Source of the DNA: a virus
Virus record (IMG/VR): IMGVR_UViG_3300018420_000012
Location: 27,944 to 91,943 of that record
Reading direction: 5' to 3' (one strand)
Length of the DNA: 64,000 nucleotides
The notes beneath the pieces were generated by a model, which saw nothing but the letters and a program-made list of their open reading frames with translations, made no database searches and was not told the origin of the DNA. The translations under genes were made by a program, and so were the position numbers. Below, in pieces: positions 1 to 64,000 of this stretch; positions within the stretch are counted from its first letter, which is position 1; every line of letters begins with the position of its first letter.

Positions 1-393
1 CTTTTTGGTGCCGATGATGGTGGACTTGCTATTTATGATAGCGATGGAACTACTTCTGGTATACTTCAGTGTGGAGCAATTAAAACCCCCATCCAGTCAA
101 ATACAGACGGAGCCACTGTGACTTTTGACATGGATGTTTCTAATCTTCATACCGTAACACTAGCTGGCAATAGAACGTTGGCCGTTTCAAATGTAGATGG
201 TGGACAGAGATTTATTATTAGATTAGCTCAGGATAACACTGGAATCAGAACAATAACTTGGTGGTCAAATATTAATTGGCCCGGAGGGTTAGAACCAATC
301 CTTACCAATACACCAAACGCTGTTGACGTTTTTGGGTTTATAGCTACCGCTGGTGGCAATTATGACGGTTTTGTTATAGGATACGATTTATAA
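1..393 (+). CDS. Tail fibre/structural protein, C-terminal part (5' truncated by window)
   Basis: The frame is open from the first base of the window, so the true start lies upstream; a GTG at 118 is only an internal codon. The last ~95 residues match a beta-rich module I recognise at the C-terminus of many phage virion and fibre proteins. It runs HTVTLAGNRTLAVSNVDGG, then a ...TITWWSNINWPGG... core, and closes with ...VFGFIATAGGNYDGFVIGY. This module is usually a C-terminal cap domain of a trimeric fibre or decoration protein. The stop codon overlaps the next start (TAATG), so the two genes are translationally coupled. The fibre/decoration role is inference from the domain and context; the enzymatic or receptor-binding part, if any, is outside the window. 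Confidence 0.75.
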   Translation, partial: LFGADDGGLAIYDSDGTTSGILQCGAIKTPIQSNTDGATVTFDMDVSNLHTVTLAGNRTLAVSNVDGGQRFIIRLAQDNTGIRTITWWSNINWPGGLEPILTNTPNAVDVFGFIATAGGNYDGFVIGYDL

Positions 394-920
394 TGGCTTG
401 GAACACTCACCCTCATCCACCACCAACTTATTATACTAACTCAGTAATGCCATCGGCTGAAATTAGACAATTAGGATTTCCATTATATCAAACCTCTGAC
501 ATTGTAACGCCCGCTTCTGGACGGCCCGACATTGACGGAATATGGTATATGGATGATTGCACCGGTTCTGGGCCGATTTATGATATTTGGATAAGTGGCT
601 CAATGAATTCGTCTGGTATATTTCTCATAAGGCCCGGCGATAGCATTATAGCTGGTGAGGATACTGACTCCATCGAGGGAGGTGCAGTTAGTTGGTACAG
701 ATATGACGTTACACAGATATTGCAGTCTGGGTCTATTACCGATACTCAATCTAGCGGACAATTTCGTGTAAAATATATTACTGACACATTAAGTGTTGGA
801 GATCAAGACCCATGTTCACTATATCATACATATGTTGAAGATGGTTACGGGTATGCACCAAGCGTACAGATAACACAAATTTATAGACAGATGAATACTA
901 GTTTTTTATTAGGAGAATAA
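393..920 (+). CDS. Hypothetical virion-associated protein, 175 aa
   Basis: I do not recognise the family. The ATG shares its A with the stop of the upstream fibre gene (TAATG), and the gene is followed after one base by the next start, so it belongs to the same transcript. The protein is rich in Gly, Ser, Thr, Tyr and Asp and has no hydrophobic membrane segment or cysteine cluster, only two isolated cysteines. It reads as a beta-rich soluble domain, for example the region around residues 45-130 with alternating hydrophobic strands such as GIFLIRPGDSII. An N-terminal HPHPPPTYY stretch is Pro/His rich. By position it is probably a fibre-associated or decoration protein, but nothing in the sequence proves this. 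Confidence 0.7.
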   Translation: MAWNTHPHPPPTYYTNSVMPSAEIRQLGFPLYQTSDIVTPASGRPDIDGIWYMDDCTGSGPIYDIWISGSMNSSGIFLIRPGDSIIAGEDTDSIEGGAVSWYRYDVTQILQSGSITDTQSSGQFRVKYITDTLSVGDQDPCSLYHTYVEDGYGYAPSVQITQIYRQMNTSFLLGE

Positions 921-921
921 C

Positions 922-1230
922 ATGGCACAATTTTCAATTGAAATTGCTGATGCTGATGTGGATAGAGTCCTTACAGCAATAGCAAAAAATTACAATAGGC
1001 CGGAACAGGTCTCGAATCCAGACTTTGATCCGGGTAGACCAGAAAACCCCGGAAATAATCCAAGGGATGTAGACAATCCAGAGACTACATATCAATTCGC
1101 AAATAGAATTGTGCGAGAATTTTTAGAAGCTAACTGTCAGGCGTATGAAATTAAAGAAGCGAAACGTGCCGCTGAAGATCAGGTTCGTGGCGGTAGCAAA
1201 CCAGTAATTAGAGACCCTCAACGTCCATAG
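922..1230 (+). CDS. Small phage protein, 102 aa, probably accessory to fibre genes
   Basis: Starts at an ATG preceded by AGGAG. The sequence splits into an N-terminal helix-like part (residues 1-25), a Pro/Asn/Asp-rich linker (28-55) with PGRPENPGNN, and a C-terminal amphipathic helix (56-95) containing FANRIVREFLEANCQAYEIKEAKRAA. A short protein with this kind of FANR.VREF helix occurs near tail genes in several siphophages, as far as I recall, and has no assigned function. It is on the same transcript as its neighbours. The antisense reading frame over its 3' half has no ribosome-binding site and is disregarded. Confidence 0.7.
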   Translation: MAQFSIEIADADVDRVLTAIAKNYNRPEQVSNPDFDPGRPENPGNNPRDVDNPETTYQFANRIVREFLEANCQAYEIKEAKRAAEDQVRGGSKPVIRDPQRP

Positions 1231-1237
1231 GTGAAAA

Positions 1238-3862
1238 ATGGCTATTACATCAACAGCCGGTGCTGGTATTACCGTAACAACTGCCGCAGTTAGCGACACG
1301 CTAGGAACTGCTGGCACGACTACTACTATAACATTTACTAACACGTTTGCTAACTTAGACAATGGTAATACCGGTACATCGTCATATGCTGGTAGATTAG
1401 CTATTTTACGTCCGGGGACCGCTACAGAAGAAGTTAGATATATCTCTAGTGAAATCACGACAACTCAAGTAGAAGTCAGTGAGCCGTTTGAAATTGCACC
1501 AGCTAGTAGCGATGTTGTTGATGTTTCTTATATTATTGAGGATGTTGCAACAGTCAATGGTCTTTCTCTTATCAACAAACGTACAAATGACTATAGTTCT
1601 TCTAGACGATTAACTATTGGTACTAATGGATTTTTGGCACTTCTTGATGGTGCGTCGGTGGAAACCGTGGGTAACGGCTCAACGACCACGGCAGACATTA
1701 TTGTTCAGGGTAAATTCCATAATGGGTACTTGAATAACGGAAAAGCTGTTTCCGGTGGTTCGATCTTTGGTGCTGGTGGTGCTGGTACTGCCGATGCTGA
1801 CTTGGTATTTGATGCACAAGCTGGTTCAGACGTAAGAATTTACGACCTTCTATTCAAGTCGGTAAATGTAAACGCCCAATCACTTCAGGGTAGTGGTGAT
1901 TTTCAAAGGGCTAAGTTTTTCTCCTCTAATTATACGATGGATTTAACTGGCCCAAACGAACTACGTGACTGTATTATTGAGGGCATTGGCGGTCTAGGCG
2001 TTGAAACAGTAGAAGTAGACAATAACACAATCATTAATGGCCTAAACCTTGTTGCTACCAGTGGTTTCGTTAATCCTGCCGCTGGCTCTATATCAATTTC
2101 AAATCTTAGAAATATTAGTTTTATTAACAATTCAAGAAATGTTAATGTTGGTAATTTTGAAACGTGGGTTTTCACAAATCCAAATTGGACTATTGATACG
2201 GCAACACAGGAGCAAATCTACTTTAGTGGTACAATCATCACAGCCTCAGTAAAAGAGGCTTATTCATTTACCAGTGAGATTCTTGACGCTTCAGCCAACC
2301 CCGTTTCTGGTGCTTCATATACTATCTTTGAGAGTGGCAGAACGCAAGAAGCTCAATATTTTGGTTTATCTGATATCAGTGGTATCTATGAGCAAGATAT
2401 TAATACCAATACCTATACCGATAATGGCGGAACAGCTTTAAATGAAGTTAAAAATTCTGGTTATTTTCTTAAAGTTTACGACTATGGACTTCAGCCAGCA
2501 CTACTTCCACTTACCGTAGATCAGGCTCTATCTGTTCCGATTACGCTATCGGCAGACGTTGCTATAACAAACGCGAGTCAAAGCGGTGCCGTTGTAGATG
2601 GACCCCCAGATGTATTAAGAAAAGCGGGTATTAATGCATTTCAGGTAATAGCTTATGATGGTGGCACAGGTGGATTACCGACTATAGGAGAAGAGGTCGG
2701 TGCGGGAGTATCTAGTGCCACAGTGTTAGGCTATGAAGGGACCGCAGAAACCGGAATACTAATTTTAGGTGATGATTATGTAACCCCAATTGGTAATAAC
2801 GCTACATTGAATGGGTCTATTGGTACATTTTCAGCACTCGCTGATAACACAACATTAGATTTAGACTTTGAATATATTATTGATTGCTCTGGATTATCTT
2901 TAGATACTGTTTATAACTCTTGGACTGCACAGCTTTCTAGCCCAAGAAGTGCTTTCTGCGTACAAGATGATGGCGGCGTTCTCACAAACTGGACCAAGGA
3001 AGCTCAAAAAAGAGAGGAGGGCGATGGCTCTGCGGGCTTTAGTGATGAATTTAATATGTTTAACACCTCGGTAGTAAACGACGCCTTCTACATGGGTTCA
3101 CTTACACCATTTAATAATGTTGCGATATTTTTAACAGCAACGGGAGGTGGACTTGGTGACTCAGAATACGTTTGGGAGTATTGGGATGGATCAACTTGGC
3201 AAACAATCACACTAACTACCAATGATGGCTTTACCGGTGCCATTGGTGTCGAGTTTAATTATGGCTGGAATCCAATTTTAGATTGGGCACCGCAAGCTGA
3301 CCTAACTGGTGCTGAATACGATTTATTTTACGTTAGGAAGAGATGCACAACCGCTAATGACGGAACCACTCTTAGAGGTGGCTATGTCGTTATAGAGCCA
3401 AACTTCCTTTCTGTAATTGAGGATGGTGCTAACCAATGGGCAAATCCATTCACAAATGTTGGTGGTTCTTATCAAACAGTCAGAACAACATTTAATAATT
3501 TAAATCATGGATTCTGGTTGTTGAATCGTGGTGATGGTAGTGTTTCATTCATGACCTCTAATGACGGAACGACCTATACTCCACCAGTTCAGTATACTTT
3601 CACATTAACTGGTCTCCAGCCAAATACAGAAGTCAGGATTTACACAGACGATGGAAATAGAACAGAACTCGCCGGGGTGGAAAATAGTTCGACATCATTT
3701 TCCTATAGCTACCAATATGGCGGCTCAGATACAGATATTTATGTAATAATTCACCACTTAGATTATGAATTTATTAGGTTGGACGGGTTGACTCTGAGTA
3801 ACTCTAATCAGTCAATTCCAGTCCAACAAAGAGAAGATAGAAATTACGAAAACCCTAACTAG
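1238..3862 (+). CDS. Large virion structural protein, 874 aa (fibre/baseplate-type)
   Basis: A long, Thr/Ser/Gly/Asn-rich, cysteine-poor protein with strongly alternating strands, typical of an extracellular beta-structured phage protein. The N-terminal 110 residues look like an assembly/attachment domain. Residues ~115-330 (SRRLTIGTNGFLALLDGASV... onward) read like a short right-handed beta-helix of the pectate-lyase style. Residues ~335-430 resemble a carboxypeptidase-regulatory/Ig-like fold with ILDASANPVSGASYTIF. The C-terminal ~90 residues contain TGLQPNTEVRIYTDDGNRTE, a domain I recognise in aquatic phage proteins, ending in DRNYENPN. That tail resembles ERNYSNPS at the end of the 920-aa protein two genes downstream. 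No catalytic motif is visible. The role, a structural spike or fibre, is inferred. Confidence 0.8.
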   Translation: MAITSTAGAGITVTTAAVSDTLGTAGTTTTITFTNTFANLDNGNTGTSSYAGRLAILRPGTATEEVRYISSEITTTQVEVSEPFEIAPASSDVVDVSYIIEDVATVNGLSLINKRTNDYSSSRRLTIGTNGFLALLDGASVETVGNGSTTTADIIVQGKFHNGYLNNGKAVSGGSIFGAGGAGTADADLVFDAQAGSDVRIYDLLFKSVNVNAQSLQGSGDFQRAKFFSSNYTMDLTGPNELRDCIIEGIGGLGVETVEVDNNTIINGLNLVATSGFVNPAAGSISISNLRNISFINNSRNVNVGNFETWVFTNPNWTIDTATQEQIYFSGTIITASVKEAYSFTSEILDASANPVSGASYTIFESGRTQEAQYFGLSDISGIYEQDINTNTYTDNGGTALNEVKNSGYFLKVYDYGLQPALLPLTVDQALSVPITLSADVAITNASQSGAVVDGPPDVLRKAGINAFQVIAYDGGTGGLPTIGEEVGAGVSSATVLGYEGTAETGILILGDDYVTPIGNNATLNGSIGTFSALADNTTLDLDFEYIIDCSGLSLDTVYNSWTAQLSSPRSAFCVQDDGGVLTNWTKEAQKREEGDGSAGFSDEFNMFNTSVVNDAFYMGSLTPFNNVAIFLTATGGGLGDSEYVWEYWDGSTWQTITLTTNDGFTGAIGVEFNYGWNPILDWAPQADLTGAEYDLFYVRKRCTTANDGTTLRGGYVVIEPNFLSVIEDGANQWANPFTNVGGSYQTVRTTFNNLNHGFWLLNRGDGSVSFMTSNDGTTYTPPVQYTFTLTGLQPNTEVRIYTDDGNRTELAGVENSSTSFSYSYQYGGSDTDIYVIIHHLDYEFIRLDGLTLSNSNQSIPVQQREDRNYENPN

Positions 3863-3871
3863 GAGTAAAAT

Positions 3872-4105
3872 ATGAATATTCAATGTGGTTTGCTTGAGAC
3901 AAAATTAACCACAGAGGACAAAAAGTGTCAAGCACGAGATTGTTTTAGGATGATTAAAACTGACGATCCCTGCTTTGTGGATGTTACAAATTCTTCAGTG
4001 CTTTGTGATAACTGTGGAAAATGCGAGAGGTATTCTAGAAAAAAGGAAGAAGAGAGAAAAAATGAAGGAAAAGACTTACCTCTTATAAAAGGTCTAGACT
4101 ATTAA
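3872..4105 (+). CDS. Small cysteine-rich protein, 77 aa (putative metal-binding)
   Basis: Follows the 874-aa gene with a good ribosome-binding site (AGGAG before ATG). Seven cysteines are present, at about residues 5, 19, 24, 34, 45, 48 and 51. The cluster CDNCGKC is arranged like half of a zinc knuckle. The C-terminal third is highly charged (KKEEERKNEGKD). This is unlike its large beta-rich neighbours and suggests a small regulator, chaperone or Zn-stabilised accessory protein. The promoter-like 12-mer at 4106 begins immediately after its stop codon, so it is the last gene of the upstream unit. I do not recognise a family; metal binding is inference from cysteine spacing only. Confidence 0.7.
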   Translation: MNIQCGLLETKLTTEDKKCQARDCFRMIKTDDPCFVDVTNSSVLCDNCGKCERYSRKKEEERKNEGKDLPLIKGLDY

Positions 4106-4117
4106 TTTGTGTATAAT
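4106..4117 (+). promoter_or_regulatory. Candidate phage promoter TTTGTGTATAAT (copy 1)
   Basis: The 12-mer TTTGTGTATAAT is identical at 4106, 18731 and 52842. All three copies are intergenic, on the plus strand, and 26-68 nt before the start codon of a structural gene with a GGAGA-type ribosome-binding site. TATAAT is a perfect -10 hexamer, but no TTGACA-like -35 is visible 16-18 nt upstream of any copy. The upstream TTTGTG is conserved instead. This resembles a -35-independent promoter class; which sigma or phage factor reads it cannot be seen. Confidence 0.65.
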
Positions 4118-4150
4118 ACTGGGAATAGGATCATTTTTCAGGAATTACGT

Positions 4151-4166
4151 AAAAAACATGTTTTTT
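4151..4166. promoter_or_regulatory. 16-bp perfect palindrome in the leader of the 920-aa gene
   Basis: AAAAAACATGTTTTTT is a perfect palindrome lying between the candidate promoter and the Shine-Dalgarno, ending 19 nt before the start codon. A different palindrome of the same length and A6/T6 architecture lies at 18749 in the leader of the tube gene, ending 21 nt before its start. It could be a 5' mRNA hairpin or a dimeric protein-binding site. Function is inferred from recurrence only. Confidence 0.5.
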
Positions 4167-4185
4167 CTTCAAACGGAGATTTCAA

Positions 4186-6948
4186 ATGACTATTATCAAC
4201 GATCCTGACCAACTTGATAGGTTTCAAGTTGCTATTGATCCACTTTACAAGACAATTTCGCTTCGCGGAAGTGGAACTTTTAGAATTCAAGCTAATACCG
4301 GAAGTGGGACAACTGAAGGTACTTTTATCGACTCTTCTGTAAACTTTAGTACGGCTAGTGTTGCAGCAAATGACATCCTCGCAGTCGTTTCTGACGAATC
4401 TAGTAACGGCGGTGTTATTGGACACTATAAAATCTCTGAGGTCGCTGGAACTTCGGGTCTAGTATTAGATAGATCAATTTCTCAGACTGGTGGTAGCGGA
4501 ATTTCATATCAGGTTTATAGTACCGGCACTCGTGATGTTGCTTATCCAGCCTTGGCTGACGGCGTGACCATGCAGGCACTTTACTCCTTCCTCAAAGAAG
4601 AGTGGAGAAATAACAGCCTAAGTGCTTCTGGCGAAGACTTGATTAAATATACCTTCCCAATGGTTTCTATTACGTCCGAGCAATTCGAGGTTGGTGGTGT
4701 TTCCAACTCGAACTGGGAGTTTTCTAATGATTCTGGCGATGGAGATTTCTCAGATGAATCACCAAGAAACTTGATTCGTACTGGCGGATGGGCTAGTATC
4801 AATGAGTCGGGTGTCATCATTGAAAACTACCCATCTATTGTTACTCTGGGTGCTCTTGGTGCTACTTCACAGGTTTACTATCAGCAAACCAGTGCGACTA
4901 CTGACCCTCAAGACTTCGTTTTGACCGGCCCTGTGAATCAGGCTATTAGAACTCTTGAAACTAACGGTGGTGCTTCTGTAACTGGAAACAAAGTCCCACT
5001 TAGCGGCGTGAATGGTGCTATTCAGTTTGTATCTAGCCCAGCTTCTATTCGAGCACCTAATGGAACCGACCTATTCGCACTTGGATTTACTTCTGGTGAA
5101 TTGATTCAAGTTCGCAGAAGCTCAAGTAACAACGGCTTCTTTACTATTCAGGCTTCCGGTGGAGATATTGGTGTTAGTGGTGTATTTGTTAGTGAGACCG
5201 TCGTTGACGAATCAGCTTCAGCAGCGGTTGTTTCACCATTGATTGACAACAGAGACTACCTCGTTCTTCGTGTTAGAACGAAAGGCCAATCTTATGCTCA
5301 GTCTGAAATTGCTGACATCGGTGTTACAACAATCAATACTATTGTCAACCGATTCCCTCTATCTGAATCTTCTGATCCAGCTATTGTTCTGACAGATGGG
5401 CAACTTGGCGGTGACGGAACTGACGCAACTGATGAAATTCAAGAAGTTGAAACCTTTAATACCGCAAGCAATGGCGTTATTGGAGCATCTTTGGCGAATG
5501 GTGCGTTTACCTTCACCTCTGCTGGTGCGGGATTCTTGGCTGGTGACGCTTCCTTCTTTGACAACTGCATCTTGCAGCCGGGAGACTCAATTCAGATTGA
5601 AAATAGTGGATTTATGGAAGTCAAGAGTATTGATTCCGATACACAACTAACAGTCTTTTTTGAGCCTACTGGTATTACTGGTGGTGGTACAGCAGACTTC
5701 ACTGGCGGTGGAACATCTGTTGTCTTTACAACTAAGACAGCTACTGTTGATTCTGGTTCTGTTGCTGGTACTTTTGCCTTCACCACTGGCGGTGCTCAGG
5801 CAACCCTTACCGATGCTTCTAGAGCCTTTACGACCGATAATGCCCTTGGTGATAGAGCTATTGTTTCTGGTAATATTCTCGAAGTTACAGCAACAGACGG
5901 CGACACTGATGCTATTGGTTATTATATTGTTGAGTCTGTAGCTAGTACCGCCCTAACTGTTTCAGCACGAGACTTGGTTGGAACTTCAACAATCGTTGGT
6001 GACTCTGTGACTTATCGTGTCCTTGACGATGGAATGTTCTTGCAGTACAAGAAAGTTGACGGAACTGCTATTAGTGGTATTGATACTTTCAGCGGTGCTA
6101 CAATTACTGATGCTTCTATTAGCGGTACAGACTTCAAGGTTGGTGGAACTGCTACTGTTAGCGGAACGTCAAATAACGATGGTAGTTATATCATCATAGA
6201 TGTTACATCGACCACCATTACCGTGGTCAATACAGATGGAACATCACCAACATTTAATGGTGCTGATGATGGAACGGGAACTCTTAACACAAGTTATGGA
6301 TTTATTCGTGACATTGGTGGGGTTGAATACTCTTATAACTGGAGACTATTTGGTAACAATGGTTCTCTAGCACAGTGTTTCCAATTCCTACAAAGAGAGT
6401 TACGTCGAGCGACTGATATTGATGGTGGTACTGGAACTTCTCGTGGTGACATTACTGACCTCTTAATGACGTTTGCTTCACCTAACGGTACTACTCTTAA
6501 CCTTGTTATTGACGATGTTAATCCTGCTGAGAAAAACAACTTGACTCAGCAAGATAGCACCGATACTAACCGAAACTTCCCATTCTTGGTTACTCTTCGT
6601 ATTGCTTTGAACAACAATATCACTGGTGCTTCCACCAATAAGGTTGTTGTATTCTTTAGCGATGCTGATGGAAATCCGGGTAATGGTGACGAGTTTGGTA
6701 CTTCTGGTGCTTCTATCGTTACTGACGAAAATAGTCAAAACATGGTCGCAGAAGATCAATCATCTTCACCTAAAGACTTTGTTTATGACTATACGGCTGG
6801 TGGAAGTACCGACAGGGCTATCACTGTTGTTTGTATTACGGATGATACAGGTCAATACGTGGCAGCACAGAGTACACTAACGGAAGACAACGTTGTAAAC
6901 GTGTCGCTCGTTGCTGGTCTTGAAAGAAACTATAGCAATCCTTCGTAA
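4186..6948 (+). CDS. Virion structural protein, 920 aa, probably abundant
   Basis: This gene is bracketed by its own promoter-like 12-mer (4106) and a hairpin terminator (6971), and has a strong GGAG ribosome-binding site; this suggests high, independent expression. The N-terminal half contains a phage structural domain I recognise (TMQALYSFLKEEWRN, then FPMVSITSEQFE and NLIRTGGWASINESGV, with LGALGATSQVYYQQ). This is found in virion proteins of diverse phages without a precise role. Residues ~390-720 contain repeated ~45-65-residue beta modules of the form SIxIENSGFMEVKSIDSDTQLTV and ATVSGTSNNDGSYIIIDV. The C-terminal ~200 residues end in ERNYSNPS, echoing the end of the 874-aa protein. No cysteine-rich or catalytic site is seen. 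A major fibre or decoration role is inference. Confidence 0.85.
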   Translation: MTIINDPDQLDRFQVAIDPLYKTISLRGSGTFRIQANTGSGTTEGTFIDSSVNFSTASVAANDILAVVSDESSNGGVIGHYKISEVAGTSGLVLDRSISQTGGSGISYQVYSTGTRDVAYPALADGVTMQALYSFLKEEWRNNSLSASGEDLIKYTFPMVSITSEQFEVGGVSNSNWEFSNDSGDGDFSDESPRNLIRTGGWASINESGVIIENYPSIVTLGALGATSQVYYQQTSATTDPQDFVLTGPVNQAIRTLETNGGASVTGNKVPLSGVNGAIQFVSSPASIRAPNGTDLFALGFTSGELIQVRRSSSNNGFFTIQASGGDIGVSGVFVSETVVDESASAAVVSPLIDNRDYLVLRVRTKGQSYAQSEIADIGVTTINTIVNRFPLSESSDPAIVLTDGQLGGDGTDATDEIQEVETFNTASNGVIGASLANGAFTFTSAGAGFLAGDASFFDNCILQPGDSIQIENSGFMEVKSIDSDTQLTVFFEPTGITGGGTADFTGGGTSVVFTTKTATVDSGSVAGTFAFTTGGAQATLTDASRAFTTDNALGDRAIVSGNILEVTATDGDTDAIGYYIVESVASTALTVSARDLVGTSTIVGDSVTYRVLDDGMFLQYKKVDGTAISGIDTFSGATITDASISGTDFKVGGTATVSGTSNNDGSYIIIDVTSTTITVVNTDGTSPTFNGADDGTGTLNTSYGFIRDIGGVEYSYNWRLFGNNGSLAQCFQFLQRELRRATDIDGGTGTSRGDITDLLMTFASPNGTTLNLVIDDVNPAEKNNLTQQDSTDTNRNFPFLVTLRIALNNNITGASTNKVVVFFSDADGNPGNGDEFGTSGASIVTDENSQNMVAEDQSSSPKDFVYDYTAGGSTDRAITVVCITDDTGQYVAAQSTLTEDNVVNVSLVAGLERNYSNPS

Positions 6949-6970
6949 TTTAGATTGCTTGTTATTTTTA

Positions 6971-6999
6971 GCTCGCCCTCACCTTGGGGGCGGGCCTTT
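6971..6999 (+). terminator. Hairpin terminator after the 920-aa gene
   Basis: GCTCGCCC (6971-6978) pairs with GGGCGGGC (6988-6995), giving eight pairs with one G-U, followed by CTTTAT. It begins 22 nt after the stop codon. The T tract is short, so termination may be partial and allow read-through into the fibre genes downstream, for which no promoter is visible. Confidence 0.6.
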
Positions 7000-7035
7000 A
7001 TAAACTACTATCAATAATATTTTAGGATCAGTTAT

Positions 7036-8688
7036 ATGGCATATAATGAAGCGGGGTTTGTTCGGCTACCGCCCGACAGCACCGGCAAACGATCTGCTGC
7101 TGCCCCAAGACTAATAATTAGATGTGATAGTTATGACCCCTCGGTAAATAGACTTGATAGGGAAACAACTATAACTGGCTCTTTGTCTGGTGCTACAGCA
7201 AAAATCGTTGGTATTCACACCGAAGGTCTTGCTGCCGGTGAAGTAGAATTATACTGTAATTTAGATTCTCTCACCGGAACTTTTATTCAGGGTGACGATA
7301 TCAGAATCGGTGCTACAACATATGCCACGATTGCGGCTGATGCGGATTTAGAACAAATTTACTATCAAAAATCAGTAATTGTAGATAGAGATGACCTAGA
7401 TAGAACCATGAGAATCGGTGAATATGGTGACGTTTACACCAGATTCGATGAGGGTTCTCCTGCACTAAGTAGTTTTGGCGGTCTTGTAGTAGAAGCACCG
7501 GAAACTTCTCGTCAATACGTATATGCTTACGATGAAAAATCGGGCGAATTTTATGATGTAGAAACTGGTGCGGCTACAATAACATATCTTTCAGATGAAA
7601 GAGCTATTTTATTAGATACTAACGGTACATCCAGTGGCGATAAAGTAACAAGACAATCTCATCTTTATCATCCATACCAGCCGGGAACCATGAGTAAAAT
7701 CATGCAGACGCTTGCTTTGGGCGACACTGGAAAAGCAAATGTTCGTAGACGCTGGGGATATTTTGATGAGAATGATGGTTTATTTTGGGAATTAGATGGT
7801 ACTACGTTGTATGTTGTTGTACGCTCTAGTACAACTGGATCGCCTGTAGACACTAGGGTTGCACAAGCAAGCTGGAACGGAGATAGTTTAGATGGCACAG
7901 AAAATTTCAACCTAGATGTTTCAAAAACAAACCTTTACTGGATTGACTTTCAATGGTTAGGCGTTGGTATTTGTAGATTTGGTGTTTACGCTGACAATGG
8001 AGCCAAAATTACCGCCCATACGATTGAAAACCCAAACAACCAAGTTACTGCGTATATGAAGACCGGCACCTTGCCGGTTAGGTATGAGATTGAGAATACA
8101 GACACAGCTGGCTCCTCTAGCGAGATGAAAGCTATCTGCTGCGTTGTTCAGATCGTCGGGAAAATAAAAAGGCAATTTACAACCTTTGGATCGTCTTGTG
8201 CGAGCACCCAATCTGTAACCTATGGTGAGGGCGAAAAAGTTTTGATGACGATTAGATCAAAAGAGCTTTTAAATGGGCTGATTAATCACGCTATAACAAC
8301 ACCAAGTGAGATACACATTGTATCAGACCCAGCAACTTCTAGTGGTCTATACAATATTAGATTAAGAGGGCTGAGTTTTACTCAGGGTGGTACTTGGCAA
8401 ACGCAATCAAGTACATCTGCAACGGAATACAACTGTGGTGTGACCGGATTCTTAGGTGGTGCTCCTGCTAGTTCTGGTACTGTCCAGTATGCTGCACCAG
8501 TCAAGGGCGGCGATGATTATGACCACCGCTTTAACAATTTTGACGAGACCGCCCAGTACAGTATTCTAACAACTACGCTTTCCGATCAAACCACAAGACC
8601 TGAGATTGCAATAACGGTAGAAGCCATCACGCCCGGTGCTAGTGGCGACTTTTTCTCAGCAATAAACTATGACGAAATGGTATACTAA
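7036..8688 (+). CDS. Fibre/virion protein with ConA-like phage domain, 550 aa
   Basis: The central region (residues ~215-375) matches a domain I recognise in aquatic phage virion proteins. It contains RRRWGYFDENDGLFWELDGT, TRVAQASWNGDSLDG, LYWIDFQWLGVGICRFGVY and TGTLPVRYEIENT. It reads as a concanavalin-like beta-sandwich and is often annotated as a tail-fibre or structural protein. The ~130 residues before it include a small SH3-like insert (ITGSLSGATAKIVGI...). The C-terminal ~170 residues form a further beta domain. The ribosome-binding site is weak (AGGATC). The stop overlaps the next ATG (TAATG). A receptor-binding or fibre role is plausible but not shown. Confidence 0.8.
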   Translation: MAYNEAGFVRLPPDSTGKRSAAAPRLIIRCDSYDPSVNRLDRETTITGSLSGATAKIVGIHTEGLAAGEVELYCNLDSLTGTFIQGDDIRIGATTYATIAADADLEQIYYQKSVIVDRDDLDRTMRIGEYGDVYTRFDEGSPALSSFGGLVVEAPETSRQYVYAYDEKSGEFYDVETGAATITYLSDERAILLDTNGTSSGDKVTRQSHLYHPYQPGTMSKIMQTLALGDTGKANVRRRWGYFDENDGLFWELDGTTLYVVVRSSTTGSPVDTRVAQASWNGDSLDGTENFNLDVSKTNLYWIDFQWLGVGICRFGVYADNGAKITAHTIENPNNQVTAYMKTGTLPVRYEIENTDTAGSSSEMKAICCVVQIVGKIKRQFTTFGSSCASTQSVTYGEGEKVLMTIRSKELLNGLINHAITTPSEIHIVSDPATSSGLYNIRLRGLSFTQGGTWQTQSSTSATEYNCGVTGFLGGAPASSGTVQYAAPVKGGDDYDHRFNNFDETAQYSILTTTLSDQTTRPEIAITVEAITPGASGDFFSAINYDEMVY

Positions 8689-9416
8689 TGTTTCACCACA
8701 GTTGGCCTCAAAATCAAGACTTATGGGCCTTATATCATAAGGTTACATTTGATGGGGTCAATAGGCAAATTATTATTAATCCTAATGAATTAGATGTTGA
8801 GGTAAAAATAGATTTATATTCAGACTGGAAGGAGTGGGCACTACAAAGAGATCATTTGAAATTTTTACCAGCTATGCGTTCGGTGGGTGGTGACGCTACG
8901 GTTGGTGGAAACTTTCTTGGATCGACATTTTTTACCATTAATAACTGGAATATTTTAGTATCAGACAGCACTGTTTTTACAGGTAACTTATTTTCTGATA
9001 ACTTTGATAGCCCATTTGTTACTACGGTTGGAGCTAGAGTGGCGAGACAGCAATTTTCAAACCTTGTTGACTCAGTTTCGATTGACACCGGAGATTTGAT
9101 TACAGCCGGTATAGCGACAACTACTAACATAAACAACCAGACTACTACATTACAGACAGATATTTCAAACCAAACTACGACAATACAGAATGATTTAGCG
9201 TCTATTTCTGGTGCCTTACCAGCAGACGTTATAACGCAACTTAACTCAACAAATTATGATGGAGTACCATTTGGAGACATAATGAACATAATTCTCTCAA
9301 TGGCACAGGGGAGAATAGTAGAAAATGGGACGGGCGTATTTGAATTTTACGCACAAGACAATAGTACAATACTTTATACATTAACTAAATCTGGCAACGA
9401 GAGAAATAGATCATGA
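8688..9416 (+). CDS. Tail/fibre-associated structural protein, 242 aa
   Basis: The first ~120 residues carry a phage module I recognise: KVTFDGVNRQIIINPNELDV, then VKIDLYSDWKEW, LPAMRSVGGDAT and FFTINNWNI. Proteins with this module sit beside fibre genes in many siphoviruses. Residues ~130-180 are a Thr/Asn/Gln-rich, probably trimeric coiled segment (NNQTTTLQTDISNQTTTIQNDL), a typical stalk. The final ~60 residues include the ...EFYAQDNSTILYTLTKSG motif often found at such C-termini. It starts on the TAATG overlap with the 550-aa gene and overlaps the next gene by ATGA, so the three are likely co-translated and part of the same assembly. Confidence 0.8.
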   Translation: MFHHSWPQNQDLWALYHKVTFDGVNRQIIINPNELDVEVKIDLYSDWKEWALQRDHLKFLPAMRSVGGDATVGGNFLGSTFFTINNWNILVSDSTVFTGNLFSDNFDSPFVTTVGARVARQQFSNLVDSVSIDTGDLITAGIATTTNINNQTTTLQTDISNQTTTIQNDLASISGALPADVITQLNSTNYDGVPFGDIMNIILSMAQGRIVENGTGVFEFYAQDNSTILYTLTKSGNERNRS

Positions 9417-9703
9417 CTACCGAGCTAACATCTGTATCGACTTTTGGTTGGTTTACAGATGAAAGCACTTATGAGTTAGATTTATTAACATCTGTATCGA
9501 CTCACGGTTGGTACGGTGTTACGTTAAAGGATTTAATAGAAAGATACCCAACCCTTGATTTTGGCCTTATTATTGACCGACTTCATGAGGTTGGGGTTGA
9601 AATAGAAGCGATACACGAAATAGAAAACTTAGAAATAAAGACACTTGAAGAGCTGGGGAATTTTGAAATAACTCAATTATACAATATAAACTTGAAAAGA
9701 TAG
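9413..9703 (+). CDS. Small protein with N-terminal 20-residue tandem duplication, 96 aa
   Basis: Begins at the ATG of an ATGA overlap with the upstream gene. The first ~40 residues contain two copies of LTSVST(F/H)GW(F/Y), 20 residues apart, matching a DNA-level repeat. The rest is an acidic, helix-prone segment (residues ~50-96) with repeated IENLEIKTLEELGNFEI. No family is recognised. Its position between fibre and adaptor-type genes suggests a small virion or assembly protein, but this is guesswork. Confidence 0.65.
   Translation: MTTELTSVSTFGWFTDESTYELDLLTSVSTHGWYGVTLKDLIERYPTLDFGLIIDRLHEVGVEIEAIHEIENLEIKTLEELGNFEITQLYNINLKR
9426..9502 (+). repeat. 17-bp perfect direct repeat, 60-bp period
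   Basis: TAACATCTGTATCGACT occurs at 9426-9442 and again at 9486-9502, exactly 60 bp (20 codons) apart and in frame within the 96-aa gene. The flanking bases have partly diverged, so this looks like a fairly recent in-frame duplication. Confidence 0.85.
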
Positions 9704-9706
9704 AAA

Positions 9707-9982
9707 ATGCTTTACGCTGGGTCATCTTGGTCAGAATTGCCGATCTCTACATCTCCACAACAGGAGTCTAGCGGTGAAGAATTTGGCTACGAGTTTACTA
9801 TTGATGAGTTTTTTGAGATAACTGGTGATATAGACGGAACAAAAAGTTTTAGTCTCTATATCTGCGAAAACCCTTCTTTTAGTGTAACTATAGTTAGAGA
9901 AGTAAGTAATTTGTTAGAATTAGAACAACAGCAAGAATTTACTTTGCGTATAGACGACGACAATACTTGGAATTTATCCTAA
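9707..9982 (+). CDS. Hypothetical acidic small protein, 91 aa
   Basis: Starts three bases after the previous stop, with an ATG in AGAAAATG; the ribosome-binding site is weak. The protein is acidic (many Glu/Asp) with alternating strands (EFGYEFTIDEFFEITGDIDG, FSLYICENPSFSVTIVREV), suggesting a compact beta domain. It resembles the small Ig-like or fold-unknown proteins that precede adaptor genes in phages, but I cannot name a family. It is on the same strand and transcript as its neighbours, and the next gene begins 10 bases downstream. Confidence 0.6.
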   Translation: MLYAGSSWSELPISTSPQQESSGEEFGYEFTIDEFFEITGDIDGTKSFSLYICENPSFSVTIVREVSNLLELEQQQEFTLRIDDDNTWNLS

Positions 9983-9991
9983 AGGTGAAAC

Positions 9992-10297
9992 ATGGCTAGT
10001 GAAATTCATGAAGGAGATATTGGCACAAAGCTGCTCATCACGGTGACTGATGACGGTAGCATTGTAGACATATCTTCTGCATCTAGCTTGTCTATTTACA
10101 TTAAAAAACCAGACGGTACGATATTGACTAGAACTGGCGTTCTAGAGACAGATGGCACAGATGGAAAAATGTACTATATTACAGTCGCTGGGGATTTAGA
10201 CAGGGCAGGCAATTACAAAATTCAAGGTAAGGTAGTTCTTCCTTCTGGAAGTTATTATACCAGTACCGCTACTTTCAAAGTTCATTGTAACTTATAG
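9992..10297 (+). CDS. BppU-N-like (baseplate upper protein Ig-like) domain protein, 101 aa
   Basis: The whole protein matches the pattern I know for the BppU N-terminal-like domain of phage tail/baseplate proteins. It shows EGDIGTKLLITVTDDGSIVDISSASSLSIYIKKPDGTILTRTG in outline, then DGTDGKMYYITVAGDLDRAGNYKIQ and a closing ...TATFKVH. In lactococcal phages this fold attaches receptor-binding proteins to the baseplate; in other phages single-domain versions occur beside neck or fibre genes. It lies directly before the head-tail adaptor candidate. The ribosome-binding site (AAAGGTG) is acceptable. The domain call is fairly confident; the attachment role is inferred. Confidence 0.75.
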   Translation: MASEIHEGDIGTKLLITVTDDGSIVDISSASSLSIYIKKPDGTILTRTGVLETDGTDGKMYYITVAGDLDRAGNYKIQGKVVLPSGSYYTSTATFKVHCNL

Positions 10298-10307
10298 GGG
10301 TTAAATC

Positions 10308-10829
10308 ATGTCGTGGCAAGGTCAAATGGGAACTATTGTTAGATACCTAATCAGCGATGTAGACCCTGACAATTATACTTTTTCGGACCATAGAATAGAG
10401 ACAACCATACTCGTAGCAGCTCAATTATCTCAAATGAGTATTGAGTATAGCCAGTCTTATAATGTGAATGTTGAGAATTGCACACTAGACCCTGACCCAA
10501 CAAATTCAGATAATGAAGATTACTCTTTCATAACTTTGGTTTGTTTGCGTGCAGCGTGTATAATAATAGGAAGTCAGATAAGAAGTGAGTCTGGAAACGC
10601 CATTTCTATCAAAGATGGTCCATCAGCGATAGATTTGCGTGGGGTTACTCAAACACTCACCGTTCTTTATAAAGATTTGTGTGAAAAGTATGAAAAAGCA
10701 GAACTTGATTATAGAGCTGGAAGCAGCATAGCTGGTCAAGCAATCCTTGGTCCTTATAGCCCCGGCTCAGATTATGTGTCGAGGAACAGTCACGGCGGTC
10801 ACAGAGCCGGTGGATATTTCGATTATTAA
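10308..10829 (+). CDS. Probable head-tail adaptor/connector protein, 173 aa
   Basis: The N-terminal part has the layout of HK97 gp6-like adaptors. It begins with a short helix (IVRYLISDV), a DNYTFSDHRIETTILVAA segment at about residues 21-38 with the characteristic D..Y.(Y/F)SD..(I/L)...I, and a long helical stretch with many small residues. A second helical part (FITLVCLRAACIIIGSQIRSE) and IDLRGVTQTL follow. The C-terminus is Gly/Ser/His-rich and probably disordered. Adaptors of this family form the dodecameric ring below the portal. The assignment rests on pattern and on being upstream of neck and tail genes, so it is moderate. It is part of the continuous plus-strand operon. Confidence 0.55.
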   Translation: MSWQGQMGTIVRYLISDVDPDNYTFSDHRIETTILVAAQLSQMSIEYSQSYNVNVENCTLDPDPTNSDNEDYSFITLVCLRAACIIIGSQIRSESGNAISIKDGPSAIDLRGVTQTLTVLYKDLCEKYEKAELDYRAGSSIAGQAILGPYSPGSDYVSRNSHGGHRAGGYFDY

Positions 10830-10844
10830 CAGGAGAATTAAACA

Positions 10845-11849
10845 ATGCCTAATCAATTAAATTCAGGCGAAATCATTACGAGTATTCAGGCTGACTTAGC
10901 AGACAATAATGCTGGTCTTATTTCCGCATATGACATTCGTCATAACATGGAAGACATTGCATTTTCCATAAATAAAATTGTAGCGAGTGGAGACACTGAG
11001 ACTGAGTTTCCATTCTTTAATATAGTAAAGGTTAGCAATGTTGATGCTGTCAGTTCTTCAAGCACAACCGCCACAAATGGCGACTTGGTTCTTGAGTCTG
11101 GACTTTTCTTCCCAAACGCACCGGTTAATTCCACCAAGCGGCAGGATCGCCCTTGGCTTGGCGAAGAGAATATCGACCACAATATCTTAGACAATTTAGA
11201 TGCTGGTGATGTTCACACCCAATATTATCACAGGGCGGGCAAAGATGCCCCTAGAGCTGGGTCTAACGCACTGACTGGCAACATGGAAACAGCAGATGTT
11301 TGGATTAACACATCTGGTATCGACGATGTTGGCTTTAAATTTGTTCAAACTAACCCATCAGCTACAGAGCAAGAAATTTATGTTTCTGGAACGATGAGAT
11401 GGGCAAATACTGATAATTCTATTTTAGAAAATGCGAAGGGCGTTGCTAAGGCTTGGGCTTTCTTTAGTGCTAGTGGTAATGGCAATGTCCCAGAAATCTA
11501 CGGTTGGCACAATATTGACAGTATTGCTAGAAAGGGCGAAGCTGGCAAACTAAAAATCACCTTTAGTTCTGGTACTTTTGAAAATAATTTCTTTGTAGCG
11601 ATGGGCACTTCCAACGGAACAACCTCTAGTGGTAATTTGCTGGATATGGATGTAAATTCTGTAGCCTGCATTGCACGATCTGGAGATGACGGGAACATGC
11701 TTAGATCGGTCACTTATGTAATTCAGGATGAGGCTGGTCAATATGTTGACGGTAAAATTTGCACGTTTGTCGCATACGGCTATAGCCCCGGAGAATCTTC
11801 TGGTACTGTTCCTACTATGATTGATGAATCATCAGCACCGACGTTTTAA
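10845..11849 (+). CDS. Tail fibre-type structural protein, 334 aa
   Basis: Good ribosome-binding site (AGGAGAA). The N-terminal ~60 residues (GEIITSIQADLADNNAGLISAYDIRHNMEDI) resemble a phage fibre assembly motif that I have seen at the N-termini of aquatic phage fibre proteins. Residues ~115-150 contain NILDNLDAGDVHTQYYHRAG and ALTGNM; a DGDHTQY-like strand-turn motif of this kind is common in fibre shafts. The C-terminal ~180 residues form a knob-like beta domain ending in FVAYGYSPGESSG. It precedes the 1503-aa fibre, with which it probably assembles. No enzymatic motif is seen. Fibre identity is likely; receptor specificity is unknown. Confidence 0.75.
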   Translation: MPNQLNSGEIITSIQADLADNNAGLISAYDIRHNMEDIAFSINKIVASGDTETEFPFFNIVKVSNVDAVSSSSTTATNGDLVLESGLFFPNAPVNSTKRQDRPWLGEENIDHNILDNLDAGDVHTQYYHRAGKDAPRAGSNALTGNMETADVWINTSGIDDVGFKFVQTNPSATEQEIYVSGTMRWANTDNSILENAKGVAKAWAFFSASGNGNVPEIYGWHNIDSIARKGEAGKLKITFSSGTFENNFFVAMGTSNGTTSSGNLLDMDVNSVACIARSGDDGNMLRSVTYVIQDEAGQYVDGKICTFVAYGYSPGESSGTVPTMIDESSAPTF

Positions 11850-11865
11850 TCTATAGGAAAAAATA

Positions 11866-14800
11866 ATGTTAAACTTCTTCTTGGCAGATAGAGTAAAAGA
11901 AATATCTTATACTGTTGGTACTGGCCCGCTTCAGCTTGAAGGTGCGGCTGCTGGCTTCAGTGGATTTGATGATATTTTTGCGTCTGGCGATTTAGTATTC
12001 TACGCTGTTACTGATAATGATAAGTATGAAATTGGCTCTGGTATTTATGAAAAAAGCGGCTCGTCAAGAGTTCTTACTCGAAATGTTATTAGAAGTTCTA
12101 ATTTAAATATTGGTCCATACTATGTGGACGGTACAAGTAATCGCGGCCCTACTGATGGTCAGAATGGATATTTTCATCCGTTATGGCTGTCGAGGTCCGC
12201 AGCGGTCAGCGGTGTTGGCCTTACTGATGGGCCATTTAGTGATGTCAGCGGAATCTCGTTCGATGAATTTCCGGGGCAAACTTTTTATTATGTTCCTGAG
12301 TATTTCGGTGCTGCCGAACCTTCTCACTCTGGATTAAGCGGTGTTGATTTTAATGCGTCTGGGAATCCAGTTAGCTTTGTCAACGATGGAGTAAAAGAGG
12401 TATTTGTAACATATCCGGGCAAGACGGCTGTATACAACGCTTACGGTATAGACCCAAGTGTTAAAGAACCACAGAGAAGTGGTATTGCGTTCTGGGAAAA
12501 TGGACAAATTATTAATTATGCATCTGGCATGTCTTGGGACAATGTAGCAGATGCACTTGGCTTCCGCAAGCATAACCCTACTTATGCCATTGATGTTGGT
12601 GGGAATATCGACTACTCAGTAGTTAGAGCTTCCGGTTTTGTTGATGGTGGTTCAGGTATTTTATTCTCTGGTGTTGCTGGTTCATTCTCTGGTGGTCGTC
12701 AGCTAGAGCCATTTCTTAGAAATGTATTAAATAATGAGACTGGTACGGACGCTGTGTTTGAACTGAGCGGCGTGGTAGACCAAGGGATCATGTTCCAAAA
12801 GCAGCTTCCTAGAACTTTCTTTATTGGTCCATCTGGCGAGTGTGGATGCGTTGATGACTACCCCGTGTTCAGAGAATTGGTAGCAAGTGACTTAGACCCT
12901 ATCGTTGCTGATTTACCATTTGTTTCTCAGAACAATGTCGGTATTGGTTCAAATTCAGAATATCCTTTTGTTGTTGGTCAGATCGCAGTATATAGAGCTA
13001 GTGGCGAAATAACTTATGATAGTGGTCTATATTATGACGCTAATAATAATCGTCTCGGTATTAATGGCGTGACCGATGGATATTTGGTTCCAGAGTATGT
13101 ACTGCACGTTAGCGGTGATATGGCTGCACAGTCTGGATATTTTGACCAAGTATTATTTACTGACGACATTATCAGAATTGGCGAAAATGCCGGTACTTAT
13201 CTTGATAATCTATTCGTTGTAAATATTGGCTATAATGCCGGTGCTAATGCTAGTGGCGTAGAAGATGGTGTTATTGTCGGTAGTGGTGCCGGTAACAACC
13301 TAAAAGATTCTGACAAAGTTATTGTAATTGGTAGAAACGCTGGTCAACTCACTAGATATACAGATTCCATCATTGGAATTGGCTCTCAATCCGCTGAAAG
13401 TGCTAGTGGATTATACAATATTACGGCTATTGGCTCTGGTGCTGCTTGGGGAGCTTCTCAGGTAGATCAGAGCTTTATCGCTGGTCCTTTCGCTGGTAGT
13501 GGATTAGAAGAAGCTGAATCCGTTGTGGCTATGGGCTGGAATGTATTAGCGAACGCTTCCGGTGTCACAGATGTTGTAGCTGCTGGTAAAAATGCTCTCA
13601 GGGGTTCACAAACCGTATCAAACGCCCAAGTTGTTGGTGAGTCAGCTGCGAGCGGCTCCTTCAATCTTTCGCAAGTTTCTGCTGTTGGCAATCTTGCGGC
13701 AAACGAAGCGTCTGGCTTGACAAATGTTGTAGCTGTAGGTCAACATTCTGCTAGATACGCTGAGACACTAGACGATGTTGTTGCTATCGGTCGTGCGGCT
13801 GCCCAGTCTGGACTAGAGCTTGGTGACACTGTTGCGGTTGGAACATCTGCTGGATCACAAGCTAGTGGCAATTTCAATATTTACTTTGGTGCTAATGCCG
13901 GTGCTTCACTATCTGGTAATGAGAACATTGAGATTATCGCTTCTGGTTCATCTCTCAGTTTCTTAACAAATGAAGCTAGTGGCAAACTTAATATCGGCAA
14001 TACCATTGTTGGTGATATTTATCAGGGTAGAGTAAAGGTTGGTGCTCCAACTGACGCTTCTCCAGATGCAACCCTTGAGGTTCGCCCAGATAACGCAGAA
14101 GAAATCGGACTACTTGTTCGTCATGTTGGCTCTGGTGGGTCGGAACCTTACTTCGCCCTACAATCCGGTGATGCTACTACATTCTTCCATATTAACAATA
14201 GTGGCGATGTCATCACTAGTGGCTGTGTAAATCCTAGTGGCGGTGTTTTGTTTAACGATATCGTCCCTCAAGACATTACTAATAAACTTTATAATGACGG
14301 CGGTACATTATTCTGGAATGGATCACAGGTAGACACTGCTGGCGGAACCAGTTGGTATCTTAGCAACGACCAGCTAGGTGCGTCTGTTGGGCAAAATATT
14401 ACCACAGATCAAACTGTTACAATTAGTGGTGTTAGTGGTGTTACGATAGACCAGATTGGTAGATATTTGCAAATCTCAGCCGGTGAATTGTCCGGTGTTC
14501 TTCAGCCACAGATAACCAATTCTCTTTATACATTTGATGTTGGTGCTAGTGGTTACGACGCAAACAATAATGACCCCGCAACGATCAATCAGGGTGACAT
14601 AGTTTTACTTTCTGGCGTTAGCGGTGTTCACGTTGATTTTGAAACTAGATACGCTGGTGGTCAACGGTCTGGTATTTTTGTTATTGGTTATGACCCAACC
14701 ATTACCTACGCATTTAATGCTGTAGCTAGTGGAAATGGTGGACAAAACAATACGCCAAAATCAATGGTTAATGATTCCGTTCTTGCTATCTCCGGTGTTA

Positions 14801-16377
14801 GCGGTATTAATATTGACTTTGAGAACCGCTCAGATGGAACAAATGAGAGCGGCGTTTTTGTTCTAGGATTTACCGAAGAATACTGGAGCAAAGCGTCTGG
14901 CGAAGGGAACTACAGCCAGATTTTAGAAAATACAGCCAGTGGACTTGCTATTAGCGGTATCTCTGAGTGGGCATCTGGTGAGTTTGGAAGACTTGGACTT
15001 GGTGGCGGCACCAAGGGTACAAGTGGTATTATCTTCCAAGACGACCATTTGATTCTTGACCCACAAGGTTCTGGTTCACTCGCTAGATTGAATCTTAACG
15101 ACAATAATAGCGTTATTATTCAAACAGAAGATGGTTATGAATTCTTTGGTGGTAATAGTAATTCGGTAATTGTTGGAGAGTCGGCGGGTAGTGGCTCTGT
15201 TGACTTAGACGGTAGCGTTGTGATCGGGAGTGGTGCTGGTCAAAACTCGTACTGTGGCCCGGATGTTTACAGTGGGCCGTGGGCGGGTTCTAATAATGTT
15301 CTTATAGGTAGTAGAGCTGGAGCTTTTAGCAGCGGTGATGCTGCCAACTACGGAAACGTGGTAGCCGTGGGAAATGCGGCTGGTTCTGGCGGTTGGAACG
15401 CAACGGACGGCGTGTTTGTTGGAGGACGTGCGGGCAGCAATATCGAATCATCCACCCAAGCCGTGTGTATTGGTTCGCGAGCTGGTGAAACTTTAATTGA
15501 AAGTCCACGCTCAATATCAATTGGTTGGTATGCCGGAAGAAATGCTTCTGGCATTAACGACTCTGTTAATATTGGATGGAGAGCCGGAAGCTTTTCAGAC
15601 AACTGTACGAACGCAATAAATATCGGCGGCTATGCAGGCTATACCGCTGAAAATAATTCCCAATCTGTAATCTTAGGCGACGAAGCGGGAAGTTATTCAA
15701 ACAATAATTACCGATGTGTTATGGTTGGTTGGGATGCTGGTAGAGAGTCTGCTTCTGGTCAAAACGAAATTTATATAGGTGCAAACGCAGGGTTAAACGC
15801 TTCCGGCGACTCGGCTTATAATATTTACATAGGTCAAGACGCTGGACGAGGAAGAGTCGGCTCAAATTCTATTATGATTCATAAGGGAAATGTTGCAACA
15901 GATAATCTCAAGGCCGACCACGATAGAGATGATTTGCTTGTGATTGGAGACAACATTCTCGGCATCGAAGATTCCTATCTTCATATCGGTTATAGTCTGG
16001 TTAATGATAAGGATCAGTCTTTATTTGGAACTTTAAATACTGCCGCACTCAATCTAACACCTCACAGCACTACAAAATCCGCACTTTACCTAAGACCACT
16101 AAGTAGTCAATCTTCATCATTGATGAAAACAAAAAGCCTGTACGGTGCGACCTACTTTGATACAAATATTATTAATAAAAATGGACAGCTACTTGTTCAA
16201 GTGGCTAATAGCAAATCTGGTAACGAGATTCTTACCACTGGTGGAAGTGTAATACCAAGAGCTACGGCTGGACAGATAGCACTTTATGAGACAGTTTCAA
16301 ATACTGGAATTGCAATTCTTGTTCAGGATGGCGGTGCTTTAACTTGGAGATACCTAGAACTTGGCTTCCTTCCTTAA
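11866..16377 (+). CDS. Giant tail fibre with trimeric-adhesin head-like repeats, 1503 aa
   Basis: Residues ~1-60 include the start of a phage fibre assembly domain (ILTRNVIRSSN and similar). Two blocks of (V/I)xIGxxAG repeats follow, residues ~452-695 and ~1092-1338. Each contains about fourteen copies spaced roughly 15-25 residues apart, often with an NASG or EASG loop. This is the signature of left-handed beta-roll head repeats found in trimeric autotransporter adhesins and some phage fibres. Between them (~700-1090) lie beta modules with repeated SGVSGV(T/H)(I/V)DFE segments, as in ISGVSGVTIDQIGRYL. The C-terminal ~90 residues end with IALYETVSNTGIAILVQDG. No S74 chaperone-protease motif is visible, so trimer folding may be unaided. 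Likely the main host-binding fibre. Confidence 0.8.
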   Translation: MLNFFLADRVKEISYTVGTGPLQLEGAAAGFSGFDDIFASGDLVFYAVTDNDKYEIGSGIYEKSGSSRVLTRNVIRSSNLNIGPYYVDGTSNRGPTDGQNGYFHPLWLSRSAAVSGVGLTDGPFSDVSGISFDEFPGQTFYYVPEYFGAAEPSHSGLSGVDFNASGNPVSFVNDGVKEVFVTYPGKTAVYNAYGIDPSVKEPQRSGIAFWENGQIINYASGMSWDNVADALGFRKHNPTYAIDVGGNIDYSVVRASGFVDGGSGILFSGVAGSFSGGRQLEPFLRNVLNNETGTDAVFELSGVVDQGIMFQKQLPRTFFIGPSGECGCVDDYPVFRELVASDLDPIVADLPFVSQNNVGIGSNSEYPFVVGQIAVYRASGEITYDSGLYYDANNNRLGINGVTDGYLVPEYVLHVSGDMAAQSGYFDQVLFTDDIIRIGENAGTYLDNLFVVNIGYNAGANASGVEDGVIVGSGAGNNLKDSDKVIVIGRNAGQLTRYTDSIIGIGSQSAESASGLYNITAIGSGAAWGASQVDQSFIAGPFAGSGLEEAESVVAMGWNVLANASGVTDVVAAGKNALRGSQTVSNAQVVGESAASGSFNLSQVSAVGNLAANEASGLTNVVAVGQHSARYAETLDDVVAIGRAAAQSGLELGDTVAVGTSAGSQASGNFNIYFGANAGASLSGNENIEIIASGSSLSFLTNEASGKLNIGNTIVGDIYQGRVKVGAPTDASPDATLEVRPDNAEEIGLLVRHVGSGGSEPYFALQSGDATTFFHINNSGDVITSGCVNPSGGVLFNDIVPQDITNKLYNDGGTLFWNGSQVDTAGGTSWYLSNDQLGASVGQNITTDQTVTISGVSGVTIDQIGRYLQISAGELSGVLQPQITNSLYTFDVGASGYDANNNDPATINQGDIVLLSGVSGVHVDFETRYAGGQRSGIFVIGYDPTITYAFNAVASGNGGQNNTPKSMVNDSVLAISGVSGINIDFENRSDGTNESGVFVLGFTEEYWSKASGEGNYSQILENTASGLAISGISEWASGEFGRLGLGGGTKGTSGIIFQDDHLILDPQGSGSLARLNLNDNNSVIIQTEDGYEFFGGNSNSVIVGESAGSGSVDLDGSVVIGSGAGQNSYCGPDVYSGPWAGSNNVLIGSRAGAFSSGDAANYGNVVAVGNAAGSGGWNATDGVFVGGRAGSNIESSTQAVCIGSRAGETLIESPRSISIGWYAGRNASGINDSVNIGWRAGSFSDNCTNAINIGGYAGYTAENNSQSVILGDEAGSYSNNNYRCVMVGWDAGRESASGQNEIYIGANAGLNASGDSAYNIYIGQDAGRGRVGSNSIMIHKGNVATDNLKADHDRDDLLVIGDNILGIEDSYLHIGYSLVNDKDQSLFGTLNTAALNLTPHSTTKSALYLRPLSSQSSSLMKTKSLYGATYFDTNIINKNGQLLVQVANSKSGNEILTTGGSVIPRATAGQIALYETVSNTGIAILVQDGGALTWRYLELGFLP

Positions 16378-16413
16378 TTTTAACTAAGAGAGTAATTAAA
16401 TTGGAGAAAAATA

Positions 16414-16608
16414 ATGTCTGATGTAATAAGGCCAGTAACCACCGCAGCTGCGGGAATACAAAATGGCTCTATCGTCACGCTAGTTTTCGAGACTGGTCAG
16501 AATAACCAAGAAAGAAATCCTGATGTAAATCAGTTTGTGCCTTCTGGAACTATTCAGTCGAGGTTAGACACTAGATTCGATGAGCATTATGGCGGCGGGG
16601 CTTCCTAA
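16414..16608 (+). CDS. Small protein, 64 aa, unknown
   Basis: Short gene with a strong ribosome-binding site (TTGGAGAAAAATAATG), so probably real. It is preceded by a 36-bp AT-rich gap and followed 14 bp later by the neck-protein candidate. The sequence begins MSDVIRPVTTAAAG and has a Gly-rich C-terminus. There is no cysteine cluster or membrane segment. No family is recognised; a small head-tail or fibre accessory protein is the most that can be suggested. Confidence 0.6.
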   Translation: MSDVIRPVTTAAAGIQNGSIVTLVFETGQNNQERNPDVNQFVPSGTIQSRLDTRFDEHYGGGAS

Positions 16609-16622
16609 TATAAAGGTATAAG

Positions 16623-17105
16623 ATGCCAATTAATATTCCAGAGTCAGTATTCGACAAATACTACGATATTATTGATTCCACTATCAATGATATTTTTGGT
16701 GTTGTATGTCAACTTGTTTACATAGAGAAGGTAGAAGAAATTTCTAATACCTACGATAATCTTCCGTCCAGAAAAAGCATCAATGCTCACCGTCAAAAGG
16801 GTGATGGATACAGAAGAGAAAACAAGGTTTACAAAGAGGTCGAAAAGTTTGAAGACGTAAAACTAAAAGTTTACTGGGATAGCAGGAATTGGACAAAGGT
16901 TGGCGGTAATATTGTCATTCCAGATAATAGTATTCAGACGATCTTTTTCGCATCAGACTTAGATAAGATTGTGAGGGCAAAATATCTCATAGCCCATAAA
17001 GAAATTAAAGACCAAAGAGAGTTTAGGTTTTCCAGATTGGGAGAGCCTTTTCCAATGGGTCTTAGACAAAATAGATACTTTGGATGTTTTTGGGAGCGTG
17101 CATAA
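16623..17105 (+). CDS. Probable neck/head-closure protein, 160 aa
   Basis: A basic, alpha/beta protein with a central strand-rich part (VKLKVYWDSRNWTKVGGNIVIPDNSIQTIFFASDLDKI, in outline) and a C-terminal FRFSRLGEPFPMGLRQNRYFGCFWER. Small proteins with this central-strand layout occupy the stopper/head-closure position between adaptor and tail-completion genes in siphophages. The assignment is mainly by synteny: it is followed by an HK97 gp10-like protein and then the tube gene. The stop overlaps the next start (TAATG). Confidence 0.5.
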   Translation: MPINIPESVFDKYYDIIDSTINDIFGVVCQLVYIEKVEEISNTYDNLPSRKSINAHRQKGDGYRRENKVYKEVEKFEDVKLKVYWDSRNWTKVGGNIVIPDNSIQTIFFASDLDKIVRAKYLIAHKEIKDQREFRFSRLGEPFPMGLRQNRYFGCFWERA

Positions 17106-17743
17106 TGGCTAGAGTTGGACTGAAGATATTAGAATCCAACAAAAAGATAGAGAAAGAAATGTATCTAGCAATAGCTAATTATATTTCAGGTAAAATTAAT
17201 AGCAATAGAGAAAGAGTGCAAAAAAGACTTCAGGCTCGTATTCCTGAGTGGATTAGAAGTGCAGATGAGATAGTTTCTCTAGAGAGTGATGGTCAGCAGG
17301 GTAGTTTAAATGCTCAATTTGGATTGCGGCCCGGAACCGCATCGTCCGCTACTGATGCTATTATTCAGGCTATAGTTAGCAGTATTGAGGTAGAAGTAGG
17401 TAGAATAGACAAAAGACTTAGAGGTTACATAGTATTTAATTTTCAACCAAACGATTTTAGAAATTTATTGGCCTTACCACAAGGGGTCGTTGTTACAGCC
17501 GCTGGTCAAACAAACCTCGCTTGGCTTGACTGGTTATTAACAGCTGGTGGCAAAGTTATTATCACAAATTATAGTTATGTTCCAGAGATAGGGGGGCGAT
17601 CTGGTGGTGGTACGATGAACGCTGGGGGTGGATGGAGAGTTCCTCCGCTATTCCAAGGTACTACAGATGACAATTTTGTTACTAGGGCATTAAGCAATCG
17701 GGAAAGAGAGATAACGCCAATCTTACAAGGATTACTTGAGTAA
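17105..17743 (+). CDS. Probable neck/tail-completion protein (HK97 gp10-like), 212 aa
   Basis: The start is taken as the ATG at 17105, which overlaps the upstream stop and has GGGAG 10 nt upstream; an ATG at 17084 in the same frame would lie before this Shine-Dalgarno. The first ~60 residues form a basic amphipathic helix pair (IEKEMYLAIANYISGKINSNRERVQKRLQ in outline). A C-terminal loop and strand, GRSGGGTMNAGGGWRVPPLFQGTTDDNFVTRAL in outline, follows a phage neck-protein pattern I recognise. In that pattern a GRSGxGxM stretch precedes a W.VP..F.GT...NF motif. It directly precedes the 327-aa protein and the tube gene, as expected for a tail-completion protein. Assignment is moderate. Confidence 0.55.
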   Translation: MARVGLKILESNKKIEKEMYLAIANYISGKINSNRERVQKRLQARIPEWIRSADEIVSLESDGQQGSLNAQFGLRPGTASSATDAIIQAIVSSIEVEVGRIDKRLRGYIVFNFQPNDFRNLLALPQGVVVTAAGQTNLAWLDWLLTAGGKVIITNYSYVPEIGGRSGGGTMNAGGGWRVPPLFQGTTDDNFVTRALSNREREITPILQGLLE

Positions 17744-18726
17744 TGTATACTTTTTCACCACTTAAAGGTTTTAATAGCATAAATGATGCTACAGTAACCA
17801 ATCTTATGCAAGATGGGTTGATTGAGTATTTTGACTATGCCCTATTAGATAAGGGTAATTATTACAATGTTGATTTTGGTGAAACAGCCCCGAACGGAGA
17901 AGATTATAGCAGATTAAGACTTTCCTCGAATGACCAGTACGTTTCAGGTCAAGTTTGGGAAGGGTTTAGAGGTAACTGGGTCTGGCAAAGCGGATTGACA
18001 CCAGACGGGAAAACGCCACCAAATGTCGGCACTAATAAAAATTATCCCGGAATTAGCGGTGTCTATGTAAATGGCAATTTTCAACCTACTTCTGGAGAGG
18101 GGACTTATGCTCACTATGTCGATTATTTTAATGGTAGGGTTGTTTTCGACAGTCCAATACCAACTGGATCAACGGTCCAAGCTGAGTTTAGTTACAAATA
18201 CATAAATGTTGTTTACGCCAATAATATGCCTTGGCTTAGAGAGACGCAGAAAAGAACGATGCAGCCAACAGCCAATTTTCTTGGCGTTAGCGAGGGTGCT
18301 TGGGATATGCCCCCAGAGAGTAGACTCCAATTACCAGCAATCGCTATAGAGGCTGTGCCACAAAGAAGGTTTAAAGGATATCAACTTGGTGGTGGTCAAT
18401 GGGTATATTCAGATATTATTTTCCACTGTATAGCAGAGGACGAATATACTAGAAATTTACTACTTGACATAGTTTCTAATCAGAATGATAAAAATATTTT
18501 TATTCCTGATAGTAACATGATTGACAGTAGTGGTGCCTATCCTTTAGACCAAAATGGAACTCCGGTTCCAAGTGCCTTACAGTATCCAGAGCTTATCAAC
18601 GACTACTCTAGAGGGTCTAGAATAAGATTAACAAAAGCTAATATTTCAGATATGTTTATACCACAATCTGAACTTTATGGCGGTACAGTGAGAATGACAG
18701 CAGAGTTGATAAAATCAAATATTTAA
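17743..18726 (+). CDS. Virion structural protein, 327 aa, adjacent to tube gene
   Basis: Starts on the TAATG overlap with the neck protein. The first ~150 residues contain a beta-rich part with DYFNGRVVFDSPIPTGSTVQAEFSYKY in outline. This is a strand pattern I associate with phage proteins annotated only as structural. The C-terminal half (IIFHCIAEDEYTRNLLLDIVSNQNDKNIFIPDSN in outline) looks like an alpha/beta module ending in RMTAELIKSNI. Position between tail-completion and tube genes suggests a tail terminator or tail-end protein. I do not recognise a defining motif, so the specific role is inference from synteny. The candidate promoter at 18731 starts just after its stop codon. Confidence 0.65.
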   Translation: MYTFSPLKGFNSINDATVTNLMQDGLIEYFDYALLDKGNYYNVDFGETAPNGEDYSRLRLSSNDQYVSGQVWEGFRGNWVWQSGLTPDGKTPPNVGTNKNYPGISGVYVNGNFQPTSGEGTYAHYVDYFNGRVVFDSPIPTGSTVQAEFSYKYINVVYANNMPWLRETQKRTMQPTANFLGVSEGAWDMPPESRLQLPAIAIEAVPQRRFKGYQLGGGQWVYSDIIFHCIAEDEYTRNLLLDIVSNQNDKNIFIPDSNMIDSSGAYPLDQNGTPVPSALQYPELINDYSRGSRIRLTKANISDMFIPQSELYGGTVRMTAELIKSNI

Positions 18727-18730
18727 GGTT

Positions 18731-18742
18731 TTTGTGTATAAT
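18731..18742 (+). promoter_or_regulatory. Candidate phage promoter TTTGTGTATAAT (copy 2)
   Basis: Identical to the copies at 4106 and 52842. It begins 5 nt after the stop of the 327-aa gene and ends 43 nt before the tube-gene start. A TTGATA at 18706 is about 25 bp from the -10 and too far to be a -35 element. Confidence 0.65.
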
Positions 18743-18748
18743 TTACTA

Positions 18749-18764
18749 GAAAAAATATTTTTTC
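18749..18764. promoter_or_regulatory. 16-bp perfect palindrome in the leader of the tube gene
   Basis: GAAAAAATATTTTTTC is a perfect palindrome 6 nt downstream of the promoter-like 12-mer and 21 nt before the start codon. It matches in length and A6/T6 architecture the palindrome at 4151, but not in its central sequence. It may be a leader hairpin or an operator. Confidence 0.5.
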
Positions 18765-18785
18765 CATGAACAGGAGAGATTCCAA

Positions 18786-19964
18786 ATGAGTACAAATCAA
18801 AGAATTTTCTATGCATGTCAAGCGGTCAGTCTAGAAAATGACGGCAATGTTGCCGCTCTAACCGATAGTAACATGATCCACGGCCTACAAAGCATTGGTA
18901 TCACCACCAACTTTAATCTTGAGCAGGCTTTTGAACTTGGTCAGATCGAAATCTATGAAAACATCGAGGGCACTCCAGATATTGAGGTTACTCTCGAAAA
19001 GGTTTTGGATGGCTATCCGTTGATTTATCATATGGCAAGTAGTGGGGTCGGAGCAACTGCCGCCAGCGGACTAGCTGCTAGATCAAAAGAAAAATGTACT
19101 CTTAGACTTGGTATCTTCCCAGAAGAATTTAATAATGTAGATCAGGGCAGTGCTAACGCCGAGGTTGAAGTTGAGTGCTCTGGAATGTTCATTTCAAGTA
19201 TCTCATATTCAATTCCAAGTGAAGGTAGCATGACAGAATCTGTTACTCTTGTTGGAAACAATAAAAGATGGCTAAGAGGTACTAGCAATACTAAAATCAT
19301 TGCAGCAGCTGTTGATGCGTTTGATGGTAACGACGCACCATTAGCACAAGGCGTAACGGGTTCAGCTTCTGGTGGTATTCAAAGACGAGAAGACGTTCTA
19401 TTGTCTGGTTCGATTTTACCAGTATCAATTGACGGTGTTGTTGGTAGTGGATACTCCAACGCTCTCGATAGTAACGGATCACCAAGGATTCATATTCAAA
19501 GTATTTCAATTAGCACCGACTTTTCGCGTGACGATATTTTAGAACTCGGCAGAAAGACCCCTTACTATCGTCCTGCTAACTTCCCAGTCGAAGTTACTTG
19601 TGAAATCGAAGCCATTACAGCTTCTGGTGACTTTATTGATGCATATGAAACTGGTGATCCAGACCTCAACGCAACTATCGACTCTGGTAATAACCTAACC
19701 AATGACCCAATCTTTATTCTCACAAGAGCTGGTTACGCTTGGGATTTAGGCAACAAGAACAAGATTAGCTCTGTTTCCTACGGTGGGGGTGATGCTGGCG
19801 GTGGTAATGCAAGCTGTACTTATAGTTACACTAACTTTAACGCCCTTGATGTTCAACATAGACGAAATGGCTATGTTGGCTTTAACTGGCTAAATGATGG
19901 TGCTGCTGACATTGGTCAGGGTACTTTCCCACCTAACTTATTAACCGGTGGTCAGAACGACTAA
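18786..19964 (+). CDS. Probable major tail-tube protein, 392 aa
   Basis: Strong ribosome-binding site (AGGAGAG) and its own promoter-like element indicate high expression. The N-terminus has SIGITTNFNLEQAFELGQIEIYENIEGTPDIEVTLEKVLDGYPL in outline. This is a tube-like beta-sandwich pattern in which an ELGQ...YE turn is followed by two long strands. A second copy-like segment (SISISTDFSRDDILELGRKTPYYRPANFPVEVTCEIEAI in outline, residues ~238-277) suggests two related half-domains. Such duplication is seen in the tube fold of long-tailed phages. The gene is followed by chaperone-like genes and the tape measure, the canonical position for the tube gene. No sheath gene is adjacent. Tube identity is inferred from synteny plus internal duplication. 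Confidence 0.65.
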   Translation: MSTNQRIFYACQAVSLENDGNVAALTDSNMIHGLQSIGITTNFNLEQAFELGQIEIYENIEGTPDIEVTLEKVLDGYPLIYHMASSGVGATAASGLAARSKEKCTLRLGIFPEEFNNVDQGSANAEVEVECSGMFISSISYSIPSEGSMTESVTLVGNNKRWLRGTSNTKIIAAAVDAFDGNDAPLAQGVTGSASGGIQRREDVLLSGSILPVSIDGVVGSGYSNALDSNGSPRIHIQSISISTDFSRDDILELGRKTPYYRPANFPVEVTCEIEAITASGDFIDAYETGDPDLNATIDSGNNLTNDPIFILTRAGYAWDLGNKNKISSVSYGGGDAGGGNASCTYSYTNFNALDVQHRRNGYVGFNWLNDGAADIGQGTFPPNLLTGGQND

Positions 19965-19985
19965 TAGTTTAATTATTATTTGGAA

Positions 19986-20034
19986 AACCCCGACTCTGCG
20001 TTAGCGAACAGGATAGCGAGTAGGGTTGGGGGTT
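19986..20034 (+). terminator. Hairpin/attenuator candidate after the tube gene
   Basis: AACCC (19986-19990) can pair with GGGTT (20023-20027), and ACTC (19993-19996) with GAGT (20018-20021). Alternatively AACCCC can pair with GGGGTT at 20029-20034. It begins 22 nt after the tube stop codon and has no T tract, so it may attenuate transcription or protect the tube mRNA 3' end rather than terminate fully. Confidence 0.4.
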
Positions 20035-20048
20035 ATGGAAGGAAATAT

Positions 20049-20102
20049 ATGAATAAAATAACATACTCCCGTTGTCGTGAGAATTCGTATGAGTCCTTAT
20101 GA
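20049..20102 (+). CDS. 17-codon leader ORF overlapping the chaperone start
   Basis: ATG at 20049 has a strong Shine-Dalgarno (GGAAGGAAATATATG). It encodes MNKITYSRCRENSYESL and stops at TGA (20100-20102), 11 bases past the ATG of the 348-codon frame. That downstream frame lacks a good ribosome-binding site of its own. The arrangement fits translational coupling. A +1 shift at TTA-TGA would fuse the leader to the downstream frame at codon GAG (20101), but re-pairing there looks poor, so coupling is preferred. Confidence 0.45.
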   Translation: MNKITYSRCRENSYESL

Positions 20103-20112
20103 GCGGGAGTAT
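20063..20112 (+). promoter_or_regulatory. Perfect 9-bp stem enclosing the chaperone start codon
   Basis: ATACTCCCG (20063-20071) is exactly complementary to CGGGAGTAT (20104-20112), with a 32-nt loop holding both possible starts, GTG 20077 and ATG 20089. Ribosomes translating the leader ORF would pass through the left arm and stop immediately before the right arm. This suggests an RNA structure that tunes initiation of the first tail-assembly chaperone. Confidence 0.5.
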
Positions 20113-21123
20113 TTTATATCAAGACTTAGAACTGGCTTCTATATTATAAATGACGGTGAAACAAAGATTAAAATTGTTCCACCAACAATAGAGCAAGAGT
20201 ATGAATCAAACGAAGTGTTCATGGATTCGTACAATCGTTGTCTAGCTGATGGATTCTTAACAGAAGATGAAATGCTAGAATGGATGATTGAAAAAGGTTT
20301 ATGGTCAGAAGAAAAGCAAAATCAGTTTGATAAAACTGAAAAAGATATAGAGTCATTCAAAGTCGAGCTGTTTCAGAATAGATCAAAGGAAGCAGATAGG
20401 GAAAAAATCAGAAAATTAATCAGTGGAGCTAAGACATTTAGACGCGAGCTTGGTAAAGAAAAAGAAGAATATTTTTCTAATACATGTGAGGGTATAGCAT
20501 TAAATGATAAGAATGTCACCATGTTTGAATGGTGCTCGATTGTTGATGGCAAACCTTACAGGTTCCCTAATGACAATTCTTTTCAATTATACTTTACATG
20601 GATTTCTAAAATACTTAGAGAACATCAAGTTCGTGAGCTTGCAAGGACAGAGCCTTGGGGTTCATTTTGGGCGTTAAGAAGTCAAGGGGTATTATTTAAA
20701 AATAAAGAGCAATTAACAATAGACCAAAAAAATATTCTGGTTTGGTCGCAAATGTATGATAATGTGCAGGAATCAATGGATTGTCCACCCAAGTCTGTTA
20801 TCGAAGATGACGATATGCTGGACGGCTGGATGATCTTACAAAGGCGTAAGGCTGAATCAGAAAAATCTCAGTCAGAACTGGAGACAAAATTGAGTAATTC
20901 TAAGATTTCACAATCCGACGAGGTGTTTATATTTACAGATAATAAAAAGGACGCTCAAGATATTAATGATATGAATTCTTATGGGTCTAAAAAAATAAAA
21001 GAACAAAGAATGTCGGTCTTAGCATCGCGGGGCGAGGCTAGAGACTTAGACTTTAAAGATCAAAAGATCAGAGTTTCAAATATTCAGAACGAACAATTTA
21101 AAGGAAGATTTGGAGGGAAATAA
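20089..21123 (+). CDS. Probable tail-assembly chaperone, 344 aa
   Basis: The start is uncertain: ATG 20089 (MSPYEREYF) or an in-frame GTG at 20077 (348 aa), both inside the hairpin loop. The protein is charged and helical, with few strands. It has a short N-terminal alpha/beta part (REYFISRLRTGFYIINDGETKIKIVPPT in outline), a Lys/Glu-rich middle, and a central aromatic part (FEWCSIVDGKPYRFPND). The C-terminus is a disordered, Lys/Asp/Ser-rich tail. It is located between tube and tape measure, where tail-assembly chaperones invariably lie in long-tailed phages. No virion motif is seen. The function is inferred from synteny and composition. Confidence 0.6.
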   Translation: MSPYEREYFISRLRTGFYIINDGETKIKIVPPTIEQEYESNEVFMDSYNRCLADGFLTEDEMLEWMIEKGLWSEEKQNQFDKTEKDIESFKVELFQNRSKEADREKIRKLISGAKTFRRELGKEKEEYFSNTCEGIALNDKNVTMFEWCSIVDGKPYRFPNDNSFQLYFTWISKILREHQVRELARTEPWGSFWALRSQGVLFKNKEQLTIDQKNILVWSQMYDNVQESMDCPPKSVIEDDDMLDGWMILQRRKAESEKSQSELETKLSNSKISQSDEVFIFTDNKKDAQDINDMNSYGSKKIKEQRMSVLASRGEARDLDFKDQKIRVSNIQNEQFKGRFGGK

Positions 21124-21125
21124 AA

Positions 21126-21488
21126 ATGAACGACGGTTTTGATAAACTGATTCGCAAGCAATCAGAATACAAGTCTGTAAGGGAGGATAAGTACAAAACT
21201 GACTCTCGCTCTAGACTTTCTAAGATATTAAAAAAGAAAGTTGAAACCACCATGATAGGTGCATTATCTTCAATAGAAGAGCATTTTTCATTCTTGTGGG
21301 CTTCTGACGCTGAAGGGCTTACGCCAGAGCAAAAGTTGATGTATGATTTGTTTCAAAAAGTTAGATCAGAGATTTTGGATAAAGGAAATTCTCAGTCTAG
21401 AAATATAGATGCTGAATTATCTCAGTATGAAGTAAAATGGCTAAGATATTCTGTGGAAATTCCAGTTAAGAAAACGGAGGAGAAATAA
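21126..21488 (+). CDS. Possible second tail-assembly chaperone, 120 aa
   Basis: Follows after two bases with its own Shine-Dalgarno (GGAGGGAAATAAAA). It is small, basic and helical, with an N-terminal NDGFDKLIRKQSEYKSVRED segment and a middle helix KKKVETTMIGALSSIEEHFSF. Its C-terminus is also charged (PVKKTEEK). No family is recognised. It lies in the chaperone slot and is probably co-translated with its neighbours. I saw no slippery sequence at its 3' end linking it to the next gene: both have clear independent starts (ATG 21490). Confidence 0.55.
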   Translation: MNDGFDKLIRKQSEYKSVREDKYKTDSRSRLSKILKKKVETTMIGALSSIEEHFSFLWASDAEGLTPEQKLMYDLFQKVRSEILDKGNSQSRNIDAELSQYEVKWLRYSVEIPVKKTEEK

Positions 21489-21489
21489 G

Positions 21490-22341
21490 ATGAGTAATAG
21501 GGTAGATAGGACGATTACTGTAAACGGGCAAGAAATCGAGTTTTATGTTGTTAGACCTTCAAACGAGACTGTCAGATTGGCAGATAGGTTCAGAACTAAA
21601 ACATGGACTGACTGCTGTAACGATGGCATACCAACAAAAAAACAGCTCGTCAAAATGAACATGGAAAACGGCAGTTGGGCAAAAGAAAAGTCCGACGCTG
21701 AAATTTACATCACTAGAGAAATTGTTAGGCTAGAGAAAGAACTGTATAGCGGTGGCGATAAAAAGAAAAAGCCTAAACTTTCTGACGGTAGAAATCTAGC
21801 TATTAAAATTAGACAATTAAGATTAGAACTTAGAGACTTAATCGCAGAGAGAATTTCACTTGAAGAGAATTCTGCTGAAAACCTAGCAGATAATGCAAGA
21901 TTTGACTTTCTTGTTGCTCATTCTACATTCTATAAAGACGGTAGAAGGATTTATAAAGACTTTAAAGATTATAATAGTAAAAGTGCGGATGAAGTCGCAT
22001 TTGCTGCGGCACAAATTTTGGCCGAGATGGTGTATAATATAGATGTGAGCTTTGAAGAAAATCTTCCTGAAAATCTTTTCCTTAAAAAGTACGGACTGGT
22101 TGATGATAAGCTCAGTTTGATTGATCCAAATACAGGTCACTTGATTGACATTAATGGTCATAGAATTGACGAGCAGGGCTATCTATTAGATGACGATGGC
22201 AAAAGGGTCGATAGAGATGGAAACAGAATTACTGAAGACGGTAACTATGAGTTAGTTGAGTATGAAAATGATCTCGTAATTAAAAAACCGGCCAGAAGAA
22301 CCAGAAAAAAAGCAGAAGAACCACAAACAACGGAAAGCTAA
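21490..22341 (+). CDS. Tail-assembly region protein with D-x-x-G repeats, 283 aa
   Basis: ATG one base after the previous stop, with GGAGGAG immediately upstream. The N-terminal ~190 residues are charged and helical (VRLEKELYSGGDKKKKPKL, LRLELRDLIAERISLEE). Residues ~212-253 contain six consecutive seven-residue units of the form D-x-(x)-G-x-x-(I/L/V): DPNTGHLI, DINGHRI, DEQGYLL, DDDGKRV, DRDGNRI, TEDGN. The Asp/Gly spacing recalls calcium-binding or beta-turn repeats. The C-terminus is Lys/Arg-rich (KKPARRTRKKAEEP). It is the last gene before the tape measure, consistent with a tape-measure chaperone. The repeat itself is clear; its function is not. Confidence 0.6.
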   Translation: MSNRVDRTITVNGQEIEFYVVRPSNETVRLADRFRTKTWTDCCNDGIPTKKQLVKMNMENGSWAKEKSDAEIYITREIVRLEKELYSGGDKKKKPKLSDGRNLAIKIRQLRLELRDLIAERISLEENSAENLADNARFDFLVAHSTFYKDGRRIYKDFKDYNSKSADEVAFAAAQILAEMVYNIDVSFEENLPENLFLKKYGLVDDKLSLIDPNTGHLIDINGHRIDEQGYLLDDDGKRVDRDGNRITEDGNYELVEYENDLVIKKPARRTRKKAEEPQTTES

Positions 22342-22380
22342 AATTGGATAGTGTAGTTATAACAACTCTAAGGGATTATT

Positions 22381-25300
22381 ATGTCTAGATTCGTATTGAC
22401 TGCACAATTACAGCTTGCTGCACCAACAAACACAAGAAACGTAATAGATCAAATTCGTCGTGAGCTTAGAAGTTCGGGCGGGGTTGAGATTCCTGTCGAG
22501 GTTAGAGGTGCCCGCCAAGCAGAGCGAGCTGTTGAGAATGTAAGAAGAGAGACGGAGCGTGCGACCGGTGCGGCTGATGCACTTGGTCGTAGCTTTGGTC
22601 TTGCAACCAGAAGATTTGCTGCTTTTACAGTGGCAAGTAGGGCTGTAAGTCTGCTTACAAATAATCTGTCTAAGGCTGTTGATGAAGCTATTGCATTTGA
22701 GCGAGAGCTAATCAAAATCTCTCAGGTTACTGGCAAGACGTTAAAAGACCTTCGGGGGCTCACTAGTACAATTACTGAGCTTTCTACCACCCTTGGCGTT
22801 GCAAGTTCTACACTCTTGGGCACAGCTAGAATTCTTTCTCAGGCTGGTTTTAAAGCTAATGATTTACAGGCCGCACTTACGGCTTTGGCGAAAACAGAGC
22901 TTGCTCCGACGTTTGATGATATCAACAAGACGGCAGAAGGTGCTATTGCTATTTTCTCGCAGTTTGGACAGGGTGCTTCCGCACTTGAGGCACAGCTTGG
23001 TTCTATCAATGCTGTTGCTGGTCAATTCGCTGTTGAATCTGGTGACTTGATTGACGCTATTCGTCGTACCGGTGGTGTGTTTAAATCTGCCGGTGGTACA
23101 CTAGAAGAGTTCTTGGGGCTTTTCACTTCTATTCGTGCAACTACCCGTGAATCTGCCGAGTCGATTGCTACTGGTCTTAGAACCATCTTGACAAGAATTC
23201 AGCGTCCTTCTACAATTGCATACCTTGAAGAGCTTGGTGTTAATCTTACTGACCTAAACGGTAAGTTTGTTGGCCCATTTGAAGCGGCTAAAAGACTTGG
23301 TGAGGCTTTTGGTTCACTTGAGCAAGGTGATTTAAAGTTTATTCAAATTGCTGAAGAGCTTGGTGGATTCCGTCAGATTGGTAAGGTTATCCCTCTTTTA
23401 CAGCAAAGTGCATTAGCACAAGACGCTTATCAGGCAGCATTAAAGGGTACCAACTCTTTAAGTAAAGATGCCGAAACTGCACAGCAAAGTCTTTCGGTCC
23501 AAATAGCAAAAGTTAGAGAAGAATTCTTAGCTTTGATTCGTGGCATTACGGACACCGGCTCTTTTAGAACATTTACCTCTATAGCTTTAGGGCTGGCTAG
23601 TGCGTTTATCAAGGTGGCCGATGCTATCAAGCCACTACTCCCACTTATAACTGCTTTTGCTGCCGTTAGGTTTACGGCTGGGATTTCTCGTTTTATTGGC
23701 GGTGCTGGTGCTGCCCTGCGTGGTGCTGGACCTCAAGCCAGAAATGCCGGTGGTGAAATTCTTGGGTTTGCTAGAGGTGGTTTTGTTCCCGGCTCTGGCA
23801 ATAGAGACACTGTTCCAGCAATGCTTACTCCGGGCGAATTTGTAATAAAGAAAAGCAGTGCCGCGAAGATGGGTGCTGGCACGCTACAGGCAATGAATGA
23901 GAATAGATTTGCCGGTGGTGGTAGAATACCTCTTTCTGATGTCCTTGGGGAAAACAAGAGTCCTGCAATTGGATTTGCAATTCTCGAAACGGATAAGGCA
24001 TCTGTGGCATCTTCGACTTATGATGTTAATTCATCTGTGTTGCAGGATAAACTGGCGAAGGCTGGTTATACAGTCGATGGAAATAGGAAAGAGGCTTTTA
24101 AAAGATTAATTACCCCTAAAGCTAGGACTGGAGCAAGACAGGGCGTTAGTGAAGAAAATAGCAAACAATTACAAGCTGCTATAGATACAGGACTAATTGC
24201 TGGAACCAATGTCGCAGCACAAAATGCCGCATCAGTTTTTGGTGTGCAAGGCATAACGGGTGTATCCGAAGAGGCTTCAGCAGAATTTATTTCTAGTATA
24301 AATTCCGCTTCGAGGGGGAATCTTTTTGAAAATATAATCTCTGTTTTTCAAAATAACCTTCAAGGTACAGCTTTCAGTGATACCCCCGGTAAACCATTTG
24401 ATTTTGAGGATGGTGTTGATGGTCTTTTTGGTAATACCTTTAATAGATTAAAGGGGCAGACTTATGTTGATGCTAAGGCTTCATACGACGTAGCTAGTCC
24501 AAGAAAAAACACCGGGAAAATAGCAAATCAGATTGCTGATGAACTTATTGCAGACGCAGTATTGCGAGAGAAGTATGGTATAACAACATTAGAACAAGCA
24601 TCATTGTCTTCGGGCAAGGGTAAGCCACAGAAGAAAAACAAGGGCGGTGGAATTAGCGGTTCTAGCGATACCGTACCGGCCCTTCTGACTCCGGGCGAAT
24701 TTGTTATCAATAAGAGTTCCGCCCAAAGTATTGGATATGGCAATCTCAATAGCATGAATAAAACTGGCGTTGCTCGATTTGCTAAGGGTGGGCCAGTCGG
24801 CGTCCAAAGGTTTGCGTTAGGTGGGGGTGTTCAGGGTGCTGGCCTTGCTGCTGCCGGTGTTGGGTTTGCATTTCAGGCTATAGATAAATTTGCAGCCGTC
24901 ACAGAAGATGCTTCAGAATCTACAGTAAAAACCAATCTTGCATTAAAGGGCCTTTTAAATTCGGTACTTGCAGTTGGCCTTATTTTTAAGGGCGTGGTTG
25001 GGTTGAGAGCTATTATAAACGATTGGGGAAATGGCGTCAAGAAAAGCACCGAGACTACCAAGCAAGACACGCAAGCCACAAGAGAGGCTACTCAGGCTAC
25101 TCGTGAAGAAGCACAAAATAATAGACAATCCACATCCGGCGGCGGCTCTGGCGGCTCTGACGACTCTGACGATGAGAATACGCAAAAATTATCTAAGGCC
25201 GAGCAGAATAGAATTGCTAACGCAAAGAAGATACTTGAGCTTGAGAAGAAAAGAGATGTTAGTGCTCAACGCAGCATCAAGTCTGCTAATAAGGCGACAG

Positions 25301-28300
25301 CCGCTGATAGAAAACTTGCAGATACAAGTCAAAAACTAGCTTCGACTCGTCGAGATGAGGCAATTCAAACTAGCAAAATCGAAACCTTATCAAAAAAATC
25401 ACGCGAGCTAAGAAGAGCTGGAGTAACAGCAGACAAAAATTCTCAGGATATTCAAAAAAGAGCACTTGCTACAATAGAGGCAAGAGCCAGAGCGTTAAAG
25501 AAGGAAAGAACAGAAACAAGAGCGAGCGTTACTACTCTGGTAACATCAGAGACTAGACTAAAGAAAGCTAGAAGTGTATCTATTCTACAAACAAATAAGC
25601 AAGCAAAAGCTGCAAATGCTCTTAATGCTAGAATACAAAGAAAGACAAGAATTGAGCAAATTAATAATAACACGCTTTTAAAAACCGAAGTTACTCTCGC
25701 GAAAATGAGGAACGCATACATAAAAGAAAGGGACGCACGCCGATCAGCCCAACAGGGAATGACTAGATTCCGGCGGAACCTTGTTAGATTATTTAATCCT
25801 GTTGCGGCAGCTAGTTCTAGTGTTAAAGTGCTAACGAGAGAAATATCAAAATTGAATCGTGAGGCTAAAAAGGGCAAGGGCTTTGGTCAGAGAGTTAGGG
25901 GTGGCATTGCCAAAGTTGGTGGTACACTCACTGCCGCTGGCGGTGGAGTTCTAGCTCTTGGTGCTATTGGAAGCCAAATTGCTTCGGGGTTCCAGCAGCT
26001 TGCCGACAGACAAAAGGATGTAGCGTTAAGACAGGGAAACACAGCTGGTGCTGTTAAGGCTGCTGGTGCATCTGCCCAAGCCGAGACGATTGGAGAATTA
26101 TTTACTGCTGCTGGTTATATTGAGGCACTTACAGACCCAGAAGGCTTCGCAAACAGAAGATTCGAGAAAAAACAGAGAGCAGAGGCCGACGCTGCGGTTG
26201 AAAGTTCGCTTAAAATTTCACAAGCAAGTGTTAAATCCTTGGGTGAAGGCGGGTTTAATAATCAAGATGGAACAATTGATTTTCAACGATCCGCCCAAGA
26301 CAGTGCTAAGGCTTTTGCAATAGCCAGAAGAGAAATTAGTCAGCTTCCATATGCAGAACGTGCGGCAGCGGAATCGAGGTTGTTAGATCAGCAAGTGGAA
26401 CAAATTACGAGTTTAGCTAATGCTGGTGCAAGTCTAACAGAACTACAAACAATTGCCGATCAGTTTACTGGTGGTTTCGGTAAAGGTTCCGATAGATTAA
26501 ATAAGCTAATAGACAGCCTTATCTTGGCTAGAGAAGTACAACAACAATTAAATAAAGCCAACATTGATAGTTTAAAAATTACTAGTGCATTTAACGCAGC
26601 TAATCTTGCCGTTCAAAACTTTACAAATCAAATCACTTCAGGTGCCGACCCTCTTCAGACATTCTTTAATACATTTGAGGCAAGCAAGCAAAATATTGGT
26701 ATTGATGCTTCTGCTGCAATTACTGAGATTGAAAATGCATTAGTCGAATCTGCCACCGGTGCTGGTGCTAGAAGATTAGCATCATCTATTCAGGGGCAAG
26801 CTGCTACGGCTAGGGCTGTAAATGAATTTAACGCAACCGCTGGTGCTAGAATATCTAATGTTAATTTACGAACAGGTGATGCTGGTAAAGAAGATTTAGA
26901 AAAGGCATTGCTAGAGGGCGTTGATGACCCTCAAATTAGAAAAGCTGTTAGAGCAAAAATCAATGCCCTAAATTCAGAAGAGATTGCCACAACCGATATC
27001 AGCAAGTTTGTTCAAGAAATTCAAGCTGAAGTTGGCGAACTAAGCAAGGGCTTCACTGGTGCTGCTCAGGCTTTACTTGCACATAATCAGCAAATGGCAC
27101 AGCTTTATGCAAAAAGAGAGCAATTAGAACAGGCGGCGGCAGAAGCACAAGTTAAAGCAATCGACACGCAAATTGAAGCTGCGAAGATTGCAGAAGAGTT
27201 TGGTGGTCCAAAAGTTACATCTGGGGCAATTGAAGCAGCCAGAGTAGCACAGTTTAATGCGATTGGTGGACTAGCTGGTGCTACACTTGGTAGCGGCTCC
27301 GCACAAGAAATAGGAAGAATCAGGCAGCAGTTGGCGGACCAGTTTGCTGCGGCAAATGAGACAGCTTTCCAAAATATAGTTCTTTCTGGTGCTGGCCTAA
27401 ATAATAGAGGTGCTTTTGCTGGACAGCAAGGAAATGTAGACGATGTAAGACCAGAAACGGTCAGAGCACAAGAAGCCTTAAATACTATAATTAGACAACA
27501 AATTGAAGCCAAAAAAGAAGAACTTAAAATAATCAAGGAAAAGAACGCAGCTGAAAAATCCGCTCTAGACAAATTAATAAGTGGCGATGTAGCAGGTTTT
27601 ATCGCACAGCAAGAAGCTGCCGGTGCAGCCGCAGCTCTTGAGACTGGAGATAGAGGCTTGGCTGGCTTGTTTGACGCTTCTGCACTCGGTGCTGGATTCA
27701 AGGAGCTTGAAAAGCGTGGTGCCGCAACCTTCGAGGCCGCACAAGCTACCCTTTCCTCTTTTGGTATTGCTGACACTAGTAGTGCTAGGGTTCTCTCTGG
27801 CACGACAGCTCAAGAAGAGGCGGCTAAGTCACAGATCAGAGCACTAGCTGGTGAACTTGGTCAACTAGCTACAGATCAGGCGGTTATTGCACAGTCGAAT
27901 ATTTCGATTCAAGATGCAACAATTACTGCTGCACAGGTTAGCTTCGAGAGGGGATTAAGGACGACATCTGAAAATAATACTTCCGAAGTCAGCTCAGTGT
28001 CTCAATTCGCTAGAGGGGGAACCGTTTATGCGAACCGTGGAATGTTTGTTCCTCGTGGAACCGATACTGTTCCAGCTATGTTGACTCCGGGAGAGTTTGT
28101 GGTTAATCGTTCGGCAGTTCAGCGTGGTAACAATTTGCAAATTTTAAACGCCATGAACTCTGGTGGCGGTGCTAGTTCGCCAACCGCAAAGAGTGGTGGC
28201 GGACCAGTTCAATATTATCGTTTTGGCGGCCTTGTGGACGCTATTAATTCAGCCTTCACATCTGCTGGAAATGGACTACAGGGTATATTTAATCAATTCG

Positions 28301-28515
28301 CTAAGAGCGTTCAAACATTAAGTGACACCAAGTTTTCTATTAAATTAGACCCAGTTCAGATAAATATTAATGGTGGATCATTCCTTGGTCTGATGAAGCA
28401 AGAGATCAAGGATGAATTACTCAAAGAAGTCGGTAAAGAGCTGCAAAAGGGAGGATTCAATAACACTGGATCATTTACAACTAGTAACTCAGTTTTACAG
28501 AGGCCAGCTGGCTAA
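22381..28515 (+). CDS. Tail tape measure protein, 2044 aa
   Basis: The N-terminal ~330 residues match the phage minor tail/TP901-type tape-measure core, with FERELIKISQVTGKTL, LGTARILSQAGFKANDLQAAL and GFRQIGKVIPLLQQ. Hydrophobic helices lie at about 415-450, 855-885 and 1180-1210. Residues ~890-1140 are a long, Lys/Arg/Ala-rich coiled-coil region, and ~1640-1780 another. The motif DTVPA(M/L)LTPGEFV(I/V), a hallmark I associate with tape measures, occurs three times, at about residues 472, 760 and 1895. At roughly 0.15 nm per residue, a fully helical measure of this length would set a tail near 0.3 micrometre, but the beta-rich inserts may not contribute. The ribosome-binding site is AAGGGATTATTATG. 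Antisense frames over its Ala-rich regions are composition artefacts. Confidence 0.92.
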   Translation: MSRFVLTAQLQLAAPTNTRNVIDQIRRELRSSGGVEIPVEVRGARQAERAVENVRRETERATGAADALGRSFGLATRRFAAFTVASRAVSLLTNNLSKAVDEAIAFERELIKISQVTGKTLKDLRGLTSTITELSTTLGVASSTLLGTARILSQAGFKANDLQAALTALAKTELAPTFDDINKTAEGAIAIFSQFGQGASALEAQLGSINAVAGQFAVESGDLIDAIRRTGGVFKSAGGTLEEFLGLFTSIRATTRESAESIATGLRTILTRIQRPSTIAYLEELGVNLTDLNGKFVGPFEAAKRLGEAFGSLEQGDLKFIQIAEELGGFRQIGKVIPLLQQSALAQDAYQAALKGTNSLSKDAETAQQSLSVQIAKVREEFLALIRGITDTGSFRTFTSIALGLASAFIKVADAIKPLLPLITAFAAVRFTAGISRFIGGAGAALRGAGPQARNAGGEILGFARGGFVPGSGNRDTVPAMLTPGEFVIKKSSAAKMGAGTLQAMNENRFAGGGRIPLSDVLGENKSPAIGFAILETDKASVASSTYDVNSSVLQDKLAKAGYTVDGNRKEAFKRLITPKARTGARQGVSEENSKQLQAAIDTGLIAGTNVAAQNAASVFGVQGITGVSEEASAEFISSINSASRGNLFENIISVFQNNLQGTAFSDTPGKPFDFEDGVDGLFGNTFNRLKGQTYVDAKASYDVASPRKNTGKIANQIADELIADAVLREKYGITTLEQASLSSGKGKPQKKNKGGGISGSSDTVPALLTPGEFVINKSSAQSIGYGNLNSMNKTGVARFAKGGPVGVQRFALGGGVQGAGLAAAGVGFAFQAIDKFAAVTEDASESTVKTNLALKGLLNSVLAVGLIFKGVVGLRAIINDWGNGVKKSTETTKQDTQATREATQATREEAQNNRQSTSGGGSGGSDDSDDENTQKLSKAEQNRIANAKKILELEKKRDVSAQRSIKSANKATAADRKLADTSQKLASTRRDEAIQTSKIETLSKKSRELRRAGVTADKNSQDIQKRALATIEARARALKKERTETRASVTTLVTSETRLKKARSVSILQTNKQAKAANALNARIQRKTRIEQINNNTLLKTEVTLAKMRNAYIKERDARRSAQQGMTRFRRNLVRLFNPVAAASSSVKVLTREISKLNREAKKGKGFGQRVRGGIAKVGGTLTAAGGGVLALGAIGSQIASGFQQLADRQKDVALRQGNTAGAVKAAGASAQAETIGELFTAAGYIEALTDPEGFANRRFEKKQRAEADAAVESSLKISQASVKSLGEGGFNNQDGTIDFQRSAQDSAKAFAIARREISQLPYAERAAAESRLLDQQVEQITSLANAGASLTELQTIADQFTGGFGKGSDRLNKLIDSLILAREVQQQLNKANIDSLKITSAFNAANLAVQNFTNQITSGADPLQTFFNTFEASKQNIGIDASAAITEIENALVESATGAGARRLASSIQGQAATARAVNEFNATAGARISNVNLRTGDAGKEDLEKALLEGVDDPQIRKAVRAKINALNSEEIATTDISKFVQEIQAEVGELSKGFTGAAQALLAHNQQMAQLYAKREQLEQAAAEAQVKAIDTQIEAAKIAEEFGGPKVTSGAIEAARVAQFNAIGGLAGATLGSGSAQEIGRIRQQLADQFAAANETAFQNIVLSGAGLNNRGAFAGQQGNVDDVRPETVRAQEALNTIIRQQIEAKKEELKIIKEKNAAEKSALDKLISGDVAGFIAQQEAAGAAAALETGDRGLAGLFDASALGAGFKELEKRGAATFEAAQATLSSFGIADTSSARVLSGTTAQEEAAKSQIRALAGELGQLATDQAVIAQSNISIQDATITAAQVSFERGLRTTSENNTSEVSSVSQFARGGTVYANRGMFVPRGTDTVPAMLTPGEFVVNRSAVQRGNNLQILNAMNSGGGASSPTAKSGGGPVQYYRFGGLVDAINSAFTSAGNGLQGIFNQFAKSVQTLSDTKFSIKLDPVQININGGSFLGLMKQEIKDELLKEVGKELQKGGFNNTGSFTTSNSVLQRPAG

Positions 28516-28531
28516 CGGAGAAATATAGGGA

Positions 28532-31500
28532 ATGTCAGATTTATTTTTTAAAGCACTAGAATGTTCTTGTGTAAAAGGAACCGCAGTTACTTGTCCTGCT
28601 GGTGGCGAGATCGTTGCAACTATGTCTGCGACAGCTACAATATCTGCTTCCGTTGAATCAGATTCAAAAATATTTTCACCACAACCCGCAGATATTTGCA
28701 ATGATACAGTTCAAGCCATTTCCGGTAGTGGCCCACTTTACCTTGTTACTACAAATGGTTCGTGTGGTGATATCAACACGGATTCTCTAGCTCAAATTTC
28801 TATTGGTGAAGAAACTTATTATTACAACATTATAACTATTGATGGTAATTCAATAACTTTAGAGTATGATAATAGTACAGACGATATTGATAGACAGATA
28901 GAGATTGGTGATAGTCTACAATTCACTACTTATCTTGACACTATTCCGGTAGCTATATCAAGAACAAGGGGTTTGTCACAAGTTGTCGAGGCTGACTCCG
29001 AGGTTTCAGCAAAGGCTTCTGCTAGAATTCAATTTGATCTAGACGCTTTCTTAGCGGAGGGTGAAATTGTTGAAGATTTATCAGCCGATTATTCTGCCAG
29101 TGGATTATTCATATCCGATGGGGAGTTTATAAATACAAATACCGACAAGGTTAATGGTGAATTTAGTGATTTTTATTGTCAACAAATTCTTTATCCAAGT
29201 GGCGACTTAGCTATTGATGAAGGGTTTGGCTCCTTCATCGCCGTCTATAATCAGAGTGGCAATCTTTATTCGTACATTGATGAGGGTGTCTATCAGGGCT
29301 TATTGATGGACCGTGGAGATTCCGTTCTATTAACCGACGATATAAATTCATTTATTCACCCAAATACAATTCACACAGAGGGCTTCTTTCAGTATAAATG
29401 CTCTCTTACAGAGCTATACGTTCGTCCAGACGATTCGTATTTAAGAATGAGGGTTTCTGCTCCACTCAGAAACTACGAATCTAGAATTGCCCCTCTCTAT
29501 ACCGTCTATAATATTAGGCTTAATGACCCATCTGGTAATCTTATTATTAAGTACAAAGATTTTACCGTAAGGGGAGACTCAGATCAAGAACATCCAAACT
29601 ATACAACTTACTCCATATCCACAGAGCAGAATGTATTAGCCGAAAGCTATGACTGGGAGAGAACGACACAGCCACATATGCACGAGGTTAGTGGCTATTC
29701 GTTGTCATTTAATATTAGAGCTATAGCACTTGATGATGCATTTACAGAAGGTTTTGACGAGGGCTTTGAAGAAAATTATATCATACCAGAAATATTTAAT
29801 GTTAGCGGTAATAATTATTTAGCACTAGATGGTTCTCCAATTTCCACCCAAGAAGAAAGATTTATTAATCCTACGGATGGGTTTAGAATTTCTGCTCTAG
29901 AAATTTGTAATAGTGGCGGGATTGGGTTTGGTTATAGAATAGAAAACACTCTGTCATTCTATACTGAAGTACCAGAAACCGGAAGAAGATTAGAGCGTCA
30001 AATTCTTCCTTCCTTTATGCCAGTGTCTACGTTTGATACATCAATCTGGCCTTCTGTTAGTAGTGTCTGGGAAAGCTCAAGAGACAACTCTGTTACCAAT
30101 CTTGATAAGTGCGGTTCAGAAGAACTAATTAAAATTCTAACGGGTGGTGGCCCTGATTATATTACCCTTAATGCTATGGGTGGCGATAATATTGCCGACT
30201 CTGGAAAACTCACCATTAAATTTTCTTATGGGCCTTCTCCTGTCAGCGAAGTGACATTAGGTGCGTTCAATTCTGATTTTGACCAAAACACTGAATCTAT
30301 TTGGTTTAGCCCAAGCGGTGCTTTTAATACAGAAAATACAACTACTGGAGATCGACTAAAGCAAGATTTGTCTTTTGTTGATATTGACACTCTCACACTC
30401 AAAGTTGTAGCCAAGAAAGAAATTGGTTCTAGAGATTACATCCTTGATGTTGTTGGATACAGTGATGATAAACTTCTAAATATGACCCCTGCTTCCGGTG
30501 GATTTATTCAAGACCCATCTGGAGTTATTCTTAATGATCTATTTGTTCCGAATGTAGGTCAACATCCAGTTCTGTCTGGTTTTTATTCTAATGGCAACGA
30601 CTTCGCACTTGGTGGCACCGCCATCTCCCAAAAAGAACAATACTATCAAGCCAGCGGAAACGATCACTATAAACTCGCTCAGTACCCAACTGTTACCGGT
30701 ACAGAATTTGAGACTTATGAGATACCTTTAGTTATTATAGATGAATCAGTAATCCTTGGTAAAGGTAAAGATTACAGTCTTAGCTCATTATTTGAACACC
30801 TATATTTAGATATATTTCCACTCCCAAGTGGTGCTAGTATCCGAGATATTTCTTTATGTGCTAGGTACAAACCACAAAACGCTTTGCAATTCTATACTGA
30901 AGGTGGAGAGGGCATAGGCAAGCCTCAAGATGGTAGGTCGGAAGCGGCATTATTCCCATCCGGCAGACAAACTGGTGATAATATATTAAATGCTGGTTCT
31001 GGATACGGCCCAATTTCTACCATAGAAGGTCTGCCCCATGCGTTTAGTTCGCCTGAGACAATCAAATCAAACTACTCAAGAAGGTGGCGTGGTCGTGAAG
31101 GCACAGTAAGAGGGCCATACGACATAGACCAGTTCTCGTTCTCTTTTGAGAATCCTCTATTAGATTATCCATTCTTGTCTGGTTACTTCAAGTTTGACGA
31201 TATTGAAGATGGATATGTCAAATCTGCGATTCTTGGCGGTGACTATGGAACCGTTAGTGGTTTAATAGTTGGCGACTTTGAATCATATCAGAATGTTGGA
31301 TGGAGACTAACAAGCGGAACCTTGTTCCAAGATGCTATGCCGGGATTCAGCGGGAACTATACGACAACCGACTGGACTTCTTTATCCAACGGGTCAACGA
31401 CGTTTGTTGGCAATCCAATGTACGGAAAAATTGCCGATGCTTTTGATAGAGTCGTAAGAATATCTGGCGAGTCACAGAATATTAACTTTGGAAATATTGA

Positions 31501-34500
31501 TACTGCGAGTGGCTTCTCTGTCTTTGCTAGATTTACACCGGACGTAAATGTTTCTGGTGCTGATTACGATTTATTTGAAAGCGGAATTTTATTCGCTAAG
31601 TGGGACGCTGCTGGCGATTTAGATTTTGCCCTAGCCTATAGTGGCGGCTTCTTAGCTGGTTATGCACAAGACGACATTGGTAATATTATCAAGGTTATAG
31701 ATACTGTACCTTATAGCGGATATCAATATCCATTAAATGTTATCTTAACTTATAACGATCATCAACAAAGCGGTCTTAAACTTTATACTGATAATGAATT
31801 CTGGCAAGATGAGTTCCCAGTATTGAGAGCAAGTGGTGGTCCTTTCTACAAAAACACAACTAACGCAGATTTAGTTCTTGGTTTTGGTGCTGGTTCTGGC
31901 GTTGGCATGAACATGCTCGTTAGTGAATTTGGTATTTCAACGTGGGCTTCTGGTGTCTATGGCTCTGGAACAAACATTGTAGAATCCAATGCCGATAGAA
32001 CATACAGACAGGTAACAGCTGAAGATTTCTTAATCAATAGTAGAGTTAAATTCTTTGACCCGGACGAGGTTGCTTCTAACGACTCCTACAAGTTGTGGGA
32101 TAGAGTAAATGAAGATACTTACAACGATTGGGATATTGGTGCTTTCCAGAACTGCATGTTCTCCTCTGCTTTTGATGAATTGCAGATCAGACCTAGCATG
32201 GAGCAGATTGTATTTGAGATCAAGCATCATGGTTCTGGTTATACTCAGTACGCAGACCTTCCCTCTCCGTCATCTGTAAATAGTGGTGTGTCCTACCACA
32301 CCCAGATTGAAAACGACTTCCTTCGTTTCCACCTGACAGATGTTCCAGATAATTTCTACTCAGTAAATAGAAGAATCACCAAGACATTACCGATTGGGTA
32401 CAAGTTCTCAGAGAAAGCACTTGTTGTAGAGAGCGTGATCGAACATCACTCTAGCGGAGATATTGTATGGCCTGAGTGTGATGGTCAAGAGGGTCCACGA
32501 TTAATCATTAGTCTTTACACCAAAAACAAAGACCCATACTGGAATACTACTGAGCCTAACTGGGGATTGGTTAATAGAAAAATTCATTATGTGCCACCAT
32601 CTGCTTGTATTTATAGATTTGATAGCACGTTTACCTATGATGATATTTGCGACACCTCAGAAGAGTGGGCTATTTTCCCACAAGAGCCAAGACAGAGAGA
32701 ATTTAAAGAGTCTTATTTCTCTGATGATGTAAACGATATGTTCGTTCAGTACGACCTTGTTTACCCATCCGGCCCAGCTTTTGAGTCAAGGCTTGACCTC
32801 CATTCATCACACATCAGAATGTCAGAGGCCAATATCCTCAAATTAGATGATTCTGGCGTTATGAATCTTTACGCAAGTGGCGGATTCCCAGCTACAGAAT
32901 TCATTAATTTGGTTTGTGGTGAAATTGCTGTGTCTGGCACAGATAGTTTGCCATTGTTGATTGGCACTCCATTGCCGCTTGATAACCTTGAAGATACATC
33001 TGGTTCTGGATTCTTCTTAACAATCAGTGGTGCAATTAGAGTAGCTGAAATTTTACCTCTCTTTACACCTCTACAGTCTGGTATTGAATATCTAGACCTA
33101 TTCATTAGTGGTCAAGAGCCTAGCTCAACTTCTAGCAGTATGAACTTGGCTATGCCTTATACCATTGGCTTCTTTGATTCGTCGAGCGATGCAAACATTA
33201 GAACCACCAGTGGCGGTGGCGGCGGTGGAGGTGGCGGTGGTCAGTCTACGGGTGGCGATCCCGGAGATGATGCTACAATCGGCGGTAAACCACCAGCTAG
33301 TATTACATCAAGTTTCTTTGGTATGCCAATGGTTCTACTTGGAGAATCTGGAGTATATGCAAATAATGATATTCCGCTATATGTCTATGCGACAAATATC
33401 GGAACCTCTGGCAGTTCTACAAACATGCCAATGACCCTTTGGAATAATTTCAATAATACTACCGCAGCAAATAATTCTGGCGTTCTCAATCTAACAACTA
33501 GAGCTATAGGCAAAATAAGAAGTAGATTTAGAAGCGATTACATGCCGCTATTTATCTCTGCACCATTAACACCATCTGCTATACTTCCTTTATACGTTAC
33601 TAACTTCAATATTCCTGTTCAGAATACTGGTAGTATGAACCTAATGACGGCTAATTACTCGTCGGCTGGCGGTTCTGCTTATGGGTTGTGGGATAATATT
33701 AATTACGGAACTGGTATTGAGCTTGATGATAATGTCTACGCAACAGTTCCAGTAGACAATGAAATAAGGGGCGTTGATCTGACGGCTTATGGCTCTTGTG
33801 ATGGTGATAGTCCAAGTAAAGCTATTGATCGTGCCTTGGCTACCGACTGCGTAGCTTGGAGAGAAGAAACGTGTAATGACGGCGGTATATTTAGAGCCAA
33901 AGAAACTTACACAAACCCCGAAGCAACTGGGTTTGACGGGGTAACTCTTGGCTATAGCGGCAATTACTATGGTCTTAGAAAGTTTACCGATCTAGTTCCT
34001 TCGTATAATTATTACACAACTGTAACTATCAAGACCGGCTCTACTGACCCAATTCCTGTGCCAAGAACTTTTGAGGAATGGGAATATGGAATGTGCGGCC
34101 CCGCTTGGGACGCTGATGGTTGCTGCACAGAAGATTGCGATCAGAACCTCGTGTTCTCTGGTGTTAAGTTGATTGGTGACGATGCCTGTGGTGTTCCTCC
34201 ATCCAGTAACCTGTGTGTAGACCCAGATTCTATCGTAGCCTCTGGCAGACATGAATTTGCTAAGTATGGCAAAGCTCTGGCCGTAAAGAATGATTTAATG
34301 GCTGTATCTGCTCCTAATCAAACTATTCCAGAGTACGATATTTATTCAGACCCACCGACTATGGTAGATGTCAGCGGTGCTGGCTCTGTATTCCTTTATC
34401 GTAGAGGCGACGACGTTGCTGGCAAAAAGGCTTCTTGGGAACTCGCAACACAACTCATGCTTCCTACTGGATACCGAAAAGACTACCCTCAAAGAACCAT

Positions 34501-37500
34501 TGACAATCTTCTTAGGTTCGATAACTTTACAATCTCTGGCGTTAAGTGGCAGATTGGTCAAGAGGGTCGTCAATTTGGTGAGTCTGTAGACTTATGTTCT
34601 AGCGGCGATAGAGAAGTAGTTGTAGTTGGAGCACCTAGAGCAAAATGGAGTAGAAACTTTGAAGATATTGTAACGTCTGGAATACCAACCGCTGCTATTA
34701 TCTTTGCCGATAGGTTTGCATATAGTGAAGTCTCTCTAAATAGAATTGCTGCAACAGCTAAAAGATTTGACATCTTATGGAAGTATTTCTCGGCACCTTG
34801 GTATGCAGACTCAATTTATGGTGGAACCCCACCTGAGTTCCAACCTCAGATTGAAACAAAGTTCTTGGTTATTCAATCTTCATTGTCTAGTAAAGATAAT
34901 CCACTAGTTCCTTCTGACAATGATTGGTTTAAGCACATCTATATTCCAAGATTAGATGATTATGATCTATTGGTAGAGACTGGCTCTGGCGTATTCAGCG
35001 ATGCCGGTCAAACGGGGACCGTTCAGCAATACTTTAACTCTGGACTTCCAGTTGTATTTGAACAAATCAATAGTGGTATTAAAGCAGCCTTCTTTGAATT
35101 GTTCCCAAGCGGAAGGTCAGATGTTCTCTATAGTGGTGTACCAGCTATTGTTGGAATGTTCCAAGAGCAAAGCTCGTCTACGTTAGGTGCCTTATCATTT
35201 ACTTCTGAGGGCGGAACTTTCAATTCTGTATACAAAGAGTTTGAAGATTTCTATAACTCTTATTCCATTAGTGGTGTCTATAATCAGATTACTGGAAATC
35301 CTGAAAGTGGACACTTAAATATTGTTCAAGATAGGTCAGAAGATTGGGTTGAAACTACTCAAGAATTGATCTATAACACATTTGACTCTGGAAGGCTTGC
35401 GTCGTCTTACACGAATACAACACTAAATCAATACTTCATCACTAGCGGTGTTGGTCAAGAGTTTGCACAAGAATTCAACATTAATGAATTCCAGATCGCT
35501 CCAGCTTCCGGTGGTCGTGTTTACATCTTTGAAAATGAGAGGGGTAACTTTAATTGTATCCAGCAGATTATTTCTCCTAATGATACATCAGACTTCTTTA
35601 ACGACGAGACAGATTGGTATCTCGGAAACTCTTATGGCAAAAACTACAATGATAGATTTGGTCACTCTGTTTCTATTAGCCAAAACGGTGAAGTTATTTC
35701 TGTTGGCTCTCCATTCTTAGCTGGCTCTCCATGTAGAATCTATGAAAGATCAGAGTCAGCAAATGCATTATTCTATGATGCAGTAAGAAGTTTTGCGTCC
35801 TACATAGGAAACACGGACGCTGTAGATCATTATGACAATATCCTCGCGTTGTCTGGTGCTGCCGTTGCGAAAGAATCAGCCTATGACTATCTAAATGATT
35901 CAGAGAGATTTAGATTAAGAACTGATATAAACTTCTGGGACGGCGATCCACCTAGTGTTTATCAAATTAGCTTTAGCTATAGCTATGGCGATATCGAGTA
36001 TCGGGGCACGAGAAAGTTCTTGCCAGATGAGTTCGCTGGCGGATCAAGGCTTGGTTGGAGTACAGCGACCTCTGATGCTGGTGATTTTGTAGCCTTTGGA
36101 GCACCTACAGACTCGTTCAACCTGTTTGAAGATGTAAACGTCTGGGGCGACGATGAATTGTCTTGGGCTTCTTATAATAATGCTGGTGCTGTTAGAGTAT
36201 TCGAGTCCAGAAAATATTACCCTCATGACAAAGTTGTGGAGTTTGGTAGATTTGGAAACCTAGACAGATCATTCCACAACGAAGAGCGTAATCTTGGTTA
36301 TTATGATGTATGGGATCAGGTATTTGCTTCTGGTTCAGACGGAGAAATTGATTATCAAGGGCACGATTGGCGTAGAATGAATTTTTCGGAAATAGAAATT
36401 CCTACCGATGCCGGTCTTGCATTTATTATCACTCCAGAGATAGACGCTGCCAGCGATGAGATTATTGATAACATTAAGAGTTGGTTAGCACTTGGCGATA
36501 GAAACCTTGTACTTGTGGGTAATGATCCAGTCTGGGAAGAAAATGGTTTATATTCAGATTCTAATGATATAATCAATAACATCCTGAAAAAACTTGGCTC
36601 TAGAATGAAAATCGTTCCAGCCAAAAATGAGCAATATTCATTACAAGGTTGCGTAAGTCTTGAAGATGTAGATGATGATAAATTTAATGTAACACCTTCA
36701 TTACTTCCAGCTCATAGTGCCGGAAGAACTATAGCCGCAGGAAATTACTTTGGTAAGGGTTTTGGTGATATTAGAATTAATCTTGAAGCTGATGGTCAAG
36801 AAGATTTTGTAGAATACATGGACTGCCCTGAAGGTTTAAATGGTAAAGTTATAAATGAAAGATGTGAATTTCCACTCAAGCATCTTGGTGACTTGAGGGC
36901 ACAGTGGCGTGAACAATGTATTTCTACCGGTGGCGGTGAAACTAGGGTTATCAACTATGTTAGAAACTGGCCTCAGATGTTTAACAATGTCCCAAGCTAT
37001 TGTGATGAGCCGCCAATTTATCTTCGTGACGACGCAAGACAAGAGCCAGTTCCTGTTTTAACGACAGCGGAAACTCTACCTGATCGCCCTTGGTCTGTTC
37101 CAGAATCTTCTGGGTACTTCTTTGAGACCTACGGTATTTACGAGTGGCGTTCTTGGACGACTAGCTCAACTGTATATTCTTTTGCTGATACGCATATAGA
37201 CCATGTAGATTTTGATATTTATGAAAATTCTGATTCATCCGTTTCTGGTAATTACACATTATTTGATATCGGTACATATTTTGATCCAGAATTGATTAAT
37301 GCAAGAGATGCGTTAATTCAAGCTAGTGCTGTACCAGTCTTGGTTGGGTATAATCAAACCAAAACCAATATTATTCATGACGAGCATATCATAGCTCTTG
37401 CGGAGTCTGGCAAAAATGACCTCGGAGAATTAAACAGCTCTAGAATTTATCTGATTGCTACCCAGTGGTCCGAAGATGACGCGAGTAGAGGCATAGACGA

Positions 37501-40500
37501 CGGAACCGATAACCAAGACAAGAATACAGAGTTTTATCTTAATCTTGTAACCGAAGATTGTGATAGCATTGCTGGGCCGCGAGGTATTCAGATCAATGGA
37601 TTTACTGGCAGAACATCTCTTAATAATGCTTACTTCTATAACGGTGATGAAAATGACGGTCATTCTCTTGCAAACAAACTTAAAGTTGAGCTAAGTAGAG
37701 ACAGCTCTGGCGGGTATTTCTTAGAAAATAAAAAGACTTCTGATTTGACGGAGTTTGTAGATTTCGCTTGGGTCGCACATCCAAGCGGTAAACCTTCGGC
37801 TCAAGAAATTACAGAAATGAAAAACTGGCTCAATGAGGGTGGCAAAAGACTTATCATCACTTACAATGCTGCAAACTCTGATGATATGAGGCGGGTTGCT
37901 GCTAATGTTGATTATCTATGTAGTGGAATAAATGTAACAAGTAGACCACTTTACGTTCCTTCGCTTGGTTCTTATCAGGTTTCCAACGGTGTCATAGACT
38001 CTTATCGTGACGATGACGGTGGTAGATTTGACACAGATTATGGCGATGTGCAACTTGTAAATACTTCAACAGATTCTATAGCTGGCTGCCCTAATGGGTT
38101 CGCTTACAATTCTGTTTATAACGACTCTACCGCTCTTAGTGGGCTTCATTTCTCAGAACGGTCAGATAATCTTTATAGTTCAGCACTTTCGGATTATAGC
38201 CTAAAAAGAGTTATTCCTATCTCTGGAGGTCAGGATTATGAAAAGATCGTCTGGACAAGTAGAGCGGTAACGGAAAGAGTGTCTGTTCCACCAATAAGAA
38301 GATATAATATAGATGCTCAATCAACGTTCACATTCCCAACCATTCAAAACTCTGGCTACAGAATTTTCTTTGATTGGGTTTCTGAATCGGATCAAGATAA
38401 ATATCCAATTGATATTACCGCTTCAAATGCTTCATTTTCTCCATTTCCTGCATTAAGTGATGATGATAATACTTTCTACGGCTTATCACTAGATCAAACT
38501 CTATCTTTGAATCCAGAAAGTCGTCACATAGACGTGCGTGCTACCAGTGATAGTATTTCTATCGCAGCGTATTCAAGAGAATCTATAGGTGAAGACGAGG
38601 TATCTAATGATGGGTCTATATTCACAACAAGATTACTAGCCATTTCTGGTGCTCCACTTCCGATTACTTCAGAAGTTGCAACAAGTAATGGTAGTGGTTT
38701 GTATCAGGTAGATGAAGTAGTTGTGAATGAGAGATATGTAGTTTATCCTGCTAGAAGCGGTATTATCGAGGGCGAATTTAGACCTGTTTCTCATTTAAGT
38801 TCTATATACTGCAATTCTGAAAATGGTGAAATCTGCGATAGTTTGGGCGATCAAACAATAGAAGATGGTCCGGTTGTCGCGGCTGAAGAGTATGAAAACT
38901 TCTCGTCTTTCCCAGCCGGAAGAAGGAAGTCAAAGATTATTGTTATTAGTGACTCAAGTATGGTTCAGGGGCAATGTCCTCATTATAGATACTCGGCAAT
39001 TCAAGGGAATCAAGCATTTATCAGAAGTCTTTATCCTACTTCTCCTCAAAATTACTTTAGCCCACAAGACGACTCTGATATTTTTGATGACGGCTATCAG
39101 ATAAGAGATGGTAGAAACTTCTACTTTGCACAGAAAATTAGAGCACCTGAACGTGGAAGTGCCGCTAAATATCATGCTGTATCTGGTTCGAGTGTAAGTA
39201 ATATAACTTCGCCTTTATATGGTGGTAATGGTGTTGCTGGAGCACTTGGTAATTATACCGACAATGAAGATAATATTGATCCAACAACTCTTGTTAGACC
39301 AATCGGCCCTAAAAACGTATACAAAATTAGGGATCGTAAAAACGAATTCTTTACCAGTGATGCTCTTGGTGATTACGGAATTTACCCAAGATTCAGTGGC
39401 GACTTCCTAGATTATGCGAATTACCTTGATGGTCAAGACAGTTACGATGAATTGCTTGGGCTTCCATCTGGAACAAATAGAGACTTTATCCTAGATATGG
39501 GTATTGGTGGTGGTATCACTGAACTCATGAAGATCAATAATACTGACTATCTAGATTTAGATGTTTATTATTCTGGATGCTTGGGCGATTTGTTTGGTTA
39601 CTCAATTGATATCACTGACGATAAATTGATTGTCGGTGCCCCATTTAATGCTTTCCACGCTGAAACTGCAATTAGTGGTGTTAGTGGTATTGTTCAGTGG
39701 CATGAAATAGTAAACGGCGAAGCTGGCTCTGGAATTAAGATTGCAGAAGATGGTGGTGCTGGTGCTGCGTTTGTTTACCACAGGACTGGCAGGGGAGAGA
39801 ATATTATTGAAGAATTCTTACCTTGGGAATTTATCTCTAAGTTGAAGCCAAGCAGTCTAAATGTTGGTGTTTACGACTTTACGCCAGACCCAAGAACAGC
39901 ATTTGAGCAACAGCGAGGTATTGATATTCAGAACAATCCTTCGTTTATTTTAGATCATGGTAAGAGATCAGACAACTTTGGTATTTCGGTATCTATTGAT
40001 TGCGACATGGCTGTTATTGGTGCTCCAAACCACGACTATGAGACATTACATCATCATATCTATAGCGGTGCAGTAGCACTAAATGGTAGTGGCCTGAGTA
40101 CAGCTTTACACAGAAAGAGCTTTAATGCAGAGTTTGACATTCCAACCCACTCATTCTATGATTTGGGTAGCTCCGGTGTAAGAGTTGATGACTTCAATAA
40201 TAATAGCGGTGTTGCGATTCTCAATAATGGTGCTGTATTTAATTACCGATATGAGCTGACAGACTTCCAAGCTCGCGAGCAAAATTGGGTTTATGCACAA
40301 AAATTGGTAGCACAAGGCTATAAAGATAGAACTGCTACTCAGTTTGGCCCTCCATTACCTCCAGATTTTGAAACATATATTACTTCTAGCGGCACAGAAA
40401 ATGATAGATTTGGAGCTGCTGTAGCGATAGACAGAGCGTACAGGGGTGATAGTGACTACACATTGGTTGCTGGCTCTCCTCAACACGATTGGTCAACCAG

Positions 40501-41092
40501 TGGGGATCATCCTACTAGTGGCTTGGCTAATGCTGGTGCCGCCTATACCTTTGATGCTATGTTGAGACAGCAAGTTCCAGCTATTCCAAATAGCGGTGGA
40601 TGGATTGACGTTAAAGTATTTGGGGTCGGATACGAAGAACCTATTTACCAGAGAATTTACCAAAATGCATCTGGGGATTCTATCACCTATCAATATAGTG
40701 GTGTTTTGACCACAGATAGAGATGGCGATATTTTCCTTGAGGTTTCTGGCTTTGATCCTTCTAGCAAGGGGTTTGTAGCACATCGTCCATATGTAGAATC
40801 AGTGTTATTTACGCTGGCCGATGGTACTGAAGTGACAGATTCTATGCAGCTAATTATAGGTGGAAAACCAATAGAAGATTCGGGTATTTTGCCTCTCGTT
40901 CTTTCTGGTGATCCTTCAGCAATTGTGTATAATAATGTGAATCTGTATAATTACGGTGTTTCTGGTTCCCCAAGTGGCTCCTTCAATTTGTTCTTGGATG
41001 CACCTAGCGGCTATTCTAGCGGAAATATGAACTTGGTTATTGGTAACAATTATGTTACTGAAAACTTAGAATTAAGAATAAGAGGATACTAA
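28532..41092 (+). CDS. Giant distal-tail protein with FG-GAP-like propeller repeats, 4186 aa
   Basis: Starts 16 nt after the tape measure. Residues ~955-1160 resemble a LamG/concanavalin-type lectin domain (GFSVFARFTPD, FAKWDAAGDLDFALAYSGG). Residues ~1443-1700 and ~4106-4186 carry short strand repeats such as ILPLFTPLQSG, YMPLFISAP and NMNLVIGNN; ten glycines in a row lie at 1561-1570. Seven FG-GAP-like repeats (for example DRFGHSVSISQNGEVISVGSP) lie at about 1908, 2013, 2373, 2503, 3684, 3812 and 3956. The ~1150 residues between the fourth and fifth contain segments (~2627, ~3077, ~3467) resembling DUF4350/GldG-type modules. The location directly after the tape measure suggests a tail-tip or side-fibre component. 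The domain calls are by eye and approximate; no lytic motif is obvious. Confidence 0.85.
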   Translation: MSDLFFKALECSCVKGTAVTCPAGGEIVATMSATATISASVESDSKIFSPQPADICNDTVQAISGSGPLYLVTTNGSCGDINTDSLAQISIGEETYYYNIITIDGNSITLEYDNSTDDIDRQIEIGDSLQFTTYLDTIPVAISRTRGLSQVVEADSEVSAKASARIQFDLDAFLAEGEIVEDLSADYSASGLFISDGEFINTNTDKVNGEFSDFYCQQILYPSGDLAIDEGFGSFIAVYNQSGNLYSYIDEGVYQGLLMDRGDSVLLTDDINSFIHPNTIHTEGFFQYKCSLTELYVRPDDSYLRMRVSAPLRNYESRIAPLYTVYNIRLNDPSGNLIIKYKDFTVRGDSDQEHPNYTTYSISTEQNVLAESYDWERTTQPHMHEVSGYSLSFNIRAIALDDAFTEGFDEGFEENYIIPEIFNVSGNNYLALDGSPISTQEERFINPTDGFRISALEICNSGGIGFGYRIENTLSFYTEVPETGRRLERQILPSFMPVSTFDTSIWPSVSSVWESSRDNSVTNLDKCGSEELIKILTGGGPDYITLNAMGGDNIADSGKLTIKFSYGPSPVSEVTLGAFNSDFDQNTESIWFSPSGAFNTENTTTGDRLKQDLSFVDIDTLTLKVVAKKEIGSRDYILDVVGYSDDKLLNMTPASGGFIQDPSGVILNDLFVPNVGQHPVLSGFYSNGNDFALGGTAISQKEQYYQASGNDHYKLAQYPTVTGTEFETYEIPLVIIDESVILGKGKDYSLSSLFEHLYLDIFPLPSGASIRDISLCARYKPQNALQFYTEGGEGIGKPQDGRSEAALFPSGRQTGDNILNAGSGYGPISTIEGLPHAFSSPETIKSNYSRRWRGREGTVRGPYDIDQFSFSFENPLLDYPFLSGYFKFDDIEDGYVKSAILGGDYGTVSGLIVGDFESYQNVGWRLTSGTLFQDAMPGFSGNYTTTDWTSLSNGSTTFVGNPMYGKIADAFDRVVRISGESQNINFGNIDTASGFSVFARFTPDVNVSGADYDLFESGILFAKWDAAGDLDFALAYSGGFLAGYAQDDIGNIIKVIDTVPYSGYQYPLNVILTYNDHQQSGLKLYTDNEFWQDEFPVLRASGGPFYKNTTNADLVLGFGAGSGVGMNMLVSEFGISTWASGVYGSGTNIVESNADRTYRQVTAEDFLINSRVKFFDPDEVASNDSYKLWDRVNEDTYNDWDIGAFQNCMFSSAFDELQIRPSMEQIVFEIKHHGSGYTQYADLPSPSSVNSGVSYHTQIENDFLRFHLTDVPDNFYSVNRRITKTLPIGYKFSEKALVVESVIEHHSSGDIVWPECDGQEGPRLIISLYTKNKDPYWNTTEPNWGLVNRKIHYVPPSACIYRFDSTFTYDDICDTSEEWAIFPQEPRQREFKESYFSDDVNDMFVQYDLVYPSGPAFESRLDLHSSHIRMSEANILKLDDSGVMNLYASGGFPATEFINLVCGEIAVSGTDSLPLLIGTPLPLDNLEDTSGSGFFLTISGAIRVAEILPLFTPLQSGIEYLDLFISGQEPSSTSSSMNLAMPYTIGFFDSSSDANIRTTSGGGGGGGGGGQSTGGDPGDDATIGGKPPASITSSFFGMPMVLLGESGVYANNDIPLYVYATNIGTSGSSTNMPMTLWNNFNNTTAANNSGVLNLTTRAIGKIRSRFRSDYMPLFISAPLTPSAILPLYVTNFNIPVQNTGSMNLMTANYSSAGGSAYGLWDNINYGTGIELDDNVYATVPVDNEIRGVDLTAYGSCDGDSPSKAIDRALATDCVAWREETCNDGGIFRAKETYTNPEATGFDGVTLGYSGNYYGLRKFTDLVPSYNYYTTVTIKTGSTDPIPVPRTFEEWEYGMCGPAWDADGCCTEDCDQNLVFSGVKLIGDDACGVPPSSNLCVDPDSIVASGRHEFAKYGKALAVKNDLMAVSAPNQTIPEYDIYSDPPTMVDVSGAGSVFLYRRGDDVAGKKASWELATQLMLPTGYRKDYPQRTIDNLLRFDNFTISGVKWQIGQEGRQFGESVDLCSSGDREVVVVGAPRAKWSRNFEDIVTSGIPTAAIIFADRFAYSEVSLNRIAATAKRFDILWKYFSAPWYADSIYGGTPPEFQPQIETKFLVIQSSLSSKDNPLVPSDNDWFKHIYIPRLDDYDLLVETGSGVFSDAGQTGTVQQYFNSGLPVVFEQINSGIKAAFFELFPSGRSDVLYSGVPAIVGMFQEQSSSTLGALSFTSEGGTFNSVYKEFEDFYNSYSISGVYNQITGNPESGHLNIVQDRSEDWVETTQELIYNTFDSGRLASSYTNTTLNQYFITSGVGQEFAQEFNINEFQIAPASGGRVYIFENERGNFNCIQQIISPNDTSDFFNDETDWYLGNSYGKNYNDRFGHSVSISQNGEVISVGSPFLAGSPCRIYERSESANALFYDAVRSFASYIGNTDAVDHYDNILALSGAAVAKESAYDYLNDSERFRLRTDINFWDGDPPSVYQISFSYSYGDIEYRGTRKFLPDEFAGGSRLGWSTATSDAGDFVAFGAPTDSFNLFEDVNVWGDDELSWASYNNAGAVRVFESRKYYPHDKVVEFGRFGNLDRSFHNEERNLGYYDVWDQVFASGSDGEIDYQGHDWRRMNFSEIEIPTDAGLAFIITPEIDAASDEIIDNIKSWLALGDRNLVLVGNDPVWEENGLYSDSNDIINNILKKLGSRMKIVPAKNEQYSLQGCVSLEDVDDDKFNVTPSLLPAHSAGRTIAAGNYFGKGFGDIRINLEADGQEDFVEYMDCPEGLNGKVINERCEFPLKHLGDLRAQWREQCISTGGGETRVINYVRNWPQMFNNVPSYCDEPPIYLRDDARQEPVPVLTTAETLPDRPWSVPESSGYFFETYGIYEWRSWTTSSTVYSFADTHIDHVDFDIYENSDSSVSGNYTLFDIGTYFDPELINARDALIQASAVPVLVGYNQTKTNIIHDEHIIALAESGKNDLGELNSSRIYLIATQWSEDDASRGIDDGTDNQDKNTEFYLNLVTEDCDSIAGPRGIQINGFTGRTSLNNAYFYNGDENDGHSLANKLKVELSRDSSGGYFLENKKTSDLTEFVDFAWVAHPSGKPSAQEITEMKNWLNEGGKRLIITYNAANSDDMRRVAANVDYLCSGINVTSRPLYVPSLGSYQVSNGVIDSYRDDDGGRFDTDYGDVQLVNTSTDSIAGCPNGFAYNSVYNDSTALSGLHFSERSDNLYSSALSDYSLKRVIPISGGQDYEKIVWTSRAVTERVSVPPIRRYNIDAQSTFTFPTIQNSGYRIFFDWVSESDQDKYPIDITASNASFSPFPALSDDDNTFYGLSLDQTLSLNPESRHIDVRATSDSISIAAYSRESIGEDEVSNDGSIFTTRLLAISGAPLPITSEVATSNGSGLYQVDEVVVNERYVVYPARSGIIEGEFRPVSHLSSIYCNSENGEICDSLGDQTIEDGPVVAAEEYENFSSFPAGRRKSKIIVISDSSMVQGQCPHYRYSAIQGNQAFIRSLYPTSPQNYFSPQDDSDIFDDGYQIRDGRNFYFAQKIRAPERGSAAKYHAVSGSSVSNITSPLYGGNGVAGALGNYTDNEDNIDPTTLVRPIGPKNVYKIRDRKNEFFTSDALGDYGIYPRFSGDFLDYANYLDGQDSYDELLGLPSGTNRDFILDMGIGGGITELMKINNTDYLDLDVYYSGCLGDLFGYSIDITDDKLIVGAPFNAFHAETAISGVSGIVQWHEIVNGEAGSGIKIAEDGGAGAAFVYHRTGRGENIIEEFLPWEFISKLKPSSLNVGVYDFTPDPRTAFEQQRGIDIQNNPSFILDHGKRSDNFGISVSIDCDMAVIGAPNHDYETLHHHIYSGAVALNGSGLSTALHRKSFNAEFDIPTHSFYDLGSSGVRVDDFNNNSGVAILNNGAVFNYRYELTDFQAREQNWVYAQKLVAQGYKDRTATQFGPPLPPDFETYITSSGTENDRFGAAVAIDRAYRGDSDYTLVAGSPQHDWSTSGDHPTSGLANAGAAYTFDAMLRQQVPAIPNSGGWIDVKVFGVGYEEPIYQRIYQNASGDSITYQYSGVLTTDRDGDIFLEVSGFDPSSKGFVAHRPYVESVLFTLADGTEVTDSMQLIIGGKPIEDSGILPLVLSGDPSAIVYNNVNLYNYGVSGSPSGSFNLFLDAPSGYSSGNMNLVIGNNYVTENLELRIRGY
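40922..40933 (+). promoter_or_regulatory. Weak candidate internal promoter (11/12 match)
   Basis: ATTGTGTATAAT differs from the intergenic 12-mer by one base and lies 158 nt before the start of the 574-aa gene. It is inside the coding sequence of the giant protein, where the same bases encode Ile-Val-Tyr-Asn. The match could be chance. Confidence 0.25.
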
Positions 41093-42816
41093 TGCCAATT
41101 AAAGTAAGGTATAATAACGATCAAACCCAAGAGTGCGTAATAAGACCTACGCCCTTTGTGCAGATTTCTGCGAATACACTTAAAAATAAAGTGGGTAATT
41201 TTGGCACTACTTATACTATTGTTTTGACGGGTACTTTACTGCCAGACGAGGGAACCCCTTACGCTATTGATCCAGCTACAGATCAGTTGCGTGAATTTTT
41301 TACACCAGCTAATACTGGCGATCTCATAGGCCCATTTGGACAGTTTGACAACAAGCCATTTAGCCAAAGAGACAGGCCGCAGCGTCAGAAGGTCATGAAG
41401 CCCGCCTCTGCCATTTTGAGCAAGCAGCGTGCCCTTAGAGCCTTATTCGCTAAAGACGGTCAGACGGTCATTATTACGGATATTTTTGACGACGCACCAG
41501 CGACTGTCTATTGCAACCCCAGAGTTGTAAGTATAGATTTTACAGAGGGGCCATATGTAAGCAGATGTGATTATACAATTAATCTAGAAGCAGATGTTCT
41601 TCTGCATGGAGATGTTGAGTCGGATGCATATATAGATCAGGGCTATACATCCTCTAGCGGAAATCTTGGGACGATCATTGGTGTTAGTTATGACAATTTT
41701 ATTGACGCTTCTGGTATGTTTATCGAGACGTTTTCTGAAGATTGGTCGTTAGAAGCGGAGGATGGTGGAGAAAGCATTTTAAACCCACGTCAGTATAGAA
41801 TTTCACACAATCTAAGTGCTGTCGGGAAAAAGCACTATGGGCACTCTGGGAGTGAAGATAAAGAGGCTTGGGAGCAAGCTAGAGACTTTGTTCTGCAAAG
41901 ACTTTCTAATAATATTAGTGGTAATTATCCCAATGTTGCTGGCCTAATTGGTAGCGGCACAGTAAATCTTGTTGATACTTATCAAGGATTTAATCACATT
42001 AGAACAGAGCAGATCGGTGTCTCTGATGGTAGCTACTCTGTCAGTGAAAATTGGTTATTATCCAGTGGAACAAGCACAGAAACTTATAACGCCAGTGTCT
42101 CAACCAGTAATACCGACCCTTTTGTTACCGTTAGCATTGACGGAACAATTAAGGGTCTCTCTGAAATCTCTCCTAGTGCATATTATGCACCGGGCGTGGA
42201 CATTGAATTACTCACCCAGACCAGCGGTGCTTTTGCAAACGCACGTAAAAAATACAATGAAGTTTCCAACAGTGGAAAGTTTGGCCTGACAAGCGATATT
42301 TATAACAGAGCAAATAATCTTGTATCTGTTACGCTTAATTCTCAGCCCACATCGGTTACTTTAGCCACCAATGAATATACAGGTGATCTAACCTACAATT
42401 TACAATTTAACAATAGACCTACAAATATTATTTCGGGCGTTCTTAGCGAAGAAATCAATGTTAATGATACTTATCCCGGAGATGTTTTTGCTGTCATTCC
42501 TGTTCTTGGTAGAAATACCGGTCCTGTGCTGCAATATATTGGTGGTAGAACAGAATATAAAAGAGATATTAATTTAAATTTGGTTATGGATTATACTAAG
42601 ATACCATACGGTTCTGGCAGAGAAACTTTGCTTCTCAAGAAGCCCAGTTTAGTTGAGCCAACAGCAAGTCAAATAGCTCGACTTTTAAGAGAATTAAGTC
42701 CAGCTGGAGAGCCCGGAATTAGAAAGTATTTTGTTTCGGCACCAACGGAACAGTGGAACCCAAAGAACGGCACATATTCATTTAATGTTTCTTTTACTTA
42801 TGAATTAGACAGATAG
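41092..42816 (+). CDS. Tail-tip/baseplate structural protein, 574 aa
   Basis: Overlaps the giant gene's stop (TAATG). The N-terminal ~190 residues contain VGNFGTTYTIVLTGTLLP and TVYCNPRVVSIDFTEGPYVSRCDYTI. This strand pattern recalls phage distal-tail or tube-fold proteins, in which a loop of substituted residues precedes two long strands. Residues ~240-330 carry a YRISHNLSAVGKKHYGHSG segment. Residues ~420-574 are another beta domain, ending NGTYSFNVSFTYELDR, with repeated short strands. Two similar beta halves might be duplicated tube-like folds. Location after the tape measure and the giant protein fits a distal-tail/baseplate ring. No catalytic motif is visible. The function is inferred. 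Confidence 0.7.
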   Translation: MPIKVRYNNDQTQECVIRPTPFVQISANTLKNKVGNFGTTYTIVLTGTLLPDEGTPYAIDPATDQLREFFTPANTGDLIGPFGQFDNKPFSQRDRPQRQKVMKPASAILSKQRALRALFAKDGQTVIITDIFDDAPATVYCNPRVVSIDFTEGPYVSRCDYTINLEADVLLHGDVESDAYIDQGYTSSSGNLGTIIGVSYDNFIDASGMFIETFSEDWSLEAEDGGESILNPRQYRISHNLSAVGKKHYGHSGSEDKEAWEQARDFVLQRLSNNISGNYPNVAGLIGSGTVNLVDTYQGFNHIRTEQIGVSDGSYSVSENWLLSSGTSTETYNASVSTSNTDPFVTVSIDGTIKGLSEISPSAYYAPGVDIELLTQTSGAFANARKKYNEVSNSGKFGLTSDIYNRANNLVSVTLNSQPTSVTLATNEYTGDLTYNLQFNNRPTNIISGVLSEEINVNDTYPGDVFAVIPVLGRNTGPVLQYIGGRTEYKRDINLNLVMDYTKIPYGSGRETLLLKKPSLVEPTASQIARLLRELSPAGEPGIRKYFVSAPTEQWNPKNGTYSFNVSFTYELDR

Positions 42817-42820
42817 GACA

Positions 42821-43444
42821 ATGACTCATAATTGGAATGATTTTAGTGATGCTGGCTTAGGACCGCAGCTTCCGCTAACTAGCGGTCAGCAGGCCCAATC
42901 AGTTTCTGGCATTTTACCATCTGGTGAAAGTAATTTCTTTGATCTTGAGCAAGATCGACAAAGATATAATGGTCTTGGAATTGATCGTTTGTATGATTAC
43001 GAAAAAGAGGCCGGTGGAAGCGGTGTTGTTGCAACATATCCATCAGAAACACTTGAGTTGATTGATGAACAGCGTGAGAGCGGTATTTTTCATCAGCAGC
43101 TTATTGGCAATGAATTAACTGGCTCTGGAAGCATATTTAGTTCCGGTTACTACATGCCTAGTGGATTTGATGTAAGATTTCAACAATATATCAGACCCAC
43201 TGTTTCTCCATATGAACCAGCTAGACCGGATTACGCCTATAGAACTATGGATTCTTATATCCATCATAAAGTATATTTGGCTATTCCAACACCATACATA
43301 GAAATTAAATATATATCAGATTTTCTTGCTGATACTAGTGGTAGTGGTCTTGATCCATATACTACATATGTTCCTAACAAGAACGGATATTATAATGCTG
43401 AATTTAAGGGTTCGTCATTTAGACCAAGAAGAGATGATGATTAA
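42821..43444 (+). CDS. Virion-associated protein, 207 aa, unknown
   Basis: Begins four bases after the previous stop, with a weak ribosome-binding site (ATAGGACAATG), so it is probably coupled to the 574-aa gene. It is Ser/Gly/Tyr-rich and low in hydrophobic segments. The first ~110 residues look loosely ordered (DAGLGPQLPLTSGQQAQSVSG), and residues ~120-165 form the only strongly patterned part (RPTVSPYEPARPDYAYRTMDSYIHHKVYLAI in outline). The C-terminus ends RPRRDDD. It resembles no family I know. By context it is a tail-tip accessory or linker protein. The intergenic gap to the next gene contains an AGGAGAGG Shine-Dalgarno. Confidence 0.6.
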   Translation: MTHNWNDFSDAGLGPQLPLTSGQQAQSVSGILPSGESNFFDLEQDRQRYNGLGIDRLYDYEKEAGGSGVVATYPSETLELIDEQRESGIFHQQLIGNELTGSGSIFSSGYYMPSGFDVRFQQYIRPTVSPYEPARPDYAYRTMDSYIHHKVYLAIPTPYIEIKYISDFLADTSGSGLDPYTTYVPNKNGYYNAEFKGSSFRPRRDDD

Positions 43445-43458
43445 TTATAGGAGAGGAA

Positions 43459-46400
43459 ATGTTTGATTTTAATTCACCTCATTTGGGCATAGTGCCTGCA
43501 TCTGGTAATTATGGCTCAGAATGGCCTGCAAACTTTGTGATTCCACAAGGTAACGAGGGCTCTATGTCTGTAGGGGGCTGGACTATTGGTAACGAGGGGT
43601 TTCCACAGCAAACCTTCTTGGGTGCTAGTATTAGAAATTTTTCTGTAAATGCTGGCTTTGGCGATTCATCTTCCAATGTTAGCGTAGAACTTGTAAATGA
43701 TGAATATAACAAGTCTGACAAATCATTCTTTGGTCGCGGGGATGACCCATATCACGACGGACAAAACGATTTATTCAGGCCGCCAGCCGTAGGCTCTCCT
43801 GTTTTCTTTAAGTTTGGAACGAATCCAGCTACGGTTGAGCAGGCTTGGAGAAAAACATTTGATGATACTTATGGTTATAATACTATCTCAAATGATTCTT
43901 TTGCAGAGTACAGAGTGCAGAGACCACTAGAGTCCTTGCCTCCGTTTAATTTCGTAGACCTGTCGAAATCAAATGACGAATCTTTTTACGTCATAGATAA
44001 GAGCAGCCTATTAAATCCAGATAATGAAGCGAGGGGTCGTAACCACTTTGTGTTTGGCGGTATTCTTCAAAGTTATACAGAAAACAACAGCTCAGAAGGG
44101 CGTGGTCTTTACACTGTAAACGTAGTTGACCCTAGAGAAGTTTTATCCAATGCACAATTATTATTCAACAACTATCAGGGAACAACATACAACAATAAGA
44201 ATTTATTTAATATTTATGGGTTTTTAGAGTATGACCCAAGAGATTCATTGGTTGAGTTTCTTGACAACGCGAAAATAGATAAGGGTTATTTGTCAAAGCG
44301 GATTGATGCGTCTGGTAATATTGTTTTTTCTGGGAATGGCACAAACCCACTTTTATTGGATCAATACGAATTTAAAGAAAATGCCAATCAGGACAAATAT
44401 GGAGCTGTTACAAGCACCGTATACGCACCGGGAAGAAAAACAAAGACCTACCTTCCTAAATATTTCCCGATTACCGGACAGGGCTTATCGAGAAGAAGCG
44501 AGAGAGGTATCCCTTTCTACAGGGTTTCTCAGGCTCTCGCCACTCTATTCGAGTCTTATGGTTCTTTACCGCAAGAATATATTGACGCTGGTTTCGGCGG
44601 TAAGATTAATTTTAGGGGATATAATTACGTTGTAGACTTTGGCGGAATTCCAACCCAAAAAATTCCCAGTATGTATTTCATGGACTTTGACCAACTAGAT
44701 ATGTTGTCGTTCGCACAAGAACTTTGCGACGTTATTAGTCATGAATTGTTTGTCTCGATGCTGCCAATTATAAATCATCCAGCTTGTGCATTTTTAGAAA
44801 ACTACAATCAACAGAAGGCTATCCGTGGAGAATATAGCGAGATGGTGGCTGGTATCATCCGTAGAGATGCTATTGATAAAACTCAGCAACCTTCTTATGG
44901 TGCGATTATTCAATATTTAAAAGACTTAAAAGATCGAGGCATTGAGGTAGAAAATCAAGACCTTGGATTTGAGCTATCGAATGTAACTACTGACAAATTT
45001 GTTGTTGGTGCTCAAGAAGTAGAGATGTATTTTTTCGATACTACTCATGACCGCGACGATCTACAGGTAAGAAAAGAGGATGACGGCCAAAGCAACGTAG
45101 AAATCTTACAACAAGAACAGTGGTTATTAGAAACAAGTCTAAAGCAATCAGTTCTTCCTTTTTATGGGTTTTTAGGCGATGGTAATGCCGTGACCATACC
45201 AAGAGGTTGGGGTTCATATCAACAAATATTACTCGATACTCGCGGTTTAAATGCCTTTGGTGTTGGTAATTATTATGTAGCTACAGAGCTTGAGCTTAGA
45301 GCAGCTTTAGTCTCCTATGATCGTTGGAAAAATTTCTTATTAAAGTATAGCGAAACCTATATTCAAGACATTGAGGAGTATGGTGCTACATTCTCTGCGT
45401 TGGCAGATGCCAACGACCAAATTAATGATGTGTTAGAGGATTTCAAACTTAAAACACAGTTGACAGAAGATACTATTCTCGGATCAGGCTTCTTAACTCA
45501 ATTGAAGAATAGACAATTTGCCGTCACCGTTCCTAGATGTGTTTGGGACTCAGATAGACCTTTAATGGGCAATGATGGACTACCTGCAAGCCCTTGTTCC
45601 CCGCCATTCGGTTATCCATTATACTATGGGCGTGCCAAAAAGATCGGTATTCCTGAAGCTGGTGTTCTCAAAATAATCAACGCAAAGAATAAAGTTATTA
45701 CAAATTATGCACAACTACAAGATAGATTATCTGGTGCTGCTACAATGTCAAGTATTACACCAGAGTTTCTAGAAGAAAAGTTAAAACTTTTACTCGCTAG
45801 GGTGACTGACTTTGAAGAAAATTGGAGGGCTACCCACCCACAAGATTTGGACGGGTATGCAGATAATGAGACATATAAAGGATATATGGCAGAGATTGAA
45901 AAGTTTAAGCAAGTGCAGGAAGAATATACCTCACTTCAAAACATGCTTATTAATGAGGGTGAAGACCTTTTGGCTGAAACAAAAAACACACTTGAGGGCC
46001 TTGCGGAAGATTCGCTTATAGCCAAGTTGCCGCAGATTGCAAAAAACCACAAGAAGAACGCCATGAAGGTTTATGAATTTATTAAAAAGGTCGCTGAAGA
46101 AAATTTGGGTAAAAGATTCTTGGTCAAGATACCCAAGGCGTGCAACGTAAGATATCAGCCAAACACCGTAACATACGATCAGGGACAGAGAGAAAAGCAA
46201 ATCGCTGCTGGCCCATTTGGATTCTCACCGATGCCGATATCTTCAAATATAGATGTGCTGTCAGATGTCAGATTTAAGGACGATATAGAAGAAGTAGAAG
46301 AAACAATAACAGCCGAGTCTCTCTTTATTCATTATAATAATTATAAAATTAACTTAAATGATGAATCGCTATCGCCAAACGGCACGGAAAATAATCATGA

Positions 46401-48477
46401 AGCAAGTTATACCTATGGTGCTCTAAAAAATAATTATAATCCAATTACTGACAAGTGGGAGTTTAATTACAAACCAGAGCCACTGGGCGGATTCATGAGT
46501 TATGAGCTATTAAAAGATTCAGTTAGTAGTGCGATTGATGATTATGGTTCTGTTTTAGATGGGAACTTCGGGGAAGGATTAGAAGATTACAACCTCAACA
46601 TTCGCGAGAGTGATTTACCCCAATCCATGCAAGACCTACTATACCCAGTTATGCCTTGGAAGTTGCTCAATGAAAACAACAGTAGAATCGGTTGCTACGT
46701 TAGATATGATAATAGTCATCTTTTGAGTTTTGTTAATGTGCCGCCTGAGTCACTGATTCAACAATCTTATGAAAGAAGTCGCGGGGGGCATACCCGTGTT
46801 ATTCCAGACGTTGTGGAGCTTCTACCAAATGTGCAGCCAGATCAAGAATTCAGTTTTAATCAAAAAGAAGAAAGAGACAAGGACAATGAAAAAGAGGGTG
46901 TGCAACCAGCCGTAGCTTTTGTCAAGTGCGAGGTGGACGAGCAGTTTTATATGCCCCCTAAATTACAGCTTAAAAATAAAGAAATTTACGCAAGAAATTA
47001 TGAGCTTCGTGTTTCTACGCCACCACTTGAGATTGTAGAAGATGTTGACGAGGATGGTTGTCCAACCTTTAGTCTTGAATTTAAGAGAATTGATCCAGTG
47101 TTTTCTATTGCCAAACGTGGCGGTGCTGATGGAACGTATGAGGCACATACCGACTTTGTTAGAAACAGTGGGGTTTTTTGGCAATGGGAAAAGGGCGTTG
47201 CAACATTCGAGGAGGCGGTAGTATATGGTAATATTATTGATACGTCCCCTGAGAATTTAGACTCGAACCACGTATATGCCTTGATTACTCTTCCGGGAAG
47301 AGTTGAAACAACCCTAGATCAAAGATGGGCAGACGGGCCTATGCAGGTTAATAATACTGTAGAGATAAAGAACTTAATGACTCAAGATGTTGTTAAGATT
47401 CCAGCGTTTAACAAGCCTAGTTTTCCAGAGAAAACAGAGCGTACCATTGATTGCGAAAAAGATGAATTAGATTTTTCGCTTGCAGAGCTTACGGAAGTTG
47501 AGCGTATACAAAGACAGGCATTAAAGGGCGTTAAATTTAATCAGGGTGAAACAGCAGTACAGTTTATACAACCATCACCAATTTATCCCAGTATGGTAGC
47601 TATGCCGCTATTATCTTGGGAGAGGTGTTATGGACCTTGGATGTCATCATCCTCGCTCAACCCAGAAGATTCTAGGGTTAGGTATTCAAACATTGGTGGA
47701 AGAATTGACTTTTTGAAAGATGAAAATCTTGCACCTTGGAATTTTGGTGGATATACATTACTAAATGAGGCCGGTAGACTTCAGGCAGAATTTTCAAATA
47801 GCCTACTACTAATTAGCGAACGTGGTGGATTTGTATACCCATCAGCACCAAGCGGCATAGCATTAGCAAAAGCCCTTAAAGCTGGTGGCCCATTGGTTAC
47901 ATCTATTGATGTGCAGATTGGGGATAGTGTTAAAACAACTGTTAAATTAGACCTTTACACTCCTTCTTATGGAAAACTTCACAAACAGAAAGAAGGAAAT
48001 ATTGCAACCATTGCGAGGGAGCGACAAAAAGTTAGAGATCAAAACAATAGCTTAATAAGAATAGGTATTAATAAGTGGGTAAGCGGGGGCAATCTAATGC
48101 ATAACTTAATGGCTAAGGGCGGTCAGAAAATATTAGATTTAGCTAAGAGCACCGATACTTTCTTTAGTGATGTGGATAAAAGGTCATCAGAAAAGCTACT
48201 CTTAGCGAGCGATGGCATACAAACTAGAGTTGTAGAAGAGAGTCAGTTGATTAGAGGGTTGGAGAGTTATAATACAGCGGCTCAGGCTCAATCCTTTATT
48301 AGTCCGGGTGGTGGTCCGATGCCAATTGTGGAGTTTGCTGATTTATTTGACGTGGTTAATAATATCCCAACCACATCTCAGCATAATATACCCGGTGCGG
48401 ACATTGGTTCAGCTTTTGGTATCGACGCTTCCTTGGCAGAAAGATTTTTTGGGAACGCAAATGAAGGAGATAATTAA
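43459..48477 (+). CDS. Large tail-hub-like protein, 1672 aa
   Basis: The N-terminal ~230 residues have a strand-rich layout: IRNFSVNAGFGDSSSNVSVELVND, then GSPVFFKFG and FVFGGILQSYTENNS...YTVNVVDPREVLSNA. This is the pattern I associate with hub-type tail proteins that begin with two tube-like barrels. Residues ~770-880 are a coiled-coil with KLLLARVTDFEENWRATHPQ and EEYTSLQNMLINEGEDLLAE. Late parts (residues ~1080-1320) contain large loops with VYALITLPGRVETTLDQRW. A hub-like size and position after distal-tail genes suggest it anchors fibres or forms the tip. No peptidoglycan hydrolase motif is recognised by eye. The assignment is by architecture. Confidence 0.6.
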   Translation: MFDFNSPHLGIVPASGNYGSEWPANFVIPQGNEGSMSVGGWTIGNEGFPQQTFLGASIRNFSVNAGFGDSSSNVSVELVNDEYNKSDKSFFGRGDDPYHDGQNDLFRPPAVGSPVFFKFGTNPATVEQAWRKTFDDTYGYNTISNDSFAEYRVQRPLESLPPFNFVDLSKSNDESFYVIDKSSLLNPDNEARGRNHFVFGGILQSYTENNSSEGRGLYTVNVVDPREVLSNAQLLFNNYQGTTYNNKNLFNIYGFLEYDPRDSLVEFLDNAKIDKGYLSKRIDASGNIVFSGNGTNPLLLDQYEFKENANQDKYGAVTSTVYAPGRKTKTYLPKYFPITGQGLSRRSERGIPFYRVSQALATLFESYGSLPQEYIDAGFGGKINFRGYNYVVDFGGIPTQKIPSMYFMDFDQLDMLSFAQELCDVISHELFVSMLPIINHPACAFLENYNQQKAIRGEYSEMVAGIIRRDAIDKTQQPSYGAIIQYLKDLKDRGIEVENQDLGFELSNVTTDKFVVGAQEVEMYFFDTTHDRDDLQVRKEDDGQSNVEILQQEQWLLETSLKQSVLPFYGFLGDGNAVTIPRGWGSYQQILLDTRGLNAFGVGNYYVATELELRAALVSYDRWKNFLLKYSETYIQDIEEYGATFSALADANDQINDVLEDFKLKTQLTEDTILGSGFLTQLKNRQFAVTVPRCVWDSDRPLMGNDGLPASPCSPPFGYPLYYGRAKKIGIPEAGVLKIINAKNKVITNYAQLQDRLSGAATMSSITPEFLEEKLKLLLARVTDFEENWRATHPQDLDGYADNETYKGYMAEIEKFKQVQEEYTSLQNMLINEGEDLLAETKNTLEGLAEDSLIAKLPQIAKNHKKNAMKVYEFIKKVAEENLGKRFLVKIPKACNVRYQPNTVTYDQGQREKQIAAGPFGFSPMPISSNIDVLSDVRFKDDIEEVEETITAESLFIHYNNYKINLNDESLSPNGTENNHEASYTYGALKNNYNPITDKWEFNYKPEPLGGFMSYELLKDSVSSAIDDYGSVLDGNFGEGLEDYNLNIRESDLPQSMQDLLYPVMPWKLLNENNSRIGCYVRYDNSHLLSFVNVPPESLIQQSYERSRGGHTRVIPDVVELLPNVQPDQEFSFNQKEERDKDNEKEGVQPAVAFVKCEVDEQFYMPPKLQLKNKEIYARNYELRVSTPPLEIVEDVDEDGCPTFSLEFKRIDPVFSIAKRGGADGTYEAHTDFVRNSGVFWQWEKGVATFEEAVVYGNIIDTSPENLDSNHVYALITLPGRVETTLDQRWADGPMQVNNTVEIKNLMTQDVVKIPAFNKPSFPEKTERTIDCEKDELDFSLAELTEVERIQRQALKGVKFNQGETAVQFIQPSPIYPSMVAMPLLSWERCYGPWMSSSSLNPEDSRVRYSNIGGRIDFLKDENLAPWNFGGYTLLNEAGRLQAEFSNSLLLISERGGFVYPSAPSGIALAKALKAGGPLVTSIDVQIGDSVKTTVKLDLYTPSYGKLHKQKEGNIATIARERQKVRDQNNSLIRIGINKWVSGGNLMHNLMAKGGQKILDLAKSTDTFFSDVDKRSSEKLLLASDGIQTRVVEESQLIRGLESYNTAAQAQSFISPGGGPMPIVEFADLFDVVNNIPTTSQHNIPGADIGSAFGIDASLAERFFGNANEGDN

Positions 48478-51400
48478 TGTTTGATTTATCAGAATTTTTA
48501 AAAGCTGAAAGCAATACGCATCAGTTTACTACGGACAATGTTTATTTAAATCAAGTGGGACTCGGTGTTTTTACTACTGGCACTTTTTATTCTTATTGGA
48601 ACGCTAAAGATAAGAATGGAAACTATGTCAATAGGGGGGTAATCAGGGATAGAAACGGTGATGAAATTGAACGTTTCGGGGTGTTTATAGGGGCACAAGA
48701 TGAAAGTACATCGTCCAATGGGCCCGGAAATAAAGATCACGATCTCGATGAAGCCAGTGAAAAATGGGGAACTTGGGAGGGCTGGAGAAAAACCGAATAT
48801 ACAGGAACCTATGAAGAACAACGATGGAGTAATTGGTCGTTGCTAGAACGCAATATGATTTCTGCCTATACATTCGATCAAGTTCCACTTGACTATTTCG
48901 CTCATAGCTTAACCTCGGAGCCGAATCCCCCACTAAATATAAATAATAGGGCTATATTTGAAGATGATAATAGGGACAGATTTAAAATTGGTGTCACAGA
49001 AATGGCTGATTTAAAAGACCGCATAGGTCTCGACCCAGCAAAAGCAGAAGAAACAGGGTACTCAGATAGAAGAGTATTTTTTAACCTTCCCGGAAGTTTC
49101 CCAAATCCGATTTTAAGTATTATCACTATGAATGAGTTCATGATTGATGCGAAGAAAAAGCTGAGAAGGACTGGTGATAATGGATGGAAGACGCTTGATG
49201 GGGATTCAGCAGAAGATTATATAACTAGAAATGAAATTTTTGCTATGGATGAATATCTCAAAGATATGAAAACTAGCAAATATAAATCTATTATTTGTAG
49301 TGGGCTGCTAACATTTAATTTACAAATGGCCGGTGGTCAATTTCAGTGCCCTAAAACAGAATGGGTAACTTTTAGACTTAATTTGTTTGATGCACCGCCA
49401 AAGAGGGCACCAAAAGCAGAGGGCGTATTAAAAAGCCTCAACACCGCCCAAATTAAAACAGACCCAACTGGAAGAAAATATCTTTCTAGAGAAGATGGCG
49501 ACAGTACGACTCCAGATGAAAACAATCCCTCCCATAAAACGGTGGCTCCAGTCAAGCTATCTTATAATCCATATTTAAATAAATGGGAGAGCGGCACTAC
49601 TAGCGTTTTGGCTAAAATTGCAACGCCCGTCGCTAGAGCTGTTTTCAACCCAACTATTTCTGTTCTAGACGATGCTGACATTGCTCAAATTTTGTACGAT
49701 AAGTCTGAAGAGTTGCACTTTGCTGCTTCATCCGGCTTGGCTATGCCGATTCAGATGCAAAATGGTAATCCATTTCAATGGGCACCGGGGTATGCTGAAA
49801 ATAAAGATTGTAGACTAGAAGAGAAGACAAAACAAAAACTCACAGTATTCAACTTTAACCCTAAAAAGTCTTTTCAAGTAGACGACATGGTGCTGTTGAG
49901 TCAAATTGATGGCATTTGGCACATAGTTCCGCTTGGAGAAGATCAAGATCAGGAAGAAGTTGTTGAGCCCTCATTTGCTGGTCAGTGGGAATTTACTTAT
50001 CTTGCAACAACAGAAGATTTTTTCCAAACAGTAAAACAAAACAACCAATATATTAAACTTGACCCTAGAACCGCAGAAAAAGTAGCTCACTCTCAATATT
50101 ATCAACTCGTTAATAAAAAAAATAGAGGTATAGATTATCCTGACTCTGATTTTGATATGAGACCTTGGGGTACTGGAATCACTCCTAATGCCCAATATGA
50201 AAACCTTGAAACTTTTGCTGGTGGACATATTCAATTTTCTTCTTTTGATTTTATGGACAATAACATTTTCGGACGAAGAAACTTTAATGCACTCGGCACC
50301 ACCCTCGCGAATGAGGATGCAAAGGGAAGAACCATACCGTTTAATAGCGAAGAGACAATTGATAATCCAAGACATTCTATCTATTTTGGGTGTTTATTTC
50401 CAGATGGTTATGATGAAGATTATGTAGCTGGTTATGCTACTGGCGTCAAAAACTTTAACATTACTTATCATAATTCTGGTGCCCTCATTGCGAATGAAAG
50501 ATTGCCCGGATTACTGAACCTTGGATCAGAATTTTTTGGTGGTGTCGGGGCGAATACAGACAATATTAATATTGATCCATTTCAAGAAGAACAATTTCGA
50601 GATAGTGTTGGCGAGGTATTGTATTACCCAGAGAGGCATGATTATAGAGCACCAACATCTGACCCTATAGATTCAGACAATTTGACTGGCACGCCTTGGA
50701 CTGGGCGTGAAGTGCTTACATTTGGCCCATCAATGTTTTATCAATACAATGAAGAACTAGATAGGAAACTAGAACATTTACCGGCAGATATAGCCTTGAA
50801 CGCTTCCCCTGAAAATCCAGATGGGGCACCTCTTTATAATCTAAACAGGCTTAACGATTTTTATAATCAGGCGTCCGTCTCAGATTGGGATTTTAGAACA
50901 AAAATTAGAGACGCTTTCCGGCAATCTACTTGGTTGGTTAAGACAAGTGGAGTTTTAGTTGATTCAGGCAATTATAATCCTGCTGATAGTGCCCTCGGTA
51001 TTAAACCAAACAAGCCGGGCAATATCCAGTTTAGACCATTGAAAATGGAGCTTTACAATTCATACAACACGGAATATAAGAAAGATGACGTTGAATATTC
51101 TTCTCAGGGTAATGCTGTAGGATTTGACATACAAGACGATAGATTCGGTGAAAAGTTTTGGAGTTGTGATGCTGCCGTTCAGATGGCATCTCAAACACCG
51201 CCACATGCCGATGGGTTTGGGGAAGCCTCTTACGACCGATATAAAAGGTTGAATTATGATACTCACCCAGAAATTTATATTAATGAATTTGAAGAAAATG
51301 GCACCTCTCGCCAACTTCGCCCACGTCTTGCCTTTAATAAATATGTTGAAAGAAATAAACCTTATTATAGACGACACGAAAGGCACTACTGGGATGAAGA

Positions 51401-52814
51401 TCACCATCAGTGGATGGGTGACTTTATTGATGCGTCAGCAGCTTATGGTATTATTGGTGCTACAACAACCGTAACCGTAAACGATAAGATTATTTTTACA
51501 ACAGATCAACGTTTTGGAATGAAAAGTTGGATGACTTACCGATTTGTGGGGTCAAATAATCTCGCTAATGACTTTAACCGAAGACCAGTATCAACTCAAT
51601 ACCCATCTTGGGGTGGTGAAAATTTAAAATGGGACGATCACAATACAACCACTTTGGCCGTAACCGTGTACCACCATTGGCCCAGAGAGCAGACAATTTA
51701 CGATCCTAGATTTTTCGCTGTTCACCACTTTAATCCAAGGCCAGACCTAGAAGGTTATTATACTTCGAGTATTCCTGTTGAGGGGGATGAACCCATCAGA
51801 CAAGGATCACCGTGGCCCTTTACAGAGACAGCGGTGTTTCAGAACACAGATGGTACGCAAATTGATTTCACATACCATACTGACCCCACAAATGTGGGTA
51901 TAAGAGAACCCTCACGTATAGTACAGGGTTCGGAGTTACCTGTACCAGTTACAGGATCATTTATTTTTAAGGATGGACTTTCCGATGGTACCGCACTTCT
52001 ACCAAAAGATAAATCTTATCTAAATGTTACTAGGGTTGGTAAATTACTTCCATACCAATATACTTATTATACCATTTCTACAGCATTTGCAAGTGGTGAT
52101 ATAATTAGTAGTGAAGACTTTAACTCAAAAAACCAGTCCCTAATTGGGTTCTTTTTTAATGGAGAAGAACAACCTTTTGAATACACTGTCGATGCACAGT
52201 TAGCCGGTTTAATATATTACTCTTCCTTGGGCACAAACGCACAACCCGGAGATGTTATTGGAAATTCAAGTCTTGGTATATTTTTCAGTGTAAGTGCTGT
52301 CGAGAATAATGACCCTGACAATCCTGAAGTTGTAACAGCCCTTGAGCTAGAGTGCTTTGGTGTTGGGCAAGATATTCCGTCATCTTCATTTGCTAAGTAC
52401 GGAGAGCCAATTAATTCTAGAATGAATGGTGTTCAACTTACAAATCTTGGAGGGTTTGGGAATGGGTTTAGTGGTAAGATTCTTGTCGGAAAAGTTCAGG
52501 GCTTTGAAGGAATAGACAACAAACCAAAAGCGGTCATTAGAGAGCAGCAGTTATCGCTACCGTCTGACAATACCAGCCCAGTAACCCTAGATGGTGGTTT
52601 TGCACAACCTTTCGGGTTCGTAAGGGGGGATTTGATAACAGAAATTCAATTAGCTGATAAAGACAAGTCAACGGATCGTAAGTATGATTGCTTCTTTTTG
52701 TTTAAAAATGATACATCGCATACGTTTTTTGACAATTATATCAAGGGGGAATCCGCCCTCAACGAAAGTTCTTCTGCTGAACAGTACATTAATCTGCTTA
52801 TAAGTGGAGAATAA
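48477..52814 (+). CDS. Large tail/baseplate protein, 1445 aa, unknown function
   Basis: Starts on the TAATG overlap with the hub-like gene. Its N-terminal ~270 residues begin with strands (NVYLNQVGLGVFTTGTFYSYW) and then an acidic/charged helical part. The middle (residues ~640-760) is Asn/Asp/Tyr-rich, and residues ~970-1120 contain RHERHYWDEDHHQWMGDF and TYRFVGSNNLANDF. The region near ~1070 is notably aromatic and histidine-rich (LAVTVYHHWPREQTIYD). The C-terminal ~200 residues form beta modules (TRVGKLLPYQYTYYTISTAFASGD). No family is recognised. It ends the long tail-tip operon and is followed 27 nt later by the third promoter-like element. Likely a baseplate or tip component by location. 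Confidence 0.65.
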   Translation: MFDLSEFLKAESNTHQFTTDNVYLNQVGLGVFTTGTFYSYWNAKDKNGNYVNRGVIRDRNGDEIERFGVFIGAQDESTSSNGPGNKDHDLDEASEKWGTWEGWRKTEYTGTYEEQRWSNWSLLERNMISAYTFDQVPLDYFAHSLTSEPNPPLNINNRAIFEDDNRDRFKIGVTEMADLKDRIGLDPAKAEETGYSDRRVFFNLPGSFPNPILSIITMNEFMIDAKKKLRRTGDNGWKTLDGDSAEDYITRNEIFAMDEYLKDMKTSKYKSIICSGLLTFNLQMAGGQFQCPKTEWVTFRLNLFDAPPKRAPKAEGVLKSLNTAQIKTDPTGRKYLSREDGDSTTPDENNPSHKTVAPVKLSYNPYLNKWESGTTSVLAKIATPVARAVFNPTISVLDDADIAQILYDKSEELHFAASSGLAMPIQMQNGNPFQWAPGYAENKDCRLEEKTKQKLTVFNFNPKKSFQVDDMVLLSQIDGIWHIVPLGEDQDQEEVVEPSFAGQWEFTYLATTEDFFQTVKQNNQYIKLDPRTAEKVAHSQYYQLVNKKNRGIDYPDSDFDMRPWGTGITPNAQYENLETFAGGHIQFSSFDFMDNNIFGRRNFNALGTTLANEDAKGRTIPFNSEETIDNPRHSIYFGCLFPDGYDEDYVAGYATGVKNFNITYHNSGALIANERLPGLLNLGSEFFGGVGANTDNINIDPFQEEQFRDSVGEVLYYPERHDYRAPTSDPIDSDNLTGTPWTGREVLTFGPSMFYQYNEELDRKLEHLPADIALNASPENPDGAPLYNLNRLNDFYNQASVSDWDFRTKIRDAFRQSTWLVKTSGVLVDSGNYNPADSALGIKPNKPGNIQFRPLKMELYNSYNTEYKKDDVEYSSQGNAVGFDIQDDRFGEKFWSCDAAVQMASQTPPHADGFGEASYDRYKRLNYDTHPEIYINEFEENGTSRQLRPRLAFNKYVERNKPYYRRHERHYWDEDHHQWMGDFIDASAAYGIIGATTTVTVNDKIIFTTDQRFGMKSWMTYRFVGSNNLANDFNRRPVSTQYPSWGGENLKWDDHNTTTLAVTVYHHWPREQTIYDPRFFAVHHFNPRPDLEGYYTSSIPVEGDEPIRQGSPWPFTETAVFQNTDGTQIDFTYHTDPTNVGIREPSRIVQGSELPVPVTGSFIFKDGLSDGTALLPKDKSYLNVTRVGKLLPYQYTYYTISTAFASGDIISSEDFNSKNQSLIGFFFNGEEQPFEYTVDAQLAGLIYYSSLGTNAQPGDVIGNSSLGIFFSVSAVENNDPDNPEVVTALELECFGVGQDIPSSSFAKYGEPINSRMNGVQLTNLGGFGNGFSGKILVGKVQGFEGIDNKPKAVIREQQLSLPSDNTSPVTLDGGFAQPFGFVRGDLITEIQLADKDKSTDRKYDCFFLFKNDTSHTFFDNYIKGESALNESSSAEQYINLLISGE

Positions 52815-52841
52815 CCTCTTAATCACTAAAAATAATAAAAA

Positions 52842-52853
52842 TTTGTGTATAAT
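52842..52853 (+). promoter_or_regulatory. Candidate phage promoter TTTGTGTATAAT (copy 3)
   Basis: Identical 12-mer to those at 4106 and 18731, ending 26 nt before the start of the 246-aa gene. Upstream is a run of A-rich sequence (AAAAATAATAAAAA), with no recognisable -35. Unlike the other two, this leader has no A6/T6 palindrome, probably because it is short. Confidence 0.65.
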
Positions 52854-52879
52854 ACAGTAACCTCATAAGGAGAAACTAA

Positions 52880-53620
52880 ATGGCTACAATTACATTTCAT
52901 ACTAACGATTTTGGTGCTGCCGCCACTGATGATCCAACCCGTATTGACCATACAGAGGGGTCTGGATTAGGGTTTTTTGGTGGTTCTTTCGGCATTTCTG
53001 TGCCTGTCGGAGAGTATCAAGACGCTACATTTGTATGTAACTCCAATGGTACTGCATCTGGGGTTCAAGCGTCTAACACAAAATATATTAAAGATTTTCC
53101 GCAGGCTGGTAGCGGGATTACTTGGAATGGTGTTGATTACGGCACTTCCGGTGTTCCTAATTACGCAGCACCGCTAAATATTCGATTTACTCACGACGAG
53201 GGCGTTAGAGTTCAAAACTGTCGCTTGAGAATTTTCGACAGAAATAATATCGAAAATCATGCCAGTGGCGTTACTACTCAGGTTTATGAAGTTCGACACC
53301 CTCACGCTCTTACTGGCTATGATGCACTAAAAGGCAGCTTGGCTCATCGTGCCATTACTACTCACGAGTGGCAGACATACCTCCCCGGAACCAGTATGGT
53401 CGATATGGACCTTACAGCTGGTCCCGGCCCAAGCGGACTCAACACCGTTGCTGGTGAATCTTTGCCAGAATTAGACGGAATTTATAGAAACTGGATTTCG
53501 CAGTCTGGAGATGCTTGTCGTGCCACACGTCACGATTGGTATCTTTCTCTGAGTGCTTCACCAGACAACATTGGCAGCAAGACAGATTACGGCCTTTATT
53601 TTACTCTAGAATACCTGTAG
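52880..53620 (+). CDS. Virion structural protein, 246 aa, own promoter
   Basis: Strong ribosome-binding site (AAGGAG) directly behind the third promoter-like element, with a terminator after the next small gene. Like the 920-aa and tube genes, this looks like a strongly expressed unit. The protein is beta-rich with many Gly/Thr/Asp and opens MATITFHTNDFGAAATDD. A strand pair with YGTSGVPNYAAPLNIRFTHDEGVRVQNCRLRIFD lies at about 94-127. The C-terminal ~60 residues (WISQSGDACRATRHDWYLSLSASPDNI in outline) also read as strands, ending DYGLYFTLEYL. Contains only a few cysteines. No family is recognised; a decoration or fibre protein is likely from expression context. Confidence 0.7.
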   Translation: MATITFHTNDFGAAATDDPTRIDHTEGSGLGFFGGSFGISVPVGEYQDATFVCNSNGTASGVQASNTKYIKDFPQAGSGITWNGVDYGTSGVPNYAAPLNIRFTHDEGVRVQNCRLRIFDRNNIENHASGVTTQVYEVRHPHALTGYDALKGSLAHRAITTHEWQTYLPGTSMVDMDLTAGPGPSGLNTVAGESLPELDGIYRNWISQSGDACRATRHDWYLSLSASPDNIGSKTDYGLYFTLEYL

Positions 53621-53630
53621 GGAGATTCCG

Positions 53631-53798
53631 ATGCCACTATTTAAAAGATGTAAGTGTGATGATCTTTGCGAAGTTGCAAAATGCTCATGTAAATGTCATG
53701 GCTTTATTAGACGGCACAAGTTAATTAGAAGAATTGCAGCTTTAGCTGGTTCTTGTGTTGGTATGTATTTTGTTGGTAAAGCCCAAGGATGGTGGTAA
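53631..53798 (+). CDS. Cysteine-rich small membrane peptide, 55 aa
   Basis: ATG at 53631 follows GGGAG by 5 nt, ten bases after the structural gene's stop. The first 22 residues are cysteine-rich (Cys at 7, 9, 13, 18, 20, 22), with CKCDDLC and CSCKC. Then comes a basic stretch (IRRHKLIRR) and a short hydrophobic segment (IAALAGSCVGMYFVG, about 35-49), ending KAQGWW. The layout fits a small membrane-associated protein with a metal-binding N-terminus. No family is recognised. Lysis-related function is possible since it is a small membrane gene, but nothing shows it. Confidence 0.6.
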   Translation: MPLFKRCKCDDLCEVAKCSCKCHGFIRRHKLIRRIAALAGSCVGMYFVGKAQGWW

Positions 53799-53811
53799 AA
53801 AGAAGAGTCGC

Positions 53812-53862
53812 CGCAAAATGCTCATAAATCGCGTCCGAAACGCAAAACGCAGTTAAATCGCG
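53812..53862 (+). repeat. Two imperfect 22-bp direct repeats in the convergent junction
   Basis: Copies at 53812-53833 and 53841-53862 start with CGCAAAA, end with AAATCGCG and agree at 18 of 22 positions, with a 29-bp period. They are enclosed by a discontinuous inverted repeat: AAGAGTCGC at 53803-53811 against GCG-A...CTCTT at 53860-53871, with a 3-nt bulge. Located between the small peptide gene and the terminator. Confidence 0.6.
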
Positions 53863-53882
53863 ACAACTCTTTCCTTTAACAA

Positions 53883-53914
53883 GATCAGCGGTGGTGTGCC
53901 GCTGGTCTTTTTTT
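53883..53914 (+). terminator. Strong intrinsic terminator of the plus-strand structural operon
   Basis: GATCAGCGG (53883-53891) pairs with CCGCTGGTC (53899-53907) in a 9-bp stem (one T-G), with a 7-nt loop, followed by seven T residues (53908-53914). The T tract touches the stop codon of the minus-strand zinc-ribbon gene. On the minus strand the hairpin is followed by CTTGTTAAAGG, so it may terminate that operon weakly as well. Confidence 0.85.
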
Positions 53915-54245
53915 ATTCATTTGTCTCAGTTTTTGGGTTCCATTTAACCCAGCCGCCATCAGGCAGCCAAGTATCGCCATCTTTGCGTTTTGGGAACAAT
54001 CCGCCACCCTTTTTATGGGCACCAAAAGCCAATTTAGCACGACATCCATTACAACGAAGCTCGTAATATAGGTTGTCATCTACGTTTCTAACAACATATT
54101 TAATGTTATCAGAGCCGCATTTGCCGCAAACATCCTCTTCAAAGACTTCCTGAAACTTGGAAATCTCTCCAAAGATATCTTTTTGAGAATCACCTTCGAT
54201 CTGAACACTCAGTCGCCCATTGCGGGTTTGATAATTTACTTTCAT
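53913..54245 (-). CDS. Zinc-ribbon protein, 110 aa (recombination operon)
   Basis: The true start is taken as ATG 54245, which shares bases with the stop of the upstream gene (TAATG) and has GGAGAG upstream; an in-frame TTG at 54257 is part of that Shine-Dalgarno. Cysteines at 40, 43, 65 and 68 form C-x2-C...C-x2-C, with a strand between, as in a zinc ribbon. This is followed by KLAFGAHKKGGGLFPKRKDGD and a WLPDGGWVKWNP motif. I have seen this layout in phage proteins located beside annealing or recombination genes, without assigned function. It is the last gene of the minus-strand operon. Zinc binding is likely; DNA binding is inferred. Confidence 0.75.
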   Translation of the reverse strand: MKVNYQTRNGRLSVQIEGDSQKDIFGEISKFQEVFEEDVCGKCGSDNIKYVVRNVDDNLYYELRCNGCRAKLAFGAHKKGGGLFPKRKDGDTWLPDGGWVKWNPKTETNE

Positions 54246-55015
54246 TAATCTCTCCAATCGGATAAGTACGCAGTAATAGAATCTGGAACCAGACTCTTAT
54301 CTGCTTGAAATTCATTAAGTTTTTGGATCGCAGCATGTGCTTGACCCTTATCTACTTTTCTCTTTACATTTACGTTAAATACCTCCTTAAAGAATTCCAC
54401 AACGTTCAAGTTTAACTGTTTACATTTTACATCAATAAAATTAGCTTGTGGCTCAGTCATTCTTTGTGAATCATCATACTCACCGTCCGTTGCGACGTTA
54501 GTAGTTTGGCTGATACTACGAACAATGCTTGAAGTGTTCTTCTTTGTCATCTCTTCTGCGGCCACAGTTCTTAATCTAAGGGCTTTTCTTAAAGCACGCC
54601 CTTCAGCTCTAGTTGCCGCCGTAGCGGTCGCAAACACGCAAAATGCGTCGTCTGTATTGCCTTCCCAGCTATCTGCTACATCGCTAAATAAACTACCGTC
54701 CTCAAACACGACTTCCCAGACAACGGTACTTCTTCCAATGCTATTACCATCTAGGGGAACATGCTCTCTAACTGAGCGGCTTACTACGATTCTACCAAGC
54801 AGAAGCTCTGCAACCCTTCTGAGTCCGTTGCATGTTGGTCGCCCATCGAACAATTCGCTCTCATCAAACATAGATAAAACGTAATCATTCCACTCTAACG
54901 ATGTTGGGCTTGGTGCTTCTGTCACAATCCTGTCCTTTACTCTAGTGTCAACATTTTGAGGGCTTTCCAGTTCAACGCCCTCGAACAAATTATCATTCTT
55001 ACTCAAATCAATCAT
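54245..55015 (-). CDS. Rad52/ERF-like single-strand annealing protein, 256 aa
   Basis: Residues ~60-150 form an alpha-beta core with GLRRVAELLLGRIVVSRSV and EVVFEDGSLFSDVADSW. A helix of the type ATAATRAEGRALRKALRLR (about 131-149) follows; a (T/A)xAxxRALRxAL helix after such strands is characteristic of Rad52/ERF-family annealing proteins. The C-terminal ~65 residues (MTEPQANFIDVKCKQLNLNVVEF onward, 184-245) are of the (I/M)T..Q...I......L...... type. In my experience this is the small helical tail seen at the end of many phage annealing proteins. Start ATG overlaps the upstream stop (TAATG). The protein likely anneals ssDNA in phage recombination or repair. Homology is weak by eye, so moderate confidence. 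Confidence 0.6.
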   Translation of the reverse strand: MIDLSKNDNLFEGVELESPQNVDTRVKDRIVTEAPSPTSLEWNDYVLSMFDESELFDGRPTCNGLRRVAELLLGRIVVSRSVREHVPLDGNSIGRSTVVWEVVFEDGSLFSDVADSWEGNTDDAFCVFATATAATRAEGRALRKALRLRTVAAEEMTKKNTSSIVRSISQTTNVATDGEYDDSQRMTEPQANFIDVKCKQLNLNVVEFFKEVFNVNVKRKVDKGQAHAAIQKLNEFQADKSLVPDSITAYLSDWRD

Positions 55016-55779
55016 TATTCAACCTCAATAAAACGCTTACTTTTTGGCGGGAACTCGTCAGCAATCTCGTAGATGTGAGTCAACACCTGTCCGATTAGTT
55101 GCTCTCGCTTCGCCAAACTTTCCTGTCTTAGCGATTTCACTCTGATAATCGCATATCCTTTAGATAAAAGGGCACCAGACTTTCTCAAGTCAGCATTGAT
55201 CTGCTTCTGGAGCTTATCTTCACCCCAGATAGGTAAGAAGTGACTAGGCCCATCTACCTCTATTATAGTCTTCAATGCAGGGATATACAAGTCAATTTCT
55301 AGATTTTCTGCTGGAATAATTAACTCATGCATCTTGACTGTATATCCAGCTCTTTCGATTCTATGTGCAAATATCTTTTCAAGTTTAGAACCTTCTTTTG
55401 CTGCGACTCTAATGGCGGCAATTCCTTTTGAACGCATCTTTTCCTTTTGTTCTGCCGTCATATTGTCCCAATTCTTCTTTGCTTGAATAGTCCTTTTTTT
55501 GCGTTCCTTATCACTCATGCTATCCCAATAGCTGACTAAACTCTGACTAATTAAAACCTTTTCTTCTTTAGTTCTTTTTTTGCCAGCTGTAGGATGGGAG
55601 CTACGTCCAGATTTGAGTGCAGCCTTTTGAGCTTCACTCTTATCTCTTAATTCATAACCATGTTTAATTAAGGTTCGCTTAACTTTATTTGGGTATGTTT
55701 CAAGAAATTTAGCAATCTCATAAGTGCTTTTATTCTCTTCGCAATAAAGTTCAATTACTTTCTTATCAAAATCTTTCAT
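55015..55779 (-). CDS. Helix-turn-helix plus VSR/DUF559-like endonuclease, 254 aa
   Basis: The N-terminal ~45 residues read as a helix-turn-helix (VIELYCEENKSTYEIAKFL, then PNKVKRTLIKHGYELR). Residues ~50-125 are basic repeats (GKKRTKEEKVLISQSLVSYWDSMSDKERKKR in outline) reminiscent of NUMOD DNA-binding segments. The C-terminus has a PD-(D/E)XK-type site: E134, D163 (LEIDLYIP), E174-V-D176-G with H180, and the RKSGALLSKGYAIIRVK tail typical of VSR/DUF559 nucleases. This architecture resembles homing-type or repair endonucleases. No intron or intein is visible beside it, and it lies in an operon with the annealing protein. Catalytic residues look intact. A specific target cannot be seen. Confidence 0.7.
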   Translation of the reverse strand: MKDFDKKVIELYCEENKSTYEIAKFLETYPNKVKRTLIKHGYELRDKSEAQKAALKSGRSSHPTAGKKRTKEEKVLISQSLVSYWDSMSDKERKKRTIQAKKNWDNMTAEQKEKMRSKGIAAIRVAAKEGSKLEKIFAHRIERAGYTVKMHELIIPAENLEIDLYIPALKTIIEVDGPSHFLPIWGEDKLQKQINADLRKSGALLSKGYAIIRVKSLRQESLAKREQLIGQVLTHIYEIADEFPPKSKRFIEVE

Positions 55780-56210
55780 GATAAAACCTTTTGGATACTT
55801 TTCACAGAAAAATCATCCAGCACTTTTGCTTTGGTTCCAGTTAATCTGTAAAATTCTTTACCTTCTTCTTCGTTCCTAGCAATAACATCCACTTTACCAA
55901 CCAGAGATAAAAGACCAAGAAGGTTCTTTTCTTCTGGATTGAAGAGGTATGTCAAATTAAATTTATTGACTGACTTTAAAGCCCTTCCAACATTATTAAT
56001 TGATGTTGCTATTAGATGTCCGGTAAAATGCCAGATATCTGTCCCGTTGAATAAGCCAAATCTAGTGTGGACTGGGTTATAACTGACGTTGTTAAAAAAT
56101 ACACAAGCGTCATTTAACTCTTTGTTGTCTACCGCATCGTTTAGTGCATGGTAGATTTCCAAGTTTCTTTCGCTCTCATTCGTTGACTCAATATAAAATC
56201 CTAAATTCAT
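55776..56210 (-). CDS. Hypothetical protein, 144 aa
   Basis: The start is taken as ATG 56210, which has GGGAG six bases upstream; a longer frame beginning at TTG 56222 would overlap that Shine-Dalgarno. The sequence starts MNLGFYIESTNESERNLEIYHALNDAVD and has an alpha/beta layout with FGLFNGTDIWHFTGHLIATSI, KFNLTYLFNPEE and VDVIARNEEEGKEFYRLTG. The nucleotide-fold-like alternation and the GTD.WHFTG segment recall the C-terminal half of a glycosyltransferase or a glycan-associated phage protein, but I cannot assign it. It overlaps the endonuclease start by ATGA. Confidence 0.6.
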   Translation of the reverse strand: MNLGFYIESTNESERNLEIYHALNDAVDNKELNDACVFFNNVSYNPVHTRFGLFNGTDIWHFTGHLIATSINNVGRALKSVNKFNLTYLFNPEEKNLLGLLSLVGKVDVIARNEEEGKEFYRLTGTKAKVLDDFSVKSIQKVLS

Positions 56211-56212
56211 AA

Positions 56213-56641
56213 TTACTCCCAATTCTTAAATCGTTCAAGTCCCATTGTATCATTATCGTCTTCATCTTCTGCGTCTGGCGGAATCACTGGATCGTCAATC
56301 TCATCATCTTGCGGGATCACTGGATCACTAACCGGTTCGGTCACTGGAGAAGAATCGGGCTTTGGAGGGTTAATAACCGCATCAAGTGCTTCTGGTGTTC
56401 TTGCAACAACCAAACAATCACCGATAACTTTCCAAGAAGTACCATAACGCTCAACGAGTCTAAGTACATCCTGATTCTCTCGATTGTTAAATCTTATCCT
56501 TTTTGACCCCCACACAAATACATCATAATTTTCAGCTTCAAAATCTCGTGCCGCTAAATTAACATTTTCAGCTTGTGTGAGATTATCGACGACTAATGTA
56601 TTTTTACCAGATGCAGCTTGTTTAATTTGATCGAAACTCAT
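56213..56641 (-). CDS. Hypothetical protein with acidic Pro-rich tail, 142 aa
   Basis: Overlaps the 3' end of the reductase gene by 20 bp and has AAGGAG upstream of ATG 56641. Residues 1-90 form a small alpha/beta domain (NTLVVDNLTQAENVNLAARDFEAENYDVFVWG). Residues ~92-130 are a low-complexity acidic segment with a repeated DPVIP(P/Q)D(A/D)E unit. The C-terminus ends MGLERFKNWE. Function is unknown. The repeat could be a flexible tether. The upstream sugar genes and downstream recombination genes give no clear clue, so this may mark the junction of two functional modules. Confidence 0.6.
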   Translation of the reverse strand: MSFDQIKQAASGKNTLVVDNLTQAENVNLAARDFEAENYDVFVWGSKRIRFNNRENQDVLRLVERYGTSWKVIGDCLVVARTPEALDAVINPPKPDSSPVTEPVSDPVIPQDDEIDDPVIPPDAEDEDDNDTMGLERFKNWE

Positions 56642-57581
56642 TTAAATTCTCCTTAAAATTATTGTCGTTTAAAAACCATTCTATTGTTTTATTTAATCCA
56701 TATTTCCAATAAGTCTTAGCTTCAAATCCTAAGATTTCTTTTGCTTTTGACGTATCTAAGCAGCGTCGTGGCTGACCATCAGGTTTCGATGGGTCAAACA
56801 ATATATTCCCATAATAACTCATTTGTCTAGCTATCTCTTCTGCTAATTCCCTAATCTTCACTTCTTGACCGTTACCAATATTGATTGGTTCCAGTGGTAC
56901 ATCTTTTTTGATTGCCGCAGCAATCGCAAAAACACAATCTGGAGCGTATAAAAACTCTCTAGATGCATTTCCGGTTCCCCACAGGTGAACATCAGTTTGC
57001 CCATTCTTAATTGCATGATAAAATTTCAAAATTAAGGCTGGGATAACATGACTGCTAGTAAAGTTAAAATGATCGTGCGGCCCATACATATTCACAGGAA
57101 TAAGATTGGCACCTCTCATACCGTACTGTTCACCATAAGCCTGCAATAATCTCATTAAAGATTTCTTTGCGATGCCATACGGTGCATTTGTTTCCTCTGG
57201 GTATCCATTCCAAAGCTCACACTCTTTAAATGGAACTGGCGTAAATTTTGGGTAAGAACAAACTGTACCCAAAAGAATAAACTTGGAGGTTTTTTGTCTC
57301 CTAGCTTCTTCAATTAGATTTGTTCCCATAATAAGATTCTCATACATAAACTTGCCGGGATTTTCTTGGTTCGCACCAATCCCACCAACAGAGCCAGCAG
57401 CATGAATTACAACATCTGGATTATAATATTGTAGTGCCTTTCTGCAAGCCTGTTGACTGCGAAGATCATATACTGTCGATCCCACAAGAGAAACATCATA
57501 ATCACCCCCAAGTAATCTTGGAAGATGATCCTTTATATTCTTTCCTAAAAAGCCAGTTCCACCAGTTACTAATACTTTCAT
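56622..57581 (-). CDS. fcl: GDP-L-fucose synthase-like reductase/epimerase, 319 aa
   Basis: An SDR of the extended type: nucleotide-binding GGTGFLGKN at 7-15 and the catalytic Y135-x3-K139 in APYGIAKK. A GTVCSYPKFTPVPFKE region supplies the catalytic Ser/Thr/Cys neighbourhood. The stretch PVNMYGPHDHFNFTSSHVIPALILKF in outline is characteristic of GDP-fucose synthases, which convert GDP-4-keto-6-deoxymannose to GDP-L-fucose. WGTGNASREFLYAPD is also typical. Length matches the family (about 310-320). A GDP-mannose dehydratase partner is not in the window and might be host-encoded or further along. Strong Shine-Dalgarno (GGAGG). Substrate specificity is inferred; a related GDP- or dTDP-sugar reductase is possible. 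Confidence 0.85.
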   Translation of the reverse strand: MKVLVTGGTGFLGKNIKDHLPRLLGGDYDVSLVGSTVYDLRSQQACRKALQYYNPDVVIHAAGSVGGIGANQENPGKFMYENLIMGTNLIEEARRQKTSKFILLGTVCSYPKFTPVPFKECELWNGYPEETNAPYGIAKKSLMRLLQAYGEQYGMRGANLIPVNMYGPHDHFNFTSSHVIPALILKFYHAIKNGQTDVHLWGTGNASREFLYAPDCVFAIAAAIKKDVPLEPINIGNGQEVKIRELAEEIARQMSYYGNILFDPSKPDGQPRRCLDTSKAKEILGFEAKTYWKYGLNKTIEWFLNDNNFKENLNEFRSN

Positions 57582-58409
57582 TTAATCCTCCAAAAAAGCC
57601 TTTCCGAATGTAACAAGTTCAGCAACGTAATTTTCTTTTATATAATTTTTATAACCTTTAACTTCTTCAATCAGGTCGTAAATATCTGGATTAAAATCAA
57701 TTCCATCATAGATATGAAGAGGTGTATCTTTCTCCATGAAATTCAGATTATTTACCACGGGGTCATATCTCTGATTGATAAAGCTAACATCATGTCCCCA
57801 AGTCTTATACTCATAGTGTTTATACCACAACTGTTTAAGGACATAATATCTTTTATTGATCGCCTGCAAGTGAATAACACCAGCGTCAGAACATCGGGCT
57901 TTATTGAGGGCGACTTGTGGCGTTCTGGGTGTATGATACTTATATTGACTTAAATCAAATTTACCAGTATGTCTCATTGGTAATATGAATGTACGATAAT
58001 TAGTTACATACATTGGGTCTTGTCTTATTTTAGCTACGCTACCGACAACATTGTACCAATAAAACTCTACATCAAATAAACAGCAATTCTCAAGGATTGA
58101 ATCCCAATTATTTACCCAAGACGACGACAATAACTCATCTGCGTCAATGGACAGCACAAAATCCGCTCCATCGTTCCTAGAAAATTCTAGCATCCATGAG
58201 CGATTATGACTCTCGCTAAATTCTTTTTGGTTGCCCTCAAAGATAATGGCACGATCACCGAATAATGACTTAATTACATTTGCTGTGTCGTCAGAAGAAT
58301 TATCGTCATAAAACACCCATTTATCAATAGGATAATCTTTCCAGTATTCATAAACCTTTGGCAATATAAGTGCCTCGTTCTGAATCATTACATTCGCTTG
58401 AACTTTCAT
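57582..58409 (-). CDS. GT2-type glycosyltransferase, 275 aa
   Basis: The start ATG 58409 forms an ATGA overlap with the upstream stop and has AAGGAG upstream; a GTG at 58421 lies within that Shine-Dalgarno. N-terminal VMIQNEALILPKVYEYW, then VFYDDNSSDDT (DDNS 35-38) and SIDADE (DAD at 89-91) are the nucleotide-sugar and metal-binding motifs of GT-A/family 2-like transferases. Such proteins of ~270 residues are common in phage and bacterial surface-glycan loci. It would transfer a sugar from an NDP donor to an unknown acceptor. The C-terminus (about 200-275) is charged and helical. Catalytic residues appear present. Confidence 0.8.
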   Translation of the reverse strand: MKVQANVMIQNEALILPKVYEYWKDYPIDKWVFYDDNSSDDTANVIKSLFGDRAIIFEGNQKEFSESHNRSWMLEFSRNDGADFVLSIDADELLSSSWVNNWDSILENCCLFDVEFYWYNVVGSVAKIRQDPMYVTNYRTFILPMRHTGKFDLSQYKYHTPRTPQVALNKARCSDAGVIHLQAINKRYYVLKQLWYKHYEYKTWGHDVSFINQRYDPVVNNLNFMEKDTPLHIYDGIDFNPDIYDLIEEVKGYKNYIKENYVAELVTFGKAFLED

Positions 58410-59275
58410 ATTAGATGCCACTCCTTAAACTGCACTGGTCGTTGGAATATTTCATGATGTCCTCTCTGACAATAAATGTTTACAGGTTTATTACAAAACA
58501 TATTATATCTCGCTTGAAGCTGATATACTAAACATGCCCATAGCGAATCAATTAAATGTAGCTCCTGAGCGTTCTCAAGAACTTTAATATAATCAAACAA
58601 TAATCTTGACCGTCCGTTTAGATTGACATAGCTTACGCCATCTTTCATGGTATCAAAGTTGATTTTAGTATTTTTATATGGAACACCTGCCACGCCGCCT
58701 TCAGGTTCTCTATTTTGATCGTCGTGGTAAAGAATGTAGTCTTCGCCATGCTCTTTTACAAAATCTTCATATACTTTATTCTCTAGCTCAATATCTCTAT
58801 TAACATTAAAACTAGAACATCTGGTGGCATATGGAATATTATAATACTCATAAAACGCTTCTGGGAAATAAGGAAATCTATCGTGTCCGGGTAGTATTCT
58901 GTTGGTGATAAAATAATGATACCATCTTAGTGCAAATTCATCTTCTCTCCACTTGTCGTGTTCACCATGAGTTTGCATGGTCATGTCTTGTGGCAATAAT
59001 AGATTACCGTAACCATCCCTGTCGGCAGAGGTATAAATAAAACTGTCTACGTGAGGAGTCTTGGTGATGGTTCCGTAATACCTACCATCGTCGCCATTAA
59101 AATAAATTGCCTCTACATTATCTTTTCCGCGAAGATAAAATTCCATAAAATCTTTAGCGTCAGACCGAACAAATAATGTAATCTGTTCGTGACGCTCGCT
59201 ATAATAATCAATCAGCCCCATGCACATTAGCAGGTCTGTCCATCCTTGATGGAAGTATACAAAAGCTCTATCCAA
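58406..59275 (-). CDS. Putative glycosyltransferase-like protein (GT-B type?), 289 aa
   Basis: The start is TTG 59275 with GGAGAG seven bases upstream, within the 3' end of the nucleotidyltransferase; a later in-frame ATG would remove the first strand. The layout alternates strands and helices: FVYFHQGWTDLLMCMGLIDYYSE, ITLFVRSDAKDFMEFYL, YILYHDDQN and LHLIDSLWACLVYQL. This has the look of a GT-B fold (glycosyltransferase family 9/heptosyl-like), with a late ...DSLWACL helix in the nucleotide-binding half. No clear signature residue is seen, so it is a tentative call supported by the surrounding sugar genes. Confidence 0.5.
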   Translation of the reverse strand: MDRAFVYFHQGWTDLLMCMGLIDYYSERHEQITLFVRSDAKDFMEFYLRGKDNVEAIYFNGDDGRYYGTITKTPHVDSFIYTSADRDGYGNLLLPQDMTMQTHGEHDKWREDEFALRWYHYFITNRILPGHDRFPYFPEAFYEYYNIPYATRCSSFNVNRDIELENKVYEDFVKEHGEDYILYHDDQNREPEGGVAGVPYKNTKINFDTMKDGVSYVNLNGRSRLLFDYIKVLENAQELHLIDSLWACLVYQLQARYNMFCNKPVNIYCQRGHHEIFQRPVQFKEWHLI

Positions 59276-60815
59276 AATATTCTCTCCAATAATTGTATGT
59301 CCTATAGTCGTTAGGTGTTCCCCAGCAAATATAATTGTCTACTTCAAACACTTTTACTTTTAGTCCTGCTTGTATGTTTCTATTGATTACGTCGTCAACG
59401 TAGAACTCACCAGCGGTTCTTTCGTCGTGGAACCTGTTTACATTCAGACCGTTGATAAAGTCGTTCGCACGCCTATAGTAAAAGGTTCCGATGATCGCAT
59501 GACGCTCAAGTGGGTTGCCGCCGTTAAACTTTTTACAAGAAACTCCGCGAACATTTCCTTCCTCATCTACGTCAAGCCAAGAATACATATTCGGATTGAC
59601 CTTGCTTGTCTGATTGTTCCTAAATGACCAGACAATAACATCCACAGACTCATCATTTACTAGATTTAAAAACTTCTGCTCGTCGTAGCAAGCACCGTTG
59701 TCGCAAGCTGAGATCAAAATTGGCTCATCTTTGCTTTCTAGTGCATTGACTCCGATTTCGCATGTGCAAGCCTGTCCTTCAGTTACACCAGAAATCTCTA
59801 TAATATCAGCATCAGGATAATACTTTTGTATCTCCTTATCTATATTAGCCTCGACAACGTGTTTTTCCAAACAAATAAACTTAGATTTCTTAAATTTTGG
59901 CAAACTTTTTACAGCCCTAACAATCATAGGGTCGCCATCAATCGGAATCAGGGGTTTTGGTCCATATCCTTCGTCTGCAAACCTTTGCCCATGACCCGCC
60001 ATAGGTAGAATCAAGGTAAAATCTCGCTCTGGTGCGGTGTTCTGCTCTTTCTTTAGGTTAGCAAAGCAGTCAGACCAACCCTTGTAGATTTCCAGATCGT
60101 AGGGCGTTCCCCATTGTAGCATTTTTTCAATTTCAAAAACCCTAACCCACCGCTTATCTTCTAACAATAACTTATAAACAAGACTTACATAGTATTCCCC
60201 ATTTAGATTCATATTTCTATTCATCAATTCTTGGAAGTATTTTTTAACAATACTGCCAGAGCGGAAATAATAAGTTCCATTCGATGCAAACTCATTCATC
60301 TTGTTGTCTGTAAATGGCTCTTTTTCTTTAATGTCTTTAAGGATTAAATGATTTTCCTTACAAAACGCATAATTATCAGAGCCAAGCATGTGTGGATGAA
60401 AGCCTGTATAGCATGGTATACAGCCATGATGATTACTAGCAATAGACAGAAACTTATCAAAGTCCCAAACTGTACCATAGTCACAATAACTTACAATTAC
60501 TGGTCTATCATTGTCGATCTGGTCAAAGATTTGCGACACAGCATAAACCGGCCCTTTTTTGTGCTCTGGAATAACTACAATTTTGCCCGTTGGACAATAC
60601 TTATTTAAGACCTCGGCCATATGAGTGTTATCAATATGATCTTGATTACAAATAAATGTTACATCTTCAACGCCCGGAAATATGTCCAGAACATGAGCTA
60701 TAATCGGTTTACCGTCCACTTCGATCAGTGGCTTTGGGTCTTTATATCCAGCCTCAATAAATCTCCTACCGATACCAGACATCGGAATAATTAATTGTAT
60801 ATCTTTTTTATTCAT
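59268..60815 (-). CDS. Tandem double-domain sugar nucleotidyltransferase, 515 aa
   Basis: Two related ~255-residue nucleotidyltransferase domains are fused. The first starts QLIIPMSGIGRRFIEAGY with DPKPLIEVDGKPII. The second starts TLILPMAGHGQRFADEGY with GPKPLIPIDGDPMI at about residue 266. Each has a metal-binding CD motif: VSYCDYGTVWDFDKF in the first and ISACDNGACYDEQKF in the second. Each also ends with an almost identical WG(T/A)P.(D/E)..(I/T)Y segment, in WGTPYDLEIY and WGTPNDYRTY. This is the NTP-transferase fold of sugar-1-phosphate or alcohol-phosphate nucleotidyltransferases, usually single-domain. Both copies look catalytically competent by eye. The NDP-sugar made is unknown. ATGA overlap with the GDPD-like gene suggests coupling. 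Confidence 0.85.
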   Translation of the reverse strand: MNKKDIQLIIPMSGIGRRFIEAGYKDPKPLIEVDGKPIIAHVLDIFPGVEDVTFICNQDHIDNTHMAEVLNKYCPTGKIVVIPEHKKGPVYAVSQIFDQIDNDRPVIVSYCDYGTVWDFDKFLSIASNHHGCIPCYTGFHPHMLGSDNYAFCKENHLILKDIKEKEPFTDNKMNEFASNGTYYFRSGSIVKKYFQELMNRNMNLNGEYYVSLVYKLLLEDKRWVRVFEIEKMLQWGTPYDLEIYKGWSDCFANLKKEQNTAPERDFTLILPMAGHGQRFADEGYGPKPLIPIDGDPMIVRAVKSLPKFKKSKFICLEKHVVEANIDKEIQKYYPDADIIEISGVTEGQACTCEIGVNALESKDEPILISACDNGACYDEQKFLNLVNDESVDVIVWSFRNNQTSKVNPNMYSWLDVDEEGNVRGVSCKKFNGGNPLERHAIIGTFYYRRANDFINGLNVNRFHDERTAGEFYVDDVINRNIQAGLKVKVFEVDNYICWGTPNDYRTYNYWREYFG

Positions 60816-61291
60816 AGTTTACTCTTTAAGTATTCGGGATAATCTGTGCAAATTCCATAGATATTTTTGGCCCTATCTAGATCAAAATTATCAATATCTT
60901 CTTTGGATAATAGAGGAATAATACTAAGGTTTGTTAATTCTAGACTTAGGTCATGAACCCAAACCCAGCCCGGATATGCTGGATATGAGCCGGGAGTTAC
61001 CAAGCAGAACGGGTCGGCAGTATGACAAAAACATTTGAAATCCGGCATGTAAAAAAAAGATTGAATGTCTTTGCAATGAACCCAAAGATGTCTCCTTCTG
61101 CTGTGAAGTTCTCCATACTTAACATCGTACTGTGCAAAATCATGCCCCAAATAGATATGTCCATCTTGAGCCCTTACATCAACCTCAACGTACCAATTAG
61201 CATTGATTGCTTCATCAATATATGAAAGACTATTTTCTCTTTCTGGGATTGGGCCATTGAGATTACCCCTGTGTGATATTATTCGCGGCAT
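60812..61291 (-). CDS. Short GDPD-like phosphodiesterase, 159 aa
   Basis: Contains the hallmark order of glycerophosphodiester phosphodiesterases: SHRGN (H7), PERENS (E19), EVDVR (E36, D38) and GHD (H50, D51), and ends with a GICTDYPEYL motif. At 159 residues it is much shorter than the usual ~230-250. It lacks most of the helical insert, but the metal-binding residues are present. In glycan loci such proteins may act on glycerol-phosphate or other phosphodiester decorations. ATG 61291 has AGAGGA upstream, so the 29-bp overlap with the preceding gene is real coupling. Activity is plausible but unproven. Confidence 0.75.
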   Translation of the reverse strand: MPRIISHRGNLNGPIPERENSLSYIDEAINANWYVEVDVRAQDGHIYLGHDFAQYDVKYGELHSRRRHLWVHCKDIQSFFYMPDFKCFCHTADPFCLVTPGSYPAYPGWVWVHDLSLELTNLSIIPLLSKEDIDNFDLDRAKNIYGICTDYPEYLKSKL

Positions 61292-62117
61292 CTATTATTT
61301 TTTCCTCTGCTAATTTTAGAAAGTCTTGTTGATTAAATGTATGATGGTGAAAATATGGGTTATTAATGTAATCTAACATTCCCACCTTCTTGTTGGTGAA
61401 AGCTAGGAGATTATTACAATGCGTGTAGAATACATATCCGCCACCCTCACCAATATGAATGTTGAATTGGGATCGTTTTAATATGTTTACATTCTTCTTA
61501 ATTGATTCTAGATCGTAAAGTGCCACCGTATCAGCACTTGTTTCATCTTCAAGGAATTTTAGCCCACCATTCACAATGTCGTCATAGATAGAAAATGTAC
61601 CATGCTTTTGATATTCTGTGCATGATGACACTACTTTCTCGCCAATAATTTTTACCCGCACATTATATTTATCAAATAAATTAAATAATGGCTCTCTTAT
61701 TTGATTCCAAGCCTCTTTAAGACCACGATCTTCTACCGTTATACATTTCGTATTTAAAACAATGTAAGGTTCACGATCTTCTGACTTGACAGTGGAAACA
61801 TATGGCCGAAGCGAATGTGGCTTTACACGCACATAGTTAGCCAAGGCATGAGGAAGTGGATGAACAATTAATGGTGACGCAATACCACCCATCTTATTGT
61901 CGGTTATGGTTACGTTGCTAAGTCCAGAGGTCATTTGCTCTAATAGGGCTTTCATTCGTTCGCTATAGGTCTTATCATACTGCGGCCTTAGTCTAGACAT
62001 GAGTTCGTCATCATAGACAATCTCAAAATCAACGTCTTGACACCCATTGAATATAGAAAAATAATCCATATAAAGAGATACGCCGTACAGTAATTGCACT
62101 TTAAATTTCTTTCTCAT
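61263..62117 (-). CDS. Putative glycosyltransferase-like protein, 284 aa
   Basis: ATGA overlap with the HAD gene. Alternating strands and helices, with KFKVQLLYGVSLYMDYF at the N-terminus, a nucleotide-binding-like region with VKIIGEKVVSSCTEYQKHG and NIHIGEGGGYVFYTHCNNLLAFT in the last third. The latter could be the Gly-rich nucleotide-binding loop of a GT-B glycosyltransferase. There is no signature that fixes a family. It is flanked on both sides by sugar-metabolism genes, so a glycosyltransferase role is inferred from context. Length fits a compact GT-B protein. Confidence 0.5.
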   Translation of the reverse strand: MRKKFKVQLLYGVSLYMDYFSIFNGCQDVDFEIVYDDELMSRLRPQYDKTYSERMKALLEQMTSGLSNVTITDNKMGGIASPLIVHPLPHALANYVRVKPHSLRPYVSTVKSEDREPYIVLNTKCITVEDRGLKEAWNQIREPLFNLFDKYNVRVKIIGEKVVSSCTEYQKHGTFSIYDDIVNGGLKFLEDETSADTVALYDLESIKKNVNILKRSQFNIHIGEGGGYVFYTHCNNLLAFTNKKVGMLDYINNPYFHHHTFNQQDFLKLAEEKIIDAANNITQG

Positions 62118-62422
62118 ATTTCTTCAATCCTTTTGCTTCTATCCTCAATGAATAGGTCATAATACGGCTTGTTGCAATGAAGCTCATGAAACTTACAGCC
62201 CCAAGATTTTAGTTGGTCATGAGTAAAATTCGCCCAATCAATTCCAGTTCTGCTACCTCTAGCCGTCCAGTAGACAATCCAGTGCCCTTCGTCGTACAGT
62301 TTGTTAATTTTCTCAATGCTAAATGGGTCTGGAATGGCCTTATTGTAGTCTTTTTTGCCATCTAGTGCTATTTCTTCGTCGTAAAAGCATATCGTCTCGT
62401 CTATGTCCACTCTGATAATCAT
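62114..62422 (-). CDS. HAD-superfamily phosphatase (capsule-biosynthesis type), 102 aa
   Basis: A compact C0-type HAD: D6-x-D8 (VDIDET) supplies the nucleophile and acid/base, T53 in WTARGS is motif II, and K85 with D89 and D94 (KPYYDLFIEDR) forms motifs III/IV. Length and layout match the small capsule-biosynthesis HAD phosphatases (BcbF-like) that lie beside nucleotidyltransferases and aldolases in glycan loci. Likely dephosphorylates a sugar or polyol phosphate intermediate. ATGA overlap with the aldolase gene. All catalytic residues appear intact; the substrate is unknown. Confidence 0.85.
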   Translation of the reverse strand: MIIRVDIDETICFYDEEIALDGKKDYNKAIPDPFSIEKINKLYDEGHWIVYWTARGSRTGIDWANFTHDQLKSWGCKFHELHCNKPYYDLFIEDRSKRIEEI

Positions 62423-63048
62423 ATCAAATCCTTTCTAAACTTTTCTTTCTCGTCACCAACCAACTCTAAAATATCTGTCGTTGAAAGTGGTTCACTGTTA
62501 AAATTGATACAAGACGCTGCTTTTTCACAAATCTCAGTTTTTATAATTACGTCATTATGATTTCTTCCGCAACATATAATACCATGATTTCTTAGTAAGA
62601 ATACATCTGGAAATTCATCAAAGTCATGTAAGGCTGCCGCTATTTGTTCCGCCAGAGGTTCTCCCGGTTTAGCATATGGAACAACACACGATCTAACACC
62701 ATTAAAAACTACTTGATCTGGGAAAAATCTTTGAGTTGCAAATCGTTGCGTGTCATGGTAACTCATAAGTATTTTCAAGCAATTCACAGGGTGGGTATGA
62801 GCTATGTAATTAATCTTTGGATTGATCCTGTATAATAGGGCGTGAAATGCCGCCTCCATACTTGGTCTAACTCTTCCAATTTGATTTCCGTCCTTATCAC
62901 ACTCGGCTATTTGCTCTATTGTTAAATTCTTAAAGCCATGACCACTTCCTTTTATCAAGAACCCGTTTGGTAGTCTACATGAAACATTACCCTCTGCTCC
63001 AACGACATACGGAGAGAGGTAATGTGCTAACCTAACAATGTCCATCAT
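62419..63048 (-). CDS. Class II aldolase/fuculose-phosphate-aldolase-like, 209 aa
   Basis: Shows the class II aldolase/adducin pattern: GAEGNVSCRL (17-26), KGSGHGFKNLT, SMEAAFH with E65, zinc ligands H84 and H86 in AHTHPVN, and H155 in RNHGI. Members of this family cleave or dehydrate sugar phosphates (L-fuculose-1-P aldolase, MtnB). The start may be either of two adjacent ATGs, 63048 or 63045, since they lie in ATGATG; the first overlaps the upstream stop. In this operon it is likely to make a branched or shortened sugar precursor, possibly for the nucleotidyltransferase. Substrate is not predictable. Confidence 0.85.
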   Translation of the reverse strand: MMDIVRLAHYLSPYVVGAEGNVSCRLPNGFLIKGSGHGFKNLTIEQIAECDKDGNQIGRVRPSMEAAFHALLYRINPKINYIAHTHPVNCLKILMSYHDTQRFATQRFFPDQVVFNGVRSCVVPYAKPGEPLAEQIAAALHDFDEFPDVFLLRNHGIICCGRNHNDVIIKTEICEKAASCINFNSEPLSTTDILELVGDEKEKFRKDLI

Positions 63049-63779
63049 GCTTCTTTCCTTAGATAAGCCGTTGGTGCAAACCAGTCTGTAGTTTTAACAT
63101 TGTATTGTAGATTTTTCTCTTTCAAGAACTTATCAACACCAACGCTTTCACTAAATAGATGATATTCATACTCATCAAATAGGATTATGCCTCCGGGAAG
63201 CAGACGATCCCACAGATTTACTAGGGCGTGATATGTTGGACGTTCAATATCTACATCAATATAGATCATAGAAGCTCTGAATCCGGGATTGTCTTTCAGA
63301 AACTTAGGTAGAGTCTCCTGTACGTCGCCCTTAATGAGTTTAATTTTATTAGATACACTATCAGAGATATTTAAAAGGCGGCTTTCTACGGCCTCTAGGG
63401 ACAGTTCATTGCCGTCTACTTTGCTGTAAACGGTCTCCATGCTGTTCTTATCAATTTCAGTATCCTTGGTTTTCAGGATAAAGCTACTTTCTCCGGTGTC
63501 AAAAATATCAAACCCAATAACTTTCTTGTTTGAGTTTGGCATAAACACTTCTAAGAACTTGACAAATGTTGCCATTCCAGAACCCTTGAATACACCAACC
63601 TCAACAATGTCACCAGCCAAGTGTCGGGTTTGCTCGAAGAAGTGGAATCTGTGCAACAGCTTTCCGATCAGTTTAATATCTTGAGAAAAAATAAATCTAT
63701 TAAATGATTCATAGATGTCGTCTGAAGGGCAATTTTTTACGTTGTTATTACAAATGTCGATATGAGTATATTTATTCAT
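63045..63779 (-). CDS. TylF/MycF-family methyltransferase, 244 aa
   Basis: A SAM-binding motif GDIVEVGVFKGSG (56-68), then GFDIFD (D91), KGDVQETLPKF and a metal site with YIDVDIERPTY (D175, D177), followed by GGIILFDEY (D202). This is the TylF/macrocin O-methyltransferase family. Family members use Mg2+ and methylate hydroxyls of sugars or other small molecules and are common in bacterial and phage glycan loci. Overlaps the upstream gene by a shifted ATG (AATGAATAA). It probably methylates the sugar built by this operon; the acceptor is unknown. Confidence 0.85.
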   Translation of the reverse strand: MNKYTHIDICNNNVKNCPSDDIYESFNRFIFSQDIKLIGKLLHRFHFFEQTRHLAGDIVEVGVFKGSGMATFVKFLEVFMPNSNKKVIGFDIFDTGESSFILKTKDTEIDKNSMETVYSKVDGNELSLEAVESRLLNISDSVSNKIKLIKGDVQETLPKFLKDNPGFRASMIYIDVDIERPTYHALVNLWDRLLPGGIILFDEYEYHLFSESVGVDKFLKEKNLQYNVKTTDWFAPTAYLRKEA

Positions 63780-64000
63780 TTAAAATCCTTGCTATCTCTT
63801 GCGATGTTTGATTGTTATTAATTAATTCAATGTTTCGTTTTGGTTTTCCATCCCAGAAGTTTGTTACGATAATATCGGCCTGTTCCTTCAATGGCAGAAT
63901 GTGATTCTGGAAATCTATCTCTCTGTTTTTTATGCTGTCTATGATCGAATCAACTGAGTGTCCCCTCTCTTTAAAATCTCTATTTATTTTCCAGATATAC
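63772..64000 (-). CDS. Uridine-kinase/phosphoribulokinase-like protein, C-terminal fragment
   Basis: Frame read on the minus strand from the window end to TAA at 63774-63772. The start is beyond 64000. The 75 visible residues contain KINRDFKERGHSVDSI, then IDFQNHILPLKEQADIIV, a spacing typical of the end of uridine kinase and phosphoribulokinase-type P-loop proteins (RD..ERG, then I.P.K..AD). The nucleotide-binding P-loop is outside the window. A phosphorylated alcohol or nucleoside product would fit a glycan pathway. The family assignment is by short motif only. Confidence 0.6.
   Translation of the reverse strand, partial: YIWKINRDFKERGHSVDSIIDSIKNREIDFQNHILPLKEQADIIVTNFWDGKPKRNIELINNNQTSQEIARILNE

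What the first reader, a model, noticed from the sequence alone, without database searches (positions are those of the whole stretch)
34251..40480. Seven FG-GAP-like blades scattered across 2000 residues of one virion protein
Within the 4186-aa protein, seven segments of the form (D/F)xFGxS(V/I)xI....(V/I)xVGAP occur at about residues 1908, 2013, 2373, 2503, 3684, 3812 and 3956. Seven is the number of blades in an integrin-alpha-type beta-propeller. They are separated by inserts of about 105, 360, 130, 1180, 128 and 144 residues. This could be one seven-bladed propeller in which blades carry very large insertions, a design I do not know for phage tail proteins. A receptor-binding or calcium-dependent adhesion role would be consistent with FG-GAP proteins.
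Basis: partly seen in the sequence, partly recalled or inferred. Interest (0 to 1): 0.7.

Follow-up and report, generated by a model that had tools for sequence, protein, structure and literature searches.

The report
Split seven-bladed propeller in phage tail protein
A very large tail protein of uncultured, probably marine, phages carries one integrin-like seven-bladed propeller that is interrupted by whole extra domains, including about 960 amino acids spliced into a single blade, and it probably serves as the platform that presents host-binding modules.

Summary
The 4186-aa ORF (28532-41092, +) has exactly seven FG-GAP_2 units (PF14312, E 5e-18) at the stated places and no eighth. All seven, and the insert positions, are kept in 27 aligned homologs from IMG/VR and two MAG contigs (one fragment ends before blade 5). 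None is in 50,697 phage records.

The single-propeller reading is supported. A profile of the outer (D) strands of blades 1, 2, 5 and 6, scanned blind over the ~1120 residues between blades 4 and 5, gives one peak (residue 3530, 13.3 bits; next independent position 0.4). Blade 4's last strand therefore lies beyond the ~960-aa insert, and blades 1-4 and 5-7 are one series. AlphaFold2 of blades 1-4 gives the A-B-C-D strands, with an alpha/beta domain inserted in blade 2 and a helical one in blade 3. Its best PDB matches are alphaI-domain integrins. The blade-4 insert contains alpha/beta and carbohydrate-binding-like jelly-roll domains and no blades.

The calcium idea fails: no DxDxDG loop in any blade of 28 sequences. 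A closed ring was not modelled, because the region exceeds the folding limit. Receptor binding is inferred, not shown. I file it as a new variant of a known kind.

The parts
28532..41092 (+). 4186-aa giant tail protein that carries the split propeller
   Evidence: Pfam FG-GAP_2 E 5.4e-18; directly downstream of the tape-measure gene, also in homologs
34139..34186 (+). Candidate closing (velcro) D strand, residues 1870-1885, within DQNLVFSGVKLIGDD; would complete blade 7
   Evidence: conserved in the homologs; weak D-profile score, 3.1 bits in the best register, against -1.2 C-terminal to blade 7; low pLDDT in a model that lacks blade 7; inference
34235..34474 (+). Blade 1, residues 1902-1981 (A YGKALAV, B MAVSAP, C GSVFLYRR, D WELATQL)
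34550..34639 (+). Blade 2 strands A-B, residues 2007-2036 (FGESVDL ... VVVGAP)
34664..35491 (+). Insert I, residues 2045-2320, in the B-C loop of blade 2: alpha/beta (Rossmann-like) domain; 224-289 residues in the family
   Evidence: length conserved in 28 sequences; beta-alpha order in the model; alphaI integrins are the top PDB fold matches
35504..35578 (+). Blade 2 strands C-D, residues 2325-2349 (GGRVYIFE, FNCIQQIIS)
   Evidence: pLDDT about 92 directly after insert I; D strand used in the profile
35633..35752 (+). Blade 3 strands A-C, residues 2368-2407
35753..35941 (+). Insert II, residues 2408-2470, in the C-D loop of blade 3: helical domain
   Evidence: helices with pLDDT mostly above 90; 77-97 residues between marks in the homologs
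35957..35983 (+). Blade 3 strand D, about residues 2476-2484
   Evidence: strand in the model only; not found by the D-strand profile
36026..36217 (+). Blade 4 strands A-C, residues 2499-2562 (RLGWSTA, FVAFGAPTDS, AGAVRVFESR)
36224..39106 (+). Insert III, residues 2565-3525, in the C-D loop of blade 4: alpha/beta modules (DUF4350-like, weak) and jelly-roll beta-sandwich domains
   Evidence: 885-1069 aa between marks in the homologs with a complete insert; model of L060; Foldseek matches to CBMs, Eph, MAM; DUF4350 sub-threshold in 6 of 9 members
39116..39154 (+). Blade 4 strand D, residues 3529-3541 (FYFAQKIRAPERG)
   Evidence: single peak of the D-strand profile, 13.3 bits against 0.4 for the next independent position of 911
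39164..39526 (+). Insert IV, residues 3545-3665, in the blade 4-5 connection
   Evidence: 112-150 residues between marks in the complete homologs
39569..39871 (+). Blade 5, residues 3680-3780
   Evidence: FG-GAP_2 hit
39953..40327 (+). Blade 6, residues 3808-3932, with about 50 aa extra in the B-C loop
   Evidence: best FG-GAP_2 hit, E 2.6e-8
40385..40567 (+). Blade 7, residues 3952-4012 (strands A-C)
   Evidence: FG-GAP_2 hit
22381..28515 (+). Upstream neighbour: tape-measure protein, 2044 aa
   Evidence: PHROG tail length tape measure E 1e-24, Pfam PhageMin_Tail E 4e-23; homologous gene upstream of the giant gene in six loci
41092..42816 (+). Downstream neighbour, 574 aa, conserved with the giant gene
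   Evidence: 65% identity to the L001 neighbour; 570-630-aa ORF in the same place in the other loci examined

Best explanation
The giant tail protein contains one seven-bladed FG-GAP_2 beta-propeller (residues about 1870-4012) whose blades are interrupted by folded domains: an alpha/beta domain in the B-C loop of blade 2, a helical domain in the C-D loop of blade 3, about 960 residues of alpha/beta and jelly-roll domains in the C-D loop of blade 4, and about 120 residues between blades 4 and 5. The ring is most likely closed by the strand just before blade 1. Mechanistically (inferred) the propeller is a rigid hub near the tail tip, made by the gene after the tape measure, that presents the inserted modules, including carbohydrate-binding-like jelly rolls, to the host surface. 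Shown here: seven units, their conservation, insert positions, and the blade-4 strand beyond the insert. Inferred: ring closure, virion location, host binding. The confidence given is for the single-propeller architecture; for the host-binding role I would give about 0.55.
For: Exactly seven units and no eighth. All seven and the insert positions are kept in the homologs down to about 37% identity. A D-strand profile trained on blades 1, 2, 5 and 6 finds one match between blades 4 and 5, beyond the 960-aa insert. AlphaFold2 of residues 1860-2600 (mean pLDDT 73.8) gives the blade strands with inserts I and II between them, and strands resume with pLDDT about 92 after insert I. Foldseek finds integrin alpha propellers, E 3e-7, and FG-GAP proteins of giant viruses and uncultured tailed phages. 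The insert III model has alpha/beta and jelly-roll domains and no integrin-type propeller among its best 50 hits. The tape-measure gene lies upstream here and in homologs.
Against: No full-length model of the closed ring was possible (1200-aa limit), and TM-scores of the partial model against integrins are low (0.14-0.19), as an open arc with large inserts would give but without proof. Blades 1 and 4 are recovered by the other blades in only 8 and 2 of 22 sequences. The D strand of blade 3 and the closing strand are not clearly identified by profile. The model of blade 4, insert III and blade 5 is of modest quality (mean pLDDT 65.6, pTM 0.41), and the blades in it are poorly predicted. No virion proteomics or binding data exist.
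Confidence: 0.8

Rival explanations
1. Two separate assemblies: blades 1-4 and blades 5-7 belong to different propellers, each completed by degenerate blades or by another copy of the protein in an oligomer.
For: About 960 residues separate the groups; only separate pieces could be modelled. Domain-swapped or intermolecular propellers are conceivable.
Against: No further blades are detected anywhere in the protein. Blade 4's D strand lies next to blade 5, beyond the insert. Three blades alone do not form a known closed propeller (general knowledge). The total is seven in every complete homolog.
Confidence: 0.1
2. The propeller is only an internal architectural part of the tail tip or baseplate, and host binding is done by other proteins, such as the trimeric-fibre-like ORF 11866-16377.
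For: It is encoded next to the tape measure and is well conserved, 29-75% identity per 100 residues against L001, where receptor-binding tips are often hypervariable (general knowledge). The genome also encodes a fibre-like repeat protein.
Against: Jelly-roll domains resembling CBM, Eph and MAM ligand-binding domains inside insert III point to ligand binding; mean column identity falls from 47% for the blade 1-4 region to 43% for insert I and 39% for insert III.
Confidence: 0.35
3. Calcium-dependent integrin-like adhesion.
For: FG-GAP fold and similarity to integrin alpha headpieces.
Against: No DxDxDG-like A-B loop in any of seven blades of 28 sequences. The invariant D after the first strand of insert I is followed by D-x-F-x-Y in most members, not the MIDAS D-x-S-x-S.
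Confidence: 0.04

Closest known systems
Integrin alpha-subunit beta-propeller (FG-GAP), especially the alphaI-domain integrins alphaL, alphaX, alphaM
   Same: Seven FG-GAP blades; an alpha/beta domain inserted around blade 2; best PDB fold matches. The integrin I domain sits between blades 2 and 3 (PMC4237329, PMC12422189).
   Different: No Ca2+ loops and no MIDAS; the insert is in the B-C loop of blade 2 rather than after blade 2; extra inserts in blades 3 and 4; phage tail gene. Homology of insert I to vWA is not shown (no sequence match).
Bacterial FG-GAP_2 (PF14312) repeat proteins and bacterial integrin-type propellers (PMC3192720)
   Same: Same repeat family; seven repeats is the integrin-type number (PMC3192720).
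   Different: The bacterial integrin-type examples of PMC3192720 carry Ca2+ motifs in all seven blades; here there are none, and folded domains interrupt three blades.
FG-GAP proteins of viruses: prasinovirus MntV1, medusavirus (PMC11467894), giant viruses and uncultured Caudovirales in BFVD
   Same: Virus-encoded FG-GAP propellers; for MntV1 a role in attachment is proposed.
   Different: Several matches are compact proteins of 279-415 aa; I found no description of this insert design, but did not examine their structures one by one.

Membership tests
FG-GAP_2 repeat family (PF14312) | Score above the curated Pfam cut-off | tested here: met
   65.4 bits against cut-off 23 for the window protein; 11 of 11 members of A5 match
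FG-GAP_2 repeat family (PF14312) | Each unit has A-B (FG...GAP), C (GxVYVF) and D (W...KL) strands | tested here: met
   sequence, predicted strands for blades 1-3, D strand of blade 4 by profile; D of blade 3 seen in the model only, D of blade 7 only inferred
Integrin-type seven-bladed propeller | Seven repeats | tested here: met
Integrin-type seven-bladed propeller | Single closed ring of seven blades | tested here: inconclusive
   series shown continuous across the inserts; closure not modelled (length limit)
Integrin-type seven-bladed propeller | DxDxDG Ca2+ loops (blades 5-7 in integrins; PMC3192720) | tested here: not met
   0 of 28 sequences in any blade
Integrin alphaI (vWA) insert | MIDAS motif DxSxS after the first strand | tested here: not met
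   D-x-F-x-Y in most members, invariant D only
Integrin alphaI (vWA) insert | vWA fold | tested here: inconclusive
   strand-helix order of the model resembles vWA; top fold matches are alphaI integrins but aligned ranges are not given; no sequence match
Phage receptor-binding / tail-tip protein | Present in the virion and binds the host | not testable with these tools
   only gene position and CBM-like folds

The most novel reading that the evidence does not exclude
A phage lineage evolved, independently of animals, an integrin-alphaI-like head: a seven-bladed FG-GAP propeller with a vWA-like alpha/beta domain inserted at blade 2, which works as a ligand-binding and perhaps conformationally coupled module at the tail tip, with a second ligand-binding cluster spliced into blade 4.
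Probability: 0.15. Interest if true: 0.85.

Novelty: new variant of a known kind. Interest (0 to 1): 0.58.

Why it matters
If right, it is an extreme case of domain insertion: a toroidal fold that keeps its register although its chain is interrupted by about 960 residues inside one four-stranded blade, conserved across a diverse group of uncultured phages. It gives a concrete, testable model for how giant phage tail proteins are built (a propeller hub with plug-in modules), shows an integrin-type propeller in a phage tail gene, and suggests a convergent parallel to alphaI integrins. It also warns that profile scans that require contiguous repeats will miss such propellers.

Tried and rejected
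PF01839 (FG-GAP) search of the own genome: no hit, although PF14312 hits. Sequence searches of the PDB with the region and with profiles of insert I, insert III and the C-terminal part: nothing significant. PHROGs on the giant protein: nothing; weak scattered hits only for the C-terminal alignment. Phage records (50,697): no match to the propeller region or to the 574-aa neighbour. A homolog with short inserts, which would have let the whole ring be folded: none found, insert III is 885-1069 aa between marks wherever it is complete. A short HMM of D strands was too weak and was replaced by an ungapped profile. A D-strand-like match at residue 214 (11.9 bits) was looked at; no GAP turn follows, and the FG-like stretch after it is lost in distant homologs, so I reject it as an eighth blade. 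A metalloprotease reading of insert III (weak IMPa match) is not supported: no HExxH in any homolog.
Full report
What was checked. The window lies in a virus record of 91,943 bases. The ORF 28532-41092 (+) encodes 4186 aa. Pfam calls FG-GAP_2, PF14312, at E 5.4e-18; the genome-level scan reports five separate matches in the window genome and six in the relative G001.

Homologs. tblastn-confirmed scans of IMG/VR found 13 loci from the first half and 29 from the second half, the latter at 37 to 64% identity to the window protein. Two MAG contigs (labelled Verrucomicrobiales and SAR202) carry the gene too; their proteins have the same lengths as the IMG/VR loci L010 and L017, so they may be phage contigs co-binned with these MAGs, and they do not settle the host. 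No phage record matches. The seven blades and all insert positions are kept: insert I region 224-289 residues, insert II region 77-97, insert III region 885-1069 in complete sequences, connection 4-5 112-150. Gene order is kept as well: the tape-measure gene upstream in six loci (identified in the window), and a conserved ORF of about 570-630 aa downstream.

Is it exactly seven? A profile built from all blades of the homologs (window protein excluded) hits only the seven places in the window protein, 16-39 bits, against at most -1.0 bits in shuffles. Leaving out each blade in turn, blades 3, 5, 6 and 7 are recovered from the others in 20-22 of 22 sequences, blade 2 in 15, blade 1 in 8 and blade 4 in 2; no place outside the blades exceeds 2.8 bits in any homolog.

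One propeller or two? FG-GAP units end with an outer D strand (W..xKL-like). I trained an ungapped profile on the D strands of blades 1, 2, 5 and 6 and scanned the stretch between the C strand of blade 4 and the A strand of blade 5. Of 911 scorable positions one stands out: residue 3530, FYFAQKIRAP, 13.3 bits; the next independent position has 0.4. Hence blade 4 is completed only after the insert of about 960 residues, the insert lies inside blade 4, and blades 1-4 and 5-7 form one series of seven. The same scan prefers the N-terminal side (3.1 bits, residues 1867-1876) over the C-terminal side (-1.2) for the seventh D strand, which would make an N-terminal velcro closure; this is weak and I mark it as inference. 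The D strand of blade 3 was not found by the profile, only in the model.

Structure. AlphaFold2 of residues 1860-2600 with 25 sequences gave mean pLDDT 73.8. Strands A, B, C and D of blades 1-3 and A-C of blade 4 are predicted where the sequence says; the first 40 residues, including the candidate closing strand, have low confidence, as expected when blade 7 is absent. Insert I is alpha/beta (beta-alpha-beta-beta-alpha-alpha-beta-alpha-beta-alpha), insert II a bundle of helices. Foldseek against the PDB ranks alphaL, alphaX, alphaX and alphaM integrins first (E 3.1e-7 to 1.9e-5, about 750-810 alignment columns), all of which have an I domain; alpha4, alphaV and alpha5 chains follow with E 4.6e-3 or worse. 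The I domain of integrins lies between blades 2 and 3 (PMC4237329; PMC12422189). This suggests that insert I aligns with the I domain, but the tool does not give aligned ranges, TM-scores are low, and there is no sequence match. Against BFVD the model matches FG-GAP proteins of giant viruses and of uncultured Caudovirales.

Insert III. To include insert III in one model I used L060, the homolog with the shortest insert, from the blade 3-4 junction through blade 5 (1199 aa). The model has mean pLDDT 65.6 and pTM 0.41: two alpha/beta modules with local pLDDT up to about 90, and beta-sandwich stretches; the blade parts are of low confidence, so this model does not itself show blade 4 closing around the insert. 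Foldseek hits are mostly jelly rolls: a putative Bacteroides sugar-binding protein, Eph receptor ligand-binding domains, CBM4/16/22/61 and MAM domains (E 8e-4 to 4e-2). DUF4350 hits six of nine members below threshold. The best 50 fold matches contain no integrin-type propeller.

Calcium. Integrin propellers carry DxDxDG loops between strands A and B of blades 5-7, and bacterial integrin-type examples carry them in all seven blades (PMC3192720). None of seven blades in 28 sequences has such a loop. The calcium-dependent reading is rejected on sequence.

Function. The gene follows the tape-measure gene, where tail-tip proteins are commonly encoded (general knowledge). Together with ligand-binding-type jelly rolls in insert III, the likeliest role is a hub that presents modules to the host surface. 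By general propeller topology, B-C and D-A loops lie on one face (insert I, insert IV, the extra loop of blade 6) and C-D loops on the other (inserts II and III), so both faces would be decorated. None of this is demonstrated.

Literature. Full-text searches for FG-GAP with phage or virion terms found no paper on a phage tail FG-GAP protein. A 2024 paper regarded MntV1 as possibly the first virus confirmed to have FG-GAP repeats (PMC11467894), although BFVD annotations show others. The library is limited to open licences.

Phage type. The 550-aa protein 7036-8688 resembles virion structural proteins of cyanophages and of Puniceispirillum phage HMO-2011 at 30-37% identity, which fits a marine phage; the host is unknown.

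Verdict. Observation confirmed; single-propeller interpretation supported but closure not modelled; calcium part not supported; function inferred.

Noticed in passing
28532-41092 and homologous proteins in L001-L066: The dipeptide Ser-Gly is 2.7 times enriched (104 observed, 38 expected) with varied codons; all 27 homologs show 2.25-3.12 times while Gly-Ser is about 1.0, yet only 42 of 104 sites are conserved in more than 80% of homologs. The small downstream protein 42821-43444 is also enriched (10 vs 2), whereas the tape measure and the large protein 43459-48477 and its counterparts are at or below expectation. Could be a modification site or a recurrent turn; unexplained.
   Followed up: partly
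56622-63779 (minus strand): A sugar-related cluster behind the tail genes: NAD epimerase/GDP-mannose dehydratase-like 56622-57581, GT2 glycosyltransferase 57582-58421, two-domain nucleotidyltransferase 59268-60815, class II aldolase 62419-63048, TylF-like methyltransferase 63045-63779.
   Followed up: partly
11866-16377: 1503-aa protein with many IGxxAGxxASGxxN-type repeats, reminiscent of trimeric-adhesin (YadA-like) head repeats; probably a fibre. Its high Ser-Gly count (65 vs 23) may come from these repeats.
   Followed up: partly
28532-41092, residues about 1441-1720 and 4100-4180: Recurring short modules of the type SGxMNLYxxG / LPLFxxG (e.g. SGVMNLYASGG, SGVLNLTT, SGSFNLFLDAPSG) on both sides of the propeller.
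   Followed up: no
28532-41092, residues 205-260: A stretch that resembles a propeller D strand followed by an FG (FYCQQILYPS ... GFGSFIAV), 11.9 bits in the D-strand profile; no GAP turn, and the FG is lost in distant homologs.
   Followed up: yes
L065 and L066: The gene also lies in contigs of MAGs labelled Verrucomicrobiales and SAR202, with the same protein lengths as IMG/VR loci L010 and L017; possibly phage contigs co-binned with those MAGs, which may hint at hosts.
   Followed up: no
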